Assembly (NCBI GenBank): GCA_949751835.1
Contig: CATKHK010000048.1
Span: 286,345 to 350,344, forward strand
Direction: 5' to 3'
Length of the DNA: 64,000 nucleotides
DNA from: Blepharisma japonicum
Taxonomy: Eukaryota; Ciliophora; Heterotrichea; Heterotrichida; Blepharismidae
The translations under genes were made by a program, and so were the position numbers. A model generated the notes under the pieces. It made no database searches. It was not told the DNA's origin and worked only from the letters and a program-made list of their open reading frames with translations. Position 1 is the first letter of the stretch, and the number at the start of each line of letters is the position of its first letter. Positions 1-64,000 of this stretch are shown piece by piece.

Positions 1-201
1 ATTTGCTGCGAAAATCCGAATAAATGTGGAATAATGTTTTGCTTATCCTGTGGAGTTGCAATTAGTGAGAAGGATGGAGAAGCATTTGCGAGGCATTTTA
101 TGAATGGCTCGAATAATCCTTGCATTGATTGTGAAATAGTTAAAAAAAAGCCAGAGCCTGTTATTTATCAACGTGATAGGCTAAAGATATTAAAATTATA
201 A
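1..201 (+). CDS. Partial zinc-binding protein, C-terminal end
   Basis: The frame is open from base 1 to a TAA and gives 66 residues; the 5' part lies outside the window. The visible piece has spaced Cys and His pairs (CC, C, C..C, then HF and C..C) in an arrangement like the last zinc site of RING-between-RING or other treble-clef ubiquitin-ligase domains, followed by a short basic lysine-rich tail. This suggests a zinc-binding protein, possibly an E3 ligase, but the fragment is too short for a family call. It is on the same strand as the next gene, 325 bp upstream. Confidence 0.55.
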   Translation: MCCENPNKCGIMFCLSCGVAISEKDGEAFARHFMNGSNNPCIDCEIVKKKPEPVIYQRDRLKILKL

Positions 202-526
202 TTATGATATTTAATTTTAATTATTGAAATATATTAAAATAAAATTAGAGGGAAATATTATTGCTATTTAGCTAAATAAATTATTATTACTCAACAAATC
301 TTTCTCTCACATGATAATAGGCAATTTATTTTGGAATAAAATTCTCATAATATACTATTTTCTTTGAATTTAATGTCATTTTTTGATACTTAATCTAATT
401 AAAATATATTCAAGTGAAATTAAATAATTATTGATTTCTCATTATACCATCCTAAACTTTATTTAAAAACACTAATCAGCTCCTATCGCTTTAAAATTAA
501 CCCCTACCAAAATTTACTAATAATAA
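202..526. other. Intergenic, AT-rich
   Basis: No gene is seen. The stretch is very AT-rich and must carry the 3' end of the zinc protein and the promoter of the CCDC47 gene; no specific motif could be recognised. Confidence 0.6.
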
Positions 527-1648
527 ATGTCTTCTTTATTGTTCGCAAGCTTTCTTTCAGCAGCTCTTTCACAATACACCGATGATGATTTAGATATGGA
601 TTTCGATATTGTTGACACCAAAAAAGAAGAAGTCCTTCAAAACATGACTAAGCTTGAATATCAACCTCAACCTCACAATTTTTTCGTCGAGACCATCATG
701 ATTTCAATTTTATTTTTCTATGGAGTTAACTTTTTCATAGGAAAAGGCTCAAACGAAAAAATTGCAACAAGATGGATGTATTTGCTAAAATCCATTTTCC
801 AAGAAAACTTCAGTCATGTAGGGATTGCTGAAAAAGAAGGCGAAGGCGAAATGCTGTAAACAATATATAGGAAAGATGGGTACCATGCATTTAAATACTA
901 CGCATCAGGAAGGTACAACTGTGCATATTTATTAGCAGATTTAGAACTCAACAGAAGACAAGATCTCGTTAATTTATTGATTGGGAATTTACTATGGAAA
1001 GAAAAGGACAGAATTTCTTATGAAGTCCCTATTTCTTCATCTACACAAAACCCAATAGTGTTCGCTTTGGTCACAAATTCAGTATTAAAAAACATAAGAA
1101 CGAAATATGAAGACTTAAAAACCCTAACACATGTAGTTAAAGCACCAGTACCAAGCCAATTCACAGTCCTCTCTGAAAGCCAAGACATTGTCGAATGACT
1201 CATCAATCCTCAAGTCCAAGCTATAATTGAATCCCTCGCCCCAACAATTGAAATGATCTATATCACTGACCAAGTCATCGGAAAAAGCCAATATTCCATA
1301 CATATGAGATGCGAATTTATTAAGCCAGACACTAAAAAAGAAGCAGAAGATATACCAAAACAAGCACAATTAGTCTTATTATTAACAGATTTAGTACACA
1401 CACTTAAGTTATCAGCTTATGCAAAGGCTGCGGCTGATAAAGAAAGAGCTGCGATTGAAAAAGAAAAAATGAAGGAAGTCCAAGCCCAGAGAGAAGAAGA
1501 AAGACTGAAGAAAAAGATGGAACAGAAAAAGAAGGAGGAAGAAAAATTGCAAGGACTGAGCAAGGAAAAGTTGAGGAAAATGGAGGAAAAACAATATAAG
1601 CAAGAGCTAAAGAAGAAGTCAATGAAGTTTAAGACAGTTAAAGCTTAG
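527..1648 (+). CDS. CCDC47: CCDC47 homologue (PAT-complex ER membrane protein)
   Basis: After removing a 15-nt intron at 856-870 (gtaaacaatatatag) and reading the TGA at 1196 as Trp, one frame of 368 residues results. It starts with a short secretory leader and acidic stretch (QYTDDDLDMDF), has one membrane segment (about residues 58-70), a globular DUF1682 region, and ends in a highly charged coiled coil (AKAAADKERAAIEKEK... to MKFKTVKA). This order and the basic C-terminal helix are typical of CCDC47, which forms the PAT complex with Asterix and helps insert polar transmembrane helices at the ER translocon. Length is below the roughly 480 aa of animal proteins. The gene converges with the ARM-like gene 120 bp downstream. 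Confidence 0.85.
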
Positions 1649-1767
1649 ATAGTTATTATTAGAAATTTAAATACGGCTTATTTGGATGTTTCTTATAAAT
1701 TTAGGGTAAGGGATTTTATAAAAAAAATTAAAAATTCTCATATAAATAAAATACCTTTATTTTAAAA

Positions 1768-3815
1768 CTATACGTATCTATTAGTTCTTGACCTCATCAA
1801 CTGCTTTATTTCTTCACTTTGAGACCCTACAGTAGACGCGACAGTTCTTTTTCTTAGATTATTTCTATCATTTTTAGCACTTTTCCTTATCAAATTTTTG
1901 GGAATTTCATGTCATGACTGATGTCTTTTGAGTTCTTCTGACAAGTCATTATCATTTTCCGTTGCATATTGGACAATAATTCCTAATGTTTCTCTAGCTA
2001 AATATCTGAAATCCTTTTCCTCCACAGTTATTATAGGTTCTACAGCTGCTGCTATTAATTTGCTTAAAACTCCTCTGGATAATAAAATATACCTCAAATT
2101 CTTTACATTTTTGCACTCAAACAAGTAAAACGCCAACTTTTTCATCAATGAGCATAAAATCGCATTAGTTTTATACACAAAAAGACAAGTAAATAGCTTA
2201 TTCCAGCATTCTCTTTCTATTGCACATGCATTTTGTGGGGTAAGTTCAAGAATATTTGCAAGAGCTCTAAACAAGTTAAGTAAATAAAGATTTATCGGAA
2301 TTTGTATAGCAAATGCATTGAGCTGAATTATTTTATTTTTCGTTGAAAGCTGGAACCTCATGATTTCTCCTTGCAAACAATTAATCACATCAGGATTTAA
2401 AAATATCGAAATATGGGTGAAATTGTCGGTTTTGCATGCTTTTACCACTGTAATCAGAATGTTTAAATACTCGTTTTTTACTTCAAGCCATCTTGGGTGG
2501 TCAATTTCTTTTAAACTTGCTTCAATTAGCCCTTGCATTAAAGCAGTCCCATTAGTTACCAATAGCAGGCTTTTCAATACTTCAGCTTCTTTAAAAAGAG
2601 CTTTATTTTCAGCATCTCTAATTTCGTCCACACTAGAAAGGACTGGCACTGACAATGCATCACTTAAAAGCTGCTCAAAAAATGAAGCAATTCCAGTTAA
2701 TACATCAATTCCTTCATCTGTAATATTGGATAAATGATAAGCTTGCAGTTGTAGCAATTCCTGAATAAATTTTGGCAAAAGTTCACCTACAATTCTATTT
2801 CTCCATTGAATTAATATTGAATGATTTGTTATTATAACAAAATGCAAAAAGTGCTGAATTGAGCCAAATTTTATATGAGTTATCATATGCTCACCTATTT
2901 CTAGTTCGAAAAATAGAGCAAGAGTCCTATTTTCGTCTTTTTTTATCCAAAAATCAATTAGTTTGCAAGCCATCATTACTTTGACTTCTTCTACATGTGC
3001 TGAGAAGAATTCAGCGATATGGTGCATGGTCAGTTCAACTGCATCAAATTGATGGTATTTATGGAATATTGAAGAGTTTTGAGGGTCGATATACGCTTTA
3101 AACGCCACTGTAGAACCGTTTTCATGCTTAAAAATGTGATCTAACAGTAATTGAAAATTAAGTTGGTCAGCAAAAAATTCAGCCATAATAATTCCGTCAA
3201 CATTAACCATTTCGCCATCATTTGTCTTCAAAAATGGGCCTTGAGCTAGCCAGTCACCTATGAGTCTTACTTTATCTTCTGTATGAAAATCATTAAAATT
3301 TATTTTTTGGCTTCCCAATATATGGTTCGATGCTTTAAGCTCTGCTATTCTTTTTGATAGTTTTGAGGTTATTGCTCTTTCTTGCAGCTTTATAAAAGCG
3401 TGCTCAAAACGATTTCTTAGGAGTTCTTGTTTATCTTTTGGTGCCTAGATATTTTTTACAGAATTTAAAACGACTTCAATAAAATTCAGGATTTTTGAAA
3501 TTACTTGTTCATTTGTGGCTTTTAGAATTTCTTGTGTGATTATTTGTGAAACATCGAATCCTTCTTGAGAAAAAACTCGAAATAGGTCACAAACTAACCC
3601 ATCAATCTATTTATTCTTACTTCTGGAAGCTGCATTGAGATATTTATCAGAGACGGAAAAATTGAGCTGAAATAGATTTTTAAGTCTTTCAGTGATTTTT
3701 CTGTTTGGATCGCTGTGTTGAATTGCTCTAGAAGCTGCATAAGGAGCCGAGGATTGAGATCATGGCTGGATTCTAACTTTCTAAGATTAGCAAGAATACT
3801 TGATACCTCAGCCAT
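1768..3815 (-). CDS. ARM/HEAT-like helical protein, function unknown
   Basis: The protein is 672 residues once two introns are removed: 3445-3459 (15 nt, gtaaaaaatatctag) and 3607-3620 (14 nt, gtaagaataaatag). The TGA near 1912 is read as Trp, which adds a basic tail of about 48 residues (RKSAKNDRNN, RKRTVAST) ending at a TAG. The body is almost wholly alpha-helical with leucine-rich helical pairs, consistent with an armadillo or HEAT solenoid. There is no membrane segment or signal peptide. I do not recognise a family. The 14-nt intron is needed to keep frame and is shorter than all others here. It converges with CCDC47 and is followed on the same strand, 314 bp upstream, by CEP164. Confidence 0.7.
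3607..3620 (-). other. 14-nt intron candidate
   Basis: On the minus strand the sequence is gtaagaataaatag. Removing exactly 14 nt joins CCA GAA to ATT GAT and restores the frame of the ARM-like gene, whereas without removal a TAG follows within 15 codons. Neighbouring introns are 15-16 nt, so this may be a genuinely shorter intron or a one-base sequence error in a 15-nt intron. Confidence 0.6.
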
Positions 3816-4129
3816 TAATAAATTATTCGATTTGAGGTGGGAAATTTTAAATTAAAGATTTTTTATGGTTGAAAATAAGTTTACTTTGCTTTTCTACTTC
3901 GGGAATATATTAATGACTGGGATGCAACCAATTTTTATAAATATTATTATTTTTTATTTGGTTTTATGGCACTTTGCTTGGTTTAAATATTATAGGTCTT
4001 AACTTTATTTTTGAAAAATTTAAAGATATGGCAGATTCTTGATTTTCAAATTTAAATAGCAATATAACAAAAATTATTTTAAGTCCTATTTTAAGATTTT
4101 TAAAGCAACAAATAATTTAAATTAAATAA
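3816..4129. other. Intergenic, AT-rich
   Basis: Gap between the start of the ARM-like gene and the end of CEP164, both on the minus strand. No ORF, RNA or repeat was recognised. Confidence 0.6.
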
Positions 4130-5959
4130 TTAAGCTCATCTGATTTTTTTAGGTTTTAATACATTCATATCAGCTTTCAAATTGCTTAGTCAATTTGAAT
4201 GCTTCCAAGCAAACTCTTTAGCTAAATCAACTTGCCGGTCAGATACTTTGAGCTTGATTTCTGAGCTACGAAGTTGATTATCTGTAAAGTTTGAAGTTGA
4301 ATGCAAAGGAAATTGCCTATGTTCATTTACGTATTCAAAATTATCAGGTTTTTCGCTTCTTCAGCTCTTAATTATTTCTTCTTCTGTATCTGTCAAACTA
4401 TTTCTATCCCTTTTACGTTTTGGCTCAGGAGTTATCTCTTTAGATTTACTTGATGATATTAAGCCGCAAAATGGGGATTTTCTTTTCTTTTCAGAGCTCA
4501 ATAGTTCATTTTTAGAGCGCAGCTGATGGGTTTTCTTTGCACTTTTCATTAAAATGTCGTACTGTTTATTCATTTTGAAATATTTGCTGTGAAAAAATTC
4601 TATTTCTTCTTGAAGCTTTAATAAAGTTTCATTTTTTAGGTAAAGCTGATTATTTACTAATTCTAACTCAATTTCCAAATTTTTCAATTTATCAAAAGCA
4701 GCTTTAGGCTCATATATAGGCTTTGAGGCAGTTTTTTTATATTTCTGAGCCTGCATTAATTTTTCGAGCTTTTCTTTGTGCTCATTTTCTTTAGCTTTTC
4801 GATATACATTTATTTTTTTATATATATCATTTTTTACTTGCTCTTCTAATTTAATAGACAGCTCATCTAATGCTTTTTTCTTTTTATTTGGAATTTGGTT
4901 TATTAGATTTTGTTTGATTTCGTCAATTTCTTGTTGATAGCGTAATTTTATCTTATTAATTTCATTATCATTCGCTTTTTGAAGTTCATTTTTAACTTCT
5001 GTAATTTTATTATTTCATTGCATTTCTTCATTTTTTAATTGCAAAATATCAATTTCTAAGGCTTTTAAAGAATTTTTATATTCCTTTTCAATTTTATTTT
5101 TAATTTTAATCTTTTCAGTTTCAAAGTGCTGGGTGCGTTCATACACATTTTCATAAAATCCATGAGTAATTTGTCGTTCAATATCTAATTCAGCTCTTAA
5201 ATTGTCTAATTCTTTGTTTTCAGGCTCTACTACCATTGCTAAATCAATTTCTCTTTGTGTGTTTTCTTTAATTTTCTTTATTTCTCTTTCTTTAAAATTT
5301 TCGAATTTTTGGTTGATCTCATTTAAAATATTTTTTGTTTTATTTTTTATTTTTTTGATCTCTTCATCACAATTTGTTGCTATTTTTTCTTCATATGCAA
5401 AAACTTGCATTGTCTTTTTAGCTTTTAAGTACTCATATGTGTCTTTTTCTTCTTTTTCATTTTTGGCTCTTAATTCTTTTAAATCGTTTTCAAATTTTTC
5501 ATTAATTTCTTTTGTATTTTTTTCGAGTTCAATATCATACTCTTCTTGGGTTAATCTTTTATTAGGAGGCTTATGATTAGGATTTGGCACTGCAAAAGGC
5601 AAATTATGACTATGAATCTTTTTTTGATCTTGTATCGGCAATAACCCATCTTTATCATCATCTTTTCTCAGCTTGATTTCTTTTACTTCTTTAGCAATTA
5701 TTTTATAGATCGAATCACAAGGATGCTCAAATGTTTTTTCCCCTGTTTCTATATTTAGATAATAAATATCGCCATCTCTGGCTTGAAAAGGTTTTCATTC
5801 TTTTGGTAGTGGGGCTTTTAATGCATCTCTTGCTATGTAAAGCAAGTTTTCATCTTCTGGGAGTATAAGACCAATATATTCTGCATATTCTCTTATTTCT
5901 GCATATGTAGGTTCGAAACTTTCATCAACATTCTCTTCAAGCATAAGACTCTTTTCCAT
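4130..5959 (-). CDS. CEP164: CEP164 homologue (distal-appendage WW protein)
   Basis: One 609-residue frame from ATG at 5959 to TAA at 4130, with several TGA codons as Trp. Residues about 5-95 match the CEP164 N-terminus: LEENVDESFEPTYAEI, then EYAEYIGL, then a WW domain PLPKEWKPFQARDGDIYYLN ending in FEHPCDSIY. The first WW tryptophan is encoded by TGA, which is good evidence for the code. The rest is long charged coiled coil. CEP164 sits on distal appendages of the basal body and is needed for docking and ciliogenesis via TTBK2 recruitment; a cell covered in cilia needs it. It is shorter than the human protein (about 1460 aa), as usual in protists. The apparent breaks at 5015 and 4361 are TGA codons. 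Confidence 0.88.
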
Positions 5960-6032
5960 TTTTATGAAATTTTAATTAAAGCGCTATCAAAAGTTTCAAT
6001 TTTTTCTATTTATAACAAAATTCAGCTGAGGT

Positions 6033-6500
6033 CTATTTTACAGCCCTCTTAGTAATTGCTGGCAAAGGAATTTTTTGATATTTTGCCATTGTGCTTTTGT
6101 ATCTTTTATGCACATAATTCCCATTTCTTTCAGGACTTTTATTAGGAATTTTAGATTTTAAAGTGATTTTATTGACAGGTGAAGGAGAAAAGAGAAATAA
6201 ATGCTTGAAGGACTCAAAATCTTCAAGTTTTGATTTATTCATAGAGTTGCCTGATAAAGGCGCACTTCAAAATTCATTTTCACTGCTCCCATAATTTTCA
6301 GCGACTTCACTTCTTAATTTTCTAGCTTCTTTCATCAAAATTGATGGATCTTTAAATGCGCCTCTCCTTAATTTAAATTTTAATGTCTCAATTTTATATT
6401 CTTTTTCTTGGAGTTTTCTTTTAAGACTTTTAATTTCTTTTTCTTGATTTTGGCATCTGTCAATGAGTCCTTCTCTGGACAATGACAATATTTCATCCAT
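6033..6500 (-). CDS. Small coiled-coil protein, unknown
   Basis: 155 residues with one TGA (Trp) at 6267. The first 60 residues are a coiled coil (LIDRCQNQEKEIKSLKRKLQ), the rest is a basic, Ser/Pro-rich tail (KSKIPNKSPERNGNY). No family is recognised. It lies between CEP164 and the CEP78-like gene, so a basal-body role would be a guess from neighbourhood only. Its ATG at 6500 is about 10 bp from the start of a decayed duplicate of the neighbouring gene's promoter. Confidence 0.65.
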
Positions 6501-6511
6501 TAATTTTTTAA

Positions 6512-6699
6512 TTTAATCTTACCGTATATAAATGCAAAGCATGAACTAAAATTATCGAAAAGCTAATTCATCGATTAATTTAAAAATAACAATATTTCTC
6601 AGTCAAATCAAAGGTAATTTCTAAGAAAAATACTAAAATCGAAACATTTTTAGCTTGCTTACAATTTTAAAATTCTCTAAACAAAATGCTATTTGAAAG
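6512..6699 (+). repeat. Decayed duplicate of promoter and 5' end of the LRR gene
   Basis: This stretch aligns, with gaps, to 6715-6954. Shared landmarks in the same order are: taatc.tacc.tata.aaatg, then aatttaaaaat, then tttctcag.caaa.caaaggtaa, then aaaatcg, then aaacaaaa and tttgaaag. It covers upstream DNA, first exon, first intron and most of exon 2 of the gene starting at 6804, but has lost the frame. It therefore reads as a tandem duplication of promoter plus 5' end whose left copy has degenerated. Confidence 0.6.
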
Positions 6700-6803
6700 T
6701 TAATTTTGATTTTTTTAATATAATCATACCTTATAGAAATGTTATTGCTGATTAAAATTCATTGAATATGCTAAATTCATCTATTTGAAACTATAATTTA
6801 AAA

Positions 6804-8242
6804 ATGAAAAGCACTTCTCAGCCAAACCAAAGGTAAATTCTAATAAGAGACCTCGAAGCCCTTCTGGGAAAAAGCCAAAAACGGACCCAAAATCGCAGTA
6901 CCTTGATCTTGCCAACAGATTTAAATGTCCTCCAAACAAAAATTTAGTTGAAAGGTAAAAATAAGGCAGTTTAACTGAAAATCAAATTGAGCTTTGTCTA
7001 GACGATATTTCAAGCCAAGAACTTCGGCATCTGCCTAATATCCTATCAAATATAAAGCAAATAAACTGTATAAAACTATGAACAAAAAGCTATGAGAAGA
7101 AAACTAAGGTAAAATCAGCAAACCGGAAAAATAAGCTTTCTGAGCCGAATGCAAAGCCTATCGCAGCGAATCCTTCAATTATGCACAGGTTTTCAAAGTT
7201 TTTGTGTAATAATTTGGCAAAAAACCAATGCTTGCAGCAGCTTTGCTTATTTGGGTTAGAGTTTCAAGAAAGTAGCTGGCAGCAGCTTGCAAGTGGCTTG
7301 ATTTCTTCATCTGTGCTTTCACTAGTCATAAACCACTGCAAATTTTCAGAGCCGCAGCTGGAAATATTATTATCTGCACTCAGTAACCAAAATCAATTGA
7401 AAAGCTTAGACTTATCATGAAATGAGCTAGGTGAAAAATCAGGATACATGATATCAAGAATTATAGGAAAACAAGGTGAAAGACGAGACACTGAAACCTG
7501 AGCTCAAAGTTTAAGAGGCTCAATAGGAGGAAACTCTGAAGGCCTGGAAGAATTAATAATAGGCTACAACCACATTGGCGACTACGGCTGGGAGCACATT
7601 TTAACTGCTTTGCACTGTGATATATGGCTTAAATATATCGATATCCGTGGTAACCACCTAACCTCAAAATCTTTTAGAGAAACTGAAAGACTCTTAGACG
7701 AAAATAAATATTTACTTGTAATCGATATTCGTGACAACAAAGATTCAATGAATTTCTTAACAAGAATTCTCAATAAGCTTGTTGATAATTTTACATCATA
7801 TCCCCATACAGCCCTTACTGATAAATATTCAATTTTATATGAACAAATATTAAATGATCAGCAGCCTGACCCCACCTTTATTGTTTCAGCTTTTAAGGCA
7901 AGAAGAACTCTCACAGCGTCTTTTTCTAGGCCCAAAAATGACTCTTTCAGAAAAGCAAGCCCAGAGCCAAATTCATACGGAAATACCAGAAATAATGATA
8001 AATGTACGAATAGAGAATGCAATAAAATTATAGAAAATTTGCAAAGGGAATGCTCAAGGTTGTCAATTGAAAATGAAAGATTGAAAAGAAAACTAGAAAA
8101 AGAAAGCAGGAAGCCAACTTTTTCAAGCCAAGATGAAGAAGAAAGCGAGGAATATTATGATAGCAATAGAAATATCCCAAGTGCAGAAGGACTGCTAAGC
8201 GAAGTTGATAATATTATAAAGCAGCTCGAGAGTTTTCCTTAA
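6804..8242 (+). CDS. Leucine-rich-repeat/coiled-coil protein, CEP78-like
   Basis: 468 residues if introns 6833-6849 (17 nt) and 6955-6969 (15 nt, gtaaaaataaggcag) are removed. The second intron is firm; the first length is inferred from frame, since a 15-nt cut would not fit and no other upstream ATG is in frame. After a basic N-terminus (PSGKKPKTDPK) come LRRs of the ribonuclease-inhibitor type (LKSLDLSWNELG, LEELIIGYNHIGDYG, LKYIDIRGNHL, LLVIDIRDNKD). Then follow a Ser/Arg linker and a short coiled coil (about residues 400-435). This LRR-plus-coiled-coil order matches CEP78, a centriolar protein, and the neighbours CEP164 and CDC14 fit, but LRR proteins are many. Several TGA codons are Trp. 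Confidence 0.65.
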
Positions 8243-8257
8243 TTTTAAAATTTTTAT

Positions 8258-9616
8258 CTAAATCGAAGCTTTTGCTCTAGTAATCGGGGTATGAGAAGGC
8301 AGCCTATAATTCTGAGGCCTTGACATAAAAATGTTCTGTATTGCATTGTTCCTATAAGATTTAGACTTGACTGAATCATAGGTAACGGATGCTGATCTCG
8401 TGGAGGGTGTATAAGCCTATATAAAGTTTACCCTATCCAAGCTTCTTCTCCTTTCAGGCGTTATTGATTGATTATTTTTTTTAGCGTTAACAAGCCTTTT
8501 AGCTTGTCCAAAATCCCCGAATTTTGCTATAAAAGTTTCTTCAGGTGTTAATTCTGTTTTTTCTAAAAACTCATCTTTTAATTTTTTTAATAAATTTGCG
8601 TTACTTTCACTGTTTCGCCAACTTTTACAAATTAATTCCATATCAATTAAAAATTGTTGTTGAGGTCCGAGAACGCTTCCAGGGCGGCAAATTCTGATTC
8701 AGCCAATAAAAGCGGCAGCTGAAATTTCATAATGTTTCATAGCATAGCAAGCTATAAGAGTCCCAGTTCTTCCTAATCCTGCTTTACAGTGCACTGCAAT
8801 TCCCCCTGGCTCAGTTTCAGCGATTTTTATGAATTTTTTTACTATTTCTTCAGATGGGCAGCTTCCATCGAGAAAATAAAGCTCATAGTGATTTATTCCT
8901 TCAGCTTTAAATCGATTTGCTTCATAAGTCCTTTTATTCAGTCTTACTACACTAGAGATTCCTAATTTTTTAAAAACAGGGCAATAGTCTTCAGGCGTAA
9001 AGCATTTATACCCATCCCCATCAACAGTGTTTGGGCTTGGTGAGCTGAAAGCAAGCATTTTTCCTGGGATTATTCAATTCATATCACCGTTTTCTATCCT
9101 TTGCAAATTTTCATACTCTTCAAAATTAAACGTTTTTGGGTTAAATCAATTAAGCTTCACCGCTCTTTCCAGCCCTTGAATGCAATGCAATATTGTACAT
9201 TTATAGCTACACGTCCCAAACCCTGCATCTCTATAGTCAAGAAACCTTGGCAGCACAGAAAATGGCATTCATGCTGCTTCACTTGTTTTATTAAGAAATA
9301 AAACTTGATACGCACACATTAAATAAGCCGCATTTGTTCTCTTTACTGGATCCAAAGCAGCATAATGAAAAATTTGGTGCTGAGATAATGAAGGGTTTTT
9401 AATAAGCTTGTCTAATTCGATACAAAACCTATATGTCATTCCTAGGTTAATTGGCCCGAAATCTTGATTAAAAGGCTCATAGGTAAGTTCCTATATATCT
9501 TTTACATTATCTATGCAGAAATATGATGAATTCGCTTTGTTACGGGGCGGGGATTTGTCACTTATTCAGTAGAGTCGGTTAGGGATGATTTCAATGGCAT
9601 GATTGTAAGATAACAT
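8258..9616 (-). CDS. CDC14: CDC14 dual-specificity phosphatase
   Basis: 442 residues after removing introns 8417-8431 (gtaaactttatatag) and 9491-9505 (gtaaaagatatatag), with TGA as Trp. Hallmarks of CDC14 are all present: N-terminal RLYWISDKSPP, TYEPFNQDFGPINLG, LERAVKLNWFNPKTF, the catalytic loop HCKAGLGRTGTLIACY and the diagnostic GWIRICRPGSVLGPQQQFL. The active-site Cys and Arg are intact. CDC14 removes phosphate from CDK sites during mitotic exit and also localises to centrosomes or basal bodies. The tail after the catalytic domain is short and basic. The stop codon lies 15 bp from that of the CEP78-like gene (convergent), and the start is 126 bp from the CNG-channel start (divergent). 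Confidence 0.95.
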
Positions 9617-9742
9617 TAAGTAATAATGAAGTAAATTGCAAAATTAATTTGTTAGGCAGTGATTTAAAGGAATTTTTTTATTCAAGGAAGTGAATAGCTG
9701 GCAAAGAAATTAATTAGTCAGATAAATTTTTCTAAAAATAAA

Positions 9743-12700
9743 ATGATAATAAGAGGCTCAAGCATAAACCCTAGTTCTTTTATGAGAGTCGATAGCTATA
9801 ATCCTGGCATTGAAAAACTGAGTGAAAAAGCACTTGGAACTGGCATTATCAAGAAAGAGAAAAATTTCAGAAAACATAAGAAAAAGCAGGATTTGGAAAT
9901 GCAAACTTATATAAAATTAACGTCCACAAGTGAACATGATTTTCATACAAAATGAGCGATTCTAATCCTGATCGTAAATTTATACAACATTTTTACAGCA
10001 ACTTATTTCTTAGGGATAAAAGGGTTTCCATCCTCTGTATGGCTTGCTATTGAGATTTCTTTTGAAATTATTCTTTTATGTGATTTTATTTCAAGAAGAA
10101 TTTTAAAAAATTTAGAAGTGTGGAGTCGTATGTGGATGCTTCATGAGAAGTCAACATATTTGCATAATATTTGTTTATTAGTCTCGTCAATACCCTACTC
10201 GTTCTTTTCCTTGATTATGGCTGTAAATTTAGATGGCTGAGGTGTTGCTTTATTTAGGATATTAAAAACTTTAAGGTTTTTCCAATTTTTTACTTTTTTT
10301 GAAAATCAAGAAATTCTGCTCAAAAAAGCATATGGCGGCTTTCTTATGAAAGTATGCAAATACTTGATACTTTTATTAGTAATTTTTCAGTGTACAGGAA
10401 TGCTTCTACTAGTTGTAGCAAGAATTGAAGTTGATAAAAATAATCCTCACAATTGGTTGCAGCCTTGAATTGACGGACACGCCCAAAATTATGAAATTTA
10501 TACAGACGCTATTTATTGAGCAGCTAGTATGTTATCAAGAATTTCTTATAATAGCCCCATCCCAAATACCGCCGGAGAAAAAGTAATTTCTGCGATTATT
10601 ATGATACTTGGGGTTTTTACATGTGCTTTTATTTGTGGATTGATTGTTCATATGCTAATTACAGTTAAAGCAAAAGATTTTGAGACAGAACAAAAGCTAG
10701 AAAGAGCAAAAAAATGGTGCAGACTGCGCCATATAAATTCTCATTTAAAAGTAAGAATTTTGGCTTATTATTACTTTGTAAGGACACAGTTTTCGCATTT
10801 TATTGATTGAGGGTTTTTAGATGAGCTTCCTTTATCATTAAAAAGTGAAATTTCTGTATCAATACATAAAGATATGATTCCTAAAGTCGCAATTTTTGAG
10901 ATGGCTGATCCTTCTTTTGTGCTGTCTATAGTAAGATGTCTAATCCCTAAAGTCTTTATGGCTGGAGACTATATAATTAGACAAGGAGATTATGCAGAAG
11001 ATTTATTCTTTATTAAAATAGGAACAGTGGAAGTGATTGCAGCTGACTCTGAAACGATTATCGCTTATTTAGAAGAAGGGGACTATTTTGGAGAGATTGG
11101 GGTACTATTAGACAAAAGAAGATCACTATCAGTGAGATCTTATAATGCCACCATGATATCATCTATATCAAAAAATGACCTTATGCCTGTGCTTCAAAAT
11201 TACCCTGAATATCATGAATTCTTAAAAAACGTAGCTGAGCAAAGACTAAAAACTACAAATACTGAAGATATTGATTATTTATATGATCTACAAGTTGATG
11301 AGTCGGACTCTGATTCTTCAGACAGCTCTGATGAGAACACAGACCCAAGCTTCGGGACTCATATAGACCATTCAGAAAAAAATTGCATCCAAAGGTTTAT
11401 ATCTGTTGCCAAAACCAACGATGTCCAAGGGTCCTACATTATTGATCCTTTTTCTCGATTTTTTTATATCTGGCTGCTTACCATATCAATTAGTTTTGGG
11501 TTTTATCTTTTTTATATCCCGTTTATAATTGCTTTTGAATATTCTGATTTTGATTTATGGCTAGCGTTTGACATTGTTGCATATGTGATTTATATAATTG
11601 ATATTGCTGTATGTTCGAATACATCTTTATATACAGAACATGGGACTTATAACAGTGATATTGATTCAATAAGAAAAAATTATTTGGAAAATTATTTATT
11701 AATGGATATAATATCGTCGATTCCTATTGATTTTCTCTTAATAGCATTCGACGCACCTCAATATGCATCAGCATTTTTTAAGCTTGTGAGGTTTTTTAAA
11801 GTAAAAAGAATTTGGAATGTATTTGGATTTTTGCAGCAACATATGAAATCTTCTATAATATTAATAACTCTTATTGAGTCAATAACGCTAGTTATATACT
11901 ACGCACATTATGTAGCTTGCATTTCTTTTTATTTAGCGAAATTGCAGTACTGAATTAATCCTAACACTAGGTTTAATAAAGAAAATTTCATCAACCAGTT
12001 TTCTCTTAACAACTATTACGATCCTGATGACACAATTCTAGATATCCCAATTTTCGACCAGTATGTAAACTTACTTTATTTTGGCTACTCTATAGTAACT
12101 CTAGGAGTCTACGGCGACGTCCCAGTCTGCACAACAGCAGAGAAAGTCTTAAATATGATATTTCTAATCGCATCAACCGTTTTAGAAACATTTTTAATTA
12201 GCAGAGCCTGAAATCTTGCAACAAATTACCATAAAAACCACACAGACCACCTAGCTAAAGTCTCTATCATAAAACAATGAATGAGCCATTGCAAGCTTTC
12301 AACTGACCTCCAGCATCGTGTGCTAAATTATTATAATCTTCTATGAACTAAGCTTCAAGGCTGTGACGACGAAGAAATACTTTTAGATCTTCCTGAATCT
12401 CTCAGGACTGATATCAGATATTTCCTATTTGCTGGGCTAACCAAATCAGGGTTTTTCCCTGAAGATGAAAAAGGTGCCATTTTATCTATCATAAGGAGAT
12501 GCAAGCTTTCTATGGTCTGTGGAGGAGAAAGAATAGTCACCGAAGGTGAACTTGGTTTAGAGATGTATTTTATTTTAGAAGGAGAAGTAGAAATTGTGTC
12601 ATCTACAGGGTTTGTGTTTAATACCCTAGGTAGTGGCATGGTTTTTGGAGAAATTGCTCTACTTAAAATAGTTCCTTCTGTTAGAAGCGCAACAGTAAGG

Positions 12701-15700
12701 GCAAAAATTGACACAACATTGGCTATATTGTCTATGAGTGATTTTAATTTCGTTATGAATAATTATCCTGATTTTTCTCAAAAAGTAAGAAGAATTGCTG
12801 CAGATAGAGAAAGAATGAATAGGGTTACTATGCAAAATAACAGCATGAAAGCACTAATTGCATATCAAAATGACTCAGAAATGATTAAATTTACGTCAAT
12901 AGAAAATAAAGAGGAAGAAAAGCCAGAAGATATATCAAATGACCAAGAAGACATGAATGTAACACATGATGCATTGGAAACAAAAAATTTTGCACATGGA
13001 GATGTGCCTGTTTATACATTCCAATTTAACCCACTTCTGGTCAAATTTCATACCTACAAATGGAAGAAGCTTGTGTATTTTATAGTGAATTTTTATAATT
13101 TTGTGTGAATACCACTTCAAATTGCTTTTGAGTACAAATATGAGCATTGGTCGATCAGCTTGGAAATCTGCTCAATGATGATTTATTTAATTTTTGCCAT
13201 ATATTATTGGATGCTATATGATGTGACATCCAAATGCCCGCATTCAGCTGTAAAAAAGAAATTTCCTAACGTCAAGCCTAAAACTGCATTTTGAAAGTCC
13301 GTTCACAATTTATTTTTGTTTCTTCCATTTGCTATGATATTTTCGCTAAGTGAGACGCCAGAGCCAAGATGGATAATAACAATACTTTCAATAATAAGGA
13401 TTACTGGAATTTATTGTGTTGTGGATCTTTTTGATTATTTAAAACATAAAATGAAGTATTTTATCTTTTTAAGGTTTTTAGAAGTAGCTGTGGTTTATTT
13501 TATGGCTAATCACTTATGCGCATGCTTTTTTATCGAAATTGGTAGGAGTGAAGATACAGTTCACTCATGGTTTTATAAGATTTATTTATCAAAAAGCAAC
13601 TTCAGTATACACGATTCACTTTCTAATTCCACAGTTTTGGTTCATGCTTACCATTGGGCCTCTATGGTTATGTCCCATGTAGGATATGGTTATATTACTA
13701 GTGTGTCTCCTTGGGAAAAAGTTTATAACTGTTTTATGTTTCTTATAGGATTTTTTATATTTATTGTGCTATTCGGAGGTGTTTGCTCGCTGATAAAAGA
13801 GCTTATTTCTACTAGGAGATATAAGCTTAAAGATAATTATGAATACGTCAGAGATTTCATCAATAAGAAAAAAGTTGATCAACAATTTATGAAGCAAGTT
13901 AACGATTATTTTAATTATTTATGAAAGGCAAATAAAGGAATAATTGATCAAGATATCCTCAAAAATCTGACCCCTACTCTTATGTCTGATATACAACTTT
14001 ATAGGTATTGGGAAGCTGTTCAAAATTCTCAGTTGTTTAGGAAAAAAGATGGAAAAGTTCATGAACAGCTTGCAAGGACAATGTTTAGACTTTGTTATAC
14101 AGAATTTTATTTAATTGGAGATCCAATTATGCATGGTGGTGAAAGGAATAATGATTTTTTTATCATGCTTGATGGCGAAGCTGATATTATTGATATCAGA
14201 GGTAAAGTTGTTGTAAAAACGCTTAAAACAGGTGACCATTTTGGAGAAATTGGGTCATTTATTCCTGAAATTGCAGTGAGAACTGCTAGTGCAGTTGCAA
14301 TTAAAATTTGCCAGGTAGCCAGGCTAAAAGCTGACCAGCTTGAAATGCTAATGGATGCATTTCCTGAATGATATGAATCTATGCAACAACTAGCTGAAAA
14401 AAGGCTAAAAGAAACTTTTTGTGCAGAAAACGTTGAAGAAGCCATCTCACGATTTGATAAAATTGCTAAAAAAATTTCAAACGACCCAAGCACAGCCAAA
14501 AAGTACCAAAAAAGAACAGAAAAATTAATGGCACCAAAAATTTCAAAAATACTATCAATAGAACCAAGCAATAGATGAATGAATTTAACTCTATTACATA
14601 TGGCAACTCTAATATACACAGCATTTGCCCTTCCTCTTGAAGTATGCTTCAATATGAAACTAAACTATTTTCTTTATACAATGGAAGTTATTTGTGTTTC
14701 AGAATCAATCATATTTTTTGCAATAATATCAAAATACACCATATTTTCAAGGAAAAAGAAAAATGATGAAGAAATGGATATTGAGCATCATAAGCATTTT
14801 TTAATTTTCGACATATTGGGAATGTCTCCTTTTAACTTGATATTCGATCAAATGAGAATTGATCACCCATTTTACCTAATTATTTTGCTAAGATTATTAA
14901 GGATTGTTTCAGTGTTTAGGCTTCAATCATTATTTTCGAAGATGGAAATGCAGTGGAGGCATATATCGTTTATTTTAAATTGCATTAAAGCAACGGTTAT
15001 TGCAGTCATTTTTATTCATTGGCTAAGCTGCTTGTGGTACTTTATGAATTGGCAAGAAGAAGGATATTCCTGGGCTGAGTCTAATCATCTCGAAGACTCT
15101 ACAACGTGAAATAAGACCTCATTTTCTTATTTTTATATACTAAATATCCTCACCCTAACTGGCTATTCTTTTATGCAAGAAGCCAACGATACTGAAAGAG
15201 TCGTTACAATAATCCTGATTTTCATTGGAGATATGCTTATTGCTATGCTTTTCGGGTTCATGGCAACTGTCATTGAATCTCACAAATCTGAGCTGCAAGA
15301 CTACATTAAAAAGCTGAGCTCTCCATTTAGTGTGACGAATAATTCTGAAAAATCAGAGCAGCTAATGAAAAAACTCAAGTCGTTTTATGCATTTTCTACA
15401 TCTCTAAGTCAAGTGCATGGGCCAATTGATTTTAGTCAGTTGTACATGTATTTGCCATCGAATATTGTAAATTCAATAATTTACGAATGTAATAAGTCAA
15501 TTCTTAAAGAAGTGACATATCTTCAGCTAACAGATTCAACAGAGTTGTATGAAAGTTTGGCTATGCTGCTTAAGCCAAGATTATTTTTACCAGAAGATTA
15601 TATCATTTATCATTATGATTTTGGCAGCGAAATGTTCTTTATTATAGAAGGATCTGTTGAAATACGGTCATTAGACGGCAAAAAAACAATAAAAACGCTC

Positions 15701-16234
15701 TCCAAAGGCTCTGTAGTTGGAGATATCGAACTAATTACTGATGAAAAGCCTTTTTACTCGGTCGTTGCTAAAACTTTATGTTTAAGCTATTATGTATGTA
15801 AAACTGATTTTCATAAATTGGTGAGTCAGTTTCCTGATATTTCTGAGCAAATTCAGCAAGAAACAGAAAAACTGAGGAGGGAAAGAACAGATTTAAATGT
15901 AATTATTGAGCAAGATTCTTGTATAGAAGAAGATGGATCCCCAACTGTAAACTGCCAAGATGTTATCAATTCTATGACTATATATAAGTTAGTGAATTTC
16001 CCTATTATTCAAGAAGCAAGCGACACAAACTGAATTGGAGCTTATTCAGGCCTCAAAAACTTAAATTCGCAGACGATCAAAAAATCCGGCACACTAGCGA
16101 TAACGAAAAAATTATCAAAAAGAAGACCGCATTATTCAAGAGAAAATAAGAGAAGGTTTAGCAGAGAATCTATTGGAAAAGAAATCATGATATCAGAGCT
16201 TTCATCAATTTCTATTAAAACAGATAAGCCTTAA
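9743..16234 (+). CDS. Four-repeat cyclic-nucleotide-gated channel (CNGK-like)
   Basis: One 2163-residue frame, no intron needed, with about fifteen TGA codons as Trp; all fragments are in the same frame. Four units, each with six membrane helices, a pore loop and a C-terminal cyclic-nucleotide-binding domain. Binding-domain phosphate cassettes: FGEIGVLLDKRRSLSVRS (about residue 450), FGEIALL..PSVRSATVRA (967), FGEIGSF..VRTASAVA (1499), and a degenerate VGDIELI..FYSVVAK (1992) lacking the cAMP/cGMP-contacting Arg. Pore filters differ: ISYNS, VYGD, VGYGY, TGYSF. S4 helices carry few positive charges (RILKTLRFFQ; KLVRFFKVKR). A single-chain channel with four CNBDs is the layout of CNGK, the cGMP-gated K+ channel of sea-urchin and fish sperm flagella. 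A ciliary membrane role is inferred from this and from the flanking ciliary genes. Confidence 0.9.
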
Positions 16235-16480
16235 ATAGTTGAATTTTTTATATATTTAAATCTAAGAATTTATGATGGATATTGGGAATATACTATTAAA
16301 TGTCCCTTGAAGTAAAAGCTTTAATAAATTAATTTAAGAAAGAAAATAATTTTTAGCATAGAAATTTCAGAATTATCCCTGATTTATATACAAAAAAGTA
16401 AAATAAATCAAATAATCTAAACCCGCTTTATTCAAAATTCACGATTTAAGTGATAAACTCTCCATAACTGCCATTAATAA

Positions 16481-17926
16481 ATGGGAGGCAAAGGCAAAGG
16501 AGGCAAAGGAGCCAAAGGGGGTAAAGGCAAAGGAGGCAAAGGCAAAGGCAAAAAAGGTGGTGAAGCAGAAGCTCGCCGCAAGGCAGAAGCAGTCGAAGAC
16601 ATAGAAAGCGAAGAATACAAAACCAACCTCATGCTGGAGCTCGCAGAGCTCCAAGAAGAAGCCAAAACAGAGAACGGCTTTGCATCTCTTTACCAGCAAG
16701 AAAGAGAGCGCATCAACTACTTCTGGATGGCTGAAAAGAAGCTCCTTGAAGAGAAACAAGCCGATTTTCGCAATAAAGAATGAAGCCTCCAAGAGCTTCG
16801 AGAAAAGCACGACATTGAAATCAACGTCTGCAAACAAAGGGTCAAGCACTTGCTATTTGCATCTCTTGACAACTTAACTGAAGAGAAAACTCAAGCTGAA
16901 ATGGGCCTGAAAAACTCAGAAGATGAGCATAGGCTAAAACAGAGAGAGCTTAAATATGACGTAAGAGCACTTAAAGTACAAGAAAAAGAAAAAGAGGTCT
17001 GTCAAGATGATTATTTAAGATCACTTAAAAAAGATGAGGACAAAAAGAAAATGGAGCTAAGGCATGAGTTCGAAAGACAAGCTATTGACTTAAAAGACAA
17101 ATACACAGAAAAAATGAACAGGCTTAGGATTGATATGGAAGAAAAAAAGAAAAGGATCATTGAACAAATTGAAGCTAAAATGAATGCAGCCATCAAAGAT
17201 TTGACCAAAACACACCAGCAAAAGCTGCTTGATATCCAAAATTACTACAAAAATATAACAGACTCAAATATTTCTCACATAAAGCAGCTGCAAGAAGACG
17301 TGGTTAGGCTTAGAAAACTAGAGGTAGCTGACTTAAAAACCCTACACAAGCTTCAATATGAAAATAAACATTTCGTGAACCCTCTAAAAGAAACTCAACT
17401 AAAAGTCGAAGAAAAGAAAAAGGAACTTGAACAATATTTAAAAGACAAAGAAGAACTCCATACCACATTTAAGCGTATTACAGACATTGAAGAAGAAATC
17501 AGAAACTGGACCTGGGAATATGAAGTTTTACTACAAGAGCACGATTATATAATGAAAGAAAGAGACGAAATCTATACAAGATTCCAAGACTCCATATTAG
17601 AAGTTCAACAAAAAGTCGGCTTACGAAATTTAATTCTAGAAAAGAAATTAGAAACAATCCAAGAAACACTTGAAGCTAAAAATGTTCAGCTTTATCAAAT
17701 TTTGCAATCAGCCCAGCTTAGACCAGAAGCGATTGCAATGGTCACTTCTTCCTTAGAAGACGTAGAAAATTCTAAAAATGAACAAATCGCTGCAATTCAA
17801 ACTGAGCTGAAGAAAATAAGAGAAGCACACAGCAATATGGTGAAAACTTATGAAGGGAAGCTTTTTGAGTTTGGAATTCCAGTTGAGGAGCTTGGCTTTG
17901 ATCCTCTTGTCCCTGCTAATGTTTAA
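16481..17926 (+). CDS. DRC4: DRC4/GAS8, nexin-dynein regulatory complex subunit
   Basis: 481 residues in one frame with TGA at 16781 as Trp. Starts with a Gly/Lys-rich tract (MGGKGKGGKGAKGGKGKG), then continuous coiled coil. Diagnostic family segments: ERERINYFWMAEKKLLEEKQ, KQRVKHLLF, DVRALKVQEKE, HEFERQ, LLDIQNYYKNIT, NWTWEYEVLLQEHDYI, QQKVGLRNLILEKKLE, and KTYEGKLFEFGIP..ELGFDPL at the C-terminus. Length equals that of human GAS8 (478 aa). DRC4 (PF2 in Chlamydomonas, trypanin in trypanosomes) is a core linker of the nexin-dynein regulatory complex between outer doublets and controls ciliary beating. Followed 22 bp later by the UCH gene on the same strand. Confidence 0.96.
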
Positions 17927-17948
17927 AATAATTCTTGTTTAATAAAAA

Positions 17949-18560
17949 ATGAATTGGCCAGCATTAGAAAGCGATCCTGAAATTTTTACTCAATATTTTC
18001 GGACTATTGGACTTAGTAGTCAGTGGGAATTTTTTGAAATTTTTTCTTTTGATGAAGAAATAGAAGGAAGTGCGATACTTTTGGCTTATAAATTTTATGA
18101 GCAAGGCTCTATATTTGAAGGAGAGCCAATTCAATTGGAAAATTTTATAAAACAAACATCTGTATTAGACAATGCGTGCGGGTTAATTGCAGCATTACAT
18201 GGAATTTTTGCTGCAAATGCAGATCTTGAAGAAGGGAGCATATTATTTGAGATAAAATCACAGATTGCTAATAAAAGTCCTTTAGAAGCTGCTGAGGTAG
18301 TTATTAATAATCAAGCTTTGCATGATATTCATTTACAGTTTGCAGCGGAAGGGCAGTCAGAAATAACTGACTGTCCAAATTATCATTTTGTAGTGGTTTT
18401 GCCTGGATTTATATTATATGATGGAATAAAAAATAGCCCGATTCGACTGCCATGTGAAGGGAGCTTGTGTATGGGATTTTTTAATTTAGTGAAACAGTTT
18501 ATTGAAGCTGAAAGAATTTCTGAGGATATGAATATGATGGTTCTTAAAAGAATTAGTTAA
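17949..18560 (+). CDS. Ubiquitin C-terminal hydrolase, UCH (C12) family
   Basis: 203 residues, no TGA and no intron. N-terminus MNWPALESDPEIFTQYFRTI corresponds to the W.PLE..P....F...LG start of UCHL1/UCHL3. Catalytic residues are visible: oxyanion Gln69 in FIKQT, nucleophile Cys77 in DNACGLIAALHG, His146 in NYHFVVVL and Asp158 in LYDGIKN. The Gln-Cys spacing is two residues longer than in UCHL3 (KQTSVLDNAC against KQTISNAC). Family enzymes release ubiquitin from small adducts and precursors in the cytosol. Size is close to the 223-230 aa of animal UCHL1/L3. It starts only 22 bp after the DRC4 stop. Confidence 0.9.
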   Translation: MNWPALESDPEIFTQYFRTIGLSSQWEFFEIFSFDEEIEGSAILLAYKFYEQGSIFEGEPIQLENFIKQTSVLDNACGLIAALHGIFAANADLEEGSILFEIKSQIANKSPLEAAEVVINNQALHDIHLQFAAEGQSEITDCPNYHFVVVLPGFILYDGIKNSPIRLPCEGSLCMGFFNLVKQFIEAERISEDMNMMVLKRIS

Positions 18561-18723
18561 AAATTTATCCCATAAAATTCCACAATAAAGATATTTAATA
18601 AATATTAATAAAATTTATTTATATAAATATAATTGAATTTCGTTTTTTATCAATTCCAAAAATGTCAAGGTTTTATTAACCAATCTATTTTTCACACAAA
18701 TTTAAGTAAAAATCTTATTAGAA

Positions 18724-19872
18724 TTAGATCAAATTACCTCTTCTTTCTTGCTCTTGTTCCAATGATTCAAATAGGGCTTTAAAATTTCCAATTCCGAATC
18801 CATTGTTATTATGTCTTTGAATAATTTCATAAAACAGAGTAGGTCTGTCTTCTACTGGTTTTGTGAAAATCTGAAGTAAATACCCACGGTCGTCAAAGTC
18901 AACCAAAATATGAAGGTCTTCAATTCTTTTTAAGTCTTCTTCAATTTGTACCGCAGAATGCGCAAGTCTTTTTCTTAAGCTATCATAATATTTAGGAGGA
19001 ACTTCTAAGAATTCCACACCTCTAGCCCTTAAGGTGCTTATTACTGAAATAATATCATTGACTTTTAAGGCAATATGTTGTACGCCTGCTCCACCATAAT
19101 ATTCGACATATTCTTGGATTTGACTTTTTCTAAGTCCATCAGCAGGCTCATTAATAGGCATTTTGATCACTTCATCCCAATCAGCAACCACAACAGACCT
19201 TAATGCTGAATAATCGGTATGGATTACAGACTCATCAGCAGACCAATATCGATGAAATTCTAGATATTTCTCATACCATTCTACTGTAGGAGTCATATCG
19301 CCACCAGGCTGATTTCCTACAACATGATCAATAATGTCATAATTTACCTGAGGAAAGGCAGAGTTTAATGGATCATCTTTTGTGATTGCTCTGAAGCCAG
19401 GCAAAAAGGGTCCTGTATAGTCGACATTTTGGACTAATGTGTGAACAGTGTCTCCATAAGTCTGGAGAGACGCTATTATAACAGATCCAAATTGATCTTG
19501 TAAAACCTGTGGCTCACGGAAGCTTTTACAGCCTTTAGCTATCGCTTTCTCATACATCCCTCTTGCGTCACTTACACTAAAGGCAATGTCTTGAACTCCA
19601 TCACTATGCTTGCCAACGTGACGGTTCACTTCATTGTCTTCAGGAGTGAGAGCTGAGGTAAAAGCGATGACTACATGGTTGCTTCGGACGACATTGGTAC
19701 AGAATTTTTGGTTTCCTGTTTCCAATCCTTCATAGGCAACCGGAGAAAACCCAAAGCGAGATGTGTAGAACGAAGCGGCTTGCTTTGAGTTGGAGACGTA
19801 AAAACGAACGTGATGGAAACCATAGAATTCGCCAAGATCTGGACGCGTTTCTTGCTTGTCGTAATAAGTCAT
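18724..19872 (-). CDS. HPD: 4-hydroxyphenylpyruvate dioxygenase
   Basis: 382 residues, full length, no TGA. Two vicinal-oxygen-chelate halves: N-terminal GFHHVRFYVSNSKQAASFY and C-terminal IDHVVGNQP..M, with the ternary Fe(II) ligands in IDHVV (His), GVQHIALKV (His) and LFYEIIQRH (Glu). The C-terminal gate helix NGFGIGNFKALFESLEQEQ is present. The enzyme converts 4-hydroxyphenylpyruvate to homogentisate in tyrosine breakdown. Animal HPD is 393 aa, so this is complete. Base composition is less AT-rich than its flanks, and lack of TGA fits few Trp sites (all TGG). Confidence 0.97.
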   Translation of the reverse strand: MTYYDKQETRPDLGEFYGFHHVRFYVSNSKQAASFYTSRFGFSPVAYEGLETGNQKFCTNVVRSNHVVIAFTSALTPEDNEVNRHVGKHSDGVQDIAFSVSDARGMYEKAIAKGCKSFREPQVLQDQFGSVIIASLQTYGDTVHTLVQNVDYTGPFLPGFRAITKDDPLNSAFPQVNYDIIDHVVGNQPGGDMTPTVEWYEKYLEFHRYWSADESVIHTDYSALRSVVVADWDEVIKMPINEPADGLRKSQIQEYVEYYGGAGVQHIALKVNDIISVISTLRARGVEFLEVPPKYYDSLRKRLAHSAVQIEEDLKRIEDLHILVDFDDRGYLLQIFTKPVEDRPTLFYEIIQRHNNNGFGIGNFKALFESLEQEQERRGNLI

Positions 19873-20427
19873 TTTTTATTATAAGGCCCGAGCCATAAGA
19901 TTTCTAGATTAAGATATAGAGCCATAAATGGGGTGAATATTTTAAAAATTAAGAAAATAAGCTGGAAATTTGGGGAAATGTAAGCGAAAATAAGGATTTA
20001 AATGGAAAAATTGGAGAATTAAATGTAGATTTATTCGACAGATTGAATTATTAATTAAAAAATTTAGGTTATAAAAATAATTAATTTTGTGTAATTAATT
20101 AAAATTTGATGATTAAAGGTGAACGAGCAATAAAAATAGATTTTAAAAAATAAATAAAATAATTTATTTTATTTTAAATAAAGAATTATATATCTTAATC
20201 CATTTTAAAGATAATCTGAGGAAGCAATTTACATAATTTAAGATTTTATTGTCATAATTTTCTTTTGATTGAGTATTTATCAAATTATATTCAATTATAA
20301 TCAAATCATATCATTGTTAAATTGAAATTTTTATTTGGATTTGGATTTGATAAAACAAAATTAAACTCCTAAATCATAAAATAAGTTTTACTAAATAATT
20401 TATTAATAGCAATATTAGCGCTCTTTA
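19873..20427. other. Intergenic, AT-rich
   Basis: 555 bp of very AT-rich sequence between two minus-strand genes, with runs such as aaaataaataaaataatttattttatttt that could form weak hairpins. No ORF or relic could be recognised. Confidence 0.6.
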
Positions 20428-21456
20428 TTAGAGTCCTTTAATCTTCTCTTTTTGATAATTCGATATAAATTCCCTTATATTGCTTATTTCTTTTACTGCT
20501 TTTTCTAAAGCCCTAACAGCAGAATCTGGTGACTGATTTGAATCAACGTGAACTTGACACGTTAAGAGAATTGCGGCTAAACTTACTTCTCCTTGTGACT
20601 GAAACCAATTAATAAAGCTTGATAGCTGAGATAACTCAGATGCTATCTGAAATGAATATTTCATTAGTTCTTCCATTCGAGTTTCTTTGATTTGATTTTT
20701 TAAGCTATCGTTTTCTTTTGTAAGTTGAGTATGAATGTCTTGGATTTTTGAAATCTGTGATTTAAGAAATGCAATTTCTAATCTCGTCTGGGTGTCATTG
20801 GTGAGCTTTTCGTTCATGTCTTCTTCGAGATTTAGCATTTGAAACTCAAACATTTTTTTTTCTTTGGCATAGCGAGAAGCTATTTCTTTTTCTTGGAGCT
20901 TAAGCTTATTTTCAAGTGCTTTTATTGTCTCATCTTTATTTTTTTCGCTCTTTTCTGAGCAGATTCCTTGATTTACGAGTAACTTATTGAATTGATTTTC
21001 ATTTTCTTTTATTAATTTTTCTATGTAAACAATTTTTTCATCTTTTTCTCTAATTTCTTTCTTTAATTTTGATATAGTTAATCTCAAATTTGTGATTAAA
21101 TCATTAGCTTCCTCTATTATAGCTAAGTGCTTGCAATCACAACTTGATGGATTTTCATATGATTTCTGAGTCGAAGTTTCAGAATTTCCATCAAAACTAT
21201 TTTTTTTTAGGCTATTTAAATTTTTCACAGAAATGGGACTCTCAAACTTAGAAAGTGCTGAGCTAAGAATTTTCATCTTTTGGATAGGGCTTAATTCGTT
21301 GCGACTCTTTATTTGTGGGCTTAGGTGAGAAGTCTTTAATGCTGACCCAGGAGGAGAATGAGGGTCATATTTGTTTGTGCTTTGGAATTTTGGTGAAAAG
21401 GTTAAACTTAAGTCAAGCCTTGTGATGTCCTTTTTAGGTTTATGAGCAGTAGTCAT
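20428..21456 (-). CDS. Coiled-coil protein, unknown
   Basis: 342 residues in one uninterrupted frame. Residues 1-110 are Ser/Pro/Lys-rich and probably disordered (HSPPGSALKTSHLSPQIKS). Residues about 110-270 form a long coiled coil with regular heptads (TISKLKKEIREKDEKIVYIE), and the C-terminal 70 residues look globular and helical. Many SP sites (SPKF, SPQ, SPIQ) could be CDK or MAP-kinase targets. No family recognised; centrosomal or cytoskeletal scaffolds have this make-up, but so do many others. Confidence 0.75.
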   Translation of the reverse strand: MTTAHKPKKDITRLDLSLTFSPKFQSTNKYDPHSPPGSALKTSHLSPQIKSRNELSPIQKMKILSSALSKFESPISVKNLNSLKKNSFDGNSETSTQKSYENPSSCDCKHLAIIEEANDLITNLRLTISKLKKEIREKDEKIVYIEKLIKENENQFNKLLVNQGICSEKSEKNKDETIKALENKLKLQEKEIASRYAKEKKMFEFQMLNLEEDMNEKLTNDTQTRLEIAFLKSQISKIQDIHTQLTKENDSLKNQIKETRMEELMKYSFQIASELSQLSSFINWFQSQGEVSLAAILLTCQVHVDSNQSPDSAVRALEKAVKEISNIREFISNYQKEKIKGL

Positions 21457-21805
21457 TTTTAATATATGGATATAAATATTTTTAAATATGGGAAATAATT
21501 TCTTAATTAGCGAGTTTTAATACAAAACCTAATCTAAATATTTAGAAATAAACATATTGCTTTTTTACTGAAATTCTTGTAGGTAATTATTGCATTTGCG
21601 TTTAATTAACAATAGATTCTGCTCTTATTCACAAATAAGTGAATTATTTTTAAAAATTAATAATGGTCTTACTTCACAGGATATTTTACTCCTTTAATTA
21701 TATATTTAACTAAAAACATGAATTATGCACTTTTGCATAAATTTTAAGCCTTTTTTTGTGAAATTTTATATATTCTAATTTATTAAATATAATAATTTAC
21801 CCAAG
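21457..21805. other. Intergenic, divergent promoter region
   Basis: 349 bp between the divergent coiled-coil and CPSF30 genes, so it should carry both promoters. AT-rich with no motif I can name. Confidence 0.55.
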
Positions 21806-22711
21806 ATGGACTCAATGCAAGATAAACAGCAAACAATAGACCGACGAAAGTGAACAGTTGTCTGCAAGCACTGGCTCAAAGGTCTCTGTCAAAAAGACGA
21901 CAAGTGCGAGTACCTCCACCAATACGACCTTTCCAGAATGCCAATCTGCTCATCAATTACCAAAGGACGTCCATGCACCTCAGAAGATTGTGTTTTCAAG
22001 CACATAGACCCGAACCAGAAGCGCTGCCCTCGTTACGAGCTTGGATTTTGCATAAAAGGTCCTCAATGCAAGGAAAGGCATGAAAGAACTAACGATCCGC
22101 CTACATATCTCCCTGATAAATATTTTGCTGAGATAATTAATCCAATGTTTCATTCAATGGTGCCTATGAAAACTGATTCTTTATTTCTCCCTGCCGGGCA
22201 GGTCCAATTTCAAGGGACTTCCCGCTATTTTATTGCGTGCGGAACAACTGAGGCAGTTCAGACAGCCCTCATTCATTCTGCATGGGCTACTACAAATTCA
22301 AACCTAACTGTTTTGAGAAATTCTTTAAAACAAAGCGAAAATGTTGCTTTGATTTTTAGGGATGATAAATATTTTTATGGGTTTGCCAAAATCGTAGGAG
22401 ATATTGACCCTAATTTTAAGCCAGGAATTTTTGGAGATGACCCTTCTATCGCTGCTAATTTTAGAATTAGATGAATTAAGAAATGCCGACTAGAACTAGA
22501 CGCCACGAACCACCTAAGAAACCCATTTGATGGGATGCTAAGGGTTAGGATGGGAAAAGAAGCACAAGAACTTGAAGGAGAAGTCGCAGAAAAAATCTGC
22601 TCAATGATGGTTCCGCTACAAGATTACGAAGTTTTAGAGTACAAGAAATCCAAGCGGCAAAGAGAAGACGACAAAAACGGGAAGCATCCGGATAAAAAAC
22701 ACAGAAGTTAA
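21806..22711 (+). CDS. CPSF30-type zinc-finger protein with YTH domain
   Basis: 301 residues from ATG 21806 to TAA 22711, with two TGA codons as Trp (RRKWTVVCKHW; FRIRWIKKCRL). Residues about 14-95 are CCCH fingers of the CPSF30/Yth1 kind: VCKHWLKGLCQKDDKCEYLH, CSSITKGRPCTSEDCVFKH, CPRYELGFCIKGPQCKERH. After a linker, residues about 130-265 are a YTH domain (SRYFIACGTTEAVQTALIH, SAWATTNSN), the m6A-RNA reader fold with its WATT aromatic-cage Trp. The fusion of CPSF30 and YTH is known from plants (CPSF30-L) and apicomplexans, where it links m6A to poly(A)-site choice. Fewer CCCH fingers are present than in human CPSF4. Stop lies 14 bp from the stop of the convergent CDPK-like gene. Confidence 0.88.
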
Positions 22712-22725
22712 AATAAATTTATGAA

Positions 22726-24294
22726 TTATTTAATTAATTGTTTCATAAATGCTGAGAATTCTTGATAACTTATAAGGTTATCGTGATTTTTGTCTAAGAG
22801 CTTTATGAATTCTTGAAGCTCTTCTTTTGGGATTTTTGGCATTGAGTATTGAAGCTCGGATAGATTTATAGATCCATCTCCTGAGATGTCATACAATTTA
22901 AATGCCTTTTTCAATTTTTCTTGCGATATCATTTTATTCCAATCAATAGCAGCTGCTAAAAATTCAGAGAATTCAATAGTCCCATTTCCATCAGCATCAC
23001 AACTTTTCATAATCGCGTCTATATCAATATTTGAATCAATATCCACATGTTCATATCCAGCTTTCAGCTCTTCTTTGCTTAATTTCCCGTCTTTATTAGT
23101 ATCAAGCTGCTCAAATAAATCAGATAGTTGCTTTTCTTCTTCTCTTGTTAACGTATTTGAGGCTATGAAGGTTAGGATGCATTTTTCAAATTTTGATTTT
23201 TTTCTGAAATCGTTTAGCTGAGTCAATGCACTTGAGTATAGAGGATTTGCACCTGAAGGAGTATTTAAATTAGACTGTATCCAAGGATGGTTCATTGCTT
23301 CAAATGCTGAAGGCCTTTCAGCAGGATTGAAAGCAAGAAGTTTCTTTAATAAGTCTAATAACGAGTCAGGATATTGAAGTCATTGTGGAGAATTTAAGCT
23401 CAGTCCTTTTTTGGTTAAAGCTAAGATATCTTGTTTAGTATTCCCTATGAATGGGAATTTTCCTGTAATCATGATATGCAGAATAACTCCTGCACTCCAT
23501 ATATCACTTTTTTCATTAGATATCCCGTTTGAAGTCTCTGGAGCTTTATAATACATCTAAGTTACCATTACATCTCGAACTGTAGTTTTTACACTTTTTC
23601 TCCCATATAAATATCTAGAAAGGTCAAAATTCGCAATTTTTAGATGAGAGTCTGATGATTTGGCTTCAAAAAATAAATTTTCTGACTTCAAATGTGAATG
23701 AATAATCCCTCTTTGATGACAATAATTTAGCCCATTAAACATGTCATACATGCATTGACTCGCGATAGAGTCACTCAAATATGAATCACTTATGATTTTT
23801 TGTAATAACTCGCTACCATTAAAATATTCCGAAGCAATATAATAGCATGAAGGAGTTTCAATTGATTCATAAGTTTGTTGAATATTTGGATGAGCCTGCA
23901 TATTTTATACCATTCGCTTTAGAATTTCAACTTTTTCTAAAAATAATTCGCGAACTTCTTCATCATTGTTAGGTCTTGGGTATTTTTTCAAAACTCTTTT
24001 GGCTTGCGTCCTTTTATCTATGGCAATTAGAAATTCTTTATCTGTGCCTTTGCATTCAATTTTAACAGTTTGGTAATATTGCTTGAGAGGTCCTTGCAAA
24101 TTATTTGTAATAACTGGCTCTATTATATCGCTAGAATTTGTATTGTGCTTCATTGAGGGTTTTCTTGATAGAACGTGTGTGCGAGAATGCTTGATAGGAT
24201 TTTGCTTTATGGACTGAATTAGGGATTCTCGGTTTTTTTTTGATTCGTCGTCAGCTTTCGTTTCTTGTTCAGGCCTCGAAGCACAACAGCCCAT
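22726..24294 (-). CDS. CDPK-like calcium-binding pseudokinase
   Basis: 512 residues after removing introns 23896-23910 (gtataaaatatgcag) and 23557-23571 (gtaatggtaacttag). MGCC at the N-terminus suits myristoylation and palmitoylation. Kinase domain about 70-340, then junction helix and four EF-hands (DTNKDGKLSKEE, DADGNGTIEFSE, DISGDGSINLSE, DKNHDNLISYQE). The CDPK architecture is clear, but catalytic motifs are broken: no GxGxxG loop, HRDLKxEN reads HSHLKSEN (catalytic Asp lost), and DFG reads NFD. The APE motif is kept as APE. So it is probably a calcium-sensing pseudokinase at membranes, or an enzyme with altered chemistry. The EF-hands remain canonical, apart from a non-Gly at position 6 of the fourth. 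Confidence 0.88.
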
Positions 24295-24591
24295 TATAAA
24301 AATATAGTATCATATTTAAAAGCAATGAGGATGATGGAAAACGTATAAGCCATTTATACAAAATAATATAGATCAGAAAATTAAACAAAATAATATTTTC
24401 AATATTTTTAAAAAATAGTCATGCGTTTTGGATTATTTTTTCAATGTATGAATAATTTATGTATCAATAAAGCTTTTAATTTTTTTTTACTGAAAATAAA
24501 CTATTTATATTATCCAAGTCATTCTTTTTATTATGAAATTACTCAAAAAGTCTTCAAAAATGCATATTTTTATTATAACTAATGAACATTT

Positions 24592-25095
24592 TTAATGAAC
24601 CAAATTTCATCTTTTTTCGTTTTCTTTTTTTACGCTTGATCTTCTAAGAATTATTTGAGGAGAAAGGACCTTAGTTCTTATCTTAAATCCTGTAGATAAA
24701 TTTATAAGCTCTTTCTGGTTTTGGACTTTATTTGTTTGTTTTGAAACCCTGCTCGCTTTTTTCACTGGCTGCTGCTTTTCTTTTATCTGATCTTTTGTGT
24801 GCTCCATCAGTTCAACAAGATCTCTAACTAATGAATCTTCTTCTTCACAGAAATTGTTTTCGCAATTAGAATTGATTGGCTCAATATCCAAGTTGCTACT
24901 AAACCCCTTATTTTTAGAAGAAGAATTAGAAGCATCTTCCCAATTTTTGTTGATAGGGCTATTTGGGCTGCTCGGGCTTCTTTGTACGAACGTAAACCTT
25001 TTTATTACAGGCCTTTCTATTTGGCCTAAGTTTGAAGTTGAACGACTAGCTCTTAAGCCGAGCGTGTCTAATTGAAACTCTTTTCTTTTATGCAT
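24592..25095 (-). CDS. Small Ser/Asn-rich protein, unknown
   Basis: 167 residues; the TGA at 24607 is read as Trp so the chain ends WNLVH at a TAA. Low-complexity Ser/Asn/Pro N-terminal half (RSPSSPNSPINKNW), an acidic helix (EEEDSLVRDLVELMEHTKDQ) and a basic C-terminus. No domain recognised. It is flanked by 297 bp of AT-rich spacer on the left. Confidence 0.55.
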
Positions 25096-25262
25096 TTTTA
25101 TCTTATAATATTTTAGTAGTTATTTATAATTTTTTGGCAATTTTTACTAAGAGTGCATAATAATCCGAAGATCAGATAGCTACCATATATTTTTATAAGA
25201 GAGAATATAGAAAACAGTGAATTTGGCAAATTCATAGCAACAGTAAATGACTCATATAATTT

Positions 25263-25633
25263 TTAGTATAAAAAAACTAGCATTATTGCATTCTTGAAAT
25301 AGTGTAATTTCTTCATCATCATACTGGAATGCTGCGCAAAACGCTTGTGAATCCAACAGATCTCATAATTTCAGCCTTTTCCATCAATTATTCTTATGTA
25401 TCTACTCACAAGAATTTCTCGTAATTGCCTCTTGAAATTTTAGGTCAAATGACTCCATCATTTATATCAAGTATATTCACAGTTATGGAGCCTCTGACTG
25501 TATTTGATTTTCTAATCATTCATACAAAACATTTATTAAATGCTAGCTTCAAATAACCAAGAATTCCTCCATAATCAACTCTTCTGTTTCCTTTTATAGG
25601 TTGAAATATAGGAAAATTATAAGAAGGTTCCAT
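25263..25633 (-). CDS. Hypothetical small protein, intron uncertain
   Basis: From ATG at 25633 (MEPSYNFPIFQPIKGNRRV) the frame is open for 79 codons with TGA as Trp and then meets TAA at 25394. If gtgagtagatacataag (25393-25409, 17 nt) is an intron, the frame continues as FLIIDGKGWNYEICWIHKRF to a TAA at 25263, giving 117 residues; a 13-nt cut would give another open frame. Conserved-looking composition (SITVNILDINDGVIWPKIS) suggests real coding, but no family is recognised and the exon structure is a guess. Confidence 0.4.
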
Positions 25634-25920
25634 CTTAAATTTTGAAACCCAAAATTTCTATCAATAAACTAATTATTAGTGATTAATTATGTTCAAGGTT
25701 AATCATCTTTAAAGAGGATATCATTAAATTTTGCATTTCGGATATAATAAGACTATGGAAATATAATTAATGCTATTCTCCAATTAATAATCTGTTTATA
25801 GCTTACAATCCTAAAAATTTATAGATACTTCTTGGAGGGTAATAGTAAATAAAGAAAGCCTGAATTTGATGTAAGAAATCTTTATTAAAATGGCTTGACA
25901 CGTTTGCAATAAAATTTAAT

Positions 25921-26175
25921 ATGTCTTCCAAAGCATTTGGTGGAGCATTAATGTTGTCTGGGATCACGATTTTTGTGTATTACACATTTTGGCTTTACGT
26001 AACAGTATCATATATGTAGCCTTATCTTGAAGCCCAAAGCTTTATTCACAATTTTTACCCTCCTAGAGAATGGGCGATCCAGGGTCCGAAATATTTATTG
26101 ATTTTTGGTGTAGCCACATTATGTGCACTTATTGGATATTTATTTATCAGTACTAGGAAACCTAAACAGGCATAG
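25921..26175 (+). CDS. DPM2: DPM2, dolichol-phosphate mannose synthase subunit
   Basis: 79 residues after removing the 15-nt intron 26005-26019 (gtatcatatatgtag); without this a TAG truncates it. Two membrane helices (MLSGITIFVYYTFW; YLLIFGVATLCALIGYLFI) and the family signature between them: YYTFWLYVTPYLE, then FYPPREWAIQGPKYLL, matching the P..D....FPPREYAI...P of DPM2. DPM2 is an 84-aa ER protein that stabilises the DPM1 catalytic subunit, which makes dolichol-P-mannose for N-glycans and GPI anchors. Size is right. Confidence 0.9.
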
Positions 26176-26274
26176 AATTATAATTAAACTGAATATTCTC
26201 TAATTATTTATGATATTGATATAAGCATTATCAAGTATTAAGCAAAGTTTAATGTTAAATAATTATTAGCCAAC

Positions 26275-28338
26275 TTATAAATTAGGACTCCTATAGATGT
26301 CTTCAATCAACTCTGCATATTTCTGAGTGACAAATTTTCTTTTAAGTTTCATAGTTGGGGTTAGCTCTCCATTATGCAGTGAAAAATCTGTTGGCAAAAA
26401 CACCCATTTCCTTACATACTGAGCTTTAGAAGTAGCCTTTTTGTTTGCTCTATCAATTCCTTCCTGAATATACTTTTTAACTTTTTGGTCATTCATGGCT
26501 TCATCGTAAGTTTTAGCTGGGCTTCCAATTTCTGCTAAAATCCTTAGGGCTTCTTGTGATAAATTTCTTGTCAGTGTCATATCTGGGCCAGGCTCTGTTT
26601 TAATAGCTACTAGTAACGCTAAATAGTTTTTATAGTCTCCAACAAGCATGCAGTTAGAAATAAGCCGGCATTCTTCTTTAATAGTATCTTCTATTAGAAC
26701 TGGAGGGATATTTTCACCACCAGCTGTAATAATCAGCTCTTTAAACCTCCCTGTGATAAATAAAAATCCTTTTTCATTGATATACCCTTCATCTCCACTA
26801 TGTAAAAACCCGTTTTTGTCAATTGTTGCTTTGGTCTCTATTTCACTTTTATAATAGCCCATAAATCTGTTACGTCCTCTCATACAGATTTCGCCACGAG
26901 TTCCTCTCGGAACTTCTTCTCCGCTTTGGCTGAGGATTTTAAGTCTGGTTCCATTGATAGGTTGCCCAGCGCTCCATATATTGTTACAATGAAGGTAATT
27001 CATTGTTTGTGGGGCTGCACATTCTGACATTCCATAAACATTCATTAATGGTATGTTCAGGCTGAGGAAAAATTCAAGTGTTGCTTTAGATACTGGTGCA
27101 GCACTCACAATAAAAACTTTGCATCTGTCTAAGCCCAAAGCTTGCTTTACCTTTGAAAAAACTATTGTATTAGCTAGGCTATACTTCCAAGAAGTCGGCT
27201 TCTGCTGCAGTTGCTCTAAAGTTGCTTTATAACCTACTTGTTTTGCCCACATCCCAATTTTCTTTGCTAAATTCCCTTTACTTGCCGCAATCGCTTTAAT
27301 TTTTTCTTCAATTTTCTCATAAACTCTTGGAACTGACATAAAAAATGTTGGCCTTGCTTCTTTAAGCGTAGCTCCTAAAGTCCCTTGTAAACAATTTTCA
27401 TCAGCGAACCATAAAGCGACTTTCTTATAAAGTGATCCAAAAATATCCATAATTTGTGCTGCAGAATGGCTCAGTGGCAAATAAGAGACCAAAACATTTT
27501 CCGCTTCATCCATCATTTTAGCGTCATCTACTGTAGTTTTAGCACACCAAATATAGTTATCGTGACTTAACATTACACCTTTAGGTGGTCCAGTTGTACC
27601 AGAAGTATAGACTACAGTTGCACATTGAGCTGGGCTTATATCCCTCATCCTTTTTGCTAATTCTTTTCCTTCAGTATCACTGCCAGTTGCCATAAATTCT
27701 TCCCAGGTATAAACTTGACGGCCTGCTCTTATAGCTTCTAGCCCTGCTCCAGGTAAATAAACAACTACTGCTTTTAGCTTAGGTAGTCTATCCCATATAG
27801 TCAGGTATTTTTGCAGTTGAGCTTCATTTTGGACGATAATTACTTCAGCTTGGCTATGATCAGCCACATAAAAGCAAGCTTCTGGGCCATTTGTGGTATA
27901 AACACCAATAGGCACTAAGTTAGCGAATAAAGCTCCGGAAAAGCTGATTAGTCACTCAGGAGCGTTAAAGCCAATGATATTAACAGTTGACCGAGATCTT
28001 ATGCCAAGATTAATTAAAGCTCGGGCGAACCTTAAGGTATCGTCATAATATTGCTGATAAGTTCATGTGACCCATTTTCCCCCACGTTTTACACGCAATG
28101 CTGGCTGCTGGGCATGGGTTTGTAAAGCTTCTTGGAAAAGATTGATATATGTAAGCGGAGGAGTGGAGCCTTGACCAGAGGTTTCCATGATAATAGGAAG
28201 CTCAAAGTTAATGTCGTCAGTCCAATAGAGATTTTTACCATCTGGCTGGACAAATTGACTGTAGGCATTCTTAGACACCCACAAGTAAGTTGAGTCCATA
28301 TTTATAACACCTAAGTCTAGAAGAAAGACTTTATACAT
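26275..28338 (-). CDS. ACSL: Long-chain acyl-CoA synthetase
   Basis: 687 residues from ATG 28338 to TAA 26275, two TGA codons near 28063 and 27950 read as Trp (KWVTWTYQQYY; NAPEWLISFSGAL). An AMP-forming adenylase: P-loop VVYTSGTTGPPKGVMLSH, linker VYGMSECAAPQ, GEICMRGRNRFMGYYK, and GRFKELIITAGGENIPP with the hinge and ENIPP of the ACSL group, then C-terminal LTPTMKLKRKF with the catalytic Lys. Length suits animal and plant ACSL (about 660-720). It activates long-chain fatty acids for lipid synthesis or beta-oxidation at ER or peroxisome membranes. An in-frame Met at residue 14 (MDSTYLWVSK) is an alternative start. Confidence 0.95.
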
Positions 28339-29579
28339 GAAAGAGTTGGAGAAAATACTTTCTAGGAGCTATTAAAAAGCCAAGTTTTTATTATTTTTAT
28401 AAAACTGATAAAGATTATAAGAATCCTTATATGAAGCATATAATGATGGGATAAGAAATATTTTTAATTTAATAAATGAAAATTGCTTAAAATCAGAATT
28501 TCCATTTTCGTTATTTTATGGTTTCTTAGTAATTTCCATCATTTATGAGTATTAAAACTCAAAAACCCATTTAACCTGCTATGAAATGGCTTATTACTGA
28601 AATGAGCGAAATAGCTTAGATAAATCAATTTTATAAATATAAAACACACTGCTGAAATTAAATTAAAAATTTATTATAACACCTAATTATATATTAAATG
28701 AATTCAAATTATTTGAAATATATATCCCTTAAAACTGGGCTGGATTTTAATTGATCATGATCTTGCTTTTAAAAACGCTGCTCTTAATGATTTCCCTTCT
28801 TTCATGGATAAAGAGGATATGACATTCAACGCACTATTTGCAAAAATGTGAAACATATTTGACTGCCAAAAATGATCGATATCGATAAAAATTGGATTGG
28901 AAACTAAGAAATTAGCTCTATAGAAAGCTATAAGCGTGAATTAAGTATATATACTTCTCACATTGCTCAGCAATAAATGATTTCCTTTTTCCTAGAGTAA
29001 TCATATTAATTCAAGCACATATGATGCATTATCTTTATTTTTAAAAATTTCCTTCTGATTATATCTTAAGAGTATTTTTCAAGCTATCTAGCAACTCTTA
29101 TAGAGTAATGAAGTCCTCAGCTCATTATCAATCTTGCTCGGATCGATTAGACTTCGCATGCAGACAGGATACCGAAGACTTTCAAGCATTAAATTCTAAA
29201 AGGTATCTCTAGATTAGAATGAGCTGAGCATCCATAATAAAATAATAAAACTAGTTGATGAATATTCAGATGATTTTGTTATTAAAATATCCCATCTAAT
29301 ATTCCAGTAGATTAAAATGGCTTTAAGGCGATAAACCAGCTCAAACATTTGCAAAAAAACAAATAAAATTTATTTGTATGCTTCCCTTTGAACTTACTAA
29401 CTCTTTTCCATCTTCCTGTAGCAGAATTATAAATCAATCCTTATAATAGCCTTAATTTATCCGAGGTAATACTTCTACCTAAATTAAAGTAAATTTTCTT
29501 CATAGAACATAATTTCCTAATTACTTAATTTTATATTTGGAATTTAAAATTTCTAGCCATTGTTTTCTAATCGCTAATA
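28339..29579. other. Long spacer with coding-like relics
   Basis: No intact gene. Two patches look like decayed coding DNA: around 28690-28922 one frame with TGA as Trp is open for about 75 codons (LIDHDLAFKNAALNDFPSF, FNALFAKMWNIFDCQKW) without a start, and around 29100-29310 another reads SSAHYQSCSDRLDFACRQD followed, after gtatctctagattag, by NELSIHNKIIKLVDEYSDD in a shifted frame. I could not assign either to a family. It marks the border between the housekeeping part and the cysteine-rich locus. Confidence 0.4.
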
Positions 29580-31406
29580 ATGAATAAACCTTTTTTATTC
29601 GTGCTACTATATCTACAACTGATATCAGCCTCTCAAACAACTGATTCAGCCACAACTTCTCAGCCTAAAACTCCTTCAAGAAACCTATCCCAGCCCTGTA
29701 CTCCTGGCCAAGACCATTGTATTTCCTGCAGCTCAGATGGAACAGCTTGTATAAGTTGTGAATCAAACTACCAATTATCCACAACAGACGGAATCTGTCT
29801 CCTATTCTGCGCTGAAAACCAAAACAACTGTTTATCATGCAACTCAGACCATTCAGCTTGCATAGACTGTGACCATCTATATATGGTAGCCGCAGATGGG
29901 ACTTGCCAAATCGCTCCTTGTACTGATGGAGAAAATTCCTGCATAACTTGTAGCAATGATAGGACAGTCTGCTGGAATTGTCAGGAAAATTATATATTAT
30001 CAGGAGGAGTATGTATTGTCGCTCCATGCACTGATACCCAAAACAACTGTTTAACGTGCAACTCAGAGCGTACAAGTTGCCAAGTCTGTAATTCAGGGTA
30101 TGTTTTATCATCAGCTAGAACTTGTGTATGGGATATAGGCTGTGGATCAGGATACTATTTTGATCCTGACTTAAATAACTGTAATTATTGTCAGTCTAAG
30201 TTCAATTTATGTGAGACTTGTATAAAAGATGCTTGTATTTTGTGTAAGATTGGGTATTATTGGGAGACTAGTACACTAACTTGTACCCAATGTAATTCTG
30301 GATGTGGGGATTGCACAAACTTGCAGACTTGCATTAGATGTATGGAACCAAATGCAGTACCAAATTGGGATGGTTCTTGCACTTGCAATGGACAAGGAAC
30401 CTGATACAATCCCACAACAGGCCGTTGTGAATTATGTCCTGTTGGCTGCAAAAATTGTGACTCTACTGGCTGCATAAAATGTTGGGGATGGGATGCAACT
30501 CTTGCAGGTGGTCAATGCTATTGTCCGTATAATTATTACAATTATCAATTGATTGCTACAGCAACTTATCAAACTTGCCATTTGGCGATTTATAGGGATG
30601 GTTGCATTGGGATAGATGCTTTAGATCCTTGGGGAGATCACCTTTGCAACCAATGCCAAGTAGGCTATTACCGAGCAGGGCATCAATGCTATAAATGTGG
30701 GCCTGGCTGTGCTGATTGCGGAAATGCTTATATTTGTAATAGATGCATTGATCAAAGTAATAGCAATCCTTTTGGTGGAGCTTGTGCGTGCAATGATAGC
30801 CATTCTTATTTTAATACAACTTATAATCAGTGCATGCCTTGCAAAGACGAATGTGTGACTTGTTCGGATTATCAGCATTGTGCTCAGTGTTATAGCACCA
30901 CTTATTATAATAATGATGGAAGCTGCTCGTGTAGTGACTATATGTTCTTTGACAATAATGTCAAATATTGTCTAAGCTGCCCAAGTGGCTGCATTTCTTG
31001 TAGTAGTATTTCGCAATGCACAAAATGTGCTCAAGGTTACTTTCTTTATGATAATTTAGGAGCTTTAAACTGCAAACCTTGCTCAGCTTCATGCAGCAGC
31101 TGTAGCCAAAATGATGAATGCTACCAATGTGGTACAACAGTGGAACTAGAAAATCGCCAATGCACGAATACAAACGCTTTGGGATATAAAATTCACTATC
31201 AAAATGGAGGGTACCTGATTTTGGATTTTCCTTATGATCTTCCTTGGAATTTGTCACTCAAAGAAGTTATTATTAAGAGCCAAGGATATTTTGACACCTC
31301 TTCATGGTATATGGAAAGATTAACTGCCAGGCAGTATAGAATCCATACTAATTTGGCAATAAGCAATCTCTCAATTGACGTCAGGTTCAAGTTTAACCGT
31401 AATTAA
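29580..31406 (+). CDS. Secreted cysteine-rich protein, FKFNR family, member 1
   Basis: 608 residues with TGA at 30402 as Trp. Signal peptide MNKPFLFVLLYLQLISAS. Residues about 40-190 carry four short repeats (CTPGQDHCISCSSDGTACISC and kin). The middle is furin/EGF-like with CxxC pairs every 10-20 residues (growth-factor-receptor Cys-rich fold), and a Trp motif CIKCWGWDA. The last 75 residues form a Cys-free domain, LGYKIHYQNGGYLILDF to SIDVRFKFNRN, shared by all five family members here. No membrane helix, so probably secreted or held by disulfides at the surface. It lacks the small intron seen in its sisters just before the C-terminal domain. Closest sister is the gene at 34964. Confidence 0.85.
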
Positions 31407-31501
31407 ATTCATGACCATTCTTTTAATTAAAATTAGTCTTTTTAATAATTTTTAATTTCAATTAAATAATACTTTTAAAGCCTTAATAGTTGGCTATAAA
31501 T

Positions 31502-32370
31502 ATGCTAACCTTAATCTGCTTTGGTTTCTCTTAGCCCTTTTCCAGCTTCATGCAGTTGAAGTTTCTGATTCAAATTTAATAGACGATGGTTTTGATATCT
31601 ATGTCGAATTTGCATTAACTGCTGATAGTTTAGATCTAAGTTTAGACTCCCAAGTATTAGTAGAAGATAATAAAGAAGAAATAATCCACAAGAGAATTCT
31701 CCAAGATAATGCTGAGATATGTGAAGATAATATAGCAATTGATATATTCTAAATAACACTGGATGCTGCTTTCAAGGGAGTTATTTTGATGGAGAAAATT
31801 GTGTTTTTTGCGAAGAGGATTGTATGAAGTGTCAAGCATTTACTGGAATGTGTATTGCTTGTAAACCTGAGTTTGAAATAGATGCAGCTGTGATAAGTTC
31901 AGACTCTTGCTGCAGGAAAGGTACTTTTTATAATGTATTTGATTGTGAGTTGTGTTCTTTAGATTGTGAAGACTGTAATAGTGAAATTTGATGTATGACT
32001 TGCAGTTCAGAAATTTCTTTAAATTTTACAATTGATAATTCAGTTGCTTGTTGTCCTCAAAACACTTACTTTGATACCTTTGAATGTGCTTCTTGTTCTT
32101 CTAATTGTTTAGAGTGCGAAAAAACCTCTCAAAAATGTCTAAATTGTTACAGTGAAGTAGCTATAGAAACCACAATATATCATCTCCTAACTTTTGTTGT
32201 AATTCCTCTAGCTATTATAACGGTAACTTATGCGAGCCCTGCCAAACAAACTGTTTAACTTGTGAAAATTCTCCAGAAAATTGCAAAACCTTGTGAAAAC
32301 GAAATAGAAATTGACACCTCATTTTTTTACCCTCAGAATTCTAGTGAACAAGGCCAATTTTATGATAAAA
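31502..32370 (+). pseudogene. Frameshifted copy of the giant gene's 5' end
   Basis: Clearly homologous to the start of the gene at 40107: LNLLWFLLALFQLHAVEV then DSNLIDDGFDIYVEFAL corresponds to LNLFCFLLLFSQLHAVEV and DSDLIDDGFDIYIEFTL, followed by four Cys-rich modules (FTGMCIACKPEFEIDAAV; SSNCLECEKTSQKCLNC). The ATG is out of frame with the leader, and further frameshifts fall near 31750, 32190 and 32295. It ends abruptly at FYDKN then TAA in an A-rich tract. A non-functional partial duplicate. Confidence 0.85.
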
Positions 32371-32425
32371 ATTAAAAGTAAAAAAAATAAAAAAAAAGAA
32401 ATAAGAAAAAATAAGAAAAAATTTT
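32360..32425. repeat. A-rich junction between two relics
   Basis: About 65 bp composed almost only of A with scattered G and T (taaaaaaaataaaaaaaaag-like) lies exactly between the relic of the giant gene and the relic of IFT122. It marks the fusion point of two unrelated decayed sequences. Confidence 0.6.
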
Positions 32426-33665
32426 AAATTAGGAGATCTTAAAGAGCTTCTCAACTTGCACGCTGAGTTTGAAAAATGGGAAGATGCATTCAGAATAGCT
32501 GAACAAAATCCTGAACTGCAATCTTTACTGTATCTTCAATATGCAAACTGGCTGATATCTAAAGATAGGTTTGAAGAAGCAGGAGATTTTCACAAAAAAG
32601 CTGGAAAACCAGAAATCGGTTTAAACTTTTTTTTGAAAAAATAATAGAAAATGCTTGATTTGAGCAAAGATTAAAGACACATCTAGATACTATTGAAAAA
32701 TAGCATTAAAGCATTTAGCCTTAATTAAAGACTTTATGAGCCCTACATCTGAGTGCGCCCAGAATTTTACTCTTTACGAAGAGTTCAAAAAATACTCAGA
32801 AATTTATTATGCATACTCCTTTATCCACAAATACACCGATTCACCATTTTTACAGCCAACTCCAAGCTATGAAGAAACCATTTTCAATGTCTGCCAATAT
32901 CTTCTTAACTCAATGCCAAATCCTCCTCCAAAAGGCATTAACAGACTCTTAATTTACTTTTCGCTGGGAAGACTCGCATCTAAGCTTGGTGGCTGAAAAC
33001 AGCTAAAGTTGCATATGAAAAGCTGCAAAGTTTAAAGATTCCTATTGAATTGAAAGAAGAGGTAGAACAAGCTGTATTAGCAACTAAGGCAAAACCATAT
33101 GCGGATAAAGAAGAATTATTCACTGTGTGCTACTGTTGTATGAATACTAGTCCTCCTTTAAATGCTTTAGGCGACCAATGATCAGCCTGCAAGCATCCAA
33201 TCATAAGATCTTTTATATCGCTTACTCCACTCCCATTAGTAGAATTTGAGCATAGTGAAACAATAGGGACTAAACGAATAAATATGCTAATTCACACTGA
33301 ATCCTCTTCTAAAGCTTCAAAGCTTAAAAAAGCTCAAGCAGGGGGCTGGCAAGAAAGCTTAAATATAGAAATGCAAGACCAAGAAGACATTTTTGTAAAG
33401 AAAATAATGGAATGGACTGAAGTCCAAATGTCTGAAGATAAATATCATCATGTGTTAGTTGACGAATATACGCTGGCATCAATCCCTGCGCAAGACATCT
33501 TTATCCTAGACTTAACAAAAAAAACCTTACCCTTCCTAAGCGCTATTTCAAATTGATGATTCCTGATATAGAAATCGTGCTATGTAATGACTGTGGCCAT
33601 TTCTTCTTGCAGGATGAATATGACATCATAATGCGGAATGAGCGCAGATCAAACGAAGTGTAAGA
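32426..33665 (+). pseudogene. IFT122 3'-half relic
   Basis: Translating piecewise gives the C-terminal half of IFT122 (IFT-A subunit): LGDLKELLNLHAEFEKWEDA, DRFEEAGDFHKKAGKPE, then YYAYSFIHKYTDSPFLQ, FNVCQYLLNSMPNPPPKGI, then AKPYADKEELFTVCYCCMN with two Cys pairs, and near the end LMIPDIEIVLCNDCGHFF. Frames change near 32642 and 32990 (one A too few in gaaaacagc), and around 33540, with extra stops at 32640-32720, which the small introns cannot explain. No 5' half or promoter is present. IFT122 is essential for retrograde intraflagellar transport, so an intact copy should exist elsewhere. Confidence 0.85.
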
Positions 33666-33759
33666 TAGCGTATCTATAGCTTATAGTGACTGGCAGGTGG
33701 TTTCGCGTCGTTTACATACACGTTATGACGGAAAAGTGAAGCGAAACGAAGAAGATAGC
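33651..33759. repeat. Direct-repeat-flanked GC-richer patch
   Basis: aaacgaag..aagatagc occurs at 33651-33669 and again at 33744-33759, flanking about 75 bp with CG-rich words (gtttcgcgtcgttt, cacgttatgacgg, gaagcgaaacg) that are rare in the surrounding AT-rich DNA. It interrupts the end of the IFT122 relic. It may be a small insertion with duplicated ends; no known element was recognised. Confidence 0.4.
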
Positions 33760-33776
33760 TTGCAATGTTAGAGTTA

Positions 33777-33944
33777 ATGAAGAGGTTGCAATTATTCTGT
33801 CCTGCTGAATCAAATGATCCTTTAACTAAGAAATTTCAAAGGCTCATCATTTTAACAGGCATACAGTTAGTTAAGCATGAAGTGCTTATACATTTGTTTT
33901 ATAGGTATCAAGATTATTGGAGTGCTATTAAGCGTGATATTTAG
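33777..33944 (+). CDS. Short ORF, probably relic
   Basis: 55 codons, MKRLQLFCPAESNDPLTKKF to YWSAIKRDI then TAG. The composition looks coding but no family is recognised. It follows the IFT122 relic and the repeat-flanked insert, and may be the remains of a C-terminal extension or of another gene. Confidence 0.25.
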   Translation: MKRLQLFCPAESNDPLTKKFQRLIILTGIQLVKHEVLIHLFYRYQDYWSAIKRDI

Positions 33945-34963
33945 TGTAATTATTTACAATTCATTCTTCTATAATCGACTAGCAAGAATGCTTTTAGCCT
34001 ATAAAAATGAGTAAGTTTTATGCTATCTGATGTTTTACTCCAGCCTCATTCATATTTTCCTCAAGTTATAAAATTTACTCAAAAATTATAATTCCTTGCA
34101 TATTGGCACTTAAAACAGCCTGCACATTTAAGAATTACACCTAATGCAAAACCAAGAAATTCTTCTTGCTTATCTTTGATTCACTAATATTTATAGGAGC
34201 TAAGCTTTAAATGCACTTAACTTAATAACTAAAATTAGTTAGAATTACCCTACATCTTATTAACTTTCACCAATTTAAACAAAAATATATTTTCATCCTA
34301 GGGCTTGAATATTCAACTTTATTTCTATTATCTCCTAATTTAAGAATATTAAAGAATTATTTAGCTTGTCTCCAAAAATCATTTATCAATCCTCCATTAA
34401 AGCATATTTGAAAGAAGAAATATTAATATTTCAAAAATTATCACGCAATTTATAAGCTTTATAGCCAGCAGCTATCATTTTTCCTCAGAAACAGAAAATT
34501 AAGGTTATTATAAGTCTAATTCCCTTTTAAAGGCAGAGATGTGATGCTTAATTTTCTTTTTATAATTATCCTCTATTGACTCCAACAAAATTTTATAATT
34601 TATGCTTTCTAAATATCTTATTCAGTCTTCGTTCTATTTAATAAGTATTTAAATTTACTCGTTTATTGTCAGCTTTTATAACTAACTCTAGCAATAATCA
34701 GCATATTGAATAATTATTACCTAATATAAGCTTCATTATAAAATTTAACCACAAATTATGACAATTAATCAATTTTATCTAATATTCTAAAAATCAGTTT
34801 CTCGTCAAAATTTCTGGCAAGTCACTCTTTTTAATAAATTATACAACTGGATAAATTTTAAAATTATGGAAAATTTCTTAGATAGAATTTAGCTTAATTT
34901 TAGCTTTAAGTTTTAGTTTTTAAGGTTCTCTTTTATATTAAATATTGTAGATGATATAATAAA
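33945..34963. other. Intergenic, AT-rich
   Basis: About 1 kb without recognisable gene or relic upstream of the second secreted paralogue. No motif named. Confidence 0.5.
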
Positions 34964-36479
34964 ATGTTAAAAGCTTTATGCTTATTATTAGCTCTACAGC
35001 TTTTAGTTGCTTCAGAAACTAATGAGACATCAAAAATTGAACAGACTTCAACACCAGCAAGAGAAATGCAGCAGCAATGCATAGATGGGCTAAACGGCTG
35101 CACTACTTGTAGTAGCGATGGCACAATTTGTGTCACTTGCGACTCGCTCTTCGATTTATCATCCACTGGAGTTTGTGTATACAGGCAAAGCTGTGGATAC
35201 TCAACTTACTTCGACCCAGATCAAGGAGTTTGCATGAGTTGTAGTAATAAATTTAGTTCATGCGAAGCTTGCACATCAAAATCTTGTAGCGTATGCAATA
35301 TTGGTTATTACTTAGATACCACCAGTCAGCAATGCTCTCGGTGCAATTCAGGATGTGGTGACTGCACAAGCTGGGACAAATGTATTCGATGCATGGAACC
35401 ATATTCTATGCCATATTGGGATGGCTCTTGCCCTACCAATAACCTTGGAACTTTTTATAATCCTTCAACAGGCCTCGTAGAGTTTTGTTCAAGAGGATGC
35501 AAAACTTGTGATGCAAATACCTGCACAGCATGTTGGGGATGGGATGCAGTGGTTAGTGGCAAAGAATGTTATTGTCAAAATCAATGATGGGAGTCTTGAA
35601 ATTATATTGCTACAGGAACTTATAGATCTTGCCATTATTTAACCGTTCCTGAAGGCTGTGGGGATTATAGCTATGATTCCCTTGATCCTTGGGGAGATGT
35701 ATTATGCAAAACCTGCAAAGTAGGCTATTATAAAGAAGGACACCAGTGTTTTGCCTGTGGCTCAGGATGCCAAGAATGCTCAGATAGATATACTTGCAAT
35801 AGTTGCATTGATCAAACAAATTCCTATATTTCAGGTAATCAATGCATCTGCAATGATAGTCATAGTTATTTCAACGTAACCAATAGGATATGCATGTCTT
35901 GTCCAGACGAATGCTCTTCCTGTACTGATTATCAACATTGTAATTCATGCCGCGGGTATTCATTTTGGCATAATAATGTATGTAAGTGTGACGACGGCAT
36001 GTTTTTTGATGTTGCAATTTTAGAATGCAAGTCTTGCTCACCCGGATGCCTTCATTGTACTTCTGCCATAGGATGCTCAAGGTGTAGTCCGAACTATTAT
36101 CTTTATGACAATTCAGGAGTATTGGCCTGTAGAGGTAATAAATTATTTAGCTTGTTCGGGATCATGCAGCAACTGCGGAAATAATGATGAGTGCTACCAG
36201 TGTGGCACATCAGTTGAGCTCGATAATAGCCAATGCACAGAGAATACTAATTTGGGCTATAAGATTCGTTATCAGGACAGTGGACTTTTGATTTTAGATT
36301 TCCCTTATAGCCTTCCTTATTATCTCTCACTTAAAGAAGTTATTGTCAAGACCCATGGATTTTATGACACCACTTCTTGGTGGATGGAGAGAGTTACTGA
36401 CAAGCAGTATAGAGTCCATACTAACCTGTCAAGAAGCAATCTCCCAATTGATGTGAGATTCAAGTTTAATCGCAATTAG
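34964..36479 (+). CDS. Secreted cysteine-rich protein, FKFNR family, member 2
   Basis: 499 residues: TGA at 35585 and others as Trp, and a 16-nt intron at 36135-36150 (gtaataaattatttag) that splits an Ala codon (CRACSGSCSNCGNNDECYQC after joining). Signal peptide MLKALCLLLALQLLVASET. The mature part has CxxC-rich furin-like repeats, with motifs shared with the gene at 29580 in the same order (CNSGCGDCTSWDKCIRCMEP, CWGWDA, SLDPWGDVLCKTC, CNDSHSYFN). It ends in the common Cys-free domain (LGYKIRYQDSGLLILDF to VRFKFNRN). It lacks two of the N-terminal repeats of member 1. It converges with member 3, 416 bp away. Confidence 0.85.
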
Positions 36480-36895
36480 ATTAACTAAAACTCTTCATCT
36501 TATTAAGTGCTGAATTTTTAATATATAAGCAAAACTAAAATCAATAAAGATAAAAGACTATAATCCTTTTTTTAAATAAAAATTATTATAGACAAAAATT
36601 AATTAAAAATATTGAATTTAATTTTGCTATTTGTTTTTGTTATCAAAATCATTTATTCGAAGTCAATAATGTTCCAGTTAATACTTAGGGTAGAAGTTGA
36701 ATTATAAATAAAAAGCCTGCTAAAGTTATAGAACTGATTCTCTGCTTGGTAAGAATTTTTAAAATGCAGTTTTTTTAATTAAAATTTTTTTATATGATTA
36801 TTTTGGTAAAATATCTATTCAAATTTGTAGAAATTCTCAAATCTCAATAATTAATAAGAAAACTATATAATTGTTAGCTTTGTAGCTATTACTTA
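36480..36895. other. Intergenic between convergent paralogues
   Basis: 416 bp AT-rich gap between the stop codons of two convergent family members. No gene or relic seen. Confidence 0.55.
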
Positions 36896-39296
36896 TTAAC
36901 CGCGATTAAACTTAAATTTGACGTCAATAGGGAGATCGCTGCTTTTTAAGTTCGTCACAATCATATATTGTCTTGAAGTTATTTGAGTCAGATACCACGA
37001 AGAAGTATCATAAGTACCAGGACTCTTTATAATAATTTCTTTAATGCTCAAAGGTTCTGGGAGATCATAAGCAAAGTCCAGAATAAGGTTCCCATCTTGA
37101 AAGCGCGTCAAATACCCAACTGAGTTATCAGACGTACAAGTTGATGACTCTTTCTCTATTGCTTTTCCACAGAGATAACACCCTGGATGAGGAGTACAAC
37201 TATTGCAGGACTCAGAACAAGCTAAATAAAATCTTACATAAACATTCTAAAGTGCCTGAATTATCATATAGGAAATATCCTTGGTCACATTTAGAACACC
37301 GTGAAGTGTCATATTCAGCACAATGAGGGATTAAATGATCACAACGAAGGGTTGTTTGGTTAAACACTGCTGTTCCGATACATGAGCAAGTCCCATCCCA
37401 ATTATTTTTCATATATTTAGAATCAAAACATACATTGCAAGAATTCGAGATTATGCATGAAGTGCAATATGAAGTACTTGAAGAAGTTGAAGAACTTAAA
37501 CATTCTGCGCATCCAAATAAGCAAGGCACACAAACTTTGTAATTAAAATCAAATCTATATCCAGGACGGCAGTAGCATCCTCCTGATTCATCTGTTATCA
37601 TATTATCTGGATCATGACATCTGATACAAGATTTAGAATCAGAGCACTCAGCACATCCAGTCCGGCATGGGTAGCACAGACTATCTAGTAAATAATAACT
37701 CTCTTGGCAAGAAGAGCAAAAAAAATCATCAGAGTAGTAGTAGAGTCTAGAAGAGTAACGTTGGTAATACTCAAGAGAGCATGTCTGACACCCAATTTCG
37801 GAGCAAGACCTGCAATTTCACCCATCAAAATAGTATTTTGACTGGCAAGAGCAGGTGCCATCGCCATTGTTAATCATATCGGGGCTAAGGCAGTTTGTGC
37901 AACTGGTTAGACTATTGCAAGTTCTACAGCCCAGAGAACAATATTCACATGTGCTTGTGAGAGAATTCATATAGGTTCCAGGATAATTGCAAGTACAGGT
38001 TCCATCTGGGAATGGAAAATCCGAATTAATGCAATTCCAGCAAGCAGTAGAATTTAAACAATTGTGGCAGCCTGAGTTGCAGCGGCTACATTTATTACCA
38101 ATTGGATCTCAATAATACATATCATCGCAGCCATAGCATTTATTTTTGTCGCAGGAAGTGCAGCCTTCAAACAAATCTGAACATTTCACACAAACTCCCT
38201 CAGAATTTGGAGTATATCTCCATCTGCAGCTAAGGCAAGTATCTTTATTACAGTAATCACAATGCCTGGAGAACTTATTCGAGCATCTTTTGCAGCTGCC
38301 ATCAGTATCTAAATAGGAGCCGTACACGCATGCAATGCAATAATTTTGATTACATGAATAGCAGTTATCAGGACATTTACTGCATTTAGTAGGAGTAGCT
38401 AAATAATAGCCTTCTTGGCAGATGCTGCAAGCATCTTTAGTGCATTGTACACAATTTGCGGTTTGACACTGTTTGCATGTTCTATCATTGTCTAAGTAAT
38501 AATACTGAGCGCAAGAATAGCAATTTGTCATATCACATGACCAGCAATATGGGGTAGGGCATGAGACACAGTTTTTTGTGGAGTCTAAATAGTACTGTGG
38601 ATAGCAGGTTTTACAAGCTGATCCGTCACATGTAGCGCAATTAGGGTATTTTGAGGCACATCAATAGCATAGATTATCATTAGCTTCATTAGAAGTCAGA
38701 TAATTACCATCGTAGCATTCTAAACAGCCATTTTGATTACAACTCTTACAATTATTTGAGCATCTTGTACATCCATTAGTGCTTAAATATGCATATGAGT
38801 AACAGCTGTTGCATGCTGACTCGTCACATGTCAAACAGTCAGGAAATTTAATTGAGCAAGATGTGCATCAGCTTGTTGCTGTATCAAAATATTCATAAGA
38901 AGAACAGCCATTTTCTTGGGTTGTATTCGATTCTTGCATCATTCTTTCACGAATCATAGACTCTTCTAATTGCGTCCTTCTGCTAATGTCATTTTGAAAC
39001 TCAGGAGATTGACTTATCCCGTAGTTAATTGGCTGTCTATAAGGGTTTTGCACTCTTTCTGAGTTCATTAGCAAATCATTAGGTCTTTGGTATTGCCCAA
39101 GATCATTTGGAGGGTAGTTTTGGTTTGGCATCCTGCCCATTTGATTTCTCTGGGATTGAGAGCTGGCATAGTAAAAAGGTGGTTGATTTTGAGGCTGCCT
39201 TCTATTACTAAACTCTGCTTCTTGCTCATAAGGATAATAGAACTGACTTGAAGCTGCTGATATAAGCTGGAACGTTAATAAAAGTATCAAAGCCAT
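36896..39296 (-). CDS. Secreted cysteine-rich protein, FKFNR family, member 3
   Basis: 794 residues after removing a 16-nt intron at 37222-37237 (gtaagattttatttag) and reading several TGA as Trp. Signal peptide MALILLLTFQLISAASS, then an Asn/Gln/Pro/Tyr-rich, probably flexible stretch (residues 20-130; QNQPPFYYASSQSQRN), then about 12 kb-scale-free repeats of short CxxC units (CPDNCYSCNQNYCIACVYGS) to residue about 680, and the shared C-terminal domain (VGYLTRFQDGNLILDFAYDL to VKFKFNRG). The Asn/Gln-rich N-terminus is shared with member 4 only. It diverges from the giant gene, with 810 bp between their starts. Confidence 0.85.
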
Positions 39297-40106
39297 GATT
39301 ATTAAATCATCTACAATTATTTCTTAATTCAAGATCAGCTTAAATTATCTATTTAAAAATTTTCCAACAATTTTATTGCATACTTGCTTTAGTGTTTTAA
39401 AAATTAAACAAAAATTATTTTACTGTTTTTTGATCCTATTTTTAGATGAATTATATTTTGAAAGCTATAGCAATAGGAAAAGAATAATTAATTACTATTA
39501 TAGCTTCTAAACGCTTGAAATTTATAATTTTACCTCTGAACCATATTAATTTTCCCTGGACAAAATGAATCTGTTTAGGTTAATAAACCACTAATATTTT
39601 ATTTGACATTGATAGTTAGGGAATATTCGACTTAAAAATAGCTTAGATTCAAATGGACCTTAAATTTGTTTTGCTTGAGTTATGATAATTATAAATTTCA
39701 ACAAACCAGAAACCGATAAAAATTTAGCAAACCTAGCTTAATATTTTAACAAAGACTCAAATTTTGCTGAATTATTTAAAGCTATTTTGATTAAAAATTT
39801 TGGAAATTTTGGTTAAATCCTAAATTTTTAGCATAGAAGTCTAAATTTACTCATAATTAAATAAATAAGAAATGGTAACAATACTTCAAACAGCTCTTTT
39901 AAATTATTAGCAAAACTTGACCTTGGCAAGTAATTTCAAGTTCTTTATAAATTCGCATTATGCCTTAGATAAAAATTTTATACAAATAATTTATTATTTA
40001 TCTTTATATCTACACCTACTCACTTTTCCACCCTTCAGGCAAAAATTCCTTTAATTTCCATATTATCTATAATTTTTACTACTAAATTAAAGAATTTATA
40101 TAAAAT
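39297..40106. other. Divergent promoter region, giant gene and member 3
   Basis: 810 bp AT-rich sequence between two divergent starts. It must contain both promoters; no motif is recognised. Co-regulation of the two surface-protein genes is possible from this layout. Confidence 0.5.
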
Positions 40107-43100
40107 ATGTCAAAACTAAATCTGTTTTGTTTTCTCTTACTTTTCTCCCAGCTTCATGCTGTAGAAGTAGTCGATTCAGATTTAATAGATGATGGGTTTG
40201 ATATCTATATCGAATTTACCTTAATTGACGATGAAATTGATCCAGCCTCAGATCCTCAACCGGTAGAAAAAAGTCAAAGGCTTCTTCAAGAAAGTTCAGG
40301 CTCATGCGAAAGCGAGTTGGTAATAGACACAACATTTCAAGAAATTGAGTGCTGTCCAGAATCAAGCTATTTTGATGGTAAAAATTGTGTCTCTTGTCCT
40401 TTAAACTGTTCAGATTGCCAAGATATAACTGGAGCTTGCATTACTTGTAAAGCTGAGCTTGATATAGATATATACATTAAGGATTCAGACTCATGCTGCT
40501 CTAAAGGATTTTTTTTAAATGGAGAAGCTTGTGAATCATGCTCTGAAAACTGCTTAAACTGTAATAACGCTAATTTATGTACCCTTTGTAATGGAGAAAT
40601 AAATATTGACGTTGCGATTGGAAACCCTGAATCTTGTTGTCTCCAAGGAACTTTTTATAATGGAGTTGAATGTGCAGCCTGTTCAGAAAACTGCTTGGAA
40701 TGCGAAGATATCACTCAAAAATGCATAAGTTGTGACACTGAAATAACGTTGGATTTGATAATAGCCTCTCCTGAAAATTGCTGTGGCCCTAGCACCTATT
40801 ATAATGGAGCCGAATGCGTCCCTTGTCCAAAAAATTGCTTAGACTGTGAAAATTTTACGGGAAACTGCAAAAACTGTGATAAAGAAGTAACAATTGACAT
40901 TTCAGTCTCATATTATGACAATTGCTGCCAGTTAGGCCAATTTTATGATTCCAATGAAAATACCTGCAAGCCATGCTCACAAAATTGTTTGGATTGTGAT
41001 GATTTTAGCAGCTGCAAAGACTGCAATGATGAAATAACTCTTGATTTAGCTATAATAAGTCCTTCAGATTGTTGCCCTCAAGGTGAGTTCTATAGCTCAG
41101 AAGAAAGTACTTGTAAATCATGTTCTCCAAATTGTTCAGAATGCGAAGGATTAAGCAGCTGCAAGGCGTGTAATGATGAGATAACTCTTGATTTAGCTAT
41201 AATAAGTCCTTCAGATTGTTGCCCTCAAGGTGAGTTCTATAGCTCAGAAGAAAGTACTTGTAAATCATGTTCTCCAAATTGTTCAGAATGCGAAGGATTA
41301 AGCAGCTGCAAAGCGTGTAATGATGAGATAACTCTTGATATAGCAATAACTTCCTCAGATTGTTGTCCTGAAGGCGAGTTTTATGATGAAATAAATCAAA
41401 TTTGCAAGCCTATTTCTTCTAATTGTGATAAAGAATTGATTATTGAAATAGCTGTTATAAATCCTCCTTATTGTTGTCCCCAAGGACAATTCTATAATTC
41501 AGCAGAAAATTCATGCAAGCCATGCCCTGAAAACTGCTTAGAATGTGATGAATTCGGAAAATGCCAAAATTGTGAAAAAGAGCTGACAGTAGAAATAGAA
41601 ATTACAACACCTGAAAATTGCTGTGGCCAAGGAAATTTCTATGATTTATTAGATAATATATGCAAGCCATGCCAATCTGGCTGCTTAAAATGTGATGCAT
41701 CAGGGATTTGTAAGTCTTGTGATAAAGAAGTAACAGTCGATCTGACTATTCTAGATCCATCAAATTGCTGCAATCAAGGACAGTTTTATGATTCTTCTAG
41801 TAATTCATGCATTCCATGCTTAAATAACTGCTCAGAATGTGATGCATTCGGAAAATGCAAATCTTGTGAAAATGAGTTGAGCCTTGACACGTCAATTATA
41901 GATCCATCAAATTGCTGCCCTCAAGGCCAATCCTATAATACATATGGCTGCCAACCTTGCGCAGATAACTGTTTAGACTGTACCGCTCAAAAATGTAATG
42001 CCTGCAGCAAAGATATAACTCTTGACATTCAGATCATAAGCCCTGACAACTGTTGCCCCATTGGAAAATATGCAGATAGCAGCCAAAATTGTGTTTCTTG
42101 TCCAATTAGCTGCTTAGATTGCACAAGTTTTTCCTCTTGTAAGCAATGCTCAAGTGAAGTTACTATTGATACAACTATCTTAGACCCTGAAATTTGTTGC
42201 AGCAAAGGATCTTATTTTAATGGCATCTATTGCAGCCAGTGTTTATTAAATTGTAAAGATTGCGAAGATATAACTGGGTTCTGTAAATCCTGCCTAGGAG
42301 ATGTGACGTTAGATGCTACTATATTCAGCTCAGAAAATTGTTGCTCTACAAGCTATTTTTATAATGGGGTTAACTGTCTCCCATGCCCTAAAAACTGTAT
42401 GGATTGTGATTCTATTACTGGGAACTGCAAAACATGCTTATCAGAAATAGTTATTGATGCTTCTATTATAAACGCTGAAAATTGTTGTTCTGAAGGCTAC
42501 TACTATGATGGTGTGAACTGTAATAAATGCTCCTTAAACTGTCTGGATTGTAAAAATGGCTTATGCAGCAAATGCCAAAATGAGGTGACTATTGATGCAG
42601 TGGTCCCTAACTCTGATTCGTGCTGTAGCTCTGGATTTTATTATTCAGGAACAAGCTGCTTTCCATGCTCAGAAAGATGCAGTACTTGTAAAGATTTTAC
42701 TGGTGATTGTTTGATGTGCAATAATGAAATTATAATAGATTCTAGCATATCAGACTCTGAAGTGTGCTGCACTTTAGGATATTATTATAATGGCGTAACT
42801 TGCTTGCCTTGCTTATCAGGATGTAATGATTGTTTTGATTATTCTGGACTCTGTAAAAAATGTAATGCTGAGACAGTCATTGATACAATAGTTACTGATC
42901 CAGATAACTGCTGTCCGAAAGGGTATTTTTATGATGGGACAAATTGCAATAAATGTTCTGTCAACTGTGTAGACTGCGATCAAGGGCTTTGTATAGCTTG
43001 CAATTCCGAAATAACTATTGATGCAAATATTAAGAATTCTGAATCTTGCTGCTCAAAAGGCAGCTACTATGATGGTAATAATTGCATTCCTTGCCCATCA

Positions 43101-46100
43101 AATTGCATTGATTGCGAAAATGGTATATGTAACAAATGTCAAAACGAATTGGAAATTGACTTAGAAATTCTAAATCCCCAGTCTTGCTGCAGTCCTGGCT
43201 ATTATTATACTGGAACCAATTGTTTACCTTGCTCTATCAGCTGTAGTAACTGTAAAGATCTAACTGGCGAATGTTTACAGTGCAATAAAGAGGTCGACAT
43301 TGATACTACAATTATTGATTCGGATTCTTGCTGTCCTCCAGGAACATTTATTGATCTGAGCGATAATAAATGCAAACCATGCTCTTCCAGTTGTAAAGAA
43401 TGTGAAGGACAAAATTCCTGCAAATCTTGCAATAAAGAGGTGACTATTGATACAACTGTTTCAATTCCAACTAATTGCTGCAGCGAAAATACTTTCTTTG
43501 ACTTAAACGATCAAGTCTGTAAGCCATGTGCTTCAAACTGTCAACAATGTGAAGGACTAGGATCATGCCAACTTTGTTCAAATGAAATTACAATTGATGC
43601 AAATATATGAAGCTCGGAGTCTTGCTGTGGTTCTAGAACCTTTTTTGATGGAAATAACTGCATAGCGTGCCCAACAAACTGTGTGGATTGCCAAAATATG
43701 ACTGGATATTGCAAATCTTGCAATAATGAAATTACGATTGATGCCATGATTTCGGACTCTGATTCATGCTGCGCTTTGGGCTATTATTATAATGGTGCGA
43801 TTTGTTTGTCTTGCCCATCAAGTTGTGTTGATTGCTTTGACTATAGTGGGTCGTGCAAGAAGTGTAATTCTGAAACTGTTATTGATACAACAATTACTGA
43901 TCCAGATTACTGTTGCCAAAAAGGGTATTATTATGATGGAACGAGCTGCAATAAATGCTCAACAAATTGTTTAGATTGCAATCAAACTATTTGTAAAGTT
44001 TGCTTACCAGAAATAACTATTGATGCATCAATTATTAATTCTCAATCCTGCTGCTCAAAAGGCAGCTATTACGACGGTAACAGTTGCGTTCCTTGTCCAT
44101 CAAATTGTGATGATTGTGAAAATGGCTTATGTAACAAATGTCAAAACGAATTGGAAATTGATATAGAAGTTCTCGATCCCGAGTCTTGCTGCATTCCTGG
44201 CTATTATTATACTGGTACAAATTGTTTACCTTGCTCAAGCAGCTGTAGCAATTGTAAAGATCTAACTGGTGAATGCTTACAATGTAATAAAGAGCTTGAT
44301 ATCGATATCACAATTATTGATTCTGATTCCTGTTGTCCTCCAGGAGCATTTATTGATCTAAGCGACGATAAATGTAAGCCGTGCTCTTCCAATTGTAAAG
44401 AATGTGAAGGACAAAACTACTGCAAATCTTGCAACAAAGAAGTGACTATTGACACAACTGTTTCAATTCTAACCAATTGCTGCAGCGGAAATACTTTCTA
44501 TGACTTAAACGAGCAAGTCTGCAAGCCATGCTCTTCAAATTGTCAAAAATGTGAAGGACTAGTATCATGCCAACTTTGTTCAAATGAAATTACAATTGAT
44601 GCAAGTGTAATAAACTCTGAGTCTTGCTGTGGCCCCAAAACCTATTTTGATGGAAATAACTGTTCAGCTTGTCCATCAAATTGTCTTGATTGTCAAAACA
44701 TGACTGGATTCTGTAAATCTTGTAATAATGAAATTGCGATTGATGTCACAATATCAGATCCTGGATCATGCTGCGCCTTGGGCTATTATTATAACGGTGC
44801 AATTTGTTTGCCTTGCTTATCAGGTTGTATTGATTGCTTGGATTACTCTGGAAACTGTAAAATATGCAATTCTGAAGCTGTTATCGATGTTTCAATCTCT
44901 GATCCAGATAACTGTTGTCTTAAAGGATATTATTATGATGGGATGAACTGCAATAAATGCCCTATAAACTGCTTAGATTGTAATCAAGGACTTTGCACAT
45001 CTTGTAATTTAGAGATTACTATTGATGTTTCAATCTCTGATCCAGATAACTGTTGTCTTAAAGGATATTATTATGATGGGATGAACTGCAATAAATGTCT
45101 TATAAACTGTATAGATTGTAATCAAGGACTTTGCACATCTTGTAATTTAGAGATTACTATTGATGCAACAATTATGACTTCTGAGTCTTGCTGCTCGAAA
45201 GATAGCTACTATAATGGTGTCAGCTGCGTTCCATGCTCGCCAGATTGTATTGATTGTGAAAATGGATTGTGTAACAAATGTCAAAACGAATTGGAAATTG
45301 ATTTAGAAATTCGCGATCCTGCATCTTGCTGTAGTCCTGGCTATTATTATACAGGTACAAATTGTTTACCTTGCTCAAGCAGCTGCAGTAACTGTAAAGA
45401 TCTAACTGGTGAATGCTTACAATGCAGCAGCGAGCTTGGAATCGATATCACAATTATTGATTCTGATTCCTGCTGTCCTCCAGGAACATTTATTGATCAA
45501 AGCGACGATAAATGTAAGCCGTGCTCTTCCAATTGTAAAGAATGTGAAGGACAAAACTACTGCAAATCTTGCAATAAAGAAGTGACTATTGACACAACTG
45601 TTTCAATTCTAACCAATTGCTGCAGCGAAAATACTTTCTTTGACTTAAACGAGCAAGTCTGCAAGCCATGCTCTTCAAATTGTCAAAAATGTGAAGGACT
45701 AGGATCATGCCAACTTTGTTCAAATGAAATTACAATTGATGCAAGTGTAATAAACTCTGAGTCTTGCTGTGGCCCGAAAACCTTTTTTGATGGAAATAAC
45801 TGTGTAGCTTGTCCATCAAATTGTCTTGATTGTCAAAACATGACTGGATTCTGTAAATCTTGTAATAATGAAATTGCGATTGATGTCACAGTATCAGATC
45901 CTGGATCATGCTGCGCCTTGGGCTATTATTATAACGGTGCAATTTGTTTGCCTTGCTCATCAGGCTGTATTGAGTGTTTTGATAACTCTGGAAACTGTAA
46001 GAAATGCAATTCTGAAGCTATTATCGATGTTTCAATCTCTGATCCAGATAACTGTTGTCTTAAAGGATATTATTATGATGGGATGAACTGCAATAAATGC

Positions 46101-49100
46101 CCTATAAACTGCTTAGATTGTAATCAAGGACTTTGCACATCTTGTAATTTAGAGATTACTATTGATGCAACAATTATGACTCCTGAGTCTTGCTGCTCGA
46201 AAGGTAGCTACTATAATGGTGTCAGCTGCGTTCCATGCTCGCCAGATTGTATTGATTGTGAAAATGGCTTATGTAACAAATGTCAAAACGAATTGGAAAT
46301 TGATTTAGAAATTCTTAATCCTGAGTCTTGCTGTAGTCCTGGCTATTATTATACTGGAGCAAATTGTTTACCTTGCTCAAATAGCTGTAGCAATTGTAAA
46401 GATCTAACTGGTGAATGCTTACAATGCAATAAAGAACTTGGTATCGATATCACAATTATTGATTCTGATTCCTGTTGTCCTCCAGGAACATTTATTGATC
46501 AAAGCGACGATAAATGTAAGCCGTGCTCTTCCAATTGTAAAGAATGTGAAGGACAAAACTACTGCAAATCTTGCAATAAAGAGGTGACTATTGATACAAC
46601 TGTTTTAATTCCGACCAATTGCTGCAGTGGAAATACTTTCTATGACTTAAACGAACAACTCTGCAAACCATGCTCTTCAAATTGTCAAAAATGCGAAGGA
46701 CTAGAATCATGCCAACTTTGTTCAAATGAAATTACAATTGATGCAAGTGTAATAAACTCTGAGTCTTGCTGTGGCCCCAAAACCTATTTTGATGGAAATA
46801 ACTGTGTAGCTTGTCCATCAAATTGTCTTGATTGTCAAAACATGACTGGATTCTGTAAATCTTGTAATAATGAAATTGCGATTGATGTCACAGTATCAGA
46901 TCCTGGATCATGCTGCGCCTTGGGCTATTATTATAACGGTGCAATTTGTTTGCCTTGCTCATCAGGTTGTATTGATTGTTTTGATAACTCTGGAAACTGT
47001 AAGAAATGCAATTCTGAAGCTATTATCGATGTTTCAATCTCTGATCCAGATAACTGTTGTCTTAAAGGATATTTTTATGATGGGATGAACTGCAATAAAT
47101 GCCCTATAAACTGCTTAGATTGTAGTCAAGGACTTTGCACATCTTGCAATTTAGAGATTACTATTGATGTTTCAATCTCTGATCCAGATAACTGTTGTCT
47201 TAAAGGATATTTTTATGATGGGATGAACTGCAATAAATGCCCTATAAACTGTATAGATTGCGGCCAAGGGCTTTGCACATCTTGCACTTCAGAGATTACT
47301 ATTGATGTTTCAATCTCTGATCCAGATAACTGTTGTCTTAAAGGATATTTTTATGATGGGATGAACTGCAATAAATGTCCTATAAACTGTATAGACTGCG
47401 GCCAAGGGCTTTGCACATCTTGCAATTTAGAGATTACTATTGATGCAACAATTATGAGCTCTGAGTCTTGCTGCTCGAAAGGTAGCTACTATAATGGTGT
47501 CAGCTGCGTTCCATGCTCGCCAGATTGTAATGATTGTGAAAATGGTTTATGTAACAAATGTCAAAACGAACTTGAAATTGATTTAGAAATTCTCGATCCT
47601 GAGTCTTGCTGCAGTCCTGGCTATTATTATACAGGTACAAATTGTTTACCTTGCTCAAATAGCTGTAGCAATTGTAAAGATCTAACTGGTGAATGCTTAC
47701 TATGCAATAAAGAACTTGGCATTGATACCACAATTATTGATCCAGATTCCTGTTGTCCTCCAGGGACATTTATTGATCTAAGCGATAATAAATGCAAACA
47801 GTGCTCTTCCAATTGTAAAGAATGTGAAGGACAAAACTACTGCAAATCTTGCAATAAAGAGGTGACTATTGATACAACTGTTTTAATTCCGACCAATTGC
47901 TGCAGTGGAAATACTTTCTATGACTTAAATGAGCAAGTCTGCAAGCCATGCTCTTCAAACTGTCAAAAATGTGAAGGAGTAAGCTCATGCCAACTTTGTT
48001 CAAATGAAATTACAATTGATGCAAATATATGAAGCTCGGAGTCTTGTTGTGGCTCAAGAACATTTTTTGATGGAAATAACTGTATAGCGTGCCCAACAAA
48101 CTGTATGGATTGCCAAAATATGACTGGATTCTGTAAATCTTGCAATAATGAAATTTTAATTGATGCAAGAATATCAGATCCTGGTTTATGTCAAACCTCA
48201 GGATATTATTACAATGGTTCGATTTATGTTCCTTGCCCATCTGGGTGCCTTGATTGCTTTGACTACACAGGGTACTGCAAAAAATGTAATTCTGAGGCAG
48301 TTATTGATACTACAATTACAGATCCAGATAACTGTTGCTCTAAAGGGTACTATTACGATGGCACCAATTGCAATAAATGCTCTATGAACTGTTTAGATTG
48401 TGATCAGAGAATTTGCAAAGCTTGTAACTCTGAAATCACAATTGACGCATCTGTTATTAATTCTGAGTCTTGCTGCTCTAAAGGCAGCTATTATAATGGC
48501 ATTAATTGTGTCTCTTGTCCATCTAACTGCATTGATTGTGAAAATGGCTTGTGTAGTAAATGCCAAAATGAAGTTATAATTGACACAGAAATTTTTGATT
48601 CTTATTCATGCTGTAGCACTGGATATTATTATACAGGAACAAATTGTTTATCTTGTTCAAATAAATGTATCAATTGCAAAGATTCAACTGGTCAATGTCT
48701 GCAATGCTCAAGTGAAGTGACTATTGATTCTACAATTATTGACCCTGATTCATGCTGTCCTCCAAATCAATATATTGATTGAAGCGATAATAAATGCAAG
48801 TCATGTTCTCTCAATTGTGCAGAATGTGAAGGACAAAATCAATGCAAAGGCTGCAAAAAAGAGGTGACTATTGATGCAACTGTTTCAATCCCAACAAATT
48901 GTTGCAGCGGGAATACTTTCTATGATTTAAATGAGCAAGTCTGCAAGCCATGTGCTTCGAACTGTCTAAAATGTGAAGGAGCCAGCACATGTCAATCTTG
49001 CTCTAATGAAATCATAATTGATGCAAGTATATGAAATTCTGAGTCTTGCTGTGGTCCTAGAACCTTTTTCGATGGAAATAACTGCATATCTTGCCCATCA

Positions 49101-52100
49101 AATTGTGTGGACTGCCAAGGGATGAGTGGATATTGCAAATCTTGCAATAATGAAATTACGATTGATGCAGCCATATCAGATCCTGGACTATGTTACACCT
49201 CAGGATATTATTATAATGGTGCACTTTATATTCCTTGCCCATCTGGGTGTGCTGATTGCTTTGATTATACAGGGTACTGCAAGAAATGCAATACAGAAGC
49301 AGTTATTGATACTACAATTACTGATCCAGAAAGCTGCTGCCTTAAAGGGTATTTTTATGATGGAACTGGCTGTAATAAATGCTCTAATAACTGTTTAGAA
49401 TGTAGACAAGGGACTTGCACATCTTGTAATTCTGAAATCACTATTGATGCGTCAATTAAAAGCTCTGAGTCTTGCTGCTCGAAGGGCAGCTATTATAATG
49501 GCAATATTTGCATTCCTTGCTCATCAAAATGTACTGACTGCAAAGAATTAACTGGGATCTGCAACTCCTGTGATAAAGAAATCACCGTCGATGCCACTAT
49601 TGTTAACCCTGACAATTGTTGCTCTTCAGGCTACTTTTATGATGGCAGCTCATCATGTCTTTCATGCCCCCTTAACTGCTTACAATGTGAAGGGCCAAAC
49701 CAATGCAATGCCTGTGGCAATATAATTACTCTAGATACTTCAATAATAGACCCAACAAATTGCTGCCCTGATAGTCAATTCTACGATTTAAGCGACAGCA
49801 CATGCAAGCCATGCTCACAAAGCTGCTTAACTTGTAATAAATCAAATGAATGCAGCGCTTGTCAAAAAGAGATTACTATTGATACAGTTATTTCTGACTC
49901 AGCAGCTTGCTGTCCTCCTTCTCATTTCTATGATAAAAATGAAAATATATGCAAACCATGCTCATCTGGCTGCTCAGAATGCGATGAAACAGGCAGCTGT
50001 GATTGCACAAAAGAGCTTACACTTGATATAGCTATTATAGATCAAGTAAACTGCTGCTTAGATGGGACCTTTTATGATACAAATGATAAAGTATGTAAAC
50101 CATGCCCACAAGACTGCTTATACTGTGATAGATTTGGGTGTAAAAACTGCAATAAAGAGCTAGACATCGAAATTTCTATAATTGACTCTACAAGTTGCTG
50201 TCCACCAGGATTTTTCGAAGACCTAAATCAGAATTGTGCCAATTGCTCTCCTAATTGCTTAGAATGCTTAGATATCGGTACATGCAAAAAATGTGGAAAA
50301 GATATAACGATTGATGCAGAAATAGTAAACCCTGAAAATTGCTGTGGGAAAAATAGATATTATGATGGATCAAGCTGCCAGAGCTGCTCTAATAACTGTG
50401 AAGTCTGTGCAGATTTCAATGGAAGCTGTCAAGAATGTAATAGAGAAGTTACTGTGGATGCTGTTATTGATGGGTCTGAAAATTGCTGCTCTAGAGGATT
50501 TTGGTATGATGGGACTAGCTGTAGTCAATGCTCGAAAGATTGTGTAGACTGTAGCAGCGGATCAGATTGTAAAGCCTGCAATTCTGAGGTAACTATTGAT
50601 GCTGAAATTCTTGACCCAGGGTCTTGCTGCTTGACAGGCTTTTATTATTCTATGTCAGGATGTCTTAAATGCCCTACAAACTGTTTAGATTGTGTAGACG
50701 AAACTGGGCTCTGCTTAAGCTGTGACAATGAAGTAACAATTGATGCTGCCATTATAGACCCAGAATCTTGCTGTCCTTCAAAAACCTATTATAATGGCTC
50801 AGCATGCAGCCCTTGTTCCACCAACTGTTTAGACTGTAAAAATTTATCTGGAAATTGTGCTCTTTGCAGCAGTGAAGTGACAATTGATGCTGCCATTATA
50901 GATCCAGAATCTTGCTGTCCTTCAAAAACCTATTATAATGGCTCAGCATGCAGCTCTTGCTCGGCCAACTGTTTAGACTGTAAAAATTTATCTGGAAATT
51001 GTGCTCTTTGTAATAGTGAAGTGACAATTGATGCTGCCATTATAAACCCAGATTCTTGTTGTCCTTCAAGCACTTATTATAATGGTTCAACATGCAGCCC
51101 TTGCTCCGCCAACTGCTTAGACTGTAAAAATTTATCTGGAAATTGTGCTCTTTGTAACAGTGAAGTGACAATTGATGCTGCCATTATAGATCCAGAATCT
51201 TGCTGTCCTTCAAAAACCTATTATAATGGTTCAGTATGCAGTCCTTGTTCCGCCAACTGCTTAGACTGTAAAAATTTATCTGGAAATTGTGCTCTTTGTA
51301 ACAGTGAAGTGACAATTGATACTACAATAAGTATCCCTAGCTTCTGCTGCAGCTTAGGTAGCTTTTTCAATGGAATTTCCTGTTTACCTTGTCCATTAAA
51401 TTGCCAAGACTGTGAAGATTTCACTGGAATCTGTAAATCTTGTAATAAAGAACTGGAAATTGATATACAAGTTTTAAGTTCTGATTCCTGCTGCAGCTCC
51501 AACCACTATTATGATGGCTCAAATTGTGCGCCGTGTCCTAATAATTGTATAGAATGCAAAGACATATCAGGTGAATGCTATTCTTGCTCTCCAGAACTAG
51601 ATGTAGAGGTATCAATTATAAACTTAAACACTTGTTGCCCTCCTATGCATTATTTTGATGGTCTCAATTGTCTTGCTTGTGGGACTATGTGTTCAGTCTG
51701 TGATTCTATAAGCAGCTGCACTGTGTGTAATGATACAAGTTTACAAGAAATTGATTTGAATAGCCCAGGAAACTGCAAGTGTATTTCTTCAGCTTATTAT
51801 GATGGAGAAAATTGCCAGAGATGTGGCATTTTATGCTCTATTTGTAATGCAAATGAATGCAGTCAATGCAGCGATCCTATAAATATGGAAAAAGACTCAA
51901 CGAATACTAAGAACTGTAAATGCAAAGAAAAACTTTATTATGACAGTAATGCAAAACTATGTCAGCCATGCATAGAAAACTGTTTGGCTTGCAATAGTGC
52001 TGCTTCATGCAGCCAATGCAATGCTGGCTATTATTTTGATGGATCTGCCTGCGTAATATCAAGCTGCCCTCTAGGAAAATATATGGAAAATTATGTTTGT

Positions 52101-55100
52101 AAAGATTGCATTGCGCCTTGCTCTACTTGCCATAATTCCACCTTTTGCAATTTCTGTATACACTCTGAGACAATGGTCTTAGATCCTGCATTAGGAACTT
52201 GTTCATGTCTGCCTGGCTATTTTTATAATACTAATCTAAAAACATGCAGCTTATGCGAAAGCCCCTGCTTAACTTGTTCAGGATCAGCTACATTCTGCTT
52301 AGACTGTATTGACTCCACAATGAACTATAGTCCTCAGCAAGGAGTTTGTTCTTGCCAAATATACCAATATTTTGAAACTGGAAAATGTGAGGATTGCTTA
52401 AGTCCATGTGAGGCTTGTTCATCTCCTAACTTCTGCTTAAGTTGTGTGGATTCAGAAATGATTTATGATGCAAAGTCTGGGACCTGTGCTTGTCCTGATG
52501 GAAAATACTTTGATTCGACTGCTCAGTCATGCCAATCTTGTGTAGGATCCTGCCAAAAATGCTTGAATTCTGCATTTTGCCTTACTTGTAAAGATTCTTC
52601 AATGACATATAATGCATATTCTGGGACTTGCACTTGTCCTTATCACCGCTATTTTGATGCTGTTACTTTATCTTGCCAAAGCTGTTTGGAAACTTGTGGG
52701 ACTTGTTTAGATTCAATATCATGCACCTCTTGTATAGACTCTAATATGAATTACGATACTAATACCAAACTCTGCAGTTGTGGCACTAATCAATATTTCT
52801 ATAAAGCATCAAAAACTTGCAGAAATTGTCAAGGACCTTGTAAATCTTGCACATCGGATACATTTTGCACTTCTTGTCTTGACACTTCTACACTTGACAG
52901 TTCTACAGGAGTATGCTCTTGCTCACAATATGAATATTTCAATACCTTGCTTTCTCAATGTAAATCATGCTCTGGATTATGCTTAACTTGCTCATCTGAT
53001 AACGTTTGCACATCATGTGTTTCTAATACAAACCCAATAAGTAATGGAGTGTGCAGTTGTATAGATGGATTATATCCTTCAGGCAGAGTATGTGTTGAAT
53101 GTCCTTATCCATGTGCGACATGTTCAAGCTCTACAAGATGCGAGACCTGCAAAAAGAATTCATATCTTGACTCTACTGATCAATTTTGTCACTGCCAAAC
53201 TGGTTTTACTCTAACAAGTATTGATAATTCTAACTACTGTAGAGCAGACTGCAATAGTTTATGCACAGAATGTGACATAGATAATGGCAATAAATGCTCC
53301 AAATGTATTACGAATGCAGAACTCTCAGAATCCACCTGCTCTTGTACTGAGAATTCCTCTTATGATAGCTCTTCTAAAAGCTGTGTCTGCAAGAGTGGCT
53401 ATGCTCTGTCCTACAATAAGTGTGTGGTATGTAAGAAATATCTATCCCCAGCTGATATAAAATCTGCAAGCTTTAGCTCGACGTGGACTTCTCTTTATGT
53501 CTACTTTAACGTCAAGCTAGATACCTCACTAGATCCAAGCTGCTCCAAAGTATTTGATGGGTCAACTTATACATTACTAGGAAGCAGCCCAATTTGTTCA
53601 TGGACAGACTCTAAAACCCTTAAGGTAGCATTAGGGACTTATTATGGTATAAGAAGCCAAGCTATTTATCTTGATGGGACATATCTTGTTAAAGACACTA
53701 CAGATCCTTGTACAATTACATATCAGCCACTTTCTGTGGTTATTCAATCCACAGCAACACCATCTCCAGTCGCCGTTATAAGTGGCCCGACCAGTCTTTA
53801 TTTAAGCTGTGGATCAGAGCCTATTGTATATTCTGGTGAAAGATCTCAGATGGGGCTAGGCTCTCCACTAACTTACAGCTGGTCTTCCCGCATTTCTCCA
53901 TCAAATAAAAGCTTAAACGATTTTATCCAATCCCAACGCACTTCTTCAATATCAATTTCTATGTCCTATTTCCCTGCTTCAGCATCTACCACTTTGACTA
54001 TAACTCTAAATGTGACGAACTTCCTGGGCTACTCAAATCAATCCTCACTAACCACAACAGTGAATATAGGAAATGCCTTATCTATTGTATTTGATCAAGG
54101 AAACTCAGTTAGTATGTGGTTTTCGTCATCAAAAACCCTCAAAGCAAAAATCAGTTCTGTTTGTTCGTCATTTACTACGAACCCAGTTACTTGGACTTGG
54201 AGTTATGATACCTCGAAAAACCCTTCTGTAAACTATGAATCAGTGCTTAAAAACGCGAAATTAGATAAGTTGACGATTCCTAAAATGACTTTGCCTATTG
54301 GAGGACCTTATATTTTTATTGCGTCTGCAGCACAAGTGAATACTAATGTTACTTTGACTGGGAGTGGTAAAGTTTCTATTACAATCACTTCTTCACCTTT
54401 AATTATACAGCTGTCGAAGACTAGTGGTGATGTTTCACCAAATGAAGATTATAATATAAATGCTATTGGCTCAAAAGACCCTGATGATCCTACTGGAGTC
54501 TTGAATTATGAATGGCTTTGTCAAAATAGTGAGGATGAATCAGATTGCTTAGGAAGTGATGGAGAAATATTACTGCTTAATGAAACTGCTGCCACCTTGA
54601 CCATCCCTACAAGCAGAATGGTTAAAGGAGCCTTATGGGATATTATCTGCACTATTTCAAAGGACACTCGCAGTGCAAGCGCAATGGTAGAAATCAACAT
54701 TTTGAACGAAAACACTGAAATTTCCATTGAAATTACGATGAGTATGCAAAAATTCAGTCCTCAGCAAAACATCCAATTTTCAGCAAATGTAAGTTCTGCA
54801 GCTCCAGCCCAAATGATTTGGTCAGAAAAATCAAGCTCAGATATTTCTATTTCTCCTAATTACTTATCCTCAGTTTCAATCCCCTCTAATTCCTTACTAG
54901 AAGGCACTACTTATACCTTTACTCTTACAGTTACAATAGACTCCTCAAATCTTAAATTCATCACCCAGCTTCCCATTACTCTCAATTTCGGTGCATCTTG
55001 TTCTGGGGATTTCATATTAAGCCCAAGCAGTGGTACAGCCTTAATAACTGTGTTTACGATCGGCATATCTGGCTGTTATGACAAAGATGAAGAAGACTAC

Positions 55101-57344
55101 CCATTAACCTATACCTACTTTGACGCTTGGAATAATAAGCTTTATGTCCTTGGCTATACCTCAGAAACCAACTATATAAATACATATCTATTTTCTAATA
55201 AAAACACCCTGACTTTCCACGTCTGTGATAGCTTAAAAACATGTGCTGATTATTCAAGTGAAATAACTACAGTCCCATATAATAGCAGGCTATTACAAAC
55301 TTCTTCGCTTATGGATGCTTATATGAGGAATATTTTAATAGACACCGACAATGTTCCTTCTACGATCACACTGTTTTGCAGCTCAGCTACAATTGACTCT
55401 GCCTTATTTTCGCAGATGTGGAGTGATTTGCAGAGTTATGTGGAAAATAATGATATTGATGACCGAACAATAGAAAATGTATTAGGATCTGTATATGCAA
55501 TGATGAGCCAGAGTGACTTATTGAGTATTGAAATGTTTCAAAGCTTATTTGACTGGCTTTATGGGATACTTTCTGATAATCCTACTATTGTGCCGACACA
55601 AGAAAATATTAAAAAAGTTGTAGCTTTAGTGGATGAATATTTGTTGTATGGAAATTCAACTGATTATGAAGGCAAAACTTTAGAAGAGTATATAATAACT
55701 GCTGACAAATTCTTATCAGCATGGACAGTTGCTGCCACTGTTGACGATTTGGTGACTCAAAACTCTCTTGATGGCTCTCAAAATACAATTCAAACTAAAA
55801 CATTTAAGCATAGAAACTTCCCAAGCACAATGTCTAATAAAACGATTTCTCTAGGAGAAAACAGGACTGTCTCATTCCCTGCTCGTTTTAGCTATCCAGA
55901 TACAAATATTATGAACATAAAGGCGAACTACTATAACACATCAAATGATTATTCTGACGTTGCAGTACTCAGCTTTGCTCAATCTGGGACTTATATAGAC
56001 TATGTCTTAACAAAGTCAGCAGAAGAGTATGTTCCATTTACTAGCCAAGATTACCCAGTAATGTTAGAGATGCCTATTTATGACAGTATTGAGAACGGGT
56101 ATAACTGGACTTGTGTCTTTTATAATGAGACTGATAAAAACTGGGTCCATGATGGTTGTGGTATAAAAGAAATCAAAGAGAAAAGCATCATTTTTGAAGT
56201 CTATCATTTCTCTATGTATAAGCTTGGCCAAGAGAAAATCACAATCCCAGACGTCCCACCAGTACTAAGCAATGAATCATGCTCCCAGAACTATGCACCT
56301 GCTTATATTTTGGGATCAAATTTCTTCCTTATATTGATTTTGCTACTAATTGTAATCTCTTTGGATAAAAAAGACGAAAAAGGAAAACCTGCTATCAGCT
56401 GATTATCACCCAATAATGCGAACCAAATAGTCCCTGAGCTTGTTGAATCACCCAATAATGAGAATCAAGTAGTCCCTGAGATTGTTGAATCTTCACAGCC
56501 TAAGATAAATGCAACTCCAATGGAGCGGTCAGACAGAAGTCTTCCTCCTGAAAACTCTCATAAAGATGCTAAGGTGGCTCCTGAGCCATTATATCAAAAC
56601 TATGTAAGCCAAACTGAGCAGCCTGTCAAAAAGAAGCATCATTCTCATAATATCACCACTGTGGTCCCGCTTCCTGCACAATTGCCTGAAAATAAGTATC
56701 TAGATAACGAGAAAAGCATTGATTTCGATAATGTTGATGAGCTCAATATTGTCATACCTGAAAATAATTTTAATATACCTGAAGAAATATATAATATCAA
56801 TAATGAAGCACCTACAGAAGCGGCTAAAACTGAATGTGCTCAGCTCTTTGAGGGGCATTTATTGTTTGGCTTGGCTTACTATAGATATGGATATCCAAGA
56901 AAAGCTAGACTATTTGTATTGACAACTGTGATTGCTCTTGAGCTTTTCTTAGAAGGACTTCTACTGTATATGTTTGAAAATGTTGAGTCAGGATCATCAG
57001 CATCAACTGAGAGTCTCTTTAATGACTATGAAGGAAAATATTTGGCTCTTACAATTTTAGCACTTGGAATTACTATTCCTGTTGAAATATTTTTAAGCTT
57101 GGTATTTAGCACGAATAGGCTTAGGACATCAGGGTTACTGAATACTGCTGTTGGAATAGGAGTTGTTGTGCTTGCTGGATCTCCGATTGGAACTATTGTA
57201 CTCAGTTCTATATTCTGCTCAGAGTGGAGTGGATATTGGGCAATTAGCTTCTTCTATGGAACTCTTCTGCAAGTATTTGTGTTTGAAACGATTTATATGT
57301 GTGTTAGATATTTTGCGCGTCAGATTGTTCCTAAAGGATGGTAA
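40107..57344 (+). CDS. Giant cysteine-rich REJ/GPS membrane protein (5745 aa)
   Basis: A single frame of 17238 nt from ATG to TAA. The apparent stops at 43608, 48030, 48780, 49031 and 56400 are all TGA in the same frame (I-W-S/N-S-E-S-C-C in the repeats), so it is one gene. Order: signal peptide (MSKLNLFCFLLLFSQLHAVE); acidic DLIDDGFDIYIEF; about 80 modules of about 48 residues, C..(E)(I/V)TID..I...SCC..G.YYDG..C..C..NC.DC....G.C..C, to residue about 3880; furin/EGF-like modules to about 4440; REJ/PKD-like Ig-type region about 4445-5200 (SGPTSLYLSCGSEPIVYSGE, GSKDPDDPTGVLNYEW); GPS-like motif about 5334-5376 (WTCVFYNETDKNWVHDGC, VYHFSMYKL); one membrane helix about 5396-5420; hydrophilic loop; four more helices to the C-terminus. 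This resembles polycystin-1-type receptors without the PLAT domain. Confidence 0.92.
41041..41334 (+). repeat. 147-nt near-perfect tandem duplication
   Basis: Two copies starting at 41041 and 41188 differ at a single base that I can see (ggcg/agcg), and the next module starts 147 nt later at 41335. Each encodes one 49-residue module ending CKSCSPNCSECEGLSSCKAC. The near identity points to a very recent event or gene conversion. Confidence 0.85.
42724..49560 (+). repeat. Higher-order repeat, 1002-nt unit of seven modules
   Basis: The landmark ATGAAATT within NNE(I/A)..ID recurs at 42724, 43726, 44728, 45868, 46870, 48148 and 49150. Spacings are 1002, 1002, 1140, 1002, 1278 and 1002 nt. The longer ones equal 1002+138 and 1002+2x138, and they contain two and three copies of the 46-residue module with DVSISDPDNCCLKG and NCIDC(N/G)QGLCTSC. 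The 334-residue unit holds seven modules in fixed order. Homology fades after about 49560. Confidence 0.9.
50730..51305 (+). repeat. Four 144-nt tandem modules
   Basis: Units start at 50730, 50874, 51018 and 51162, exactly 144 nt apart, each encoding EVTIDAAIIDPESCCPSK.. to CKNLSGNCALC. They are nearly identical in DNA, with the fifth junction at 51306 opening a different module. Confidence 0.88.
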
Positions 57345-57645
57345 TAAAATTAATGATTAAGTATTTAGTTAAGATATAATTTCAGGATTGAGAAATGCAT
57401 ATATATATACTTTTTTTTCTATTTTGTTTAATTAATTTAGCTTATATGATATTCTAATTAAAAAAGCCCTCTTAAGTTCTGGAGATGATAGAATATAGAA
57501 AATTAGTAACCTCGCTAATCCAGTTGATATACTATCGATGTATTTGTAAACGAAATTATAAAATATTTAATTAAAAATCAAAATTCTCATTTACTAAATA
57601 AATTTTAAAACAAACATAAAGTAACCAATAATGATTATTACTTAA
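57345..57645. other. Intergenic between convergent genes, duplicated at 62766-63059
   Basis: 301 bp between the giant gene and member 4. The landmark order (aagtatttagttaagat, aaatgcatatatat, attctaattaaaaaagccct) recurs at 62766-63059, showing that this spacer belongs to a segmental duplication. Confidence 0.7.
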
Positions 57646-60157
57646 CTAACCACGATTAAACTTGAATCTGACGTCGATAGGAAGATCACTATCTTGAAGG
57701 TTAGTAGAAATCATATATTGCCTTGGAGTTACTTGAGTCATACGCCATGACGAGGTGTCATAATTCCCTGGACTCTTTATAATAATTTCTTTAAGACTCA
57801 GTGGCTCTGGAAGATCATACGCAAAGTCAAGGATAAGGTTCCCATCTTCAAAGCTTGTCAAATATCCTACTGAGTTGTCAGAAGTGCAAGTTGATGACTC
57901 TTTCTCTATAGTAGTCCCACAAAGATAGCATCCAGGATGAGGATCGCAGCTATTGCAAGACTCAGAACAAGCTAAATAAAATCTTACATAAACACTCTAA
58001 GACTCCTGAATTATCATATAGAAAATGCCCTTGATCACATTTAGAACACCCTGAAGTTCCATATTCAGCGCAATTTAATGTTGAATTTTCTGACTGTGAA
58101 TTCTCACAGCGAAATGTAGATGAGTTATATGTCATATTTCCAACACAAGAGCATGATCCATTTTCATTGTTTACCATATAGTAAGCATCAAAGCAATTTT
58201 CACAATTACCCGCGAAATCTCTGCAATATGCACATCCAGACAAGCAAGGCTGGCAAGTTCTGGGGTTTGAATAATCAAGGTAATACCCAGGAACACACTC
58301 ACACTGCCCATAAATATTTTCTATCATATTTTCACGATCTGAGCACTTAATCTCTGGCATCGGCTCAATACATTTGACTGTAACACTAAAATGAGTCGAG
58401 CCTACAACTTCACAAGTTTTGCAACCCCAATCTGAGCAAGGCTGGCAATAGAAGCCATTGTTAAAGACATAAGAATTTGATCGGCAGGAGCAGGTTCCAT
58501 CACCATTGTTTATCATGCCTGGAATTCAGCATTTGTTGCAGCTGGTTGAATTATTGCAATCTTTACACCCATGTGAACAAAACCCATAAGTATTTGTGAG
58601 GGTATTTAAATAGGTACCTGCATCACTGAGTTTTTCACAAGTCCCATCAGAATATGGCATTCACCCATATTCACAATGCATACAAGACGTTGGATTGAAA
58701 CACTCCTCACAGCCAGGACTACATGGTTGGCACTTACCATCATTATCTCTGTAATAGTTAGTATCACAATCCATGCAGGAAGCCCCATTGCAATATCTGC
58801 AACCTTCATACACTTTAGAGCATGCGGCGCAAGTACCGTTAGAGCTTGGAACAAAGTTATAATCTATGCAACCAATGCAAGTCAACTCAGTGCAACTGCT
58901 GCATCAGTCACCAAACTTCTCAGAGCATAATTTGCATTTGTTTTCAGAGCTCCAATAATAACCGTTTTCACAATTTGTGCATACATTTGGGTTCTCCTGA
59001 CAGTCAAGACAATGATCAGGACATTTGCTGCATGTAGGATAATCAACGTAGTACCCACTTTGGCAGCTATTGCAGCCTCTTTGATTACAAGAGGTACAAT
59101 TACTCGAGCAAGGCTGACATTTATAATTTTCATCAGAATAAAAGAGTGAATTGCACCATACACATTGCCCATAAATGTTGCATATAACGCAATTTTCATC
59201 ACAAATAGTGCATTTGCCATCTGGAGTCAAATAAGTATCACCAGAACAGGTTTTGCAGCCTGATTTATCGCAATCATTGCAATTTGGAAAAGTTAAAGAG
59301 CAGCTGGTGCAATAGGAAAACCCATCAGTGCTATTTGAGTCTAAATAATACCCTGCATTGCAGACTTGGCATCCTAATATGCTGCATTGTTGACAATTAG
59401 GAATTGTTGAAGCGCAATTAGAGCAATAAGAAAACTCATTCAAAAAGTATCCATTGTTACATTTGGTGCATGAAGTCGCGTTGCATTTATCACAGCCATA
59501 ATCACATGGAAAGCATTCACCATCAGAGTCTTTATAATAATGATCTAGGCAGCTAATGCAGCCTGTTTGATCACAAGTAGCGCAGCCATCTGGGCATATA
59601 GCGCATTCTCCATCTGCATTTAGAGGAATACCGATAATGCAATAATGGCATGCATTTTCATCACATGACCAACATTTTGGGAATTTCGTATGGCATTCAG
59701 CGCAGCTCCCAGTAACACTGTCAAAATATTGATCTTCTTTACAACCATTATCTTGAAGTTTCCTTTCTACTGGCGCAGATTCGTTTAAATCCTTTATGTT
59801 TCTTCCAAATTTGTTCATATTGTTTGGCAAATCATAAGGATATTGGTTCGTTCTATATTTTGCTGACTCTCCATTTGGATTTTGCTTTATTGAAGACTTC
59901 TTGGGGTCTTGCACTTTTCTTAAGTCCATATCTGCCTCATTTGGACTTTTAAATGAGCCAGAGTCCGTTGATGGGGAATTTTGATTCTGGTCTCTTCTGT
60001 TATAGTATTTTTCGGTTTGAGATCTCCCAAAGTCTGTTGGGGATTGATTTTGATACTGATTTCCACCTTGGAAGTCAGTTGGAGGTTCTCTAGGGTTTTG
60101 GAATTGATTTGATGAGACAAATATAAGATGAAAAGCTATCAAAAATATCAAAACCAT
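57646..60157 (-). CDS. Secreted cysteine-rich protein, FKFNR family, member 4
   Basis: 831 residues after removing a 16-nt intron at 57972-57987 (gtaagattttatttag) and reading TGA as Trp (KFGDWCSSCTE; CEYGWMPYSDG). Signal peptide MVLIFLIAFHLIFVSSNQF, then a charged Asn/Gln/Ser-rich stretch (residues about 20-135), then some 15 short CxxC units (CDENCVICNIYGQCVWC), and the common C-terminal domain (VGYLTSFEDGNLILDFAYDL to VRFKFNRG). Closest to member 3 in architecture and to member 5 in its 3' half. It converges with the giant gene. A cell-surface or extracellular role is inferred from the leader and lack of membrane helix. Confidence 0.86.
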
Positions 60158-60629
60158 AACAATTATTATATCATCTACAATTATCTTAGAAAAGACCTAG
60201 TACAGTTCTAGCCAGTATTTTTAAAATGGGCATTAAGCTTTGTCTTATAACATAATTATATAGATTTCAAAAATGACACCAAGTGCTTTTGATTTATGTA
60301 TTAGTAGATTCTAATTAAAACATCATGAGATATAATTTAATTTTTAATAAAAATTAAACAAATTTCACATATCAACTTTTAAAAAGATCTATACTTAAAA
60401 ATACTTTAAATTTCCAGGCTGCTTCAGAACTCATAGCTAAGTTAAGCCATAATTTATTTGGAATTGGCAATACAGACAATAAATAACCTAAATTTGAAAG
60501 TTTCAGTGTTCTATTCCCCTAAGAATAAACTAACTCGAAAAAGGACAAGAAATAAAATAGCTGGATTTCTAGCTTATACTTAACCTATTAATGGAATCAA
60601 TTTACGCATCATAGAAAATAAAAACTTAA
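60158..60629. other. Upstream region of member 4
   Basis: 472 bp AT-rich promoter side of member 4, no gene seen. Confidence 0.5.
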
Positions 60630-61031
60630 CTAACCTCAATTAAGCTTTATTTTGTAATCTATTGGAGGATCTCTGCCTTCAGAGTTATTAGTAGTCTTAT
60701 ATTGTCTTCTGGTAAATTGAGTCATGCTTCATGAGGTGTGTTATAATTTCTCAACTATTTATAAATTTTTGAAATATTAAAGCTCGGAAGATTATATGTA
60801 AGGTTATGGCAAGATTTCCATCTTAAAAGCTTGTCAAATACTGGACTGAGTTGCCTGAAGTGCAGTTGGTTACCCTTTTTCATTGCCATCCAAGAAGTCA
60901 CATCTATGATTTACGGTCACAATTATTGTAATTTTAAACTAAATTAATCTCACATAAACACTCTAAAATACCTGAAAAATCAAGAAGGAAGCAACCTTCA
61001 TTATACTTAGAAACACCTGAACCATATTCAT
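60630..61031 (-). pseudogene. Decayed 3' end of an FKFNR-family gene, copy A
   Basis: Aligns with gaps to the 3' end of member 4 on the minus strand: attaagctt/tctattggaggatct, gtcttatattgtctt, aaattgagtcatgcttcatgag, cttgtcaaatac.ggactgagttg, and beyond the intron site to accttcatta.acttagaaacacctgaacc. The intron relic is still visible at 60939-60953 (gtgagattaatttag). No reading frame survives. Confidence 0.75.
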
Positions 61032-61621
61032 AGTAATAAAATCATAATTTTGTTTTGATGAAATTTTTATTGGGTAATCAATTTTCAAAAATAAGTATTA
61101 TTGCATTTTATTGATTATTAGCTAAGCCAAATAAGTGATTATCTTCTAGCTAGTTGGTGAATGAATATCATTTTAGGATAGCGAAATCATAAATTGCTAT
61201 TTGATTTTAAGGGTGACTAAATTAGCCTCTTTGGCTAAGAGAACAATTTATGACAAAATCTGTATTCAATGATATTTTAAAAATTCGCAACAAGAAGATG
61301 CCATTCAACTAGAGCATCTAGAAAAGTAAATCTTGCAAGAATAATTTATCCCTTAAAACCCAGATTTCCTGTCTGATAATAAACTTTAATGAGTTACACT
61401 GACCAGCTTTGAGATATCAAAAATTCTAATCTTTAAATATTTCACTATCCTTTTCTAAACTTCAATTAGGATTACTTAAAGTTGATTATGCTATTTAAAT
61501 ATCAAACATTTTTTGCATCAACAAAATATATAAATATTCAATTTAATTGATCTTCCAAAATCTCGACATAAAATAAGTTTACTTTAATAAATGTCGAAAA
61601 GAATATGGATATAGAGATTGA
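61032..61621. other. Non-coding stretch between relics
   Basis: 590 bp AT-rich, nothing recognised. Confidence 0.45.
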
Positions 61622-61745
61622 TAATTTAGATTTCATTTATCGATGCCTCAAATCAATTTGAGATATGGCAAAACCAGTCCTTGAATTTAAAAATTTGATA
61701 TATTGAGTGGACATGCCAATTTAAAGGCTGGTGATGCCTCAGGAG
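61622..61745. repeat. Degenerate direct repeat, first copy
   Basis: tttagatttcatttatc..., tccttgaattta.aa, tgagtggac, and aaaggctgg..atgcctca recur in order at 62404-62530 with many substitutions. It indicates that the relic-bearing segment was itself duplicated. Confidence 0.6.
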
Positions 61746-61802
61746 ATACTGGGATAAATAAAAGATAAAAGCCCAACTACCTTATAATAAAATTTGGAGA
61801 TT

Positions 61803-62075
61803 ATTACTTAGCCATGATTAAACTTAAATCTGGTGTTGATTAGAAAAGCTATCTTGGAGGGTAGTTGTGATGGAGTTATTTGAATCATGAACCATGACGA
61901 GGTATCATAATTCCCTTGACTCTTTTATAAAAATTACTTTTACCAATGCCCCTTAAATTGGAACTAATATTGAAATTTGTCTAAGACTAAAAACTCTAGG
62001 AGATTATAAACAAAGTTAAGGATCAGGTTTTCATCTTCAAAACTCATTAAATACTCTACTGAGTTATTATCTATT
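61803..62075 (-). pseudogene. Decayed 3' end of an FKFNR-family gene, copy B
   Basis: Minus-strand relic of the family C-terminal domain (atgattaaacttaaatctgg, catgacgaggtatcataatt, cccttgactctttta, aaactctaggagattata, actctactgagttatt). About 45 bp without counterpart interrupts it after position 61925. Frame lost. Confidence 0.75.
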
Positions 62076-62204
62076 GCATAAAGTGCTTATAAAATATCTA
62101 TTTTATCAAATGCTTTATATTTCTTCCCCAATAATAATCTTTTTTCAAGCAATTATCCCATATAAATTGGAAGTGATTTTTGATCTCAATTTAAAGGAAA
62201 AGTC

Positions 62205-62400
62205 AGCTAGTCTTAATTTGGCATCTATTAGAGGACCGTTGACATAAAAGTTATTAGTAGTCATGCATTATCTTTGGGCAAATTGAGTCATGCGTCTTAA
62301 GAGATATTTAATTTCCCAGTTATTATAAATTTTTGTAAGACTAAAGGCTCGGAAGATCATATTTAAAGTCATAGTCAGATATCAATCTTAAAAGCAGATT
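62205..62400 (-). pseudogene. Decayed 3' end of an FKFNR-family gene, copy C
   Basis: A more degraded copy, closest to copy A (attagtagtcat, caaattgagtcatgc, cccagttattataaattttt, ggctcggaagatcata). Frame lost. Confidence 0.65.
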
Positions 62401-62403
62401 GAA

Positions 62404-62530
62404 ATTTAGACTTCATTCATCCAATGTTTCTCGAAACAATCTGAGGATTGACGAGTCCAGCCCTTGAATCTAGAACTTTAGTATTTCGGGTGGATTTGCT
62501 AATTCAAACGCTGGTTAAGCCAGTGCCTTA
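62404..62530. repeat. Degenerate direct repeat, second copy
   Basis: Second copy of the repeat at 61622-61745; it lies just before the relic of the giant gene's tail. Confidence 0.6.
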
Positions 62531-62540
62531 TCAAATCAAG

Positions 62541-62765
62541 GTTACTGAATTCTGCTGTTGGAATAGTAGTTGTTGTGCTTGATGGATTTCAGATTAGTAT
62601 TAATGTACTTAGCTCTATATTCTACAGAGGTGGAGTAGATATTATTGTAATTAGCTTCCTCATGACTTTTCTACAATTATTTGTAGTTGAAACGCTTTGC
62701 ATGTTGTTAGATACTTTGCCCTTCAGATTATTCCTAAAGAATGGTATTAAAAATAATAATTAAGT
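62541..62765 (+). pseudogene. Decayed tail of the giant gene
   Basis: Homologous to 57133-57345, the last two membrane helices: ggttactgaattctgctgtt, ttgttgtgcttgatgga, cttagctctatattct, gtagttgaaacg, ttcctaaagaatgg. It has frameshifts (LLNSAVGIVVVVLDGF, then a shifted end LFLKNGIKN). No body of the giant gene precedes it. Confidence 0.85.
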
Positions 62766-63059
62766 ATTTAATTAAGATTAGTCCTTATGTTTAATTTGAG
62801 AATTAAGAATTGCATACATATTTATTTTTATATTTGGTATAGTAATTAAGTTTATATAATATTCTAATAAAAAAAGCCCTATAATTATGCAGATGAGGTA
62901 GAATAATAGTAATAGTAAAATATGAAAATAGCTAATCGAATATATAGTATCGATTTATTTATAAAATAATTATAAAAGCATTCAATTACAAATTCCATAT
63001 ATTTAATAAATAATTTTAATACAAGGATAAAGTTACCAATAAATAATATTATTACTTAA
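62766..63059. other. Duplicated spacer
   Basis: Counterpart of 57345-57645, in the same order between the giant-tail relic and member 5. Confidence 0.7.
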
Positions 63060-64000
63060 CTAACTACGATTAAATTTGAATCTGATGTCGATAGGAAGAT
63101 CGCTGTCTTGAAGGTTAGTAGAAATCATATACTGCCTTGAATTTACTTGAATCATACGCCATGCCGAGGTGTCATAATTCCCTGGATTCTTTATTATAAT
63201 TTCTTCAAGACTCAGAGGCTCAGGAAGATCATACTCAAAGTCAAGGATAAAATTTCCATCTTTAAAGCTTGCTAAATATCCTAATGAGTTGTCAGAAGTG
63301 CAAGTTGATGATTCTTTCTCTATTGTAGTCTCACAAAGATAGCATCCAGGATGAGGATTGCAACTATTGCAAGACTTAGAGCATGCTAAATAAAACTTAC
63401 ATAAACATTCCAAGACTCCCGAATTATCATATAGAAAATATCCTTGGTCACATTTAGAGCACCTTGAAGTTCCATATTCAACACAATTTAACGTTGAATT
63501 TTCTGACTTTGGACTCTCACAGCGAAATGTAGATGGGTTATATGTCATATTTCCAATACAAGAGCATGATCCATTTCCATTCTTTATCATATAGTGTGCA
63601 TCAAAACAAGTACTGCAACTAGTCTCAAATGTACCACATTTTGCACATCCAGACAAGCAAGGCTGGCAAGTCCAGGGAGATGATCAGTAATCAAGGTAAT
63701 ACCCAAGAACACAATCACACTTTCCATCAATATTTTCTATCATATTTTCACGATCTGAGCACTTAATCTCTGGTATCGGCACAATACATTTGACATGAAC
63801 ATTAGACTGAGTTGAGGCTACAACTTCACAAGTTTCACAACCCCAATCTGAGCAAGGCTGGCAATAGAAGTATTTGCCAAAGACATAAGAATTTGATCGG
63901 CAGGAGCAGGTTCCATCACCATTGTTTATCATGCCTGGAATTCAGCATTTGTTGCAGCTGGTTGAATTATTGCAATCTTTGCACCCATGAGAGCAAAACT
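63060..64000 (-). CDS. Secreted cysteine-rich protein, FKFNR family, member 5 (partial)
   Basis: C-terminal part only; the 5' end lies beyond the window. TGA near 63684 and 63940 are Trp. A 15-nt intron at 63386-63400 (gtaagttttatttag) sits at exactly the site of the 16-nt intron of members 2-4; because 15 is divisible by three and it has no stop, it could be mistaken for coding (CKFYLA). Spliced product reads LECLSCSKSCNSC and ends LASFKDGNFILDFEYDL to IRFKFNRS. Very similar to member 4 over its length, as expected from the segmental duplication. It is intact as far as visible. Confidence 0.85.
63386..63400 (-). other. 15-nt intron (16 nt in paralogues)
   Basis: gtaagttttatttag against gtaagattttatttag at 37222 and 57972. 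One A was lost or gained inside the intron after duplication, showing that the splicing machinery accepts both lengths at the same site. Confidence 0.8.

What the first reader, a model, noticed from the sequence alone, without database searches (positions are those of the whole stretch)
40107..57344. A 5745-residue receptor-like protein hidden by code misreading
Five apparent stops are TGA in one frame, so six ORFs merge into a single 17.2-kb gene with about 80 cysteine-rich modules, REJ/PKD-like region, degenerate GPS motif (two of the usual four Cys; HFS at the expected cleavage step) and five membrane helices. The combination of a huge VSP/furin-like ectodomain with a polycystin-like stalk and membrane part is not one I know as a described family.
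Basis: partly seen in the sequence, partly recalled or inferred. Interest (0 to 1): 0.85.

Follow-up and report, generated by a model that had tools for sequence, protein, structure and literature searches.

The report
Giant ciliate REJ-type surface receptor
A single-celled ciliate that reads the stop codon TGA as tryptophan carries one intact 17-kb gene for an enormous cell-surface protein, with about 90 cysteine-rich beads, a polycystin-1-type REJ stalk and five membrane helices, probably a contact or pull sensor of a kind not found described in the papers searched.

Summary
With TGA read as Trp, 40107-57344 is one open frame of 5745 residues with five in-frame TGA and no internal TAA/TAG. 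Pfam domains of five neighbouring genes run straight through in-frame TGA codons. Code, base composition and 16-nt introns fit a Blepharisma-like heterotrich ciliate (inferred). Similar repeats evolve under purifying selection on both sides of the TGAs (pN/pS 0.25 overall). The protein has a hydrophobic N-terminus, 80 main-type cysteine modules, 10 shorter ones, a significant REJ domain (E 1.6e-30), a sub-threshold GPS motif ending HFS, and five C-terminal hydrophobic helices, the last one weak. No PLAT and no channel domain were found, so it is not a standard polycystin-1. Its outline (cysteine-rich ectodomain plus five helices) also resembles the Tetrahymena mating proteins MTA/MTB/MRC1. I read it as a very long adhesion or force receptor working like polycystin-1 or an adhesion GPCR; fold, cleavage, ligand and signalling are inferred. 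"Hidden by code misreading" is only an effect of the wrong translation table. A broken relic of a similar gene's 5' end lies at 31.5-32.3 kb, within a cluster of cysteine-rich genes.

The parts
40107..57344 (+). coding sequence, 5745 aa, read with TGA=Trp; no internal TAA/TAG
40107..40160 (+). likely signal peptide (hydrophobic N-terminus)
   Evidence: hydropathy; boundary by eye
40278..40289 (+). RLLQ, residues 58-61, before the modules: possible processing motif
40350..51734 (+). 80 main-type modules, mostly 46-49 aa, consensus with 8 Cys; two lack the CC, one is truncated, the last is partial
43608..43610 (+). in-frame TGA (residue 1168)
48030..48032 (+). in-frame TGA (residue 2642)
48780..48782 (+). 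in-frame TGA (residue 2892)
49032..49034 (+). in-frame TGA (residue 2976)
51780..53174 (+). 10 shorter cysteine modules without CC, resembling those of the neighbouring Cys-rich genes
53433..54149 (+). stretch before REJ, read by eye as Ig/PKD-like
   Evidence: inference; no Pfam family above its cut-off
54150..55295 (+). REJ domain (PF02010), residues 4682-5063
   Evidence: E 1.6e-30
55287..55298 (+). second RLLQ, residues 5061-5064, at the end of REJ
55398..56219 (+). GAIN-like region by position: predicted helices then strands, ending in the GPS-like motif
   Evidence: mean pLDDT 37.3, weak; position
56109..56219 (+). degenerate GPS motif, HFS at 56205-56213
   Evidence: (14.8 bits, below cut-off; profile aligned at residues 5335-5353 only)
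56289..56378 (+). membrane helix 1
56379..56903 (+). linker rich in N, E and P, predicted cytosolic; contains the fifth TGA (56400-56402)
56904..57311 (+). membrane helices 2-5, C-terminus predicted cytosolic; helix 5 weak
31498..32316 (+). broken relic of the 5' end of a similar gene (65% identity over 828 alignment columns, E 9e-35, stops in all three frames)

Best explanation
One intact gene of a heterotrich ciliate, probably Blepharisma, for a giant plasma-membrane receptor. About 90 disulfide-rich beads form a stalk (of the order of 200 nm if extended, using the recalled size of TNFR-type modules) that binds a surface, a partner cell or prey. Load passes through the REJ-type stalk into a GAIN-like domain, which may cut itself at HF|S while both halves stay together; pulling then exposes or shifts the tethered strand and signals through the five-helix part and its linker, as proposed for polycystin-1 and adhesion GPCRs. 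Shown: gene, code, repeats, REJ, hydrophobic helices. Weakly supported: GPS. Inferred: surface location, GAIN fold, cleavage, ligand, force sensing, signalling.
For: Open frame; Pfam domains of neighbouring genes running through in-frame TGA; UGA=Trp, 66% AT and 15-16 bp introns in Blepharisma (PMC9942806 section 5) and 16-nt introns inferred in three neighbouring Cys-rich genes. Purifying selection: pN 0.066, pS 0.263 over 72 equal-length module pairs above 80% DNA identity. REJ E 1.6e-30. GPS sub-threshold but between REJ and TM1, with 15 residues from the GC cysteine to His. Charges fit N-terminus out, C-terminus in (by eye). For PC1: two FNIII-like REJ domains unfold at about 200 and 60 pN (PMC3677617 passages); the GAIN-REJ region is critical for GPS cleavage and PC1 keeps only one of two GPS disulfides (PMC4810088 passages); PC1 is described as an atypical adhesion GPCR with a GAIN domain (PMC13197933 passages).
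Against: GPS is below Pfam's cut-off, lacks two of four Cys, and has Phe for the conserved Leu; the review warns that bulky changes there can wreck the GAIN fold. No PLAT, channel or 7TM hit. PC1 TM similarity fails shuffle tests. No usable model of the stalk or membrane part. Helix 5 is marginal. Module pairs linking pieces 0 and 2 have pN/pS 0.66. No expression, localisation or homologue data.
Confidence: 0.5

Rival explanations
1. It is a relative of the ciliate mating-recognition receptors (Tetrahymena MTA, MTB, MRC1): a Cys-rich ectodomain plus five membrane helices used for partner recognition.
For: [quoted passage not shown] the giant has the same coarse outline. The receptor for Blepharisma gamone 1 is still called putative in PMC10892320 (passages).
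Against: No MTA/MTB sequence could be compared here. PMC10901506 holds the terms REJ and PKD nowhere. The MTA/MTB Cys-rich match is about 80 residues, the giant's about 4300. No mating-type link is known.
Confidence: 0.2
2. It is mainly a structural cell-coat protein, and the REJ/GPS/TM part is only an anchor.
For: It lies in a cluster of Cys-rich genes with hydrophobic, signal-peptide-like N-termini by eye; repeats are turning over (tandem arrays; relic copy).
Against: Five helices and a linker of about 175 residues are more than an anchor needs; a REJ domain followed by a GPS-like motif is a receptor arrangement.
Confidence: 0.22
3. The frame is an artefact: TGA really stops, and separate genes or a pseudogene lie here.
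For: Under table 11 the frame breaks at five TGA; a truly broken relic exists nearby.
Against: Pfam domains of neighbouring genes run through in-frame TGA; purifying selection in pieces before and after the TGAs; the relic has 8-18 stops per frame in 0.8 kb, the giant none in 17 kb.
Confidence: 0.03

Closest known systems
Polycystin-1 / sea urchin SpREJ (PKD1 family)
   Same: REJ domain, GPS-like motif before TM1, first helix followed by a cytosolic stretch and more helices, very large ectodomain
   Different: No PLAT, no channel helices TM6-11, no PKD repeat reaching its Pfam cut-off (a K319L-like PKD match of 16.3 bits, cut-off 27, lies inside REJ); about 90 Cys modules instead; GPS below cut-off
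Tetrahymena MTA, MTB and MRC1
   Same: Cys-rich growth-factor-receptor-like region and five predicted membrane helices in a ciliate surface protein
Furin-like / TNFR / R-spondin cysteine modules
   Same: Short units with regularly spaced Cys; weak profile hit to R-spondin-1 (E 0.015) and GPR179 (E 0.024)
   Different: Own consensus CC-x10-C-x2-C-x3-C-x2-C-x6-C-x2-C; no Pfam family reached its cut-off; fold hits (Meckelin, SCARF1, 4-1BB, HER3) have E 0.14 or more and TM-scores to the query of about 0.1-0.23
Adhesion GPCRs (GAIN/GPS)
   Same: possible GAIN/GPS ahead of the membrane helices
   Different: five, not seven, helices; no 7TM family hit

Membership tests
PKD1/REJ family | REJ domain | tested here: met
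   PF02010 E 1.6e-30, 106.6 bits, cut-off 25
PKD1/REJ family | GPS motif upstream of TM1 | tested here: inconclusive
   PF01825 14.8 bits, cut-off 22.5; not listed in the longest piece
PKD1/REJ family | PLAT/LH2 after TM1 | tested here: not met
   no PLAT hit at E up to 10; the loop is rich in N, E, P. Five of ten SpREJ proteins have PLAT (PMC1934368 passages)
PKD1/REJ family | 11 TM with channel-like last six | tested here: not met
   five helices, no channel family. SpREJ proteins range from 0 to 11 TM
PKD1/REJ family | sequence similarity of TM2-5 to human PC1 | tested here: inconclusive
   scores within the shuffled range. Against control-channel windows: 44 of 418 reach the TM2-3 score and 158 of 421 the TM4-5 score; 0 of 404 reach the joined score and 0 of 691 the extended TM2-3 score
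MTA/MTB/MRC1 | five TM helices | tested here: met
   against; helix 5 marginal
MTA/MTB/MRC1 | Cys-rich GFR/furin-like region | tested here: inconclusive
   Cys modules present; homology to the MTA/MTB repeats not compared
MTA/MTB/MRC1 | mating-type-specific segment and role in pairing | not testable with these tools
   needs strains and experiments
Adhesion GPCR | 7TM domain | tested here: not met
   no hit; five helices

The most novel reading that the evidence does not exclude
The five-helix membrane unit of ciliate mating-recognition proteins (MTA/MTB/MRC1) and the TM1-TM5 unit of polycystin-1/REJ proteins are the same ancient receptor core, and this giant, which carries REJ and a GPS-like motif together with a Cys-rich ectodomain and five helices, is the link. 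Recognition of gametes or partners through REJ-type receptors would then predate animals, and the giant would be a candidate for an unidentified Blepharisma mating or contact receptor.
Probability: 0.12. Interest if true: 0.85.

Novelty: new variant of a known kind. Interest (0 to 1): 0.5.

Why it matters
It shows a REJ domain with a GPS-like motif in a heterotrich ciliate, on a very long Cys-rich ectodomain and without PLAT or channel parts. That bears on what the ancestral polycystin-1 stalk and membrane unit looked like and on whether ciliate mating or contact receptors share that origin. The receptor for Blepharisma gamone 1 is still called putative in the 2024 paper seen here (passages), so a concrete candidate makes the question testable.

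Tried and rejected
Fold of the stalk and membrane part: single-sequence AlphaFold2 of residues 5000-5745 gave mean pLDDT 37.3; I did not search it because matches would be meaningless. Fold of three modules, with a 66-row alignment of the window's own repeats: pLDDT 71.5, pTM 0.27; Foldseek against PDB gave 97 matches at E up to 10 (50 listed), none at E up to 0.001. Relatives: six peptide patterns from the C-terminal 1316 aa matched nothing in viral contigs; the module alignment had no stretch conserved enough to search with, in viral or genome contigs (errors). No own genome is held (error), so paralogues elsewhere could not be counted. VIA-align was not available. The EMBO J paper on the GAIN domain is not held. 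Searches failed because I gave out-of-frame coordinates; repeated in frame.

Rejected as evidence: that the tabulated ORFs all end in TAA/TAG follows from listing them under code 4 and proves nothing about the code. Hidden 15-nt introns: a scan for GTA[AG]-N9-AG with at least 11 A/T listed none, and main-type module spacings differ by at most 3 residues apart from one of 37 and two of 96; introns of other shapes are not excluded. Polycystin-1 TM2-5 similarity looked striking by eye but failed shuffle tests: 71 of 500 (TM2-3), 388 of 500 (TM4-5), 63 of 500 (joined), 106 of 1000 (extended TM2-3, gap 11/1), 312 of 1000 (gap 7/1) shuffles reach the observed score. I do not claim homology.
Full report
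Observation. With table 11 the region breaks into pieces at TGA. With table 4 it is one frame of 5745 residues plus stop, 40107-57344, with five TGA and no internal TAA/TAG. The other five frames carry 188 to 342 TAA plus TAG each. The second codon upstream of the ATG is TAA.

Is TGA really sense? In 14 of 17 other ORFs tabulated TGA occurs inside the frame. Stronger, Pfam domains run through TGA codons: an AMP-binding enzyme (domain 78-506, TGA at 102 and 139), a kinase (2-93, TGA at 59), a dual-specificity phosphatase (1-110 and 174-275, TGA at 74 and 264), an ion channel (85-321, TGA at 86, 181, 257 and 274) and a YTH protein (149-277, TGA at 232) (positions, domains). That these ORFs end in TAA or TAG is no evidence, since they were listed under code 4. 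The giant uses 19 TGG and 5 TGA. Among its repeats, 72 pairs of equal-length modules above 80% DNA identity have pS 0.263 and pN 0.066, overall ratio 0.25; five of six combinations of pieces lie at 0.18-0.28, one at 0.66. Pairs are not independent and only equal-length modules were paired. Three neighbouring Cys-rich genes contain 16-nt stretches that read as introns, GTAATAAATTATTTAG and twice GTAAGATTTTATTTAG. The Blepharisma stoltei genome paper reports UGA=Trp, 66% AT and 15-16 bp introns (PMC9942806, section 5). I infer a Blepharisma-like heterotrich; no tool named the organism.

Anatomy. A hydrophobic N-terminus (boundary by eye) is followed by about 63 residues and then the modules: 78 CC starts with 77 spacings (36 of 48, 18 of 49, 18 of 46, 2 of 47, 2 of 96, 1 of 37), hence 80 main-type modules counting two without CC; 10 further hits score above zero, and 3 of the 93 hits score below zero. 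In 66 overlapping three-module rows, chosen for regular CC spacing, all 24 Cys columns are invariant. Modules repeat in blocks of 7-8: 12 of 33 equal-length pairs at lag 7 and 10 of 29 at lag 15 exceed 75% identity. Pfam was scanned on residues 1-1000, 3501-4500 and 4299-5745 in pieces, not on 1001-3500; the only module hit was TNFR_c6 at E 1.2, below its cut-off. A profile of the modules reached R-spondin-1 at E 0.015 and GPR179 at 0.024 among PDB sequences. REJ is at residues 4682-5063, E 1.6e-30. GPS scores 14.8 bits against a cut-off of 22.5, aligned at 5335-5353 only, and was not listed in the longest piece. By eye the register continues to HFS at 5367-5369, with 15 residues between the GC cysteine and His, the spacing of latrophilin-1 as I recall it. 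The two later GPS cysteines are missing; polycystin-1 itself is reported to have only one GPS disulfide (PMC4810088, passages). Five hydrophobic segments follow, peaks 2.81, 2.21, 2.23, 2.16 and 1.52 at a cut of 1.5; a segment inside the REJ region (1.59) also passes and I do not count it as a helix. Flanking charges place the C-terminus inside. The single-sequence model of residues 5000-5745 is unusable as a fold (mean pLDDT 37.3), though its helices at 5098-5217 followed by strands at 5246-5366 are what a GAIN domain would show.

Surroundings. Four further Cys-rich genes lie within 11 kb (29.6-31.4, 34.9-36.5, 37.2-39.3 minus, 58.0-60.2 minus); their weak hits cover the same part of the profile as the giant's shorter modules. 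At 31498-32316 a broken copy of the 5' end of such a gene aligns at 65% identity, E 9e-35, with 15, 18 and 8 stops in the three frames. Such genes duplicate and decay here, which makes the unbroken 17 kb more telling.

What it works like. In PC1, two FNIII-like REJ domains unfold at about 200 and 60 pN (PMC3677617, passages), the GAIN-REJ region is critical for GPS cleavage (PMC4810088, passages), and PC1 can be regarded as an atypical adhesion GPCR (PMC13197933, passages). I therefore propose a long contact or force receptor; this step is inference. What it belongs to: the sea urchin PKD1-family proteins usually carry PKD repeats, REJ, GPS, PLAT and 1-11 TM (PMC1934368, passages). Here REJ is met, GPS open, PLAT and channel not met. 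I file it as a REJ-domain receptor, not as a polycystin-1. MTA/MTB/MRC1 share the outline of a Cys-rich part plus five helices (PMC10901506 and PMC3608545, passages), but no sequences could be compared.

Literature. Ten searches were made. REJ domain with ciliates, and GAIN domain with Tetrahymena and polycystin, gave no paper. The others gave listings, several capped (20 of 53, 25 of 2054, 12 of 14, 8 of 240 papers), in which I saw no description of this combination. The ciliate GPCR survey PMC9960496 holds the terms GPS, REJ and PKD nowhere. Only open-licence papers are held. From memory, databases list ciliate proteins as 'PKD/REJ-like', so unnamed relatives probably exist.

Verdict. A real, intact, unusual gene.

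Noticed in passing
40278-40289 and 55287-55298: RLLQ occurs exactly twice in the giant, before the modules and at the end of REJ (shuffled mean 0.0045; 0 of 2000 shuffles reach two). R-x-[LM]-Q also precedes the Cys modules in three of the four Cys-rich neighbours. Possible propeptide cleavage signal.
   Followed up: partly
31498-32316: Broken relic of the 5' end of a gene like the giant, about 0.7 kb upstream of a frame with an IFT122 zinc-ribbon match just below Pfam's cut-off (25.6 bits, cut-off 27).
   Followed up: partly
9698-16234: 2178-aa ORF with four cyclic-nucleotide-binding stretches and three Ion_trans stretches: looks like a four-repeat channel on one chain, as in the CNGK channels of sea urchin sperm as I recall them.
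   Followed up: partly
21779-22711: CCCH zinc finger (22.8 bits, cut-off 20.5) plus a YTH domain in one protein, an arrangement I recall from plant and apicomplexan CPSF30.
   Followed up: no
29571-31406, 34910-36479, 37200-39323 minus, 57950-60196 minus: Cluster of Cys-rich genes; the first two share a C-terminal end RFKFNRN; none reached a Pfam cut-off (main frame of each only).
   Followed up: partly
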